Of a DNA stretch of 37,760 nt, positions 1-37,760 are shown piece by piece (within the stretch, counting starts at the first letter, position 1; the number at the start of each line of letters is the position of its first letter). The DNA comes from a virus. Location of the stretch: positions 1-37,760 of the IMG/VR virus record IMGVR_UViG_3300032053_000219. One strand, 5' to 3'. The translations under genes were made by a program, and so were the position numbers. The notes beneath the pieces were generated by a model. The model worked only from the letters and a program-made list of their open reading frames with translations. It searched no databases and was not told the DNA's origin.

Positions 1-170
1 GTCCCGCGTTTCGCACCTGTGGCGAACTCTGCGATCGCGATTGGCTCATTGCTCATGATTGACTCCTGTGGGTTGGCTCGATTCACGGTCTTAGATTCCA
101 TCGCCCGCAGTTCCGGTAGTACGGTCGCGTGTGTGACGCTGCCGGTTGTGCGTCTCGTGAATTCACGCAT
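1..170 (-). CDS. Partial phage protein, probable dATP/dGTP diphosphohydrolase-domain N terminus
   Basis: The reading frame runs off the left edge, so only about 56 N-terminal residues are visible. Two in-frame starts are possible. ATG at 170 has GAGGAG, lying over the upstream gene's stop, 8 nt ahead. ATG at 56 has CAGGAG 6 nt ahead and gives MSNEPIAIAEFATGAKRG. The EFATGAKRG segment resembles the opening of a phage family annotated as dATP/dGTP diphosphohydrolase domain proteins, usually found in early regions. This is family recognition from a very short stretch. The start at 56 resembles the initiation sequence used by two neighbouring genes, so the true protein may begin there. Function is inferred and the rest of the gene is needed. 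Confidence 0.5.
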   Translation of the reverse strand, partial: MREFTRRTTGSVTHATVLPELRAMESKTVNRANPQESIMSNEPIAIAEFATGAKRG

Positions 171-175
171 CGCAT

Positions 176-790
176 CTACTCCTCTTGCTTGCGGTGCATA
201 ACGATGCCTTGCCCGGCCAATCCACCGACCGTGAACTTAAACAGTGATTTGATATCCATGTGTCGGATCGTGACGATGGGCAATCGCTGAATCAGGAACC
301 AATAGTGGCTCGTGATCAGCTCGCCATCGCTGACCACGACGTGTGAGTGCTTGACGCAGTCTTCCTCGGTGTGGCCAGATCCGTCGCATTCAAGGCATTC
401 GCCTTCGTGGCCACATTCACGGCACTCTCGATGACCCAGTCCAAGGCAACATTCGCATTGGAGAGTCACCCGTCCCGTGTTCTTACAGACGTCGCAATCT
501 GGTATCGGAACGACGTCCTGGAACACGCCAAGGAACCCGTCTAAATTCATCAATGGATCGAAGATCGATTCCATTTTCGGAACGCTCTTGTGCCGTCCAT
601 TTGGGGCAGTGTGTTGCCAGTCCGGCTCGTCAGTTCGCACACGCACGGCGATGGCGGAATCGGTTGCGTTACGCCAGCCGTTCTTGACCCACTGTCGATC
701 AATCCCATACCGAACCGACTCACGAGCCGTGAATGGATTTAGCATCTCTTCAATCACCGACACGGCAGTTGTTGGGTTGTCTGTACTCAT
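176..790 (-). CDS. DnaJ-type cysteine-rich zinc-finger protein (204 aa)
   Basis: The function of this early-region protein is unknown. Residues 99 to 146 carry a dense run of CxxC and CxxCxGxG-like motifs (CDVCKNTG, CECCLGLG, CRECG, CLECDGSG), similar to the zinc-binding repeats of DnaJ and of many small phage proteins. The flanking regions have no recognisable domain. The start is ATG at 790, preceded by AGGAG and lying within a 17-nt sequence, AGGAGTCACGCAATGAG, that recurs exactly at the LexA-like gene. The stop is followed at once by the next start. The zinc finger suggests nucleic-acid or protein binding. There is no J domain, so it is not a chaperone of the DnaJ class. Confidence 0.8.
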   Translation of the reverse strand: MSTDNPTTAVSVIEEMLNPFTARESVRYGIDRQWVKNGWRNATDSAIAVRVRTDEPDWQHTAPNGRHKSVPKMESIFDPLMNLDGFLGVFQDVVPIPDCDVCKNTGRVTLQCECCLGLGHRECRECGHEGECLECDGSGHTEEDCVKHSHVVVSDGELITSHYWFLIQRLPIVTIRHMDIKSLFKFTVGGLAGQGIVMHRKQEE

Positions 791-806
791 TGCGTGACTC
801 CTCTAT

Positions 807-983
807 TTACGGCCAAGTGAACTTTACTGTCTCGGGAATGACGATGATGCGAACCGTCTGCGGGTGGCCGTCTGCTCGGGGAATGGACTGCGTCTCGACC
901 AGCGTCATCTCCCGCTTGGCGACGGCGTTGTCGATGACGTCGAGCAGGAACTTTGCGAACGCGTCGGCTTCTGGTTTTTTCAT
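807..983 (-). CDS. Small hypothetical protein (58 aa)
   Basis: The ORF runs from ATG at 983 to TAA at 807 and reads MKKPEADAFAKFLLDVIDNA at its N terminus. It then has a strand-rich C-terminal half ending in VKFTWP. Its codons are GC-rich at the third position, like its neighbours. It fills the space between the two zinc-finger genes, where a longer ORF in another frame is Arg-rich and looks like a shadow. The upstream sequence GAGAAAACCTT gives only a weak ribosome binding site. I do not recognise the family. The amphipathic N-terminal helix is the only visible structural hint. Confidence 0.6.
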   Translation of the reverse strand: MKKPEADAFAKFLLDVIDNAVAKREMTLVETQSIPRADGHPQTVRIIVIPETVKFTWP

Positions 984-1021
984 AAGGTTTTCTCATGACT
1001 AAAAGGTGTTGACAGCACGGG

Positions 1022-1399
1022 TTAATTGATACCTTGGCTTTCGGGGCAGCACGTGCGCACCGGAACTGCCTTTCCGATGTGAACATGACGACCAGCCAGA
1101 ACGTCGGCTGTCGCCTCGCCAGCATTCACCGCCAGTAGCTCACAGCGAGCACAGAGCAGTTTGTCGGCCGGTGGATCGGCGTAGAACTCGGGGTCTCGCC
1201 CCAGGTTGCCACACCAGTAGATAACGCTCGTGTTCGTGTCGTCAGCAAACACCCCGTTGCTATGGACGGACTTCGCTCGATGGATCAGCACTCCGCGAGG
1301 ATTGAATACAAACGGAAGTGACTTTTTCCACTCGACGTGGCGATACTTCAGGCGTTCGTCATTCCTCCATTTGCAGTGCCGCAGCTTTACGAGACTCAT
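1022..1399 (-). CDS. Hypothetical zinc-binding protein (125 aa)
   Basis: ATG at 1399 is preceded by AAGGA 7 nt upstream. The protein has a basic N terminus, a central segment ending in VIYWCGN, then CARCE near residue 83 and a late CC pair. These spaced cysteines with nearby histidines suggest a single zinc site. The segment PRGVLIHRAKSVHSNG resembles small hypothetical phage proteins of unknown role. It lies 21 nt downstream of the LexA-like gene in the same operon. No enzyme motif is visible. Assignment beyond a probable metal-binding early protein would be guesswork. Confidence 0.65.
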   Translation of the reverse strand: MSLVKLRHCKWRNDERLKYRHVEWKKSLPFVFNPRGVLIHRAKSVHSNGVFADDTNTSVIYWCGNLGRDPEFYADPPADKLLCARCELLAVNAGEATADVLAGRHVHIGKAVPVRTCCPESQGIN

Positions 1400-1420
1400 G
1401 TTGGAATCCTTAAGAGGTTT

Positions 1421-1636
1421 CTAAAGCACCTGCAAACGTCGCTGCGGCGATCCGGACCGCTTCACGAATCCCATCCGTTCCAATCGCTTGATGTGATCCA
1501 TCACGGCATTCGGAGACCGCATTCCAAACCGACCTGCGATCTCGCGAACTGTTGGCACGCGGCCTGATTCACTCTTGCGGCGAATGAACAGGTAGACTTC
1601 CTGTTGCCGTTCGGTCAATTCACTAATGTCCCTCAT
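1421..1636 (-). CDS. LexA-type winged-helix DNA-binding domain, stand-alone
   Basis: All 71 residues match the N-terminal DNA-binding domain of LexA. They begin with LTERQQEVYLFIRRK, continue with the recognition region PTVREIAGRFGMRSPNAVM, and end with a wing-like KRLERMGFVKR. Full LexA is about 200 residues and carries a C-terminal Ser-Lys self-cleaving peptidase. That half is absent and no remnant of it lies downstream. Such a protein could bind host SOS-type operators or the phage's own, but could not be inactivated by RecA-stimulated self-cleavage. The start ATG at 1636 sits in AGGAGTCACGCAATGAG and overlaps the end of the upstream gene by 14 nt. Target operators are not identified. Confidence 0.85.
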   Translation of the reverse strand: MRDISELTERQQEVYLFIRRKSESGRVPTVREIAGRFGMRSPNAVMDHIKRLERMGFVKRSGSPQRRLQVL

Positions 1637-1931
1637 TGCGTGACTCCTGAATTTGCGGGATACATAGAATCAGTTCGGCGAGTCGCACTGCGGCCTTCGT
1701 GGAAGCCATTGCAGCGAAAGCCGGGTCGTCTGTTGAATGCAATAACCGCACGGCCTTTGCTGTGATTAAGATTGATTTGTGATCGTCTTTTGGAATAATT
1801 CCAATCCGATCTCCGGCCTTGCATACCAGCCCCACGGGCACCTGGAATCGCTTACCGTTCACCTCGAACATCAGTACGGGCTTGCCGCCGTAGGTCGGCA
1901 CTACTTCGATGATCTCGTAAGTGTCAGGCAT
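1623..1931 (-). CDS. Hypothetical protein (102 aa)
   Basis: The first 55 residues look like a small beta-barrel (YEIIEVVPTYGGKPVLMFEV, then FQVPVGLVCKAGDRIGII). The remainder is helical. I recognise no family. ATG at 1931 directly follows the TAG of the methyltransferase gene, and the AGAGG inside that gene's last codons serves as ribosome binding site, so translation is probably coupled. The last codons overlap the LexA-like gene. Codon use matches the neighbours. Confidence 0.7.
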   Translation of the reverse strand: MPDTYEIIEVVPTYGGKPVLMFEVNGKRFQVPVGLVCKAGDRIGIIPKDDHKSILITAKAVRLLHSTDDPAFAAMASTKAAVRLAELILCIPQIQESRNEGH

Positions 1932-3230
1932 CTAAAACAACCTCTTCTGCGCCATCTTCTCATCAGCGATCTTCAGATTAGATTGAGCCACATCGAAATA
2001 CCCTTCCTTCAATTCGATCCCCACGAATCGACGTCCCTCGATCACGGACCCGTAGCCCTCGCTGCCGATGCCCGCGAACGGCGACAGGATCACGTCGTCG
2101 GGATTCGACCAGATCGACACGGCCCGGCGAATCAGGTCCAACTGCAACGGGCAGATATGCTTTTCGTCCTGGTCCGATCTCGCGATCTTGAAATTCAACA
2201 CGTCCGTCTGGTCGATGTCCCACCACACTGGTTCCGCGTAGCGTCGCCAGATGTCAATCGACAGATCCGTCGCATTCCCCTTGCGAGCGAACGGCGACGG
2301 ATGCAGGTTGTTTTCACGGGGCGATACGTCGCCGATGTACGGCTCAATGAAGCCTTGTCGCAAGAGTTGCCCTTCGGGGAATTCAAACGTGGGGGCCGTT
2401 CGCTCCTCTCCGCAGACCGGCTTGTCGCTCATCAGCGTCCCCAGCGGCGGCTTGCGAAACACGAGCAAGTAGTCAGCCATGCCCTGCCGAAGCTGCGAGC
2501 GGTCGCGTGTCGCCGTTTTGTGCAACAGGCCGTTGTTATTGGTCCGCTCGCGTTCCGTCACGGGACATTTCCAGATCGTCACCCGTGAATGGAACGACCA
2601 GCCGCAATCGTCCTCTGGTGGAAAGTCCTGCAGGTCTAATTTCAATTTGCTGTAGCTGTCCTGCAGTCTCGCCGCCCTGCTTCCATCGCCGGCCTTCATG
2701 GCCTTGTATATTCGCCTTTCGATTCGGCGTAGTGCGGTGTCGATTTCGGCAGCTTCCGTACCGCAGTACGCTTCGACAATTCGACCCGGAAAGTCGATCA
2801 ATCCTGCCGTGTCGTCACGGTTCGCATACTTGGGCAAGTCCTTGCAGTGAACCACCGCCAGTCGCCCAGGCACAGTGACTCGGTTCATTTCCTTGATCAA
2901 AAATTTATAGTGCTCGAAAAATTCATCGAGCGTCTGGCAATTCCCCATGTCCGCTTCGGAATCGGAATAGATGTAGAGATTCGCGAACGGCGGCGAGTGA
3001 ATCGACATATCAATCGACGAATCAGGAATCGTCTGGATCACCTCGCAGCAGTCGCCGCGGTACATCGCCCAGGATGGACCATAAGCCGAGTCGGCCGCGA
3101 TGATGCCAGAGACTGGCTCGGTGATGTCGCCTGCGTCGAGATCGTCAATATCGAGGTCAAGATCGTCCAGATCGAAGTCGATCTTGCCCAGGTCAATGTC
3201 GTCAGGTTCGAATTCCACTGCTTGTTCCAT
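1932..3230 (-). CDS. DNA (N4-cytosine or N6-adenine) methyltransferase, beta-class type
   Basis: This protein should transfer a methyl group from S-adenosylmethionine to an exocyclic amine in DNA. The catalytic motif IV is SPPF at residues 79-82, and the SAM-binding motif I, SPFAGIGSEG, follows near residue 383. The order IV then I is that of the beta-type enzymes of the N6_N4_Mtase family. An SPP[YF] motif is common in N4-cytosine enzymes. A helical insertion (around ALRRIERRIYKAMKAG) interrupts the domain. The N terminus is strikingly acidic (DDIDLGKIDFDLDDLDLDID). I chose ATG at 3230 over 3248 because it has GAGGAG 6 nt upstream and forms TAATG with the upstream stop. No specificity subunit or cognate restriction gene is obvious, although a nuclease and helicases sit beside it. 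Confidence 0.9.
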   Translation of the reverse strand: MEQAVEFEPDDIDLGKIDFDLDDLDLDIDDLDAGDITEPVSGIIAADSAYGPSWAMYRGDCCEVIQTIPDSSIDMSIHSPPFANLYIYSDSEADMGNCQTLDEFFEHYKFLIKEMNRVTVPGRLAVVHCKDLPKYANRDDTAGLIDFPGRIVEAYCGTEAAEIDTALRRIERRIYKAMKAGDGSRAARLQDSYSKLKLDLQDFPPEDDCGWSFHSRVTIWKCPVTERERTNNNGLLHKTATRDRSQLRQGMADYLLVFRKPPLGTLMSDKPVCGEERTAPTFEFPEGQLLRQGFIEPYIGDVSPRENNLHPSPFARKGNATDLSIDIWRRYAEPVWWDIDQTDVLNFKIARSDQDEKHICPLQLDLIRRAVSIWSNPDDVILSPFAGIGSEGYGSVIEGRRFVGIELKEGYFDVAQSNLKIADEKMAQKRLF

Positions 3231-4672
3231 TACTTGCTCCTCAGCCATAAAGGTGCCTGAACCGCCGTCACCGGCACGTATTTTTCCAACACGGGACGTT
3301 GATAAATCTGCTGCTGCGTGAACTCCGCCATCCTCGCCGCCATTGATGATTGCATCTCGCGATGAGCCCGCTCTTTCTCCCGCAGCGTCGTCACCACAGA
3401 GTGTTCGTTTTCCGACATGATCAAGTGACAGTTCACGACGTCCGACACCTGGCCGTACCGCAGGAATCGACGGATCAATTGATACCAGTCCTCATACGAA
3501 AACGATGCGAAGCACGCCGTGTTGTGGCAGTGTTGCCAGTTCAGCCCGTACCCGCCGATCGATGGTTTTGTAAGGATCGATCGCGCGGATCCTTCCGTGA
3601 ATGACCGCAATCGCGATTCCTTCACGGCCGCCGAATGACTCCCTCGCACTTCCACGATTCCGCCCAGCGAGTCCAGGCCGTCCCCCTTTACGCCCAGGCA
3701 CTTCAATAATTGATTGGCCTCGTAGTCGGTGTGGCACCACAGGCCCCACGGCTCGGGACTGTAGACCGCGAGATCGGCCATCTTCTGACAGCGAGGCGTC
3801 AAGCTGGCCCGCTTCTCTTTATGCACGCCCGTCGCGCTGACCTTGTCGCCGCGATTGAACAACTGACCCGACTGCTTTTCGGGCGTCTCGATGATGTGCT
3901 CGTGAATGACCAGTTCGGGCAATTGATAGTCGTCGCTGGCGAACTGCTGGCCCAGGTCCGATGGCTTCGTGATGCACACGGACCACGATGCCATCCACCG
4001 CCAGAACTCTTCCTCGCCGTGTTTCTTCAAGCGATAGTTGCCGCACTTCATCGAGTCGTTAATGAACCATCGGGCGATCATCTCGTTGGACGGCATGATG
4101 CCCAGGAACTCCGCGTGGTTGCCGAGTTCCAAGTAGTCATTCGGGGCAGGTGTCGCCGTGCAGCACAGTCGGAATGGAGTCTGCCGGAACGTCGTGATCA
4201 ACTGCTGCTTGATCTTGCCCGTGAAGTTTTTCAAGATCGACGATTCGTCTAGCACGACCCCGCCGAAGATCGAACAGTCAAACAGATGCAGCTTCTCGTA
4301 ATTCGTGATGCAGATCGCGGCGTCGTCCGCGATGTCAGACATCGACTCGACCACTTCAACCGGGCAGTTGATCTCAAATCGTTCCGCTTCCCGCTTCGTC
4401 TGCCACGCGACGGCGATCGGGCACAGGATCAGGACCGGCTTGCCCGTGAAGCGGTGGACGGCTTCCGCCCAGGCGAGCTGCATCAGCGTCTTGCCGAGTC
4501 CGCAGTCCGCGAAGATCGCCGCCCGACCCAACAGCAAGGCCCATTGATCAATAGCGGCCTGCCAGTCCCATAGGCTGGCGTTCAGATCGAGGACGTCGAT
4601 CTTGAACCCGACCGGCTGGACCTGCCGACGCTTCGACGCAAGGAAGCTGTGATAGGTTTCCATCGTGCTCAT
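3230..4672 (-). CDS. SNF2-like SF2 helicase/translocase
   Basis: This is an ATP-dependent DNA translocase with Walker A DCGLGKT (residues 56-62), Walker B LDES (141-144), motif III CTATPAPND and a C-terminal motif VI-like QLIRRFLRYGQ. At 480 residues it is a minimal two-domain SNF2 core of the type frequent in phage early regions. The start ATG at 4672 has GGAAGG upstream and overlaps the nuclease stop as ATGA. Its own stop overlaps the methyltransferase start as TAATG. Tight coupling with a nuclease and a methyltransferase suggests a shared role in recombination, replication fork processing or DNA modification. Walker B is DES rather than DEAH, which is normal for such phage proteins. Confidence 0.9.
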   Translation of the reverse strand: MSTMETYHSFLASKRRQVQPVGFKIDVLDLNASLWDWQAAIDQWALLLGRAAIFADCGLGKTLMQLAWAEAVHRFTGKPVLILCPIAVAWQTKREAERFEINCPVEVVESMSDIADDAAICITNYEKLHLFDCSIFGGVVLDESSILKNFTGKIKQQLITTFRQTPFRLCCTATPAPNDYLELGNHAEFLGIMPSNEMIARWFINDSMKCGNYRLKKHGEEEFWRWMASWSVCITKPSDLGQQFASDDYQLPELVIHEHIIETPEKQSGQLFNRGDKVSATGVHKEKRASLTPRCQKMADLAVYSPEPWGLWCHTDYEANQLLKCLGVKGDGLDSLGGIVEVRGSHSAAVKESRLRSFTEGSARSILTKPSIGGYGLNWQHCHNTACFASFSYEDWYQLIRRFLRYGQVSDVVNCHLIMSENEHSVVTTLREKERAHREMQSSMAARMAEFTQQQIYQRPVLEKYVPVTAVQAPLWLRSK

Positions 4673-5241
4673 CTCGCACCTTCCTTAATTTCCTGCAGCT
4701 CGTGCTGATGAATCCGCCAGAACATTTCCAAAAACTTATAGGTCCACACCTCTGCCTCCCGACGCGGGCAATTAACCCAATGCACTTTCGGATATCGAAT
4801 CATCCACGCTATTTTTGTTCCGTACATTGCCGCGTAGGTCGTCTGTGTAAACGATTCTGGAAACTTCAAATCTTCGTCAGTGGACTCAATAACAATTGCG
4901 GCCACCCGCATTTCGTTTAGTCGCTCAACTTCCCTCTTGAATCGATCATGATCCGATCCAATTGAAGCGTAAGCATCCTTGAGTGATTTACGCTCAATGC
5001 TGACCAGATCTTCCAGTCCTTCGATTGAATAGTCCCCTGATTTAAGCCCCTTATGCACCAGCGGGACGATAATGTCGACTGGCTTATCTTTCTTGGTTTT
5101 CCCAGGCCTCGTTAACCCAGTGAAGTGCCAGGGGGCTTGTTCGCGTGTATCGACAACAATCTTGAATTCCGAAACGACAGGAGCGTCAGTTGGGAATTCG
5201 AGGTCAATGTCCGAGAAGTCGAGTTCGTCTTGATCGTTCAT
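4669..5241 (-). CDS. ERCC4-type (XPF/Mus81-like) nuclease
   Basis: The nuclease core is VDTREQ (residues 30-35), GDYS (69-72) and ERKS (83-86), the GDx(n)ERKxxxD signature of the ERCC4 endonuclease fold, which cuts branched or flapped DNA using metal ions. The protein stands alone, without a helicase domain or tandem HhH domain, at 190 residues. The first 16 residues are acidic (DELDFSDIDLEF), matching a tag in three other replication proteins. ATG at 5241 is preferred because it forms TAATG with the upstream stop; an ATG at 5256 is also in frame. It probably processes recombination intermediates with the adjacent helicases. Confidence 0.88.
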   Translation of the reverse strand: MNDQDELDFSDIDLEFPTDAPVVSEFKIVVDTREQAPWHFTGLTRPGKTKKDKPVDIIVPLVHKGLKSGDYSIEGLEDLVSIERKSLKDAYASIGSDHDRFKREVERLNEMRVAAIVIESTDEDLKFPESFTQTTYAAMYGTKIAWMIRYPKVHWVNCPRREAEVWTYKFLEMFWRIHQHELQEIKEGAR

Positions 5242-5453
5242 TAGTCGTGAATCCATTTGGCGATCGCGTCTCGCATGTTGCCCAGGGCGTCGTTCTGCCG
5301 GTCCGTCACGTGCTCGCGTTTTTCAATCGTTTCGGCAATCGATCCGACCCGCTCGGACACGGAATCGGAAAAGTCGCTATTAACTTCATCACACATCTCT
5401 TGAATGGTTTCGACCTCATCTAACGCGTCTTCCCAGCCGCAGTCGTCGCACAT
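5241..5453 (-). CDS. Small acidic CxxC protein (70 aa)
   Basis: The protein begins MCDDCGWEDALDEVETIQEM and continues as a charged helical segment ending NMRDAIAKWIHD. The N-terminal CxxC could bind zinc with a partner. The rest is probably a coiled coil. It is translationally coupled on both sides: its ATG overlaps the RecD-like stop as TGATG, with GGGAG ahead, and its stop forms TAATG with the nuclease gene. I do not recognise the family. Its place between two recombination enzymes suggests an accessory role, which is inference. Confidence 0.75.
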   Translation of the reverse strand: MCDDCGWEDALDEVETIQEMCDEVNSDFSDSVSERVGSIAETIEKREHVTDRQNDALGNMRDAIAKWIHD

Positions 5454-7867
5454 CACACCACTCCCATTAACAATTCCTCGAACACGTCATCAGTCCACGC
5501 GGACTGATATCGCCGGTTGACTTCATCCACCTTTTCACGGATCAACTCCGCTAGAAAAGTTTTCCTCTTGAGCCCGTCACGCTGGCACATCGCTTGAGCC
5601 GTCGCCTCAGTGCCGATCAGCAATCCCATGACCTTCGCCCGCGAGATCGCCGTGTACAGCCAGTTCCGACTGCACACCATTTCCGCGGCCTTCGAGTCAT
5701 CCAGCATGACGATGACCACGGGCCACTCGCTGCCTTGCGATTTATGAACAGAGATCGCGTAACCCAGATCCCAATTGCAGCCCGTGCCGGTCGACTCTTC
5801 GTCCGCGTCGCCGTTCGGATCACGGGCCTCATCGTCATCGTCTGCCGACTTGCTGGATCGCAGCACGATCACTTCCCGGTCGGGATTTTGCAGCCGCACG
5901 ATGAACCGCGAGACGTCACACGAGAGCACTTCCCCTTGCTCCCCGTTGGCGACGTAGACCTCGCCCTTGTGATTCACGGCCACGCCCGGCCGGGGCAACG
6001 CCAGCGATTTATAGCCGCCATTTTTCAAGCAGATGACCTTATCACCGACTCGGAACGGATTGCCCGAAACGCTCTTACCGTGAGGGTTCAGTTGATCCTG
6101 GAGCTTCCGATTCAACGCCTTGCGATTCAGCGGCGACGTCTTTTTATTCACCGCACAGACGACCTGCACATCCCACACCGGATCGTATTTGTCACCCTTC
6201 GTAAATCGATCGATCGTTGACTGCAACGTCTCGATTTGATCCTCGGGCGTCTTGCGGGGAATCAGGTCCAGGTTCTCCCCCGCTTCAAGGTCCAGCTTCG
6301 GGCTGGCCGTGAAGCGTCGATAGTCCCGCATCTCGCCGCACGTCTGGACAATGCGTCCGCTGTTGCGCCGGATCTCCGTGAGGTTCCCCATTGGCACGCC
6401 AGCCGCGATCATGTCCCGCAGCGGAGCACCATGATCAACGGGCGACAGTTGATTGATGTCGCCGACGAAGATCACATGACAGCCACGTCCACGAGCGGCC
6501 AACAAGCTGCCCAGGATGGGCACATCTTTCATGGACGACTCATCCGCGAAGATGAACTTATGCGGCAGCGGCTTGGTTTCGTTATGCTCGAATGACCAGC
6601 CATCTTCCGCCGATTGAATTTTCAGCAGCGAATGCGTCGTCGTCGCCCGCAGGGGAATGCCCGCCTTTTCCAGAGCCTCGCTCATCCTCACGGCCGCCTT
6701 GCCCGTGGGAGCACACGCGGCGATCATGTCGGCCCCGCACGCCGCCATGACATGCTTGATCAATTCGGCCGTCGAATGCGTCTTGCCAGTCCCCGGCGAT
6801 CCACCCAGCACGCAGATCAGGTCACGCAAGGCAAACGACAGTTGCTCACGTTGATGATCCGAGACGTTCAGCGTGCCGACATTCGGCCACGCCAGCAGCT
6901 CGGGCTCCTGCCACACCTCTTCCGCCGCTTCCGCAATCAGTCGGGCCACCCGCTCCTCTTGGTCCGCTTTCTTCGATTCGGCAATCCACTTTTGCCCCAT
7001 CTCGCCGACGCGGACTCTCAACAAATCCGCACGAATCGCCAATTCAATCGCTCGATCAACGCGGGCGTTGGTCCCCGAAACATTGTCGCGAATCGCCCGC
7101 ACGGCCTGGCCGTAGGGAAACCAAGTATCCCCTTCGCTGACCTTCGCGATTGCATGCCACGCACACAGGGCCTGCCGTTTCAGTCGCGACGGATCGTGGC
7201 CCAGCTCGATATACAGCTTGTCGGTCTTGAGGAACCCGCAGCCGCGATATTTCATGAGCATGTACGGATTGCGTCGGACCAGTTCGGCTGATTCCGATCC
7301 GTGATCTTTCAAAATCTGATCGACCAGCTTTCGCGGGAACTGCTTGCCGTGAAGCAGTGTGATCAGTTCCAGTTTCGACTTGCGAATGTACTCGGACTTC
7401 GCCAGCAGGACAGACGCCGCGTTGGCGTCCTCCAGGCTGATTCCCTTGATCGTTAACGCAACGTGCTCCGGCTTTGCGATCAACAGATCAATGCACGATT
7501 CGCCCAAGGTGTCGAACATCTTCCCGGCCTTGACCGGGCCGAATCCCTTGCATTGCCGCAAGTAATTAACCACAGCGTCGCGTGTCGCAGGCCGGTCAAC
7601 GACAAATGACTCATAGTGAAATTGTTCACCATAGACCGGATGATTGAACCAGCGGCCGAAGAATCGATATTCCAAGTTATAGACCAGAGCCCCAGTAGCC
7701 GACTCGCCCTTGATCCTGATCCGGTCCGTGGATCGCTCCATTCCCGCAGCATCCCGTTCAATCAAAGTCGCCTCAGCGATCACCACGCGAGATTCCAAGT
7801 CGTCAGACTCGAACACGCGTTGTTCACGCTGGAAGCGGGCTTTGATTTCACGGGCCGAACGGGACAT
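5453..7867 (-). CDS. RecD2-like SF1B DNA helicase
   Basis: At 804 residues this has the RecD2 layout: an N-terminal OB-like region, HhH-type region (CKGFGPVKAGKMF, about 107-119), then the motor. Walker A is GGSPGTGKTHST (356-367), Walker B FADESS, motif III GDINQLSPVDHG. A late SH3-like and motif V/VI region contains YAISVHKSQGSEWPVVIVML and WLYTAISRAK. The enzyme should unwind DNA 5'-3'. Next to ERCC4, RecT-like and SNF2 proteins it forms a recombination-based replication module. ATG at 7867 has only a weak upstream AGG. No RecB or RecC homologue is present. Confidence 0.93.
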   Translation of the reverse strand: MSRSAREIKARFQREQRVFESDDLESRVVIAEATLIERDAAGMERSTDRIRIKGESATGALVYNLEYRFFGRWFNHPVYGEQFHYESFVVDRPATRDAVVNYLRQCKGFGPVKAGKMFDTLGESCIDLLIAKPEHVALTIKGISLEDANAASVLLAKSEYIRKSKLELITLLHGKQFPRKLVDQILKDHGSESAELVRRNPYMLMKYRGCGFLKTDKLYIELGHDPSRLKRQALCAWHAIAKVSEGDTWFPYGQAVRAIRDNVSGTNARVDRAIELAIRADLLRVRVGEMGQKWIAESKKADQEERVARLIAEAAEEVWQEPELLAWPNVGTLNVSDHQREQLSFALRDLICVLGGSPGTGKTHSTAELIKHVMAACGADMIAACAPTGKAAVRMSEALEKAGIPLRATTTHSLLKIQSAEDGWSFEHNETKPLPHKFIFADESSMKDVPILGSLLAARGRGCHVIFVGDINQLSPVDHGAPLRDMIAAGVPMGNLTEIRRNSGRIVQTCGEMRDYRRFTASPKLDLEAGENLDLIPRKTPEDQIETLQSTIDRFTKGDKYDPVWDVQVVCAVNKKTSPLNRKALNRKLQDQLNPHGKSVSGNPFRVGDKVICLKNGGYKSLALPRPGVAVNHKGEVYVANGEQGEVLSCDVSRFIVRLQNPDREVIVLRSSKSADDDDEARDPNGDADEESTGTGCNWDLGYAISVHKSQGSEWPVVIVMLDDSKAAEMVCSRNWLYTAISRAKVMGLLIGTEATAQAMCQRDGLKRKTFLAELIREKVDEVNRRYQSAWTDDVFEELLMGVV

Positions 7868-7944
7868 GATTTAATTTGCCTGACTCGCGACACTCCCGAA
7901 GCGGGCCACACAATGCAGCCCGCACAACCCCCATTCCCGCATTC

Positions 7945-8556
7945 CTACAAATCAATCCCGCCCAACAAATCATCCTCATCCGGCTTCGCTGCGGGCTTAT
8001 CCGCTGCCTTCTCCTGCGGCTTCTTATCACTCGCTTTCAACTCCGGCATCTTCACGCCCGACTTCAAAATCATCGCTTCGTTACGCGGCCAGCGGATCTT
8101 GTTCTCGACTTGCTTGGACGTGAGATTGAACATCCCGCCTTCGATCCTGGCAGACACCTTGCCGTTGTTCGGATTCGTGTTCTCGACCAGTTCGGCAAAC
8201 ATCTGCTTACCCTTCAGGTCGCGTTCGAATTCGATCAGCGGGAATCGGCTTTCGGCCTTGCACTTCTCGACTTCGTCGGCCGTGATCAGTCCCGCCGCCA
8301 GAGCCAGCCGCAAGATCTTCCAGGCCGCCGCCGCCGACTTCGTGAAGTACGACCGATGACGCAATCCCTCTTGATTCGGCACGCTCCCCGCGAGCACCTC
8401 GAACTCGACAACCATCTCGCCCTTGTTGTTCTTGCCACCCAGCCGCATTCCATCTTCATCGCAGTCGACAATTGCGAGGTGATACCGCCCAGGTGAACTC
8501 AGATAAACGGAATCGGACGGATCAAAATCCGATCCCACCGGCACTTCAAATCCCAT
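7945..8556 (-). CDS. SSB-like early protein with acidic C-terminal tip
   Basis: A beta-rich N-terminal half (SPGRYHLAIVDCDEDGMRLG, then KGEMVVEFEVLAG and HRSYFTK) is followed by a helical part and a Lys/Ala/Pro linker. It ends in DEDDLLGGIDL. This resembles the DUF669-like phage proteins proposed to bind single-stranded DNA, and the flexible linker with an acidic hydrophobic tip mimics bacterial SSB. I chose ATG at 8556 (203 residues), which has TTGGAG 7 nt upstream, over an in-frame TTG 6 nt earlier. It lies between the RecT-like and RecD-like genes, where an SSB is expected. The family assignment is moderate. Confidence 0.75.
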   Translation of the reverse strand: MGFEVPVGSDFDPSDSVYLSSPGRYHLAIVDCDEDGMRLGGKNNKGEMVVEFEVLAGSVPNQEGLRHRSYFTKSAAAAWKILRLALAAGLITADEVEKCKAESRFPLIEFERDLKGKQMFAELVENTNPNNGKVSARIEGGMFNLTSKQVENKIRWPRNEAMILKSGVKMPELKASDKKPQEKAADKPAAKPDEDDLLGGIDL

Positions 8557-8580
8557 GATCAATCTCCAAGAAAAAAATAC

Positions 8581-8738
8581 TCAAAACGGAACAAGGCATT
8601 CACGCTCGATCGCCTTGAAATCAGCCTCAGTCGACGCGGTTCGCGGGTCCCTGCCGTTCAGTGCTCGCGTGCCCCAGTTGATCACGTAGTCCTCGCCGTG
8701 ATCATCAATGAGCGGCCACAGCCGGAACGGCCACCCTA
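8581..8738 (-). CDS. Minus-one frame extension of the RecT-like protein (52 codons)
   Basis: This frame overlaps the recT-like stop and runs open to TGA at 8581. It encodes VGWPFRLWPLIDDHGEDYVI and 32 more residues ending ERECLVPF. About 70 percent of its third positions are G or C, as in neighbouring genes. The frame is open upstream as well but has no ATG, GTG or TTG before an internal GTG at 8685. The simplest way to translate it is a -1 ribosomal shift at the slippery site 8739-8745. The alternative is independent initiation at GTG 8685, which has GAGG nearby, giving 34 residues. The product matches nothing I know. Confidence 0.5.
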
Positions 8739-9770
8739 CTTTTTTGCGTTGAGTTGCGTCTGCAGATTGGCCAGCAGCTTCAGCGCCGCCGTCTCGCTCA
8801 AAGTGTCCAGCGTCGTGAACGCCGGATTCTTTTTCCGCAACTGCTCTTCAATCGTCGCCTTGGTCTTGCCCGCCTTGGTCAACAGGACCTCGATCTGCAT
8901 CAGCGTTGCAGTAGTCGATGAACCGTTAGCAGCAGTGCCAGTTGTTGCACCGGCGGGAGCGGTTGACGTGGTCGCGGCTGTGGTTTCAGCGGGAGTTGAT
9001 TCCGTGACGGTCGCTGTTGCAGTCGCGGTAGTCTCGGGAGCCGGACTCGTTTGTGCAGCCGCTTCTGTTTTCGCTTCCTGGGCGACGGTGAATTCCGCAT
9101 CGACAACATCTCCCGTGGCTGGTGATGTGGTGGCAGTCGTACCAGTGGCCGCGGTCGCTTCCCCGCGGAGTTCCTTCCCGCGTTTCTTCACGGCAGCGGC
9201 CGTCTCGGCAGTCACAGCAGGAGCAACGCCACGTTCCGCCGCGACGTCCTCATTCTCTTCTGGCGTGTAGTAGCCAGCGACCACTTCCGGGGCGATCATC
9301 CGAATCGCATTACTGATCACGCGAGCCCTCAGCATCGAGCCCGGCGTCTTGATCCAGTTCCCTTTTTCCTTCACCAGCCCGGCCCGCTTGGCGTCCTCAA
9401 TCGTGAACTTGACCTGCGTCACCTGGCCGTCGAACGTGAAGTCACACGACGCTTCCAGGCCATCGTCGCCCGTCTTGATCCACTTATGCTTGCCGCCGAT
9501 CTGGCGGAACTTGGCGAGCATCGCGTCGGCCCGCATCGACAGCTTGCCGTCCATCAGATGGAACTCACGGTTGATGTCGAAAATGGTCTTGCGCTCGCAC
9601 AGGCACGCGAGGGCCAGTAACTCCCCTTCCTCTTTCGTTTTCGCTCCGCCCGCTCCCGTGACCCAATAAACTTTACCGAACCGTTCGATGTAAGCCATCG
9701 GGTCAATGCGGTCGTAAATCGACATCGCTCCGGACTGATTGTCGGCCACTGATAATGCTGTGCATGTCAT
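8736..9770 (-). CDS. RecT-family-like single-strand annealing protein
   Basis: The N-terminal ~180 residues resemble RecT-type recombinases: FGKVYWVTGAGGAKTKEEGE, MRADAMLAKFRQIGGKHKW, and the segment PGSMLRARVISNAIRMIAPE followed by VVAGYYTPEE, a typical RecT C-core signature. A long Ala/Thr-rich linker (about residues 200 to 285) leads to a helical C-terminal domain of about 55 residues. The protein would anneal complementary single strands during recombination-dependent replication. ATG at 9770 (344 residues) is preceded by AAGGG; an in-frame TTG at 9776 is less likely. The stop is embedded in a slippery sequence, so a 396-residue form may also be made. Confidence 0.85.
   Translation of the reverse strand: MTCTALSVADNQSGAMSIYDRIDPMAYIERFGKVYWVTGAGGAKTKEEGELLALACLCERKTIFDINREFHLMDGKLSMRADAMLAKFRQIGGKHKWIKTGDDGLEASCDFTFDGQVTQVKFTIEDAKRAGLVKEKGNWIKTPGSMLRARVISNAIRMIAPEVVAGYYTPEENEDVAAERGVAPAVTAETAAAVKKRGKELRGEATAATGTTATTSPATGDVVDAEFTVAQEAKTEAAAQTSPAPETTATATATVTESTPAETTAATTSTAPAGATTGTAANGSSTTATLMQIEVLLTKAGKTKATIEEQLRKKNPAFTTLDTLSETAALKLLANLQTQLNAKK
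8739..8745 (-). promoter_or_regulatory. Candidate -1 frameshift slippery heptamer A AAA AAG
   Basis: In the frame of the recT-like gene, codons read GCA AAA AAG TAG, so A AAA AAG lies immediately before the stop. This is the heptamer used by Escherichia coli dnaX. Four nucleotides downstream a stem can form between GTGGCCG and TGGCCGC (7 pairs including two G-U, 9-nt loop). No convincing upstream Shine-Dalgarno stimulator is visible. Shifting would append the 52-residue extension. Confidence 0.55.
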
Positions 9771-9851
9771 GCTCAAATTTCCCTTGTGTGTTAAAGACTG
9801 TCTTGAATAAACCGTGACTGTTGACTGTGTGTTAAACGGCCGGACTAATAA
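9771..9851 (-). repeat. Intergenic leader with paired 11-bp direct repeat
   Basis: The sequence tgtgtgttaaa occurs at 9785-9795 and again at 9826-9836, 41 bases apart, inside the 81-base gap ahead of the recT-like gene. On the minus strand this reads TTTAACACACA twice, with GTCAACAGTC between. It could be a regulator-binding pair or a promoter region; I see no convincing -35/-10 pair. Nothing else is visible in the gap. Confidence 0.4.
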
Positions 9852-11099
9852 CTAGCACCAGAACCCACGCCACTTCCGCCGCAACTGCTGAGTGATATAG
9901 ACGTCACTCTTGACATAGGCCGCGAGCAACTTCGGATCGGTCCGGAACAGCTCCGCGACCTGCGATCCGTCCACGTCGCCCGCGGGAATGTCGAGTCCCA
10001 TAATGCGGGCGATATCCTTGAGCTTCATCTGTCCGCCAGCAGGCCAGCGGACCTTCATCAGATCGAGCACATCAGTGCCCCAGGGCCGCATATCGAACTT
10101 CCGCGATGGCGTGACCCCTAGAATCGCGGACCGGGCAAAGATCACCGGCAAGTCGAAGTGCAGCACGTTGTAGCCGACGACCGTGCTGACATTTTTCACC
10201 GAGTCCCAGAACCAATCGAGCAACTCGATCTCCGTGATCGCCCCGCCAACAACGAAGCCGTTAATCACGTCTACCGGTTCGTCAGTGCCAACAATCCGAC
10301 CACTCCAGCCAATCCCCATCGCGACGATCCGGCAGAACTCCGGAGTCACGCCCATCGTCTTCAGCTTCACGGCCTCGGCGTCGTCAGACGGATTCCGTGC
10401 GGCCCGGATATTTTTGACGATGTCCAGCACGCCTTGCCGCGGCTTCTTTTCTTTCCGCTCCCAGGCGTGCAGTGCTTCGAGCCACGTATCGTCCGGGTTG
10501 TAGCCGTCAATCTCTTCCTTAATCTGAGCAATCGGCCGCTTCATCCATTCGACCCACGCCTCGCCAGTGACTGGCGGATTCGTGAACGACTTCACGATGA
10601 CCGGCTCATCCAGGCCGAACAGCGGACGGCGACTCTCGTCCGGAATCGTTTCCAAGTCGAACGTCATCTCGCCGCGAGCGGAAATTCCAGCAGGCGGAAA
10701 CGTGGGCTGCTCGAATTGTGCCGTGATCGTCGTTGGACACTCGCCAATCGGCACATCGAGATCGACGTCCACGTCGTCCAGTAAATCGACATCGCCCAAG
10801 TCAAATTCATCTGTCTCTACTGCCATAGATGTATCGCCTTTCATTAAGCTTGCGGACCATTGTTGACCTTGACCGACCTGCCGACAGGTCATTTCGTAAG
10901 CAGCAGCCATGAGCCACTGTCGCTTCATCGGACTCGACGGGAATCGATTCGCGATCTCGTGCATCGCCTTGACTCGGTCGGTTCCACTCACGGCCATCCA
11001 CTGGCGAATCTCCTCACCGAACAGCTCGATCTGCTGGCTGTATTCAGCGTCGGGAAAATTCTCTTTTAGTTGCATCCAGGCCGCGTGCAGTTGTTCCAT
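9852..11099 (-). CDS. DEDDy-type 3'-5' exonuclease (PolB-like) with N-terminal helical domain
   Basis: The exonuclease domain (from about residue 140 of 415) has Exo I FDLETIPD, Exo II VVGYNVLHFDLPV and Exo III YVKSDVYITQQL, giving the four acidic residues and the Tyr of the DEDDy class. It should degrade single-stranded 3' ends and may feed the RecT-like protein encoded next. Residues 1 to 91 are a helical domain I do not recognise. Residues 95 to 116 are an acidic tag containing DEFDLGDVDL. ATG at 11099 has GGAG 9 nt upstream. An internal ATG at 10826, directly before the acidic tag, could give a shorter form that starts like the neighbouring proteins. No polymerase domain is present. Confidence 0.85.
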   Translation of the reverse strand: MEQLHAAWMQLKENFPDAEYSQQIELFGEEIRQWMAVSGTDRVKAMHEIANRFPSSPMKRQWLMAAAYEMTCRQVGQGQQWSASLMKGDTSMAVETDEFDLGDVDLLDDVDVDLDVPIGECPTTITAQFEQPTFPPAGISARGEMTFDLETIPDESRRPLFGLDEPVIVKSFTNPPVTGEAWVEWMKRPIAQIKEEIDGYNPDDTWLEALHAWERKEKKPRQGVLDIVKNIRAARNPSDDAEAVKLKTMGVTPEFCRIVAMGIGWSGRIVGTDEPVDVINGFVVGGAITEIELLDWFWDSVKNVSTVVGYNVLHFDLPVIFARSAILGVTPSRKFDMRPWGTDVLDLMKVRWPAGGQMKLKDIARIMGLDIPAGDVDGSQVAELFRTDPKLLAAYVKSDVYITQQLRRKWRGFWC

Positions 11100-11429
11100 T
11101 TTTGTTAGCTCCAAAAACCCAGTGCGGATTCGAACCGTCGTCAGCCCGCTTAATGTTTTGTTGTGTGGATTCAATCGAGACAACTGATGTCGAAACAGTT
11201 GCCCGCCACTCGGGTCAGTGCTCCATTAGCAACAGGGTTTGCAGTGTGGTGAGTGCGACTTCACGGCAATCGCGGCCGGCGCTATCTTCGGAAAACTCTC
11301 TCTGAACACTCTGTTTTCAGTTTCGCCATAACGAACCAGAAACAGTGCTTCTTGGCCTTTCTTTTTACGACGTGATTGACGTGGCCAGCGTCGATTGAAA
11401 CGGCCACCGCAAGACAACAGTCAGGCGGG
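11100..11429. other. Gap of 330 bases with structured, low-coding-potential sequence
   Basis: No convincing gene lies here. A TTG-initiated minus ORF (11226-11417, 63 codons) has low GC at third positions, unlike neighbours, and no clear ribosome binding site. A 6-bp stem caactg/cagttg is at 11181-11201. At 11125-11137 the minus strand reads CGGTTCGAATCCG, which looks like a tRNA T-arm, but no acceptor or D stem pairs around it. It may be a decayed tRNA or the leader of the exonuclease gene. Confidence 0.5.
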
Positions 11430-11630
11430 TTATTGCTGATCAGCAGGCGGTTGACCCAACCGTGCTCGATCTCTCTGGATGTCGTCGTAAACTTCCTTCC
11501 GATGCACGGTGATTTCCCTGGGAGCAGAAATTCCAAGCCTCACTTTGTCGCCCTGGATATCCACGACCATGATTCGGATGTTGTCACCGATGATGATCTC
11601 TTCATCGCGTTGCCGACTAAGCACGAGCAT
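11430..11630 (-). CDS. csrA: CsrA carbon storage regulator
   Basis: The 66 residues align over full length with bacterial Csr[21 protein letters not shown], then [20 protein letters not shown]. The conserved early LSR/Arg region and the [12 protein letters not shown] strand, which contact RNA, are intact. CsrA dimers bind GGA-containing hairpins near ribosome binding sites and block or stabilise mRNAs. ATG at 11630 has GGGAG 7 nt upstream. In a phage operon it probably tunes phage or host translation. The sequence resembles planctomycete CsrA, consistent with acquisition from such a host, though this was judged by eye. Confidence 0.95.
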
Positions 11631-11678
11631 TGCAATACTCCCTTCGAATGAATTCCTCGGACATGAAAAATGAAACTG

Positions 11679-12515
11679 TCAGGACTGCGGGGCGGGCAAG
11701 GGTTCAGCAGGCGATTCAGCCACGGCAGCCGCAGCCTTCGCAGCGATCCACAAATCCATGAGATCCAGCATCGGAAGCAACACAGCACGCGTCTTGTCGA
11801 ATTGCTCTTGCTTCAGTTGCCACTGCTGATCGAATTTCAAGCCTCGCCATTGAGCAAATGATTTCGTTGTGCATCCGATTGACATGTGGCCCGAATTAAG
11901 AATGGTCACAGAGAACGGCAGCCCGGCGATGTAGAGATAATCAAACGGCCTGCAGACCTGAGCCATGTCGTAGACCTGAGCCTCGCCGAAGACCTGAGCC
12001 TCGCCGAAGACCTGAGCCTCGCCGGAGACCTGAGCCATGTCGTAGACCTGAGCCTCGCCGAAGACCTGAGCCTCGCCGAAGACCTGAGCCTCGCCGAAGA
12101 CCTGAGCCTCGCCGAAGACCCAAGCCTTGCCGTAGACATGAGCCTCGCCGAAGACCTGAGCCTTGCCGTAGACATGAGCCTTGCCGTAGACATGAGCCTC
12201 GCCGTAGACATGAGCCTTGCCGGAGACCTGAGCCTTGCCGTAGACCCGAGCCTCGTCGTAGACATGAGCCTCGCCGTAGACATGAGCCTTGCCGGAGACC
12301 TGAGCCTTGCCGTAGACCCGAGCCTCGTCGCAGACCCAAGCCTCGTCGCAGACCCAAGCCTCGCCGTCATGGCTCAAGTTTTTCTCCGCCTCAATCCACC
12401 CGCCGATCGCCCCATCCTTCAGTCGCCTGATTTGACGGACCGTTGTCCCGCACGGCGTCAGCTTGGTCTCGCCCGTGAATTCGTATTTCCTGGCAATGGG
12501 TTCAGTTGATTCCAT
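11679..12515 (-). CDS. Hexapeptide-repeat (AxVxGx) beta-helix-like protein
   Basis: Residues about 51 to 188 of 278 consist of 23 tandem hexapeptides such as GEAQVF, GKAHVY, DEARVY and DMAQVS. The pattern Ala-x-Val-x-Gly/Asp-x is common in phage and bacterial proteins predicted to form a beta-helix. The N-terminal 50 residues (EFTGETKLTPCGTTVRQIRR) resemble the cap of such proteins, and the C-terminal 90 are globular then helical and Ala-rich. ATG at 12515 has AAGG 8 nt upstream; a GTG at 12548 is also in frame. The role is unknown; scaffolding or binding is possible. The gene sits between an HTH regulator and csrA, away from the tail genes, so a fibre role is less likely. Confidence 0.8.
   Translation of the reverse strand: MESTEPIARKYEFTGETKLTPCGTTVRQIRRLKDGAIGGWIEAEKNLSHDGEAWVCDEAWVCDEARVYGKAQVSGKAHVYGEAHVYDEARVYGKAQVSGKAHVYGEAHVYGKAHVYGKAQVFGEAHVYGKAWVFGEAQVFGEAQVFGEAQVFGEAQVYDMAQVSGEAQVFGEAQVFGEAQVYDMAQVCRPFDYLYIAGLPFSVTILNSGHMSIGCTTKSFAQWRGLKFDQQWQLKQEQFDKTRAVLLPMLDLMDLWIAAKAAAAVAESPAEPLPAPQS
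11952..12365 (-). repeat. Tandem 18-bp repeat array inside the beta-helix gene
   Basis: Twenty-three units of 18 bp encode the hexapeptides. Two higher-order copies are visible. Hexapeptides 3-6 equal 7-10 as exact 72-bp neighbours. Hexapeptides 16-19 match 20-23 except at the last codon. All six frames stay largely open, which creates shadow ORFs on both strands. Confidence 0.9.
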
Positions 12516-12568
12516 CAGACGCACCTTTTCTAGGGACGGATTTTCCACGCGGAGTGGTGTTGAGAATC

Positions 12569-12637
12569 ATCGCCACGCGGCGACGATGTGAGATGTCGTG
12601 AGACGAATAAGAGTTAACAAACGGCCATCCGTGGCCG
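12569..12637 (-). terminator. Terminator-like hairpin downstream of the HTH gene, plus a leader hairpin
   Basis: On the minus strand CGGCCA-CGGA-TGGCCG (12622-12637) is followed by TTTGTT, like a rho-independent terminator after the excisionase-like gene. A second stem, atcatcgcc against ggcgacgat (8 of 9 pairs), lies at 12569-12590 in the leader of the repeat-protein gene. GC-rich inverted sequence ggggc/gcccc at 12637-12655 adds a further stem. Confidence 0.5.
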
Positions 12638-12663
12638 GGGGCGTCGTCCGTGCCCCTACGTGG

Positions 12664-12906
12664 TTAGCTGGCCTTGCGGGACTTCGGGGCAGTGAGCTTT
12701 CGCAACCGCTCAACCTCACTCCACGGGATGCGTCGAATGGTACGGTTCGCGTTCGGATCAGCGGGCGGTAGAGTGATCGATTTGATCGCTCCTGAGTTCA
12801 GCCGATCCTGGACAGCCGAGCGACTGATTCCAAATTCCGTTTCGATAAACTTGGGAGTTACCCATTTAGGATTCGCTGCGGTCTTGGTTTTGGTACTGGT
12901 CGTCAT
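12664..12906 (-). CDS. Excisionase/MerR-like helix-turn-helix protein (80 aa)
   Basis: The core WVTPKFIETEFGISRSAVQD and the later IPWSEVERLRK follow the layout of AlpA/excisionase-type winged helices: a recognition helix, then a short wing ending in an Arg-rich strand and helix. Ser/Thr/Lys-rich residues precede it. ATG at 12906 (80 residues) was preferred over upstream in-frame starts because a promoter lies between them and the upstream gene. It may act as an excisionase or early repressor. No integrase is visible in the window, so the partner is unknown. Confidence 0.75.
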   Translation of the reverse strand: MTTSTKTKTAANPKWVTPKFIETEFGISRSAVQDRLNSGAIKSITLPPADPNANRTIRRIPWSEVERLRKLTAPKSRKAS

Positions 12907-12961
12907 TGTTATAGTCCCGCGTGCCGTTTGTTTGTTGCGTGTCATTTGCGGCATGTGCAGA

Positions 12962-12992
12962 TTTATAACAGATGCCTGTATGGATTGCAATC
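12962..12992 (-). promoter_or_regulatory. Sigma70-type promoter with palindrome over the -35
   Basis: On the minus strand TTGCAA (12990-12985) and TATAAA (12967-12962) are separated by exactly 17 bases, about 55 bases ahead of the HTH gene start. The perfect palindrome GATTGCAATC (12983-12992) covers the -35 box and could be an operator. Confidence 0.6.
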
Positions 12993-13092
12993 GAAAACCA
13001 CGCTGAAAACGCGGATATTTTCGGTTAGCTTTAAGTGGCAATTCGGCTTGGACTTGTGGCCGAAAATGCGTTAGGTAAAAAACCGATGCTCG

Positions 13093-13539
13093 TCATTCTG
13101 CCTTGACCGCGTCGGTTCGTTCCTTGTCTTTCGAGTTGCGGCCGAATTCGAAGTTTCGGACAGATCCGCCCCTCACAGTGACGCGACAGAGCCAGTGGTT
13201 TTTCGTCGTGGCATTCTTCATAACCATCGTGCCCGACCACTGCAGCGGGCCAGATGTTTCGAAGTAATCCACAACGCCGTCTGGTTGCTTCAGGCGTTCC
13301 AAGAGTTGCATCGCGGCGAGCGTCAATTCGTTTTCGGTGTGAATCCCGGGTATGATCCTCGCGCGAACATAGAACGGTTCTCCCGGGAATTGTTTCTTGG
13401 CAATAGCGATCTCCGGGAGGTCAACTGCTGGCGTGGCCGCGGGTGGTGCCTCGTTCGGTACGGCCTGGGCTTCATTCTGGGCAGCGTTATCCGGGACATG
13501 GAAATCGTGACCACACTGAGGGCAGGCAAAGTCTATCAT
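13093..13539 (-). CDS. Zinc-ribbon-like hypothetical protein (148 aa)
   Basis: The N terminus MIDFACPQCGHDFHVPDNAA has a zinc-knuckle CPxCG with nearby histidines. An Ala/Pro-rich linker (to about residue 40) leads to a beta-rich C-terminal domain (FYVRARIIPG, FETSGPLQWSG, WLCRVTVRGG). ATG at 13539 has GGAG 10 nt upstream. I do not recognise the C-terminal domain. The arrangement of zinc ribbon, linker and beta domain is frequent in planctomycete proteins of unknown role. It lies between two DNA-binding proteins. Confidence 0.7.
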   Translation of the reverse strand: MIDFACPQCGHDFHVPDNAAQNEAQAVPNEAPPAATPAVDLPEIAIAKKQFPGEPFYVRARIIPGIHTENELTLAAMQLLERLKQPDGVVDYFETSGPLQWSGTMVMKNATTKNHWLCRVTVRGGSVRNFEFGRNSKDKERTDAVKAE

Positions 13540-13613
13540 GACGAACGTCTCCGGGTGAGAGAATGATGATCGTTCATTCTCCAGCGGGACGGACGGGAGT
13601 CAATCGCTGCGGG

Positions 13614-13892
13614 TTATTTCCGCTTACCGGCTTTCCCCGAGCGGGGCTTCTCTACCGGGGTCGCGGATCGCCGAGCGTTGTCCCCGTAGATCTGAGCAAT
13701 CATCGCGGCTTGTTTGTCGGCTTCCGCCTGCTTGCGTGGCTTCGACCCGCCGCGTGGTCGTGGAGCGAACGACGTCCCCAGTTCGTGATTCAACCCGCTG
13801 ATCACCAGCTCGCTGCGGTCGCGACCGCTCGCGGCGATGGCGTCGATTAAGCCGGGGGGGAGCCGGACCGCGAAGAGGTTGCTGGTGGCCAT
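13614..13892 (-). CDS. Ribbon-helix-helix-type DNA-binding protein (92 aa)
   Basis: The first 40 residues, with LFAVRLPPGLIDAIAASGRD then a second helix LVISGLNHELG, fit a ribbon-helix-helix fold: one beta strand for DNA contact and two helices. The C-terminal 50 residues are basic and disordered (Lys/Arg/Gly/Ser-rich), useful for non-specific DNA binding. ATG at 13892 has GGGA upstream. Two inverted repeats with AATGT half-sites lie just upstream, so autoregulation is plausible. The fold assignment is by pattern only. Confidence 0.65.
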   Translation of the reverse strand: MATSNLFAVRLPPGLIDAIAASGRDRSELVISGLNHELGTSFAPRPRGGSKPRKQAEADKQAAMIAQIYGDNARRSATPVEKPRSGKAGKRK

Positions 13893-13940
13893 TGAGTTGA
13901 TTCCCGTTTTGCGTTGTGTGTTGTCTGCGTCACTGAGTTG

Positions 13941-13988
13941 AATGTTAACATTGAATCGACAGATTGCAATGGTGAATGTGCAACATTC
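13941..13988 (-). promoter_or_regulatory. Candidate promoter with two AATGT/ACATT operators
   Basis: The perfect palindrome AATGTTAACATT (13941-13952) and GAATGT-GCA-ACATTC (13974-13988) share AATGT half-sites. Between them on the minus strand are TTGCAA (13969-13964) and TAACAT (13947-13942), 16 bases apart, a plausible promoter for the ribbon-helix-helix gene. ATTGCAATC also occurs at the promoter near 12990. Confidence 0.5.
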
Positions 13989-14046
13989 GGAAAGATTTTT
14001 GAAGATTGTGGAAAGTGCTGGGTTTCGTGCGGGATTTTGCCCGTGA

Positions 14047-14682
14047 TCAGTGCGTCAGCAACACGTCGAGAGTCAGGCTGCGAGCCATGCGACGGGCGGA
14101 TTCCAGATCGGCGGGATTGTTGATATCGAGGCTCGATTCCCAACTGATCGGGCTGGCGAAGGCGGGATGTCTCCAGATTCCATTCCGCTGGCTTTCGTTG
14201 AATGGCTGGCGGGCGATCGCGAAATTTCCGGTTACAACAGTCGTCGTCGGGAGTTGCTGGCTTTTCGTGTTGCCGTCGCCGCATTGATGCAACGGGCCAA
14301 CGTAAGCGGAATAGATGTAGGGCAGGGGACTGGCGAGGGCTTTTTCAATTTCGCTGCGATAGGTGAATGGGCTCGTGCATTGGATCAGGAGAATCGTTTC
14401 GCCGGGGTGGCAGTCGATCACGTCGGCGAGGATGCCGTCACCTTGGCGGGTGTCCTGAATGTCCTCCAGGCAGCGACCGTGAAGTTCACAACCGTGACGG
14501 ATTGCCAGCTTGCTTGTTTCGTGGTCCTCAGTCGCGACGACAATCGGCACGCCGGGCAGCATGCGTTGATAGAGTTCGATCGACCAGGCGAGGAGTGACT
14601 TGCCGGGGATGATCTCCTGCAGATTCTTATGCGGGATGCGGGTTGACCCGCCACGAGCGGGAATGAGGATTCGCAAATTCAT
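14047..14682 (-). CDS. NeuA-like CMP-sugar (acylneuraminate) cytidylyltransferase
   Basis: The N terminus ILIPARGGSTRIPHKNLQEI (residues 5-24) is the CTP-binding signature of CMP-sialic acid and CMP-nonulosonate synthetases (CTP + sugar acid gives CMP-sugar + PPi). Later IQCTSPFTYRSEIEKAL fits the conserved L-x-TSPFR-type region. At 211 residues it has about the usual catalytic length. It is last in a cassette of overlapping genes (ATGA with the DUF115 gene). No genes for making sialic, pseudaminic or legionaminic acid are present, so the host would supply the sugar. The substrate could also be Kdo-like; the exact sugar cannot be read from sequence. Confidence 0.85.
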   Translation of the reverse strand: MNLRILIPARGGSTRIPHKNLQEIIPGKSLLAWSIELYQRMLPGVPIVVATEDHETSKLAIRHGCELHGRCLEDIQDTRQGDGILADVIDCHPGETILLIQCTSPFTYRSEIEKALASPLPYIYSAYVGPLHQCGDGNTKSQQLPTTTVVTGNFAIARQPFNESQRNGIWRHPAFASPISWESSLDINNPADLESARRMARSLTLDVLLTH

Positions 14683-15341
14683 GATTCGAATTGATGCCCC
14701 TCATGTCCGAGATTAACGAACGGGCTGAGCGTGCAGACTCGGCAGCCGTAGACCTCTTGCAGTTTGTCGCGAAGCGTGACTGTCTGACCTCGCATCTGGC
14801 GGATGAAATCGACGTACCAGTCCGTGCGTTCGGGGGTCGCTTCAGCCGCGTCGTAGCCGGTGTACTGAATCTTTCCATCGAGAGTCCCAGCGTCGGCTCC
14901 GCACAGCATGATCAGCTTCGCCCCCATGTACGCGGCCAGGTGAATGGCTGACGTGATCGTCGAGTACGAGACGACCAGTTCATCCGTGCCGATCACTTCC
15001 CAATCGACGTTTGTATGACGATTTGGCGGATGGTCGAAGATGTAGTGCTCGATATCGATATCGCGGTTGAGCGGGGCGTAATTCTTGTTGCCGTAGGCGT
15101 GGCGACTGACGACGGGGATCGCCCCGGCCGCGGCGGATTCGAGCAGATCGCTGTTGCCGAGTTCCTTCGCGACGGTGTACTTGACCGGGAAACGGCGATA
15201 GACCGTGTTACAGCCGATGGCGATCCGGTCACGAAAGAATTCAGGCGGGTGATGGTCCATGCTCGCGCCGCTGCCGAGAACGAACAGATCTTGCCCGGCG
15301 TGCTTGTTTTTCAGGGCAGTGATGGAATGATCGTCCGTCAT
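14679..15341 (-). CDS. DUF115 / Maf-like protein, possible glycosyltransferase
   Basis: LFVLGSGASMDHHPPEFFRD followed by IAIGCNTVYRRFP, and later YSTITSAIHLAAYMGAKLIM with LCGADAG, is the pattern of the DUF115 family. That family includes MptE-like pterin enzymes and the motility-associated factors (Maf) that place nonulosonic acids on Ser/Thr of flagellin. The neighbouring CMP-sugar synthetase favours the second role. At 220 residues it is shorter than Maf proteins and comprises mainly the core domain. It overlaps both neighbours as ATGA. Acceptor and donor are inferred from context only. Confidence 0.65.
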   Translation of the reverse strand: MTDDHSITALKNKHAGQDLFVLGSGASMDHHPPEFFRDRIAIGCNTVYRRFPVKYTVAKELGNSDLLESAAAGAIPVVSRHAYGNKNYAPLNRDIDIEHYIFDHPPNRHTNVDWEVIGTDELVVSYSTITSAIHLAAYMGAKLIMLCGADAGTLDGKIQYTGYDAAEATPERTDWYVDFIRQMRGQTVTLRDKLQEVYGCRVCTLSPFVNLGHEGHQFES

Positions 15342-16111
15342 ACGGAAGCCTTCGCGGGAAGTGAATGCGAGGCGTAAACCGCCTTCGTTTCGTCGTCGAA
15401 TTCGGGGGCCAGGATCAGGTCACGGTTGCCCGGCTGGCGAGGGACGCGATCGTACCAGCCCTCGTCGTCGGGGGATTGCATGAAGTGCTGGCCGTGATAG
15501 GCTTGCGTGCTGCCGTAGCGGAAACAGTAGGACGGCGGGGCTGAGAGGCACGGGTCCACGATGACCGGCGATTCAGATCGCGTGAGATTATAAATCAACT
15601 GCTGGTCGAAGTCGGCTCGGCGAGTCGCGGGCCAGCCGCCGACGCGATTGAATGCCGTTGTTGAGAATGCGAGCGAGGCGTGGAAGCGGCCGGTGGCGTT
15701 CTCGGCGACGACGTGACCGGGATAGGTGCTGAGCACGGTTGACGGCTTGCTGTAGTGGGCTCCTGTCGTGAGCATTGCGTTGACGTGGGCGCTGATGTGA
15801 TGCGGCAAATAGATGTCGTCATCTTCCCACACGACGAAGATTTCGGTTTTCGGCCAGCAACCACGGGCAAGGTTCGCGGCGGCGTTGAACTTTTCCGGTA
15901 GCGTCGGGAATCGGAAATCAGAGCTGATGATTTCCCAGCCGCCAGGGTGGGTTCGATTGTCGGTTGATGCGAAGTCGAGGCCGTCGTCCAGGATCATCAA
16001 CCCGCGACGATCTGCGGGGTAGTCCTGGGCAAGGAAACAGGCGAGGGCATTCGCCAACAACTTGGGACGGTGGAATGTCGGGCATAAGCAAGCGACGAAA
16101 GGAAGTTCCAT
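15338..16111 (-). CDS. GT-A fold glycosyltransferase (GT2-like)
   Basis: The start MELPFVACLCPTFHRPKLLA and the metal-binding VVWEDDDIYLP (DxD type) define a GT-A glycosyltransferase using a nucleotide sugar. The 257 residues match a single catalytic domain without membrane segments. The start overlaps the stop of the small membrane protein (TAATG), and the end overlaps the DUF115 gene (ATGA). It may extend an O-glycan or modify a host surface polymer. Donor specificity is not visible. Confidence 0.85.
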   Translation of the reverse strand: MELPFVACLCPTFHRPKLLANALACFLAQDYPADRRGLMILDDGLDFASTDNRTHPGGWEIISSDFRFPTLPEKFNAAANLARGCWPKTEIFVVWEDDDIYLPHHISAHVNAMLTTGAHYSKPSTVLSTYPGHVVAENATGRFHASLAFSTTAFNRVGGWPATRRADFDQQLIYNLTRSESPVIVDPCLSAPPSYCFRYGSTQAYHGQHFMQSPDDEGWYDRVPRQPGNRDLILAPEFDDETKAVYASHSLPAKASV

Positions 16112-16257
16112 TAGTTACTCCAGAGTTTAGAAATTAAGACACAGATGCCGACGAACACCTTCGAAGCGACAAAACCAACCACTAGCCAAAAGCCGATCGC
16201 GTGGGCTTTATGCCACCACAGCAACCGGCGACAAAGTTTGATTTCTTCGGGCGTCAT
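16111..16257 (-). CDS. Small single-span membrane protein (48 aa)
   Basis: A basic N terminus (TPEEIKLCRRLLWWHKAHAI) precedes one hydrophobic helix (FWLVVGFVASKVFVGICVLI) and a short tail. ATG at 16257 lies in ATGA with the upstream glycosyltransferase and has GAGGG ahead. The stop shares TAATG with the next gene. It could anchor the glycosylation enzymes at the membrane or be an unrelated lysis factor. No family is recognised. Confidence 0.7.
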   Translation of the reverse strand: MTPEEIKLCRRLLWWHKAHAIGFWLVVGFVASKVFVGICVLISKLWSN

Positions 16258-18311
16258 GCGGCCCTCTTCAGATTCTTGTCTTGGATTTCTCTCGCTCGCT
16301 TGATGCACAATTTCACTAGCGATTCGAACGGGTTGAGCGGGTTGATTTCCCAGGCGATGCCAGTGAAGAATGAACGAGCGATTGCCGACGCGAGATCCAA
16401 GCCCGACCATGTCCCGTCGCGTAGCCAGGCCGTGATCGTTTCGAAGTTCGCCGGGTCTTCGCAGCCGTCGACGCCCCACACGTCCATCTGTGCGGCTCGG
16501 CTGTTACAGACACACGTTGGACCGGGATGAATGCCGAGTGATGCGAGGATCTTCTTGAGTTCCGTGCCGGGCCCGTGCGAGACGTTGAAGCCTTCGACGG
16601 GAGTCTCGGGCCGGTCATCGAGCACGCACGACAGGACCGTGAGGCCGTACTGATGTTTCGCGTGATCGATCACGGCCCATTGCGGGTTGTGATCGCAGAA
16701 TTCCGCAATCGCCAGCCGCAAGCCGAGCTGCCCGTCCTCGCCCCGCTCGCCGTATATTTCGGTATCGTGGATCGCGATGAATCGGCGGCACCGTGGAGCG
16801 TAGGTCTGCAGCTCGGTCAACAGTTGGTGATAGGTGTGCTTCGTGTCGATGAACAACAAATCATTCTCGGGAATCTCCGCGAGGATGTGGCCCATGTTGT
16901 ACGGCCGTGGCGTGAACTTGGTCGTGTCGCTGACGAGTGACCCGGCCTTCATCACATGATTATCGACCTCGGTCGTGAAGCTGGCCAACGACTGCGGACG
17001 ACCCGCGAGGAGGCCGATTGTACTTTCACGGCGGCCGGTCAATTCGACCACGACGCCAGCGGCTTGACTCGCGAGAATTCGGAACGCGGGCATGTGTTCG
17101 TTGAGGTCGCGGGGGATTGGAGCGACTTCATCAAACAGAGCTTCGATCGTTGCGAGATGTGGCAACAGTGCCGCGGCGTTCGCGACGGCCATCATTCGCG
17201 GACCGGGATCTTCGAGCGTGTTGATCGGATCAGCCACGATGGCGTCCCAGGCGTCGGCCGTGATGTAGTACAGGGTTCGCGGCGGATTCTCGGCGAGGTG
17301 TTCCGGCAGTGGCGTCTCGACGAAATGTTTTCGGATAGGATCGAGCGGCAATCCGACTTCGTTGAATTCCAAAACCAGATTGCGGACCTTGTCGAAATTC
17401 GTGTTCGGATATTTCGCCCCGCCCTCACGGTAGAAACGGTGATTCCACAGCACGCCGGGAATGCAGAGTGCTCGATGCCCGGCCTTGCGGAATTTCTCGT
17501 GGATGTACAACTCCTCGCCGCCAAACGCTCGGGTGTGGGGGTTGAAACCCAGCCACGCTTCACGTCGGCAACTGAAGAATCCCAAGCCTTGGCCGGGGAT
17601 CTCGAACGCCGGGCCGGGATTGATGCCAGCGGGGGCGAAACCGCGTTGAATGCACTTCGCTTCGTGGCCGTGCCAGTTGACGTCGGGAATCGGCTTGTGG
17701 CACGCTTCGCATTCGCCGATCGGGATGTTGCCGAGTTGCAACCGTCGCGGCATGGCGAGCTCGCTGCCCGATTCGAACTTGACTTTTTGCAGATCGAAAT
17801 ACGAGCCGTGCGGGCCGCACTGGCATTGCCACGCCTGAGACCACTGGCCCCACATGCCGCCTCCCCAGTCGTCGCGGAAGTGAGTCGAGAACGAATCGAG
17901 CGAATCCATGATCAACGCACCTGATAACAGGTCGGACGTGTCGGGATTCGCGGCGTAGTAGGCCAGCAATCGGGGCAGGGCTTGCGGATCGAGTGCCAGG
18001 TGGCAATCCATGACGACCACGTAGCGGCCTTGAGCGTGATCGAAGATCGCGTTGCGGCTGGCCGATGTCCCCTTGATGTTGTCCAGCTCACGGTAGATCG
18101 GCTCCCAGGTGTGATCGGATCGCTTTGTATGAGTGAGTACATTGCGAATCGCGTCGGCCGTGCGGGCGTCTTCTGGGCTGTTATTGATCACAAGGAATTG
18201 CACCTGGGACATCAGGGCGGCGTTGTTGAGGCGGATGGACTGGATCGTCGCCCACAGGCCCGCGAAGTCCTGATAGTGAGCCATGCCGATTGTGAGGAGC
18301 GGTTGTTCCAT
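16254..18311 (-). CDS. GT27-like glycosyltransferase fused to methyltransferase-like domain
   Basis: Residues 1 to about 300 form a GT-A domain resembling polypeptide GalNAc-transferases. The metal motif is MDCH (DxH, 102-104) after KGTSASRNAIFDHAQGRYVV. Near residues 264-292 are FGGEELYIHEKF and a later NHRFYR, comparable to the WGGEN..HVFR region of GT27. A zinc-knuckle insertion (CEACH...HEAKC, about 200-219) interrupts it. The middle (about 380 to 580) contains LLFIDTKHTYHQLLTELQTY and IHDTEIYG, as in SAM-dependent or cephalosporin-hydroxylase-like methyltransferases. The end (GTELKKILASLGI, then CVCNSRAAQMD) is a module I associate with planctomycete phage and surface proteins. ATG at 18311 has AAGGAA upstream. 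It directly follows the mucin-like gene, its probable acceptor. Confidence 0.8.
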   Translation of the reverse strand: MEQPLLTIGMAHYQDFAGLWATIQSIRLNNAALMSQVQFLVINNSPEDARTADAIRNVLTHTKRSDHTWEPIYRELDNIKGTSASRNAIFDHAQGRYVVVMDCHLALDPQALPRLLAYYAANPDTSDLLSGALIMDSLDSFSTHFRDDWGGGMWGQWSQAWQCQCGPHGSYFDLQKVKFESGSELAMPRRLQLGNIPIGECEACHKPIPDVNWHGHEAKCIQRGFAPAGINPGPAFEIPGQGLGFFSCRREAWLGFNPHTRAFGGEELYIHEKFRKAGHRALCIPGVLWNHRFYREGGAKYPNTNFDKVRNLVLEFNEVGLPLDPIRKHFVETPLPEHLAENPPRTLYYITADAWDAIVADPINTLEDPGPRMMAVANAAALLPHLATIEALFDEVAPIPRDLNEHMPAFRILASQAAGVVVELTGRRESTIGLLAGRPQSLASFTTEVDNHVMKAGSLVSDTTKFTPRPYNMGHILAEIPENDLLFIDTKHTYHQLLTELQTYAPRCRRFIAIHDTEIYGERGEDGQLGLRLAIAEFCDHNPQWAVIDHAKHQYGLTVLSCVLDDRPETPVEGFNVSHGPGTELKKILASLGIHPGPTCVCNSRAAQMDVWGVDGCEDPANFETITAWLRDGTWSGLDLASAIARSFFTGIAWEINPLNPFESLVKLCIKRAREIQDKNLKRAA

Positions 18312-18335
18312 TGATTGGTGTTCCTTTTGCTTGAG

Positions 18336-20918
18336 TTATGGTCCGCCGGTCGTGGTGGCTCCGCTGGTGGTGGTTGGGGCGGCGGTCGTCGTGGGTGCTG
18401 GCGTTGTTGTCGGGCAGGGCTCCCATGTTCCGTTACAGGGCATGGTGAAGCCGGAGCCTACGGTATTGACTGGGTCGAGTTCTCCGCAGTTCGGGCGGCC
18501 GGAGGGGTCGGGGCAGCTTGAACAGGGGAGCGGGCAGGTGTCTGATACGAGCGTCAAGACTCCGGCAGTGAAGACGTGGTAGCCGCATGATCCGGTTGCG
18601 GGGTCGCAAGTGGTGGTTGTGGGGGCTCCGGTGGTCGTGGGTGCGGAGGTTGTCGTTGCGGCAGCCGTGGTTGTGGGAGCGGCGGTGGTTGTGGCTTCCC
18701 CGGTCGTCGTCGGTGCGGCGGTCGTCGTCGCTCCGCTGGTCGTCGTCGGTGCGGCAGTTGTGGTTGCATCTCCGGTGGTTGTCGGTGCGGCTGTTGTCGT
18801 CGGAGCGGCTGTTGTCGTCGGAGCGGCTGTTGTCGTCGGTGCGGCTGTTGTCGTCGGCGGGGCGGTCGTGCTGGTCGTCGTCGTGGTCGTCGTTGCGCAG
18901 GGGACGGCGTTGGTGACGCAGTCGGTGTTGATGCTGCCGTTGGTCATGTCTCCGATGGGGGCACAGCAGACGTTGCAGACGGTCGGGCCGAAACTTTCGC
19001 AGAGATTGATATCGAGGGTGAAATTTCCGTTTCCGTCGCCGGTCCAGTGGCAGCCGTTGCCGATGCAGGGGGCGGCGGTCGTGGTGGTGGGCGAACTGGT
19101 TGTCGTGGGGGTTCCGGTGGTGGTGGTCCCTCCGCAGGCGGTCCAGATCGAGGCACAGACTTCTAGCGGCAGGTCGCTGGGGACAGTACAGGTACACGGT
19201 TCGCAATTATTCGTAACGAGCGTCCAGCCGCTCATGTCGCCGTTGGAACGATAACGGCAGCGTTCGCAGGGCTGCGGCGTGGTACTAGTACTGGTGGTAG
19301 ACGTACAGCGGTCGGCGCAAGTTGGCGGAAGCGTCGTCGTTGCCGGGGCACTGGTCGTTGTGGTTGGCAATAGGTCGAATCCGCAAGGCGTGATGACATC
19401 GTCGCCGCATTCGCCGGGAGCGGTTGACGGGGCGTTGCAATTGCACTGTCCGGTCGAGTTCGGGGGGACTCGACCATTGGAAACGCAGCTCTTGGTTTTC
19501 AGCAGCCAGCCGCCATTGAACGGCACGAAGCGACACGAACCCGTGCAGAGCGGGGCGGGGGGCGGAGTGGTCGGGATTGGCGGCGGTGGGGGCGGACAGC
19601 CGGTGTGGACTCGGACGCAGGAGTCAGCGGCCATCGCGGCCTGTTGCTCGGATGTGGGTGTAACGCAGCCGCAACCGCTGTAATAGCCAGTGCAGCCGCT
19701 GTTGACGTCGTAATCGCCAACCGTGATAAGAAGTCCTGTGACGGGATTGACTGCCCAATCGCAACCGGGTCCGTCACAGTAGGCGGCGGGGTCTTCGGTC
19801 GTGGTGGTGGTGGTCGTCGTCGTGCTAGTCCCACAGTCGCACGGGTCGACGGTGGTGGTGGTCGTCGTAATGTTTGGCTGGCAAACGGGCTCGGTAACGG
19901 TTCGCGTCACGCAATTCGACGTGAAGCATTCGCCGTGGAATGTGCCACAATAAGCGGGCGGGGCACAGCGACACGGAACCGGCGTCGTGGTAGTGGTCGT
20001 GGTTGTGGTCGTGCCAGGATCGGCGGTCGTCGTAGAAGTCGTGCGAGGCGGACAGCGAGTCGTGGTGGTCGTGGTGGTGGTCGTCGTCGTGCTGGCTCCG
20101 GGAATGCCGGTTGTCGACGTGGTCGGAGCGGGCGTGGTTGTGGGAGCGAGTGTTGTCGTACTGGTCGTACTGGTCGTGGTCGACGCACAGCTATCAGTCT
20201 CGACGGTCCAGCTTCCCGTTTCTGCACTCCAGATGAATTTGCACGTTCCGTCGCACGGCGAGATCTCCGGATTCGGGGTCGTCGTGGTCGTACTGGTGGT
20301 GGTCGTGGTGGTCGTCGTCGTCGTGCCCGAACCGTCCACGAATGCGGGATTGTGCTGCGGATTCAGGGCCACGAGTACCCATCGCAGATCGTCGCAGTCG
20401 AGTTCATCGTCCTGCCAGACGATCGGAGCGGATGCCCCTGTATCGTACTCGCGACGGCGGAGTGAATGTGTTTCGCCGCTGCGAACATCGGCGTAGGCTC
20501 CCGTCGGTCCGTCGTCTGGATCATGCAACCTCGCGGCCGTCAGCCCCACAGCCATGCCTCGCCCAGGCTGACCAGCAATCAACGGTTCCTGCAGCACGAC
20601 AAAGCGGCCGCTGTGGGTTCCTTCGACGGGCTCCACGCCACGGATTCGCGGGGCTTCCGTGAATGCGGGCAATGAGTCGCCCGGCAGAAACACCGGGCCG
20701 TCAATGCCCAGAATATCGAACTGGTCGAGATCGTCGCCGGTATCGTTGACGACCGTGATGATTCCCGTTTGCAGATGGTCGCGTTTGCTGGTCGGAGCGA
20801 ACGACTGCTGGCCCTTGCGCAAGATCTCCGCAGCAGCCTGAGCCATCGCGTTGTGTGTGGACGCGGACGGTTGCCACTTCTGACCAGACGTGATTTTCTT
20901 GAGCGGATCGCCGGACAT
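18336..20918 (-). CDS. Mucin-like Thr-rich, Cys-module virion protein, candidate tail fibre
   Basis: An N-terminal domain of about 195 residues (TGIITVVNDTGDDLDQFDIL, FVVLQEPLIAGQPGRGMAVG) resembles proteins in planctomycete prophages. The rest alternates runs of Thr (up to ten in a row) and Thr-Ala-Pro repeats with compact cysteine modules such as CDGTCKFIWS, CTGSCRFVPF, CERCRYRSN and CIGNGCHWTGD. Each of these is followed by an aromatic-rich strand and more cysteines. There is no signal peptide or membrane anchor. Thr-Ala-Pro repeats are classic mucin O-glycan acceptors. The start overlaps the distal tail gene as TAATG, suggesting a virion component. Disulfide-stapled modules on glycosylated stalks would form an extended fibre. 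The role is inferred from composition and place. Confidence 0.8.
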   Translation of the reverse strand: MSGDPLKKITSGQKWQPSASTHNAMAQAAAEILRKGQQSFAPTSKRDHLQTGIITVVNDTGDDLDQFDILGIDGPVFLPGDSLPAFTEAPRIRGVEPVEGTHSGRFVVLQEPLIAGQPGRGMAVGLTAARLHDPDDGPTGAYADVRSGETHSLRRREYDTGASAPIVWQDDELDCDDLRWVLVALNPQHNPAFVDGSGTTTTTTTTTTSTTTTTPNPEISPCDGTCKFIWSAETGSWTVETDSCASTTTSTTSTTTLAPTTTPAPTTSTTGIPGASTTTTTTTTTTTRCPPRTTSTTTADPGTTTTTTTTTTPVPCRCAPPAYCGTFHGECFTSNCVTRTVTEPVCQPNITTTTTTVDPCDCGTSTTTTTTTTTEDPAAYCDGPGCDWAVNPVTGLLITVGDYDVNSGCTGYYSGCGCVTPTSEQQAAMAADSCVRVHTGCPPPPPPIPTTPPPAPLCTGSCRFVPFNGGWLLKTKSCVSNGRVPPNSTGQCNCNAPSTAPGECGDDVITPCGFDLLPTTTTSAPATTTLPPTCADRCTSTTSTSTTPQPCERCRYRSNGDMSGWTLVTNNCEPCTCTVPSDLPLEVCASIWTACGGTTTTGTPTTTSSPTTTTAAPCIGNGCHWTGDGNGNFTLDINLCESFGPTVCNVCCAPIGDMTNGSINTDCVTNAVPCATTTTTTTSTTAPPTTTAAPTTTAAPTTTAAPTTTAAPTTTGDATTTAAPTTTSGATTTAAPTTTGEATTTAAPTTTAAATTTSAPTTTGAPTTTTCDPATGSCGYHVFTAGVLTLVSDTCPLPCSSCPDPSGRPNCGELDPVNTVGSGFTMPCNGTWEPCPTTTPAPTTTAAPTTTSGATTTGGP
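18610..18870 (-). repeat. Low-complexity Thr-Ala-Pro coding repeat
   Basis: Here units near 15 bp encode PTTTA, PTTTG and related pentapeptides, with exact tandem copies (gcggctgttgtcgtcgg repeated near 18787-18855). Such arrays expand and contract by slippage, giving length variants of the stalk. Plus-strand Val-rich ORFs over this region are shadows. Confidence 0.8.
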
Positions 20919-21928
20919 TAAGCTTCGTTCTCCGCAGCGGTGGCCAATGCGATCAACTCAAGAATCACGGCAAAATTGGACCAGTAGAATACGCGTTCGA
21001 CGTAAGCGTAAACGGGCCGCTTGAGCATCGTGTGGGAAATCTCATCCAGGTATTCCTGGTAGTAGACCCAGAGCAGCTCGTGGCCTTTCTTGGCGATATT
21101 TTTGATGCCGCCGACTTGCAGGCCCGTGAGGTTCGGTTCGCGAATGAAATTCATCCGCAGCTCGTAATTCTGGCGGCCCTGATTGTTGATCGTAAAGTTC
21201 TCGAACCGCACCTCACCGACCGCCCGGCCCTCGAACGAAACGGCGTTGACATGCTGGGTGATCGCCTCGAGCTGCAGCCGCTGCGTGGGCGTGACTGTGT
21301 CGAGATAGAGCGTCAATGTGAACTTGGATTGAGCGGACGGGATGTCGGCCCCTTCAATTCCATCCTTGGTAATGTTGATCGCTCCGCCCGTCCACGGGGC
21401 AATGGGAGCGGTGTAGCCTGGGGGTGGACTGGCCATCACCTTGAGAATGCCGTATGCCTTGTCGCCCGTCGTTGGAGCGGGACTCGTGGGAACGGCCGGA
21501 GCATCTTCCGTGCAGCCGGTTTCAAACGTGCCGATGATGCCGCCGCTGGTCGTCCACGATGTCCCATTCCACACGTAGAGACTCGGCTTGGACCGCATGC
21601 ACGGCAGGCAGTACGCTCCGACCGTTTCGAGCGATTGATTGATATGGACCGTGCCGCCAGACGTGTCGTAGCTACGATAGAGACGGCCGTCTTTTTCCTC
21701 GGGCTTGGTTTGCGGAATCGCGTATTCGACCGAACCCAGCCACAGCTTCCAGTCGGTCATCGAGATTTCGTAATTCGACAACGGGGCGTCGTTGAACAAT
21801 GCGGGGGCAGTGGCCAGCATCAAGTCGCGGGCCTCGGTGTACACGAGCGTCCCGTTGACGATGTAGGGGATCGTTCCGCCCCCCGCTTTGGCCTTGATGC
21901 CGAGTCCCGTTTTAATGGCTGCAGTCAT
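20918..21928 (-). CDS. Distal tail/baseplate-type structural protein (336 aa)
   Basis: No catalytic motif is seen. The protein is beta-rich, with YEISMTDWKLWLGSVEYAIP, a CLPCM pair near residue 108, a Pro/Thr linker near 150, and a C-terminal region FTINNQGRQNYELRMNFIRE. Its position directly after the tape measure and before the fibre-like protein is that of distal tail or baseplate hub proteins in long-tailed phages. ATG at 21928 starts 3 bases after the tape measure stop, with GGA upstream. The name is positional inference. Confidence 0.65.
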   Translation of the reverse strand: MTAAIKTGLGIKAKAGGGTIPYIVNGTLVYTEARDLMLATAPALFNDAPLSNYEISMTDWKLWLGSVEYAIPQTKPEEKDGRLYRSYDTSGGTVHINQSLETVGAYCLPCMRSKPSLYVWNGTSWTTSGGIIGTFETGCTEDAPAVPTSPAPTTGDKAYGILKVMASPPPGYTAPIAPWTGGAINITKDGIEGADIPSAQSKFTLTLYLDTVTPTQRLQLEAITQHVNAVSFEGRAVGEVRFENFTINNQGRQNYELRMNFIREPNLTGLQVGGIKNIAKKGHELLWVYYQEYLDEISHTMLKRPVYAYVERVFYWSNFAVILELIALATAAENEA

Positions 21929-21931
21929 GCG

Positions 21932-23890
21932 TTACGTTCCGTAGGCAATGCCTTGTTCGGCCTTGTCGGCAATGCGTTTGGTTTCTTTGGCGGTAGTCTC
22001 GGCGGCCTTCGCCGTGCGTTCGGCGATGGCGGAATCCTTCGCGGCGGCGTTGTCGCGAATCGGTGTCTGCGGTGCGAGCTCGCCCCCTTTGAAATCAGCA
22101 GGAAGTGCGATGCCAAACATATTCCCAGCGACGGGCTTGTGTAGCGCAGATGAATTGGGTTTCATGAATCCCGCTTCTTTCGCCGCACGGATCGCCCCTT
22201 CATTCATCCCGGTTGTCTTGCCGCCCATGCCGGTGATTCGCGTCTTGATTTCTTTCAGTTCGCCCAGGCTGGCGTTGACGTCTTTCGCCATGCGTTCCTG
22301 CCAGCCATTGAAGCCGCCCAGGCCGATGGCACCTCGAGCTGTGAGAGCGTCGGCTGTGTCGTCCTTTTTGCCGCCGCCCTTTTTCTTTTTCTTCGCGTCT
22401 TCTTCAGCCGTGATTTTGTCGATGTCTGGAGTCTTGCCGAAACTCAATCGGTCCTCGGGCTTGACGCCGTCAATCAGGCCCTGCAGAACGGCCTTTGCGA
22501 GCGTCAACTGTCCCGCGTCCTTGTCAGCCGCGGCTTGAGATGCGGCCTGCCGCCCCTTCGCTCCGTCATTGAATCCTTTCGCCATTCCGCCCGTGAGGCT
22601 TGTCCCAATGTCCACACCGGTCATCTGCTTGAACTCGGTGGCGAACGCGTGCATTTCGTTGAGCAGGCCACTCAGACGTGAGGTGAACGCGTCAGCAATG
22701 AAATCCGTGAAGCCTCGCCAAACAGCTTTCAATGCGTTCACGGTCGCAATCCAGCCGACGTTGATTGCCGCCCCGGCAATGTCCCAGGCCGCTTCGATGT
22801 TGCCGGATTGAATTGCGTTAGCGATGCCCTGCACGACGGCCGTGGTTTCTCCCAGCAGATCATTGGCCATCCGCGACATTGCCGAGAATCCACCCGTGAC
22901 ATAACCCACGACGCCCACGACAGCCGCTCCGGCTGCGATCACCCACGTGACGGGACTCATCGCCACGGCAGCGAGAACGCCACCTGCGGCCATCAATCCA
23001 GGAATCGCCGCACCGGCCAGAGTCAGGCCCAAGCCCATCGTTGTGAGTGCCCCGCCAACAGCGAGAATGCCAGCCGCCGCGGCCGCTGCCGTGGTGATCA
23101 TCCCCTTGTTGTCCTTGATGAATTCCGTGACAGGCTTCGCAACCGAAACGAACAAGTCAGTGGCAGACTTCAACGCCGGAGCCAACGCCCCGCCGATTGC
23201 GTTCGCCACAGCCATGCCAGCCGACTTGAGGTCATCGAGAGAGTCACCAAACGCATCAGCCGCTGCGGCATCTTCGGCGGACATCGTGAGGCCCAATCGC
23301 TCCGCTCGTTCTCGCAATTGATCGAGGCCGGCCGAACCGTGGGCCAGCAGCGGAATCAGGTCGCCGCCCCCCTTGCCGAAGATCGCTCGGGCAAGGTCGG
23401 TCCGGATGTTGACGTCGCTGATTGCCGCGAGCTTGTCCGCGAAGATCGAGAGTTGTTGTTCGGGCAGCTTGCCGCGAAGATCGGTCGCCGTCAGTCCCAA
23501 TTTCTTCAGCGACAGCACGGCCGATTCTTCGTGCTGGATCGCTCCGGAAATTGTTTCGGACATTTTGCCGATCGATTTTTCGAGCGTCCCGATTTCCGTT
23601 CCCGATTGAACGGCCGCGTACTGCAGTTGCGAGACCGCTTCCACTCCCATGCCCGTGCGTTTCGCAAAGTCGCTGATCTTCGAGCCGTTGTCGGCAAATG
23701 CCTTGGCGGACAATGCGAACGGGGCCACGAGTCCCGCACCGAGAGCCGACAGTCCCGCACCGAGAGCCGTGATCTGGCTGGCCCATTGCTTGGATTCGTC
23801 GGCCGCCGCCTTCAGTCCAGCCGTGAGGCGTTTCTTGTCGGCCCATAACTCGACGTAGGCACCGCCCGCTCTGATGTCGCCTGCTCCCAT
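21932..23890 (-). CDS. Tail tape measure protein
   Basis: The 652-residue protein opens as tape measures do (AYVELWADKKRLTAGLKAAA) and has Ala/Gly-rich helices. A conserved segment, KISDFAKRTGMGVEAVSQLQ, is typical of the phage tail tape measure family, and there are two long hydrophobic stretches (about 270 to 340). It sets tail length and is ejected with the DNA. The moderate length suggests a tail near 90 to 100 nm if the usual ratio applies. ATG at 23890 has AGGTGA upstream and follows the chaperone frame by 3 bases. Confidence 0.92.
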   Translation of the reverse strand: MGAGDIRAGGAYVELWADKKRLTAGLKAAADESKQWASQITALGAGLSALGAGLVAPFALSAKAFADNGSKISDFAKRTGMGVEAVSQLQYAAVQSGTEIGTLEKSIGKMSETISGAIQHEESAVLSLKKLGLTATDLRGKLPEQQLSIFADKLAAISDVNIRTDLARAIFGKGGGDLIPLLAHGSAGLDQLRERAERLGLTMSAEDAAAADAFGDSLDDLKSAGMAVANAIGGALAPALKSATDLFVSVAKPVTEFIKDNKGMITTAAAAAAGILAVGGALTTMGLGLTLAGAAIPGLMAAGGVLAAVAMSPVTWVIAAGAAVVGVVGYVTGGFSAMSRMANDLLGETTAVVQGIANAIQSGNIEAAWDIAGAAINVGWIATVNALKAVWRGFTDFIADAFTSRLSGLLNEMHAFATEFKQMTGVDIGTSLTGGMAKGFNDGAKGRQAASQAAADKDAGQLTLAKAVLQGLIDGVKPEDRLSFGKTPDIDKITAEEDAKKKKKGGGKKDDTADALTARGAIGLGGFNGWQERMAKDVNASLGELKEIKTRITGMGGKTTGMNEGAIRAAKEAGFMKPNSSALHKPVAGNMFGIALPADFKGGELAPQTPIRDNAAAKDSAIAERTAKAAETTAKETKRIADKAEQGIAYGT

Positions 23891-23893
23891 GTG

Positions 23894-24276
23894 TCACCTG
23901 CTTTGTTGTTCCAGTGCTCGCAATTCGGCCTTCAATTCCTTGAATGTGCCGAGTCGCGATGGTTCTGGCTGACCGTTTCCGAAGTCGTAAGGCGGTAAAT
24001 CGAACACGTAAAATTCATCCACGCCGAACGGTTGACGGCGTTGCTTGGCATCTCGATTCACTTCGGCCAGCGTCTGCCGGATCGCCGCCGCGTATGCTTG
24101 TTCCGTCTCGATCCGGCCTCGCTTCATCCAGGCGAGCTGGCGGAGGGTGAAGCCTGCGGGATCGACTCCGATTGACCCGGCGAGCTCGTAGACATGGCTC
24201 CAGAATTCAACAGATCCAAAAACGTGCTCACGGCTTTCGAGACTCGCGGGCCGGTCCCGCCGATGGACCGCTGTTG
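23894..24276 (-). CDS. Tail assembly chaperone, -1 frame part (gpT-like)
   Basis: This frame has no start of its own and overlaps the gpG-like ORF in the -1 frame. Beyond the overlap it encodes FWSHVYELAGSIGVDPAGFT followed by LRQLAWMKRGR. This resembles the T part of tail chaperones encoded just before tape measures. The region ends with a charged helix (FKELKAELRALEQQS). It would be made only as a G-T fusion by a -1 shift at T TTT TTC (24277-24283) or G TTT TTG (24217-24223). The fusion recruits the tube protein to the tape measure during assembly. Confidence 0.8.
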
Positions 24277-24588
24277 GAAAAAATCGCGGTACTCGGCCAG
24301 GAACTGCTTGTGGGCTTCCTCGAAATGCAAGTCCACGAGGATGTCCTCGTAAAACAAATCTTCCGTGAGGATGCGTTTGTTTTCCTTCACGGTCGGGCAG
24401 TTCCGGCAACTGAGCCAGATCAGCCGCGACACTAAGATCGGATCGGATGTCAGCCGCAACCACAGCATGGGTTCGCCATGATCCGGCAATCCGAGATTGA
24501 TGCCGGTGATGGCTTCAATCTCGGTGAGCGTGCGGACATTCAACACGATCTCGTAAGGGTCACCGTCAACATCACGGAAGATTTTCAT
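24124..24588 (-). CDS. Tail assembly chaperone (gpG-like)
   Basis: The 154-residue zero-frame product begins MKIFRDVDGDPYEIVLNVRT and has the helical content (ITEIEAITG, FLAEYRDFF) of G-type chaperones that bind the tape measure. It sits between tail tube and tape measure, as in nearly all long-tailed phages. Past residue ~130 it is Ser/Pro-rich and poorly conserved, as expected where the other frame carries the function. ATG at 24588 has AAGGACAGCTT upstream. Confidence 0.85.
   Translation of the reverse strand: MKIFRDVDGDPYEIVLNVRTLTEIEAITGINLGLPDHGEPMLWLRLTSDPILVSRLIWLSCRNCPTVKENKRILTEDLFYEDILVDLHFEEAHKQFLAEYRDFFQQRSIGGTGPRVSKAVSTFLDLLNSGAMSTSSPGQSESIPQASPSASSPG
24217..24283 (-). promoter_or_regulatory. 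Tail chaperone -1 frameshift sites
   Basis: In the gpG frame GA T TTT TTC (24283-24277) is a canonical X XXY YYZ heptamer, and AC G TTT TTG (24223-24217) is a near-canonical one. The -1 frame is open after both. The first is the better match. The second lies closer to where conserved T-domain sequence begins. Confidence 0.65.
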
Positions 24589-24601
24589 AAGCTGTCCTTT
24601 G

Positions 24602-24668
24602 GTAGCCGCGTTCGCCAGAACGCGGGGCTGTTCGGTTGATCGCCCGCACTCTGGCGAGATGCGGCTAC
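24602..24668 (-). repeat. REP-like double hairpin in an intergenic gap
   Basis: The 97-base gap between tail tube and chaperone genes holds ccgcgttc-gcca-gaacgcgg (24606-24625, 8 perfect pairs) and a second stem ccgca/tgcgg (24644-24664). The outer arms gtagccgc and gcggctac (24602-24609 and 24661-24668) are also inverted. Such paired GC-rich palindromes resemble dispersed chromosomal repeats. It may also act as a partial terminator that lowers chaperone expression. Confidence 0.6.
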
Positions 24669-24685
24669 GTCGTTGATGACGCGAA

Positions 24686-25126
24686 CTACGACGCGACGGT
24701 CGTTTGAGCGGCGGGGGTTTCGGCCCAGGTCGGCTTCACGACGACGTTGTGGCCCAGCACGCCTTCCAGCTCTTCTTCATTCGTCATGTCGAAGATCGCT
24801 CCGCTGAACGTGATGATGTCCGTACCGACTGTGAGGATCGGCCCGTCCGTCACCTTGAACACGAGCGTCGTGCGAGCGAGGAATGCGTCACGCATCACGT
24901 TGTAGGCCGGGTGGCCCTTGCGTTTTTGCATGAAGAATTGAATGCCGTATTCGAGCAGGCCGGGAATCCAGGTCCGCGTGCCTGCATCTTCGCGGCTCGT
25001 GGATTCGGCCTCGCCGAACTTACGCGGAACCGTGACCTTGCCGACGATCTTCAGCTCAGTATCGGCCGCCGAAACAGGAATGTAGATCTTCGCCTGGTAG
25101 CCTTGGATGCCGGGATAATGTGTCAT
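24686..25126 (-). CDS. Major tail (tube) protein
   Basis: The 146 residues are beta-rich: PGIQGYQAKIYIPVSAADTE, KVTVPRKFGEAESTSREDAG and HPAYNVMRDAFLARTTLVFK. They fit the tube-forming fold of long-tailed phages and lie directly before the chaperone pair. It polymerises around the tape measure. The length suits a small tube protein without an extra Ig domain. ATG at 25126 follows the gp10-like gene by 13 bases. Confidence 0.78.
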   Translation of the reverse strand: MTHYPGIQGYQAKIYIPVSAADTELKIVGKVTVPRKFGEAESTSREDAGTRTWIPGLLEYGIQFFMQKRKGHPAYNVMRDAFLARTTLVFKVTDGPILTVGTDIITFSGAIFDMTNEEELEGVLGHNVVVKPTWAETPAAQTTVAS

Positions 25127-25139
25127 GGTCGATCAGTCC

Positions 25140-25670
25140 TTATTTGGAGATGGAGTTTTCCCAGCGTTTCGCCATCTGGGCTTTTTCTTGGTCAAGTGCC
25201 GGTCGCATGTACGGCCGGGGAGCGATGGTGATGGGTCGTTCGCCGATGCGAGTTTGTCCGCCGAATTCCAGCTTGTTCGGAGCCGTCCCATCGCCCAGTC
25301 GGGCCGGTCCCGCGACAACGCTTTGCGTGTTGGGATCGAACACCGAAAACAGGAAGTCACGCAGCAACCGCTTCGCTCGATACCGCGGCGGTTCGCCGGG
25401 ATTGGACCCCACGTAGCCCCGCGTCGGCTTAGTTTTTCTCAAGCCCTCCTTGTAGCGGGCCTGCTGAATGCGGTAGTACGTGAGTTCCTTTTCCGACAGA
25501 TCGCCGATCGAACGCTGGCGAGCTTTACGCATCGATCGCTGGGCGACGACCTTCACGAAGTTGCCGGATTTGAACAAGGCATTGGCCGTAGCGCGATCGA
25601 ACCCGTTCGCAATCAATTGCGTCGAGAACATCGATTTCGCTTCCTTGACCGTAAAGCCCACGCCGTTCAT
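25140..25670 (-). CDS. Tail completion / minor tail protein (gp10-like)
   Basis: This basic 176-residue protein has a helical N-terminal half and the motif RYRAKRLLRDFLFSVFDP. It ends with VVAGPARLGDGTAPNKLEFGG and APRPYMRPAL. The APRPYMRPAL ending is typical of HK97 gp10-like tail completion proteins. It sits between the tail terminator and the tube protein, the usual place. Confidence 0.72.
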   Translation of the reverse strand: MNGVGFTVKEAKSMFSTQLIANGFDRATANALFKSGNFVKVVAQRSMRKARQRSIGDLSEKELTYYRIQQARYKEGLRKTKPTRGYVGSNPGEPPRYRAKRLLRDFLFSVFDPNTQSVVAGPARLGDGTAPNKLEFGGQTRIGERPITIAPRPYMRPALDQEKAQMAKRWENSISK

Positions 25671-25672
25671 GT

Positions 25673-26140
25673 TCAGATCACCTTGAAATCGAGTTGAATG
25701 ATGACCCGCACTACGCTGTCAGTTCGCCGGATGGACAAGTCAAACGGTTCATTGTTCGCCAGCCGTCCGCCCGTGCAATAAATCGGAATCGTGTCCTCGC
25801 CGTCCGCCGTGTAGGTCACGCCCTGCTGATCGTCGATCCACCATTCCAAGATCTCTTCCGCGAGGGCAATCGTCTGATCTTCAGTCAACGCCTGTGCGGC
25901 GGGCGTCTGGTCGATCCGCTGGAATAAGCCGATCTCAACTTGGTAGTCGCGTTCCGTCAGCCCGCGACTTTTCCGTGTGTGTTCCTTGGTGGATGGGACA
26001 ACAACAATCTTCAACGTGTCCATGTCGGACAGCTTGACCGTAGGGACGTTCTGGCGTGTGGCAGTCAACGTGAAATGGCTGTTCATGGCAGCCACCACGA
26101 GATCAGCCAGCTTCGTCAGTTTGGGTTGCCGCACGGCCAT
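25673..26140 (-). CDS. Tail terminator-like protein (155 aa)
   Basis: The protein starts MAVRQPKLTKLADLVVAAMN and contains LKIVVVPSTKEHTRKSRGLT followed by DYQVEIGLFQRI. The helix-strand pattern is that of tail terminator or completion proteins of lambda gpU type, which cap the tail tube. ATG at 26140 was chosen over a longer in-frame start at 26215 because the latter would overlap the preceding gene by 70 bases. The name rests mainly on order. Confidence 0.65.
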   Translation of the reverse strand: MAVRQPKLTKLADLVVAAMNSHFTLTATRQNVPTVKLSDMDTLKIVVVPSTKEHTRKSRGLTERDYQVEIGLFQRIDQTPAAQALTEDQTIALAEEILEWWIDDQQGVTYTADGEDTIPIYCTGGRLANNEPFDLSIRRTDSVVRVIIQLDFKVI

Positions 26141-26145
26141 AATGG

Positions 26146-26523
26146 TTAAGCTGTCGTGATGCGTTTCGTGTGAATGCGATATTGCGTGTGGCCCGCGTCG
26201 GACCACTCCCAGCACTGCTTGTTCTCAGTGGCCGCCGCCGCGTAGGTCACTGTTTGATTGCCTTCAACGCACGTGATCGTGTGGCCTGGGGCAGGTTCAA
26301 TCGCCGTCAGTCCGCTCACCAGATCTTCACGAGCAATCAGCCAATCGAGATCATCCGATGACAGAGTGATACGATCGGCTGCCTCTTCAACTTGCTCCCC
26401 TTTCCCTCGCACGGCCAGGGCAATCGTGATCGTGGCCGACGCGGTCTTGTACGTGATCGCCTCGCCCGCGTGCTCGCGGATCGTTTCCAGTCCCGATGTG
26501 ATCTGATCGCTAAACCAACTCAT
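26146..26523 (-). CDS. Head-tail joining (head completion) protein (125 aa)
   Basis: The protein begins MSWFSDQITSGLETIREHAG, followed by a beta-rich middle (ITYKTASATITIALAVRGKG) and a C-terminal WEWSDAGHTQYRIHTKRITT. I associate the ending with head-tail proteins of planctomycete phages. It would sit at the portal-tail interface. It lies 15 bases downstream of the tRNA gene. Confidence 0.65.
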   Translation of the reverse strand: MSWFSDQITSGLETIREHAGEAITYKTASATITIALAVRGKGEQVEEAADRITLSSDDLDWLIAREDLVSGLTAIEPAPGHTITCVEGNQTVTYAAAATENKQCWEWSDAGHTQYRIHTKRITTA

Positions 26524-26538
26524 TGACTGCTTTCTAAA

Positions 26539-26607
26539 TTGCAGGCCCCGGAGTTGAACCGGGCGGCCGCGACTTATGAGGCCGCGATGAACACCGGTTC
26601 GCCTGCC
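26539..26607 (-). tRNA. tRNA with CAU anticodon, short D arm
   Basis: The 69-nt sequence folds with an acceptor stem GGCAGGC/GCCTGCA (6 of 7 pairs). The anticodon arm is GCGGC-CTCATAA-GTCGC (5 pairs, one G-U, T33 and A37 present). The T arm is perfect: CCCGG-TTCAACT-CCGGG. The D region is only about 15 nt and folds as GAAC-CGGT-GTTC. CCA is not encoded. Anticodon CAU fits elongator Met, initiator Met or Ile2. It lies 3 bases after the thioredoxin gene, inside the late operon. Confidence 0.7.
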
Positions 26608-26610
26608 AAC

Positions 26611-27021
26611 TCATTGCGTCAGCCGCCAGCGCTGCACAACCTTTTCCGCCCCCGGATAACCCAGGATGTACCGCGTCCGCCCCTTCGCTTCCCAGGCGAT
26701 CGCGGGGATCTCGGTACACCATTCCGGCTGCCCGCCGCGAGACACATCGACTAGCTGCACATCAAACGGGACTTGATGCGTTTTCGCGTAGGCGTCCCAG
26801 TCGGCCTTCGCGGGACGACACGGACCGCACCACGTCGCCCAATACACGCGGACAATTGATCGTTGTTTCGTTGTCGCGGCCGGAGTTGGCTCCGGCACCT
26901 TCGGACCGCGAACCGCAATGGCTGTCGAGACACGAGCTTTCCAGTAAGCCGCGTCCTGGACATCAGCCAGGACCACGGCCAGTGAAATCATGTGCAACGC
27001 GACAACAAGTGAATTTCTCAT
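26611..27021 (-). CDS. Exported thioredoxin-like protein
   Basis: A signal-like N terminus (MRNSLVVALHMISLAVVLAD) is followed by a thioredoxin fold with VRVYWATWCGPCRPAKADW (CGPC at 65-68) and the cis-Pro region TEIPAIAWEA. The product of 136 residues would act outside the cytoplasm as a disulfide or redox enzyme. ATG at 27021 gives a proper signal sequence and overlaps the peptidase stop as TGATG. Neighbours include a papain-like peptidase and a Cys-rich fibre whose disulfides could be targets. Confidence 0.85.
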   Translation of the reverse strand: MRNSLVVALHMISLAVVLADVQDAAYWKARVSTAIAVRGPKVPEPTPAATTKQRSIVRVYWATWCGPCRPAKADWDAYAKTHQVPFDVQLVDVSRGGQPEWCTEIPAIAWEAKGRTRYILGYPGAEKVVQRWRLTQ

Positions 27022-27833
27022 CACATCCCTTCGCCAAAATCGCAAATGACTGGCCGACTGTCGGTGATATCCTTAAAGTCAGACAGCCCGTAGACTTCGC
27101 CTTGTTGTGCCCAGTAGTCGACAACTTCGGGGCGGACTGGACGCCAGCCCTGCTGGCCCCACGACTTGGAGTGACTGTTGCCCATCCATAGACGGCCATC
27201 AGTCATCCAGCCCCAGAGGAAGAAACAATGTCCGCCCATCGCCCGGCCGCGAACTTCCGCCAGCGTGACATCGCCTGTGTTGTTGGCGAGCTCGGCAGTC
27301 CAATCGGCACCTACCAGCAGGCCACCCTTGCCTTGATTGATAAACTCGAACCCATCGGCGTAACCGTTAATCACGACGTGTTCGAGGATCTGATTAGGTT
27401 CTGCGGATTCAGCGGCACCAGTAGGAACGCGATCCGAATATCGCTCATTGTCGGCAGGGTAAGGCCACACTGACTCATCACAGAAGCCGATCGACGTCCC
27501 TGCCTTCACGGCTCCGCTGATCATCGCTCCGTTGTCGCGGCCATTCATTCCTGTCGCACGTTGCGACCAGATGTAGGCTCCCCAGCGACTGAACTGCGGT
27601 CGCATCGTTCCGCCCGAGTCAATGAACGCACAGACCTCGCCACAAGACGACAGCCCGTGACCAACGCACGAATTGCGAACGCTCTGGTTTTCGCAACGGA
27701 TAATCTGCCGTGGATCGAACTCGGGAGCGTAAGCCTGCTTCTCTCTGGTCGCACCCATCAAGCGACCGTTGGCCATCAGCCATTCACGGTCGGCAGGACT
27801 GCGAACAAGGCCACTAAAGAATTCATCAGCCAT
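27021..27833 (-). CDS. Papain-like (C1) cysteine peptidase
   Basis: Catalytic residues can be placed by pattern. Gln50 and Cys56 lie in QSVRNSCVGHG, with the papain spacing of six. His202 is in RAMGGHCFFLWG, and Asn219 is in MGNSHSKSWG (NSxxxSWG). The 270 residues lack a signal peptide and a long propeptide. Phage peptidases of this class can be virion proteins or cut cell-surface material during entry or lysis. ATG at 27833 has AGGAG 9 nt upstream. A late position next to exported proteins makes a lysis or surface role plausible. Confidence 0.8.
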   Translation of the reverse strand: MADEFFSGLVRSPADREWLMANGRLMGATREKQAYAPEFDPRQIIRCENQSVRNSCVGHGLSSCGEVCAFIDSGGTMRPQFSRWGAYIWSQRATGMNGRDNGAMISGAVKAGTSIGFCDESVWPYPADNERYSDRVPTGAAESAEPNQILEHVVINGYADGFEFINQGKGGLLVGADWTAELANNTGDVTLAEVRGRAMGGHCFFLWGWMTDGRLWMGNSHSKSWGQQGWRPVRPEVVDYWAQQGEVYGLSDFKDITDSRPVICDFGEGM

Positions 27834-28545
27834 TGGCGATCGCTCCTGCAGTCTTTTCGATCAGCCGCAGATTACTGATGATCGATGGTGAGTTGGTCGA
27901 ATTGACGGGCGTCGTTTCGTCTGCCGTGGGGATGGCCAGTCGGATCACGTCGGGAATCGCGGGATACTTTCCGGTCGGCCATTTCGCAGCGGCTTGTGAA
28001 TCCTTCCATGCGGCGAACAGTTCCTTGTAGGTTGCGAATCGTCCTGACTCGACCGCATCGGCGAATCCGCCACACAGCCCGGCGAGCTTCGCGGCATCGG
28101 CCTTGGCGTCGGGTCCGATCAATGCCGCTTTCAATTTCGCAACGATGGCATTGACGGGACTGGGCGGGGGTCGCGGTCCGTCCTGGGCTGTGATGCGAAT
28201 CCAACACAACTCACTCGACCCGCCGTCCCAGTCCGCTGCCAGCACGTACTCGCCGGAGATGCCTTGCGGGAAGATCGCCAGCCGATCGCGGACAATAGTT
28301 TTCGGCGGAGCGTCCCGCAGTTTCCATCGCACGCCCTTGGATGTTCCCGTGAGTTCCAGCACGCCAAGCGTGTTGCCCGTGAAGTGGAGCGGGTCTTGAC
28401 GTGTTCCTGTTCCGGTGACTTCTGAGTCAGGCGCGACGATCACCGACAGATCCTGCATCGGCATGGGAGCGGGATCTTCGGCCAGCAACGGCCCGGCCAG
28501 CGGTACACACAGCAGGCACAGCGACAACAGCAAGCGGTGTTTCAT
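27826..28545 (-). CDS. Exported hypothetical protein (239 aa)
   Basis: A clear signal peptide (MKHRLLLSLCLLCVPLAGPL, cleavage likely after LLAE/A region) precedes a beta-rich domain (LSVIVAPDSEVTGTGTRQDP, YVLAADWDGGSSELCWIRI) and a helical C-terminal half. Cys pairs occur in the signal only. I chose ATG at 28545 over a longer frame. The function is unknown. It overlaps the peptidase gene by 8 bases and may act with it outside the cytoplasm. Confidence 0.7.
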   Translation of the reverse strand: MKHRLLLSLCLLCVPLAGPLLAEDPAPMPMQDLSVIVAPDSEVTGTGTRQDPLHFTGNTLGVLELTGTSKGVRWKLRDAPPKTIVRDRLAIFPQGISGEYVLAADWDGGSSELCWIRITAQDGPRPPPSPVNAIVAKLKAALIGPDAKADAAKLAGLCGGFADAVESGRFATYKELFAAWKDSQAAAKWPTGKYPAIPDVIRLAIPTADETTPVNSTNSPSIISNLRLIEKTAGAIANG

Positions 28546-28600
28546 GTCGATCACTTTCGTTAAGAGTGCAGGGTCCGAAGCGATTCCAGTACCAATCAGA

Positions 28601-29095
28601 TCAGTCGTCATCGCCCAGGATCGGCACGATTCCGGCAGCGGACATTTCCGCAGCGACAACGCTCGCTTCCAGCACGGCCGCAGACAGAGCGGGCATCGAC
28701 TCATTGCGGGCCGCGTCGAGAGTCTCGCGGGCGATCTCCAGGGCTTGCGGCCGCTTAATCTTTTCGCCGTCTTGACCGCGTTTGCGTTGCACCTGCCGGG
28801 CCATCGCGTTCAATGTTCGGCGGTCATAGTCCGCGTGGCGTTCGCTGTAGGAACTCAGGGCTTTTTGCTTGAGGTCCCAGGCGTCGGTCCATGCCTTTGA
28901 CTGTTCCGGAGTTGGATCAGGCGTCGGGTCCACCGGAGCGGGCGGAGCGGGTTTCTTCGGGCACATCGAGAAGAGTTGCAGGAACATCGGCAGCAGCGTC
29001 ACGAGCAGTTCAATGAACGCTCCGTACTGCGAATAACCGACTGATTCCGAGACGCCTTCGTCAATCTGCGTGGCGAGTGCTCGTAACTGTGACAT
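28601..29095 (-). CDS. Hypothetical membrane-associated protein (164 aa)
   Basis: Near residue 28 is a hydrophobic segment (FIELLVTLLPMFLQLFSMC), then a Pro-rich linker PKKPAPPAPVDPTPDPTPEQ. A long helical region follows, ending ILGDDD. One membrane span with a helical tail is compatible with a spanin-like or holin-linked part, but no family is recognised. ATG at 29095 has AGGA upstream. Confidence 0.65.
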   Translation of the reverse strand: MSQLRALATQIDEGVSESVGYSQYGAFIELLVTLLPMFLQLFSMCPKKPAPPAPVDPTPDPTPEQSKAWTDAWDLKQKALSSYSERHADYDRRTLNAMARQVQRKRGQDGEKIKRPQALEIARETLDAARNESMPALSAAVLEASVVAAEMSAAGIVPILGDDD

Positions 29096-29125
29096 GATAT
29101 AAAAGTCCTGCTGAGTGAATGTGAA

Positions 29126-29455
29126 TTAAGAACTCGGGACGAACTGCGGCGTATGCCGACAGCCGACCTTGTCGATCTGCGTGATCAGACGAGTGATTTG
29201 ATTGTCGTGAAACTGCCGTTCCATCTTCATTTCCTCGCGGAAGTCAGCGACCAGACGAGTGATCACGGCGTTGTTGTCAGCGTTGACCTTGGCGATTGTG
29301 GCGTTGCCGTCAGCCTGCATTTTTGGCACGGTCACTGATGTCGTGTACCACCCGTACCACAGCGAAAAACCGCCGCCACTCAGAGCAGCAATCACCGATG
29401 TCCAAGACACCGGAGAGTCGCCGACTGAAGCTTGAGCAAGCAGCAATTCCAACAT
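29126..29455 (-). CDS. Holin-like membrane protein with coiled coil (109 aa)
   Basis: The protein starts MLELLLAQASVGDSPVSW, followed by one membrane helix (VIAALSGGGFSLWYGWY) and a long coiled coil (ITRLVADFREEMKMERQFHD). ATG at 29455 has AGGTG upstream; a longer frame start is unlikely because it would cross the hairpin. The layout fits a holin or spanin-type lysis factor, yet the family is uncertain. It lies in the lysis-type cluster with the exported proteins. Confidence 0.6.
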   Translation of the reverse strand: MLELLLAQASVGDSPVSWTSVIAALSGGGFSLWYGWYTTSVTVPKMQADGNATIAKVNADNNAVITRLVADFREEMKMERQFHDNQITRLITQIDKVGCRHTPQFVPSS

Positions 29456-29477
29456 GGAGACACCTCGTGTAAGAGAG

Positions 29478-29511
29478 ACCCGGAGCCGTGGCGTGAAACA
29501 CGGCTCCGGGT
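29478..29511. terminator. Perfect 13-bp hairpin, terminator-like
   Basis: acccggagccgtg and cacggctccgggt pair perfectly around an 8-base loop in the gap between the decoration and holin-like genes. On the minus strand TCTCTCTTA follows, a weak U tract. It probably reduces transcription downstream of the highly expressed capsid genes. A second short stem (ccggg/cccgg) lies just beside it. Confidence 0.65.
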
Positions 29512-29553
29512 TGTGAACCGGGGATAAGCCCGGCCGGGTTGAATTACCGATCA

Positions 29554-30738
29554 CTAGCTGGCGACGAGCGGAATCGTGTACCAGGTCGTTGCGTCGTAGG
29601 CGACAAACAAGCACGACGTGAGGGTGGCCATCGTAAACGCCGCGTCGGCCGTGATCGCGTTAATCGCGTCGGACGTGTTCGGCCAGACCTTCATGTTGCC
29701 GCCGACGTTATTCTTGATGATGACCTGCATGCCAGCAACAGCGGACGGCAGCTTGACGCCCGCGTTGGTTGAGCCAGTGACCAGCGTGAAGCCTTCGACG
29801 ATCGCTGCGGCATCACCCTGGACGGTCCCCGCAGCGGCCACGGTCGCGGTCGGAATGCGAGGCATCTTGCCCATCGTGATCGATGCTGTGTTGCTGTCGC
29901 CGATGGCAATCGCACCGTCAGCGCCCGATCCATTCTTGGCACCACCGCGAAGCGTCAAGGCCCCGCCGTTTGCGTTGCCACCTGATCCAGCACCGGCAGC
30001 GATCACAACCGCCCCGCCAGTGCCAGAGGTGGCCCCGCCAGCCCCGCCGGTCACAGCGACAGCACCACCGGCCCCAGTCGCACCACCGACGCCACCAACG
30101 ACGCTGGCGGCACCACCAGCAGCGGACCCTTGACCGGCTCCGCCGACAGTTGACGCAGCTCCGCCTGCGGAGTTCCCGGCAGTCCCGGCTCCGCCAGTTT
30201 GCGAGACAGCACCGCCCACACCAGAGGTCGCCCCGCCGATGCCGCCCGCAATCGGGACAGATCCACCGGCAGACGTCACCGTGGCGGGAGGTGCCCCGGT
30301 AATCGTTAACGTGGAGTCAGTACCGACGATATCGTCGGCCCCCAGTGAACCCGCGAGCGTCGCCGTTCGCGTGGCTGACGTGAGATGCACAACGCCGGTT
30401 GGATCGGTTGAGGCTTTCGCTTTGGCTGCAAAGCCTGCCAGCGTGGCCCCGGAAGCGGTCTTCTGGAACGCACCGGTTCCAGCCGTTCCGCCGTATGGGT
30501 TGGCGGTTGTTTTCCAGTAGATGGCATCGCCTTGAGTCCACGCTTCTTCCACCCCAACGCCGTGAATTTGTCCGGCCACAGTCAGAGCGCCCAGCTCACC
30601 GGCTGCGATGGCAACCGCAGCATAGGCAACAATCGATCCAACGACAACAACCTGACCGGCGACAACAGCCGCTTCCGGCGTGTAATCGATCACAGTGCCA
30701 GGCTTGTACGTTCGGGCTTGAAACAGTTGATCAGACAT
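29554..30738 (-). CDS. Capsid decoration protein (DUF2190-like) with Gly/Ala-rich middle
   Basis: The N-terminal ~125 residues (YKPGTVIDYTPEAAVVAGQV, ALTVAGQIHGVGVEEAWTQG) fit DUF2190-type decoration proteins, which stabilise the capsid surface. Residues about 150 to 280 are repeats such as GGAGGATSGTGGAV, Gly/Ala/Ser-rich and probably extended. The C-terminal 115 residues (GFTLVTGSTNAGVKLPSAVA) are a small beta domain. So a decoration domain is fused to an exposed filament-like arm. ATG at 30738 follows a 101-base structured leader. Confidence 0.75.
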   Translation of the reverse strand: MSDQLFQARTYKPGTVIDYTPEAAVVAGQVVVVGSIVAYAAVAIAAGELGALTVAGQIHGVGVEEAWTQGDAIYWKTTANPYGGTAGTGAFQKTASGATLAGFAAKAKASTDPTGVVHLTSATRTATLAGSLGADDIVGTDSTLTITGAPPATVTSAGGSVPIAGGIGGATSGVGGAVSQTGGAGTAGNSAGGAASTVGGAGQGSAAGGAASVVGGVGGATGAGGAVAVTGGAGGATSGTGGAVVIAAGAGSGGNANGGALTLRGGAKNGSGADGAIAIGDSNTASITMGKMPRIPTATVAAAGTVQGDAAAIVEGFTLVTGSTNAGVKLPSAVAGMQVIIKNNVGGNMKVWPNTSDAINAITADAAFTMATLTSCLFVAYDATTWYTIPLVAS

Positions 30739-30746
30739 GATTGGTT

Positions 30747-30806
30747 CTCACTTTGTGAGTTGATTTGTTTAGAGGCTGGCAACCAGCCCTCGCGATTGAG
30801 GGCTGG
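30747..30806 (-). promoter_or_regulatory. Structured leader with competing hairpins
   Basis: Between capsid and decoration genes: ctcac-ttt-gtgag (30747-30759), ggctgg-caa-ccagcc (30774-30788) and ccagccctc-gcgatt-gagggctgg (30783-30806). The last two share ccagcc and cannot form together. The first sits 9 bases from the start codon. This could control the amount of decoration protein. Confidence 0.5.
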
Positions 30807-30839
30807 AACTTATTCAGAAACAGTCAGATTACAGGCTCA

Positions 30840-32981
30840 TTACGCGGAGCCCTTGGACTTGATGACGGCTCGCTTCTGGCCCTTCGCAAAGCCGAAGCGG
30901 AACGTCACTCGCCACGCAATGCCGAGCTTGTGGAAGTCCACTTCGCCACGCTCGACAGTCGGGGTTTCCTGACCGTTCAGGTAAGCGACTTGCAACGCGG
31001 ACATGTCGCCGTTTTCGGGCAACAGGTAGAACGCCACGTCGCTAGAACCACTCACGCCATACTTCGTTCCCAGGAACGGAGACGACAATGGAGCGAAGCT
31101 GCCCGCGTGCGGATTACTCGCGGTCCGGACAACGTCAGTTGCCCCAGCGATGACAATGTTCTTTTCCTTGTAAAGATCGCTGGCCGTGATGGACAACGCA
31201 GGCGGAACAAGAATCCGATTGAACTGCAACATGATCGGATCGCCGTCTTCGTCGTCCTGCTCTTCGGCCAACTGATTAGCCTGACTCAGTGCGGCGATAC
31301 TCAGTGCCGTTCCGGCCCCTTCCATGTAGTTGCCGTTTGCGATTGAGTAGAAACTTCCGGCGGTTGACAGGAACGTCGTGAACCCAGACTTTTCGAAGTT
31401 GATTGCACACTTGCGGCCGAACATCTTCGGGACCATCGAGAACACGTCCAGGTCGTCATTCACGAACGTCACTTCACTGACGGACATGTAAGCGCCCTTC
31501 AGTTTGACTTGGTTCGCGAATTCCTCTTCCCGCATGCTGATGTCGGGCAGTTCGCCATCCGGTCCGATCTCTTCAATGTCACCGGACATCGTGACTTGAT
31601 ACGCCTTGAACTGCTTGTAGTCACTGGGCGATTGCTTGACCGCGATCTGCGGAATGACCCGCTTCACGTCCATGAACGAATTGAGCAAGATCTTCTGATT
31701 CGTGTTGCCCAACACGCCCGTGAGGCTGAGCGTCGACATACCTGCCGCTTCGATCGGTTGCCGCATGGGATCGTTCAGTCGGCGATCTGCCGCGAAGATT
31801 TGATAGACCCCTTCGGTATCGATCTTGCCGGGCTTCATGTAGCCGCCAGATGCGGTCACGATCTCGTGACCAAAACGCGACAGCGACATGTTTCGCCAGT
31901 GAGGCGACTCTGCGGCCTCAATGACCTGCTCACTGAACCATCCCCGTTCATGAGCGACATTGGCGCTGATGCCCGATGCCAGGCACAGTGACGCCTCGAT
32001 CACTTGCGGGTTGCGATCGTGATTGCGGATGTGGATGGCCGGAGCGGTCGGACGAGCCGCCCGGATCACGGCCACACGGGTTGTTCGCAGGTCCCAGTTG
32101 TTTGCCACAGCAGACGCCTCGATTTCCGGGAAGGTCCCATTGTTCCCGCTGCAGATGGCGTGAATCGCATCGCACCGGCTCAACTCCTGAATGTCCGCAG
32201 CAGAGATCTCCAGTTGTCCCACAGCAGCGGCAACGGGAGCCGCCGCAGCAGGAGCGGGAGCAGCAGCCGGAGGCGGGGCCGTACTGGCTGCGGCCGGTTC
32301 TGGCGGGGCTGCCCCCTGGGCTTCGAACATGGTTTGCAGCGAGGCTCGCTGTTGTTCGTTGAGGGTGGCGGGATCGAATCCCATTGAGGCACAGTATTGC
32401 TCGAACGTCATGATTCCTACTTCTCCCGCCGCGCTCGCGGCAATGCGTGCTGAGCTGGTACGGTCCACGCCCATGACACAGAAAGTGATTTCCCCCAGGC
32501 GAGACGTGGTGGCAACAAAGATTGGCCCGGTAAAGGCCTGTCCATTAACGAGGACCTGATGTCCGGCCGGGATCATTCGTAGTGGAGACGTTGGCGTTGC
32601 TCCCACCGAGGATTGCCACGCAAAACCCTTATCGTTCAGATCGATTGCCCGCAACACTTCGGGCGATGTGCCCATTACGTTGCCTTCGGCAATCAGTTCG
32701 TTGGCTTCAATGACCACACGGTCGGTTTGCCCGACGACGTGATCGGCGTCCTGCTTGTGATCGAGTAACGCTGGCCTGACCTGATCGCCAACGTCCAGGC
32801 CCTGAAGATCCAGAACCAGCGGCAAGCGGAAGTTCGGCAGGTTCAAGATTCCGCCGCGATACACGACATTCCGGAAGCGCCTCAGCCGGGCCGGTTGGCC
32901 GTCCGCCGCTTCGACCGCTCCGGGGCCTTCGAACTCGACTCGCGTCTGATCGAAGTGAATAAGTTGCGATGGACTAGGCAT
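30840..32981 (-). CDS. Prohead protease-major capsid protein fusion
   Basis: The N-terminal ~200 residues of 713 resemble a prohead serine protease: LLDHKQDADHVVGQT with His75, then GFAWQSSVGATP with Ser124/125. After a Pro/Ala-rich linker (about 230 to 260) comes a Mu gpT-like capsid subunit of ~440 residues (IRAARPTAPAIHIRNHDRNP, VKLKGAYMSVSEVTFVNDDL, ending AWRVTFRFGFAKGQKRAVIK). Fusing both means each subunit enters with its own protease. Cleavage in the linker would release the capsid domain. ATG at 32981 has GGAGGT upstream and overlaps the portal gene by 8 bases. Confidence 0.87.
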   Translation of the reverse strand: MPSPSQLIHFDQTRVEFEGPGAVEAADGQPARLRRFRNVVYRGGILNLPNFRLPLVLDLQGLDVGDQVRPALLDHKQDADHVVGQTDRVVIEANELIAEGNVMGTSPEVLRAIDLNDKGFAWQSSVGATPTSPLRMIPAGHQVLVNGQAFTGPIFVATTSRLGEITFCVMGVDRTSSARIAASAAGEVGIMTFEQYCASMGFDPATLNEQQRASLQTMFEAQGAAPPEPAAASTAPPPAAAPAPAAAAPVAAAVGQLEISAADIQELSRCDAIHAICSGNNGTFPEIEASAVANNWDLRTTRVAVIRAARPTAPAIHIRNHDRNPQVIEASLCLASGISANVAHERGWFSEQVIEAAESPHWRNMSLSRFGHEIVTASGGYMKPGKIDTEGVYQIFAADRRLNDPMRQPIEAAGMSTLSLTGVLGNTNQKILLNSFMDVKRVIPQIAVKQSPSDYKQFKAYQVTMSGDIEEIGPDGELPDISMREEEFANQVKLKGAYMSVSEVTFVNDDLDVFSMVPKMFGRKCAINFEKSGFTTFLSTAGSFYSIANGNYMEGAGTALSIAALSQANQLAEEQDDEDGDPIMLQFNRILVPPALSITASDLYKEKNIVIAGATDVVRTASNPHAGSFAPLSSPFLGTKYGVSGSSDVAFYLLPENGDMSALQVAYLNGQETPTVERGEVDFHKLGIAWRVTFRFGFAKGQKRAVIKSKGSA

Positions 32982-34971
32982 TCGTCGGCACCTCCGCAAC
33001 AGGGGCCGGGGCAGCCGCCGGGGGATTGTCGATTCGTCCGTCACGGGCATCGTCGATCAGGCCCTGGGCGTCCTCAGCCGACCAGCCCAGGCGAACCAAT
33101 GCAGCCCGCGTCAAGACTTCCGAAGTGCCAGCCATGAACGCTTTCAGCACGTCGTTGGTGGCCTTCATGTTGTTGGAAAAATCGCGGCGATTCGTGCCAA
33201 CGAAAGCCCCGGCCGATGCGGCTGGCGTTGCTGCCGTGGCCGTGGCCGATGGATCTTCTGTGCCGGGAGCCAGCACGGGCGAACCGTCCGGCAATGCCGT
33301 CGCCTTGAACGTGGCCAACGGCTTGATGATGGCGTCGATCTGCTCGGGCAGCAGGAACGGGAACGATGATGCGATCATCCCGCGAGCTGTTTCGAGCGGC
33401 ATTGTTCCGGCGGCCACGGCAACCACGATTGCCAACAGGCTGGCGCTCTGGGCACCGTTCAGGGCCGTGTCCTGAACGGCAGTGGCGGGTGTGGCAGCGG
33501 CCTCTGGAGTTGCATCCTCTGGCACGGCAGGCAGAAGATTGAACACCACGCGAGCCACGTAATCTTCGTATTCCAGTCCGCAGATCTGAGCTTGCTTTCG
33601 CATCTCAGTTTCCGCGTCCAGTCCTAGGGCAGCGTACTCTGTTTGGAACGACGTCATTCCCGTCTTGAGGCTCTTCTCGCGAGCGTTGGCTGTCTTCTCG
33701 GGATCAACGTCAACTGGCTGGTCCCAGTGGCACTCGTGTGGAATGCGGTCCAGTGCAACAACGTCGGCAGGCAATCCGTCCGCGAGGTCTCGATATTCGA
33801 TCCAGAACGCGTCGAACACTTCATCCACGCATTCCAGTTCCAAATCGTATTGGTCGATGCCAATCGCTTTATAGTACAGACGACCATCAAGTTTCGCGGA
33901 CGAAAAGTTGTAACTGGACGAATCACCCGTCGCGATATTTCGCGTCATGCTGATCGGCTGCACGGCCAGCGTGTGCAGGTCGGTCGTGTATTCGTGATGG
34001 CTGGTCGTTGGCTGCTCTGGCTTGAGTTGCGTGAGCTTGTTGCCGCCGCCGATCGTCGTGATGCCCGCTGGGAAATTCATCGTCGTGAGCGGGTCGAACG
34101 TATCTTGTTCGCCGTCGTCGCCGACTTCACTTTCAATTACACCGTGAGGAGTGGCTGCGAATCGAGCCGTTGCCAGTACGGCATCGGTGTAGCCACGAGC
34201 CATCGCGAACAACGACAGCGACGATGTCATCTCGGGAATACCGCGATGCTGCCCAGGGCGTTCGAGCAAGAACGAATGAATCATGAATTGAGCGGGAACC
34301 CAATCATGTTCGAAAAATGACGTCGTCATCCCGTTCGCTCCGGGATGATTTTTCAACACGCAGAATTCAGTCACGTTGCCGTAGGTGTCGAACCGCACGC
34401 CGTCGATCTCATCGAGTTCCACGCCGGTCCACTGCGGGTTCGTGACCTGATCGCATTCGATGGGGCGAAAGTCCAACTTGACAACGTGCTTCAGTTTGGG
34501 ATTCGTCGTCAGCATGGCGAAGACTTCGCCATCACGGGACTTCGTTTGCCGCATCATTCGCAGTTTTTTCGCGAACCGAATCTGTTTCGCCCAATCAGCA
34601 AACGCTTGTTCGATCTGGCGATTGGCTTCCGTGCTGGGCAGCAGGCACTGCACTCGCGGCCCGGTTCCGACCACATCGTTTCCCAGCTTGCGGACGATGC
34701 CGCACGCGTTGGGATTGTTGCCGCATTCCATCCGTGATCGCTCGCGGAGAATCTTGCGGACATGTGGCGAGTTGGCCGCGTCGGCCGACAGCCCATCGGC
34801 CATGCTCCAATGATTGGACAGCATGGGGCCGGTCTGGGCAGCGTCGTAACGGGCCGACACATCGCGACTCGGCTTCGATGTTGTAGCTGGTGCAGCAGTC
34901 GCTTCTGGCGCAGGTGTTGACCCGAACCCGATCAGCCCGCCGATTGTTCCCAGGAATGAGGCAATGCTCAT
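32974..34971 (-). CDS. Portal protein (lambda gpB-like)
   Basis: The protein forms the ring through which DNA enters. Lambda-type portal features include SPHVRKILRERSRMECGNNP, GTGPRVQCLLPS, the FFEHDWVPAQFMIHSFLLER region with PGQHRGIPEMTSSL, and later SSYNFSSAKLDGRLYYKAIG. At 665 residues it is longer than lambda gpB because of an Ala/Pro-rich C-terminal part with further helices. ATG at 34971 has GGGAG 6 nt upstream and overlaps the preceding stop as ATGA. Confidence 0.93.
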   Translation of the reverse strand: MSIASFLGTIGGLIGFGSTPAPEATAAPATTSKPSRDVSARYDAAQTGPMLSNHWSMADGLSADAANSPHVRKILRERSRMECGNNPNACGIVRKLGNDVVGTGPRVQCLLPSTEANRQIEQAFADWAKQIRFAKKLRMMRQTKSRDGEVFAMLTTNPKLKHVVKLDFRPIECDQVTNPQWTGVELDEIDGVRFDTYGNVTEFCVLKNHPGANGMTTSFFEHDWVPAQFMIHSFLLERPGQHRGIPEMTSSLSLFAMARGYTDAVLATARFAATPHGVIESEVGDDGEQDTFDPLTTMNFPAGITTIGGGNKLTQLKPEQPTTSHHEYTTDLHTLAVQPISMTRNIATGDSSSYNFSSAKLDGRLYYKAIGIDQYDLELECVDEVFDAFWIEYRDLADGLPADVVALDRIPHECHWDQPVDVDPEKTANAREKSLKTGMTSFQTEYAALGLDAETEMRKQAQICGLEYEDYVARVVFNLLPAVPEDATPEAAATPATAVQDTALNGAQSASLLAIVVAVAAGTMPLETARGMIASSFPFLLPEQIDAIIKPLATFKATALPDGSPVLAPGTEDPSATATAATPAASAGAFVGTNRRDFSNNMKATNDVLKAFMAGTSEVLTRAALVRLGWSAEDAQGLIDDARDGRIDNPPAAAPAPVAEVPTNA

Positions 34972-35165
34972 TTCATGCTCCCTGGAAACTGAACGGGGAT
35001 TGTCCGTAGTCCGCGATTGGCTCGCCGTTGGGCGGTCTTCTGGGCAGCGAAGTTAGCGGCCTTGATCAGGTCGTCAATGGGCCGATTCGTGACGCTCTGG
35101 CCGTCCACAGAGACGGATTGCGGCTTCTCAATTGCGTCGGCAATCTGATCGTCGATGTCGGCCAT
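34968..35165 (-). CDS. gpW-size head-tail joining protein (65 aa)
   Basis: The protein MADIDDQIADAIEKPQSVSV then PIDDLIKAANFAAQKTAQRR matches the size and position (between terminase and portal) of gpW-like joining proteins. ATG at 35165 lacks a good ribosome binding site. A longer frame from ATG 35204 would include codons within the hairpin at 35176-35209. Its own stop overlaps the portal start. Confidence 0.6.
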   Translation of the reverse strand: MADIDDQIADAIEKPQSVSVDGQSVTNRPIDDLIKAANFAAQKTAQRRANRGLRTIPVQFPGSMK

Positions 35166-35175
35166 GAAATGCAAA

Positions 35176-35209
35176 CGCCCATGCCAGGGATGCCGCCCCG
35201 GCATGGGCG
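35176..35209. terminator. 10-bp hairpin before the joining gene
   Basis: cgcccatgcc (35176-35185) and ggcatgggcg (35200-35209) pair perfectly with a 14-base loop. On the minus strand TTTGCATTTC follows. It may be an attenuator or may mask an alternative start at 35204. Confidence 0.5.
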
Positions 35210-35319
35210 AATGGTGAGCTGACCGTAGCTAGCGGCCCGCGAGATACTTGGATTGTGGCCGGACTCCTGCGAATCGCGAAGCGGCTGGACGATCTCGCAA
35301 CACAGATTCTTCGAAATAG

Positions 35320-35333
35320 TTCCACCGGTGGAA
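35320..35333. terminator. Palindrome after the zinc-ribbon gene
   Basis: ttccaccggtggaa is a perfect 14-bp palindrome beginning right after the TAA of the zinc-ribbon gene and followed on the minus strand by CTATTTC. It may be a weak terminator or a binding site. The adjacent 35210-35319 stretch shows no gene. Confidence 0.4.
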
Positions 35334-35531
35334 TTATTTTCTTTTGGCCAGCGTTCCGGAGATCACTTCGACCGTGGGAATGCGGGCTCCGCAGTCACGA
35401 CAGATTCGCACTCGCAGCGTCGATCCGTCCGCCTGACGAGTGTAATACACCTTCAGGTCAGGACCGTGGCATCGCGGGCACCGCAAGCCTTTGCCATCAG
35501 GGAACTGAACCGGCTTACGCGTCTTGGTCAA
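35334..35531 (-). CDS. Two-CxxC zinc-ribbon protein (65 aa)
   Basis: LRCPRCHGPDLKVYYTRQAD and RICRDCGARIPT give two CxxC knuckles about 25 residues apart, a compact zinc ribbon as in Ogr/NrdR-like or transcription-factor-type proteins. The start is TTG at 35531, overlapping the terminase stop (TTGA), with AGGG 8 nt ahead. It could be a late regulator or a structural zinc protein. Small zinc ribbons beside the terminase are common in planctomycete phages. Confidence 0.7.
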   Translation of the reverse strand: MTKTRKPVQFPDGKGLRCPRCHGPDLKVYYTRQADGSTLRVRICRDCGARIPTVEVISGTLAKRK

Positions 35532-37657
35532 TTGGATACCCTCATATGATCAGGCACGACAATTCGCCGCTTTTTCGTAATGGACGCAGCGGCCACAAGC
35601 TGTTCCGTCCCTAACTGTATTCCCTCGATCGATGCAGCGACCGCAGCTCCCACCAAGCAGTCCAGCAGATCTTTACGCACAATCCCCGGCCGCATCTTCC
35701 ATACAACGCCCTCGACTTCGTCCTTCGTGACCGTCTCGCTGTACATGCTCGTGACGTGTTCCGCGAGCATCTGATGTTCATCGGGCTTCTCGCCGTACAG
35801 GCTGATTGAGCCGGACGCATGCACGGGAATCGTCAGGGCTTTGTTGATTCGCGTGATCCAATGATTGGGGTGGAAGTAACACTCCTGCAGCCGGTGATGC
35901 TTGGTCGCCGTGATCATCCATTCGCACTCGGCACGTTCGGCCGGCCGCGGGAATCGTTCGCCGTCCTTCGGTGCCCACTGGGAGATTCGCCGCTTGCCTG
36001 GAATCAGCGGACGGCCGCGAGACGGTAACATGACTCCCTTCCAGCGGGAGACTCGACAGAAGCGAGCGACGGCCGATTCCGATTCGTTCCAGTTGATGTC
36101 GATCAGGCCCTTGGAGATCTTCAATGTGACTTCGTCTTCCCGCATCCACTGCCGATCGAGGATTGTTTCCCCGAGCTTATTGAGACCCCACCACGTCGTA
36201 CTGTCGACGTCGGTATCGAGCGTCTTAGCTTCTCGCTGCAGCGTGTTGGACAAATCATCCAATGTGAACAGACGGCGATTCTGATCGGGGCACCAGCCGT
36301 AGTCGATCACTGAGCCCGTGAAGTCATCTTTCCACGCGACAACCGCGTACCACAGCAGCCGCTGCTGAACGTCGATCATGCATGTGAGTTTCTCGTAGCC
36401 GAGCGGGATGCGACCGCGAGGCAGGCGATTCAGCCGCTTGCGAACATCGAGTGGATCGAGCTTGTACAATTCCGAGAGATTGACTTGTTCCGGGTCGTTC
36501 ATGTATTCGGCCATGAATGCCCGGCGGCCGACTTCGAAATACTTGTTCATCGCCCGCTGGATCGCCGAAACTTCCGTGTTCGGATCGAACATCTCCGGCC
36601 AGTTGGACGTGCAGCCGAAGTCCATCGCCTCGCGATGCTGGCGGTAGAAATCGTTGCCCGGTTCGAGGCCCTTGTCCTGGGCGACGGCCTCGCCGCGAAG
36701 TTCGTTGTATTGATTCCACAGGGCCAGGTTATCGGGGAGCTTGTCGAAAACGCCGCTCTTGAGACCTCGCCAGTACGGCCGTTTCTTGCGGTCCAGGAAC
36801 TGATCGGCGAGATCGCCGCGGCGAATGATCGTGCAAGGCATCAGCACGGCCATCGTTTTATCGGGGCCACCCAGGCCCATGATATCTTCGTCGATCAGGT
36901 CAATGCGGTCCTGGGTCTGCGTGAACGACCGTGCGGATTCCTTAGTTTGCGGGTCGTCCAGAAAAATCAGGTCGGGCCGGACATCAATCCCGCCCGGCCC
37001 GGCGAACGACTGGCCGCGAATGGCTCCCGTGAGGCCCGCTGTATCGATCCGATAACCCGACCCGAGACTACCGGGGATTGCCGGAAACGCGATCGACGAC
37101 TTGGTCCATTCGATGCCGGTGGACTTGCCCATGAAGGTTTGTCGAGCGCAGCTGTTTGGGACGCCTTGCAGCTTGCGAATCGGGAAAAAGATCTCGGGGA
37201 AGTCGGCCAGGAGCAGGTCGTTCAGGTTCGCTTGACCCTTGATGTGAGTCAGAAATTTCATCGCCAAGTCGTCAGTCGCCCCGATGATCAGGTTGAATTT
37301 TCGATGGCCATACGACCCGGCCCACAGCGACCCGCCGCCCGTGATGCGAGTCTTTCCCCAGCCGCGAGACATCGCCTGGGCGTGAGTTCCGCCCGCGAGA
37401 ATGATGTCCTCGCACATGTGGATGTACCGCTTTTGCTGAACGCCAAACGGCCCCGTGAACCAGACGCGAAAGTAGGTCCATAGGTAACGCTCAAGGTCCA
37501 GTCGGCAGGCTTCTCGCTGCTGCTCATCGCCAACGATCGCGATATCAACCAGGTCGATTTCGTTGGACGCGGCGGCGGCGTTCCGTTGCCGTTCAGCGAC
37601 ACGGGCCTTGTGGGCCTCGTACTGCTCCGGCTTCATTTCTGATTTTTTGCCAGTCAT
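35528..37657 (-). CDS. terL: Terminase large subunit
   Basis: The packaging ATPase-nuclease has Walker A SRGWGKT (97-103 of 709) and Walker B DLIFLDDPQT (D234, D235) in the N-terminal ATPase domain. The nuclease-type C-terminal domain (TCMIDVQQRLLWYAVVAW, later DEVEGVVWKMRPG) starts near residue 430. ATG at 37657 was chosen; a TTG at 37720 lies in the tandem repeat and gives an unnatural Phe-rich N terminus. No small subunit is seen in the window, and its gene should lie just beyond the right edge. Confidence 0.92.
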   Translation of the reverse strand: MTGKKSEMKPEQYEAHKARVAERQRNAAAASNEIDLVDIAIVGDEQQREACRLDLERYLWTYFRVWFTGPFGVQQKRYIHMCEDIILAGGTHAQAMSRGWGKTRITGGGSLWAGSYGHRKFNLIIGATDDLAMKFLTHIKGQANLNDLLLADFPEIFFPIRKLQGVPNSCARQTFMGKSTGIEWTKSSIAFPAIPGSLGSGYRIDTAGLTGAIRGQSFAGPGGIDVRPDLIFLDDPQTKESARSFTQTQDRIDLIDEDIMGLGGPDKTMAVLMPCTIIRRGDLADQFLDRKKRPYWRGLKSGVFDKLPDNLALWNQYNELRGEAVAQDKGLEPGNDFYRQHREAMDFGCTSNWPEMFDPNTEVSAIQRAMNKYFEVGRRAFMAEYMNDPEQVNLSELYKLDPLDVRKRLNRLPRGRIPLGYEKLTCMIDVQQRLLWYAVVAWKDDFTGSVIDYGWCPDQNRRLFTLDDLSNTLQREAKTLDTDVDSTTWWGLNKLGETILDRQWMREDEVTLKISKGLIDINWNESESAVARFCRVSRWKGVMLPSRGRPLIPGKRRISQWAPKDGERFPRPAERAECEWMITATKHHRLQECYFHPNHWITRINKALTIPVHASGSISLYGEKPDEHQMLAEHVTSMYSETVTKDEVEGVVWKMRPGIVRKDLLDCLVGAAVAASIEGIQLGTEQLVAAASITKKRRIVVPDHMRVSN

Positions 37658-37673
37658 ATCAAATCCAAACGAT

Positions 37674-37735
37674 CCGAACCAAAAATCAAATTGACGACGA
37701 AATACCGAACCAAAAATCAAATTGACGACGAAATA
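37674..37735. repeat. Two tandem 31-bp repeats upstream of terL
   Basis: The unit ccgaaccaaaaatcaaattg plus gacgacgaaata is present twice without a gap (37674-37704, 37705-37735). It lies 17 bases upstream of the terminase start, so packaging (pac/cos) or terminase-binding iterons are possible, as is a simple duplication. No promoter is obvious. Confidence 0.75.
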
Positions 37736-37760
37736 AAGAAACCAGAGTCAATAAACCGAC

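Follow-up and report, generated by a model that had tools for sequence, protein, structure and literature searches.

The window analysed here, the whole 37,760-nucleotide stretch of IMG/VR record IMGVR_UViG_3300032053_000219, a tailed-phage record, is likely to carry a phage mucin-like virion glycoprotein together with dedicated enzymes for its O-glycosylation. The six genes concerned (Table 1) lie directly past the tape-measure gene and one further tail gene, P0007, whose relatives hold the equivalent position in other loci (L112, L113, L039, L042, L043, L047 and L003). All six are on the minus strand, and their coordinates confirm the reading frames given in a preliminary description and the overlaps of 1-4 bases that it reported among the five enzyme and peptide genes (16254/16257, 16111/16111, 15338/15341 and 14679/14682). 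P0005 starts 24 bases past P0006, the Thr/Cys-rich gene. A search for relatives of the small membrane peptide P0004 found none.

Table 1. Features of the cassette and of the adjoining tail genes (positions in the window).
Feature	Positions	Strand	Basis
Six-gene cassette	14047-20918	-	ORFs present
P0008, tail tape-measure protein (TMP)	21932..23890	-	tail tape measure (PHROG), E 6e-33
P0007, conserved tail protein between P0008 and P0006	20918..21928	-	position-matched relatives elsewhere
P0006, 860-aa Thr/Cys-rich mucin-like protein, predicted tail-region virion acceptor	18336..20918	-	composition, gene position
P0006 N-terminal domain, ~190 aa	20349..20918	-	homologous N-termini in other Thr/Cys-rich proteins
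P0006 Cys module 1, residues 218-289	20052..20267	-	module HMM, E 1e-6
P0006 Cys module, residues 454-531	19326..19559	-	module HMM, E 5e-7
P0006 Cys module, residues 547-610	19089..19280	-	module HMM, E 4e-10
P0006 Thr-Thr-Thr-Ala-Ala-Pro-type tandem repeat linker, residues 676-770	18609..18893	-	18-base imperfect tandem repeat
P0005, 685-aa GT27-like glycosyltransferase + methyltransferase-like domain	16254..18311	-	sequence families, structure comparison
P0005 GT27-like domain, residues 1-366	17214..18311	-	ppGalNAc-T structure matches, invariant metal ligands
P0005 methyltransferase-like domain, ~residues 403-570	16602..17105	-	matches below cut-off to Methyltransf_24 and RMNT_CmcI
P0004, 48-aa single-pass membrane peptide	16111..16257	-	sequence
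P0003, 257-aa GT2 glycosyltransferase with WEDDDIY motif	15338..16111	-	24 viral relatives
P0002, 220-aa sialyltransferase-fold protein (MptE/DUF115, GT42-like)	14679..15341	-	structure model, fold matches
P0001, 211-aa CMP-sugar synthetase (NeuA/PseF-like)	14047..14682	-	CTP_transf_3 above cut-off

P0006 is indeed the Thr-rich, Cys-module protein described before: Thr accounts for 214 of its 860 residues (25%), Cys for 52, and the module HMM matches it repeatedly, with a weaker copy at residues 377-456 (E 0.002) besides those listed. It is mucin-like in having long Thr/Ser/Pro-rich tandem-repeat linkers between Cys-rich modules. The Thr runs mix the codons ACC, ACG, ACA and ACT and are therefore not one slipped trinucleotide, which rules out a slippage artefact. 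P0006 has no match in Pfam or PHROG; its N-terminus is homologous to those of the Thr/Cys-rich proteins of L112, L113, L043 and L003, and this domain likely anchors the protein to the virion. The gene position points to a tail-region virion protein, which would be densely O-glycosylated. Any disulfide bonds in the Cys modules would need to arise outside the reducing cytoplasm, a point against the proposed reading.

P0005 had been taken for a GT27-like enzyme; that assignment holds, and the protein is a two- or three-domain fusion in which the GT27-like part is followed by the methyltransferase-like domain, kept in long-form relatives, and by a C-terminal domain. A Pfam-type search returned Glycos_transf_2 above its cut-off (E 2e-10) and weak Methyltransf_24/CmcI matches, and PHROG a weak GtrB-like one. 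The predicted N-domain matched GalNAc-T2 in Foldseek (E 1e-9), and the best 25 rows in VIA were all ppGalNAc-Ts with Z 20-22 (top row, Z 22.1 over 259 residues at 3.6 A). Bacterial GT-A enzymes scored Z 18-20, RmlT at Z 20 lying near the Z 22 of GT27, and the lead of GT27 is modest. The structure model of P0005 has a poor insert at residues 135-232. In the alignment to GalNAc-T4, the D102-x-H104 motif was invariant in 79/79 viral relatives and the distal H291 in 80/80; these residues are the putative metal ligands of the ppGalNAc-T D-x-H...H type and, with the structure comparison, support the GT27-like assignment. A C-terminal ricin-type lectin domain is usual in the GT27 family. It is absent from P0005, which has the methyltransferase-like domain in its place, and we therefore speak of a GT27-like enzyme and not of a GT27 member. 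The animal and apicomplexan ppGalNAc-Ts share with P0005 the predicted fold, the D-x-H...H ligands and the GGE region, and mucin-type O-glycosylation there likewise has a Thr/Pro/Ala-rich acceptor, as P0006 is; unlike them, P0005 is presumably cytoplasmic, and it differs further in its low identity (~15%), missing lectin domain and methyltransferase-like fusion. P0005 may transfer GalNAc, or another sugar, to peptide Ser/Thr. The GT domain does not in itself imply a mucin acceptor, since it also occurs without a Thr-rich neighbour in long cellular proteins (L115-L185) and in three Schlesneria loci.

The remaining enzymes would extend and cap the glycan. P0003 matches Glycos_transf_2 below the cut-off (E 0.002); in 50 of 55 long-form loci a gene of its type is no more than 2.5 kb away from the GT27-like gene, and in L010 the two enzymes are joined in one protein. 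The Maf/DUF115-like and NeuA-like proteins proposed earlier are also upheld, P0002 as a sialyltransferase-fold protein in its model (pLDDT 88, pTM 0.89) and P0001 as a NeuA/PseF-like synthetase by its CTP_transf_3 domain (E 5e-12; 46.6 bits against a cut-off of 22.6) and ARGGS..IP.KN motif (ARGGSTRIPHKN). P0002 resembles MptE-like/DUF115 proteins at E 4e-4, its PF01973 score of 20.8 bits being below the cut-off of 34.6. It has the fold of the GT42 sialyltransferases Cst-I (Z 10.9) and Cst-II (Z 10.6) over 167-178 residues, with a CMP-acid as the expected donor for both, although it is smaller, shares 14% identity and, as judged by eye, has no obvious counterpart of the Cst-II catalytic His188; against ST8Sia/ST3Gal it reached Z about 9. 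The Maf flagellin nonulosonate transferases (MptE/DUF115, PF01973), whose known acceptors are Ser/Thr (PMC11339370), have the GT42 superfamily fold and the pairing with CMP-sugar synthetases in common with P0002, which is a single domain lacking their flanking domains.

It is possible, though we incline against it, that P0001 and P0002 make or use CMP-Kdo, or that P0002 is pterin-kinase-like with an unrelated role, a reading of the cap alone that is compatible with the glycoprotein core. KdsB models match P0001 too, the top fold match of P0002 is the HPPK/MptE structure 8sd5 (Z 12.5), the archaeal protein matching slightly better than Cst-I, and a search for NeuB in this phage found none. However, PseF is the best NCBIfam model for P0001 (38.4 bits, far below the 205.7 cut-off) and for its phage relatives, and the P0002 fold is matched by sialyltransferases of two GT families. 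Relatives of P0002 moreover adjoin CMP-sugar synthetases and NeuB: in L209 and L218 they lie directly beside PseF-like genes, and in L207, L209 and L220 NeuB is close by. As this phage lacks NeuB, the cap would need a host precursor. The predicted sialic-like cap is a local addition in this phage: across 48 cassette-bearing virus records CTP_transf_3 matched twice, at a distance from the cassette both times, and the cap is thus outside the conserved core. Cassettes of other phages carry sulfotransferases and extra methyltransferases as add-ons.

The pairing of the GT with a Thr/Cys-rich gene, by comparison, is not unique to this phage and is conserved far outside the window. Relatives were reached through a scan with P0003 and then with profiles; single-protein scans with P0005, P0007, terminase and P0002 gave none, nor did tblastn searches of cultured phages with P0005, P0001, P0002 and two relatives or of plasmids with P0005. 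By composition, an adjacent Thr/Cys-rich ORF was present in 29 of 31 non-redundant long-form GT loci, and the other two (L009 and L052) contain the Cys module, which brings the forward linkage to 31/31. The background was 0/121 for more distant ORFs of the same loci and 0/527 for ORFs of other phage loci (phage total 0/648), and 1/645 for those of cellular loci. The reverse test, blind to the GT, used a DNA pattern for TTTTxxPCxGxC, the junction of Thr linker and Cys module, and matched 72 stretches, 64 of them inside Thr/Cys-rich ORFs. A GT was found in 34 of the 36 pattern-found genes with at least 2.5 kb downstream (25/27 after removal of contigs of the forward set) and in 0/8 stretches outside such ORFs. 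The Cys module itself occurred in 52 of 78 non-redundant Thr/Cys-rich proteins against 2 of 4551 other ORFs, both beside a GT. In the short-form clade the acceptor was upstream of the GT in 12 loci and downstream in 6, and 7 of 25 loci had no clear Thr/Cys-rich neighbour, although one of these (L080) has the Cys module. These results bear out the proposed tie between the enzymes and a Thr/Cys-rich tail-region protein, and the suggested search for the same gene order elsewhere recovered the core pair.

Such a pairing could reflect tail-module synteny only. The GT would then modify some other virion protein, of the capsid or the tail tube, in the manner of mycobacteriophages, in which the GT/methyltransferase cassettes of Corndog and Che8 are linked to these two structures (PMC4351075, PMC12363180). 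The order TMP-tail-acceptor-GT is indeed common to most loci, but acceptor and GT change places in the short-form clade, the identity of the GTs to P0005 is just 30-42% and the reverse linkage is nearly complete; we consider this explanation improbable. GtrB-type phage GTs modify host surface polymers or lipids, and a similar role in serotype conversion or superinfection exclusion, with P0006 as an unglycosylated extended fibre, would suit the membrane peptide within the operon and the GtrB-like match of P0005, but is quite improbable given that the cassette has no GtrA/flippase-like or multi-pass membrane enzyme, that the enzyme genes come after tail genes and that the pairing is near-obligate whichever of the two genes the search starts from and with either gene order.

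For the mucin-like glycoprotein we propose the following route. P0006 would sit in the tail region of the virion, its Cys-rich modules separated by Thr/Ala/Pro linkers; in the host cytoplasm the GT27-like domain of P0005 would place the first sugar on linker Thr/Ser, a role suggested by its fold, by the conservation of its metal ligands and by the near-obligate linkage. The methyltransferase-like domain may O-methylate that sugar and P0003 may add a second one. P0001 could then activate a nonulosonic or Kdo-type acid from the host with CMP, and P0002 could transfer it as an acidic cap. The first steps would be the core common to many phages and the acidic cap the phage-specific addition. Such a sugar coat would probably stabilise the fibre, shield it from proteases or take part in surface interaction.

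Virion glycosylation by mycobacteriophages is already known (Freeman et al. 2023, as cited in PMC12363180 and PMC12619734). According to the citing papers, the GTs of Che8 (gp108-110) and Corndog (gp35-38) modify virion proteins and have a methyltransferase beside or fused to them, as here, whereas their acceptors are capsid and tail tube and not a mucin-like Thr/Cys-rich protein. Che8 gp108-110 did not match the GT27-like profile and gp108 matched that of P0003 in a weak, generic GT2 manner, which rules out close kinship. Our literature search on phage mucins and GT27 in phages, like one on planctomycete phages, returned nothing relevant, which is weak evidence because subscription papers were mostly outside it; as far as it goes, it agrees with the earlier remark that no example is described and suggests that a dedicated mucin-like phage acceptor with a GT27-like enzyme is undescribed. 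The host is probably a planctomycete, as first proposed: relatives found in MAGs of planctomycetes and in one integrated prophage speak for it, short of proof for this phage itself. A planctomycete prophage of the Pirellulales L106 type carries the cassette.

Mucin-type O-glycosylation counts as a trait of eukaryotes, and the virions of phages are regarded as mostly naked protein. We see as evenly balanced the wider proposal that many uncultured phages, planctomycete ones included, build true mucins, in which a Cys-module/poly-Thr virion protein receives GT27-like O-glycosylation from the phage's own enzyme, methylation, extension and, here, a sialic-acid-like cap, giving a variable tail sugar coat. 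If true, the joint presence of the initiating enzyme and its protein module in many phages would turn virion glycosylation into a common and testable strategy, and would provide a new protein-module family without Pfam match and a source of O-glycosylation enzymes for bacterial hosts. Such a coat could also account for the interaction of some phages with hosts like the planctomycetes.

The genes for terminase, portal, head protease and tape measure lie on the minus strand of the 37,760-base whole virus record; a tRNA-Met gene (anticodon CAT, window 26539-26611) was found inside this structural gene block. The preliminary description of a Thr-rich, Cys-module protein followed by five genes with 1-4 base overlaps agrees with the window, where P0005, P0004, P0003, P0002 and P0001 overlap successively by 1-4 bases. 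These genes, their families, folds and linkage were established by computation. The Thr runs of P0006, the mucin-like protein predicted to be located in the virion and glycosylated, are spelled by mixed codons; it had no family match in Pfam or PHROG, and the peptide P0004 was without detectable relatives.

Genes of the cassette and its tail-gene neighbors
Feature	Position	Strand	Product	Placement
Tape measure	21932-23890	minus		adjoins the cassette via one tail gene
Tail gene	20918-21928	minus		with the tape measure, beside the cassette
P0006	18336-20918		860 residues, 214 Thr, 52 Cys	
P0005			685 aa	first enzyme gene after P0006
P0004	16111-16257		48-aa single-pass membrane peptide	within the cassette
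P0003			257 aa	after P0004
P0002			220 aa	after P0003
P0001			211 aa	last of the cassette

P0005 is a fusion protein whose N-domain scored above the Pfam GT2 cut-off and whose middle, the putative methylation domain, gave Methyltransf_24 and CmcI matches, both sub-threshold. In the AlphaFold2 model (pLDDT 71, with a poor insert at 135-232), the N-domain was nearest to polypeptide GalNAc-transferases (Foldseek E 1e-9), which also filled the first 25 rows with VIA (Z 20-22), followed by bacterial GT-A enzymes (Z 18-20). GalNAc-T4 was found by sequence as well, using the family profile (E 5e-4), with D-x-H and the distal His aligned; among viral relatives these metal ligands show no exception (79/79 and 80/80, respectively). 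The GT27-like enzyme first proposed from sequence alone is thus supported; we call it GT27-like and not GT27 because it lacks a lectin domain and GalNAc is only a possible donor.

A scan with the GT2 enzyme P0003 yielded 24 viral loci, among which a recurrent arrangement was a tape measure followed by a tail gene, then a Thr/Cys-rich gene, a GT27-like gene and a GT2 gene. The GT27-like profile matched at least 567 viral and at least 94 genome stretches, 80 of each being kept for analysis. An adjacent same-strand ORF with at least 11% Thr and 3% Cys was present in 29 of the 31 non-redundant long-form loci (P0005 type) with flanks, while in the other two, L009 and L052, the gene that bears the Cys module falls below these cuts; background ORFs reached them in 0/121, 0/527 and 1/645 cases. 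In the short-form clade such a neighbor was present in 18/25 loci, lying upstream of the GT27-like gene in 12 of them and downstream of it in the other 6. In 50/55 long-form loci a GT2 partner lay no more than 2.5 kb away, and in L010 both enzymes are fused as a single protein. In L009 the Thr/Cys-rich mucin-like region stands at the C-terminal end of a 1985-aa protein (1361-7318) whose 1250-aa N-terminal part had no family match.

The Cys module (about 50 residues, C-x-G-x-C-x-W-x-W...W...C..GC.C..P...C) occurs in up to nine copies per protein, P0006 having three clear and one weak. Of the 78 non-redundant Thr/Cys-rich proteins, 52 contained it, against only two of the 4,551 other ORFs, each of which lies immediately upstream of a GT27-like gene. 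An additional type (C..GPF....C....C) and a Gly-rich stretch were seen in the protein of L106 (7829-9982). Against circularity, a reverse test sought DNA encoding the linker-module junction TTTTxxPCxGxC in 2.9 million viral contigs, the glycosyltransferase being unused. Thr/Cys-rich ORFs held 64 of the 72 stretches; where 2.5 kb or more of downstream sequence was available (36 cases), a GT27-like gene followed in 34, mostly less than 400 bases off, the two exceptions being 73- and 107-aa ORFs without the module. None of the eight stretches outside such ORFs had one. Nine of the 34 positives were contigs of the forward set; new contigs alone gave 25/27, near-identical records included.

Since some cellular proteins that lack a Thr/Cys-rich neighbor have the GT27-like domain too, the argument rests on linkage and not on the domain alone. 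In L115-L185 (Alphaproteobacteria, Thermomicrobiales, Desulfobulbaceae and others) the domain was seen with invariant D-x-H and HRF in ORFs of 300-1150 aa. A single Schlesneria MAG carries three GT27-like/methyltransferase fusions on separate contigs (L108, L109, L110) without such a neighbor; upstream in L109 is a 1350-aa ORF, heptosyltransferase-like by eye. Genes adjoining the core in other phages differ (among them methyltransferases in L030 and L036, TylF in L053, sulfotransferases in L005 and L078, an epimerase in L005), and therefore decoration varies while the core stays.

For the predicted cap, P0001 is a CTP_transf_3 protein whose top NCBIfam model was PseF, at a score far under the PseF cut-off. 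The P0002 model (pLDDT 88, pTM 0.89) matched archaeal HPPK/MptE best (Z 12.5), then Cst-I (10.9), Cst-II (10.6) and mammalian sialyltransferases (about 9), a fold that fits Maf because PF01973, the Maf central domain, is described as resembling Cst-II (PMC11339370). The P0002 phage family covers at least 113 viral loci; a CTP_transf_3 gene was near the closest relatives in 6/50 records (one of the six under the family cut-off), the two genes being immediate neighbors in L209 and sharing bases in L218, and NeuB is encoded in L207, L209 and L220 (E <1e-61). P0002 and a CMP-nonulosonate synthetase are therefore a recurring unit. Those three virus contigs, in which NeuB lies next to or not far from CMP-sugar synthetases and P0002-like sialyltransferase-fold proteins, hold phage nonulosonate operons, L220 also carrying a UDP-GlcNAc 2-epimerase; no Thr/Cys-rich gene was seen in them. 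Among cassette-bearing viruses the unit is exceptional, CTP_transf_3 occurring in 2/48 records, in neither beside the cassette. A CTP_transf_3 protein and a sialyltransferase-like fold accord with the sialic-type cap first proposed from NeuA-like and Maf-like genes; the cap and its sugar are predicted, and NeuB is absent from the whole record. A strong NeuB match (E at most about 1e-38) was found in 77/199 sampled planctomycete genomes, and none in the MAG holding the closest tape measure relative.

Planctomycetes are the likely host: the tape measure, the tail gene and the P0006 N-domain have relatives in the planctomycete MAGs L112 and L113. In L106, a 478 kb Pirellulales MAG contig, the cassette is apparently in an integrated prophage, since an integrase lies nearby, as do genes of the host, SIR2 for example.

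In mycobacteriophages, phage-encoded glycosyltransferases add sugars to the capsid and tail tube, and the Corndog structural genes include two glycosyltransferases, a GlcNAc-transferase and an O-methyltransferase (PMC4351075; PMC12363180 and PMC12619734, both with reference to Freeman et al. 2023). The likeness lies in phage-encoded glycosyltransferases, whereas Che8 gp108-110 showed no recognizable relationship to the GT27-like family. The cassette, with its predicted function, therefore reads as a form of phage virion glycosylation that has its own putative acceptor and a distinct putative initiating enzyme.
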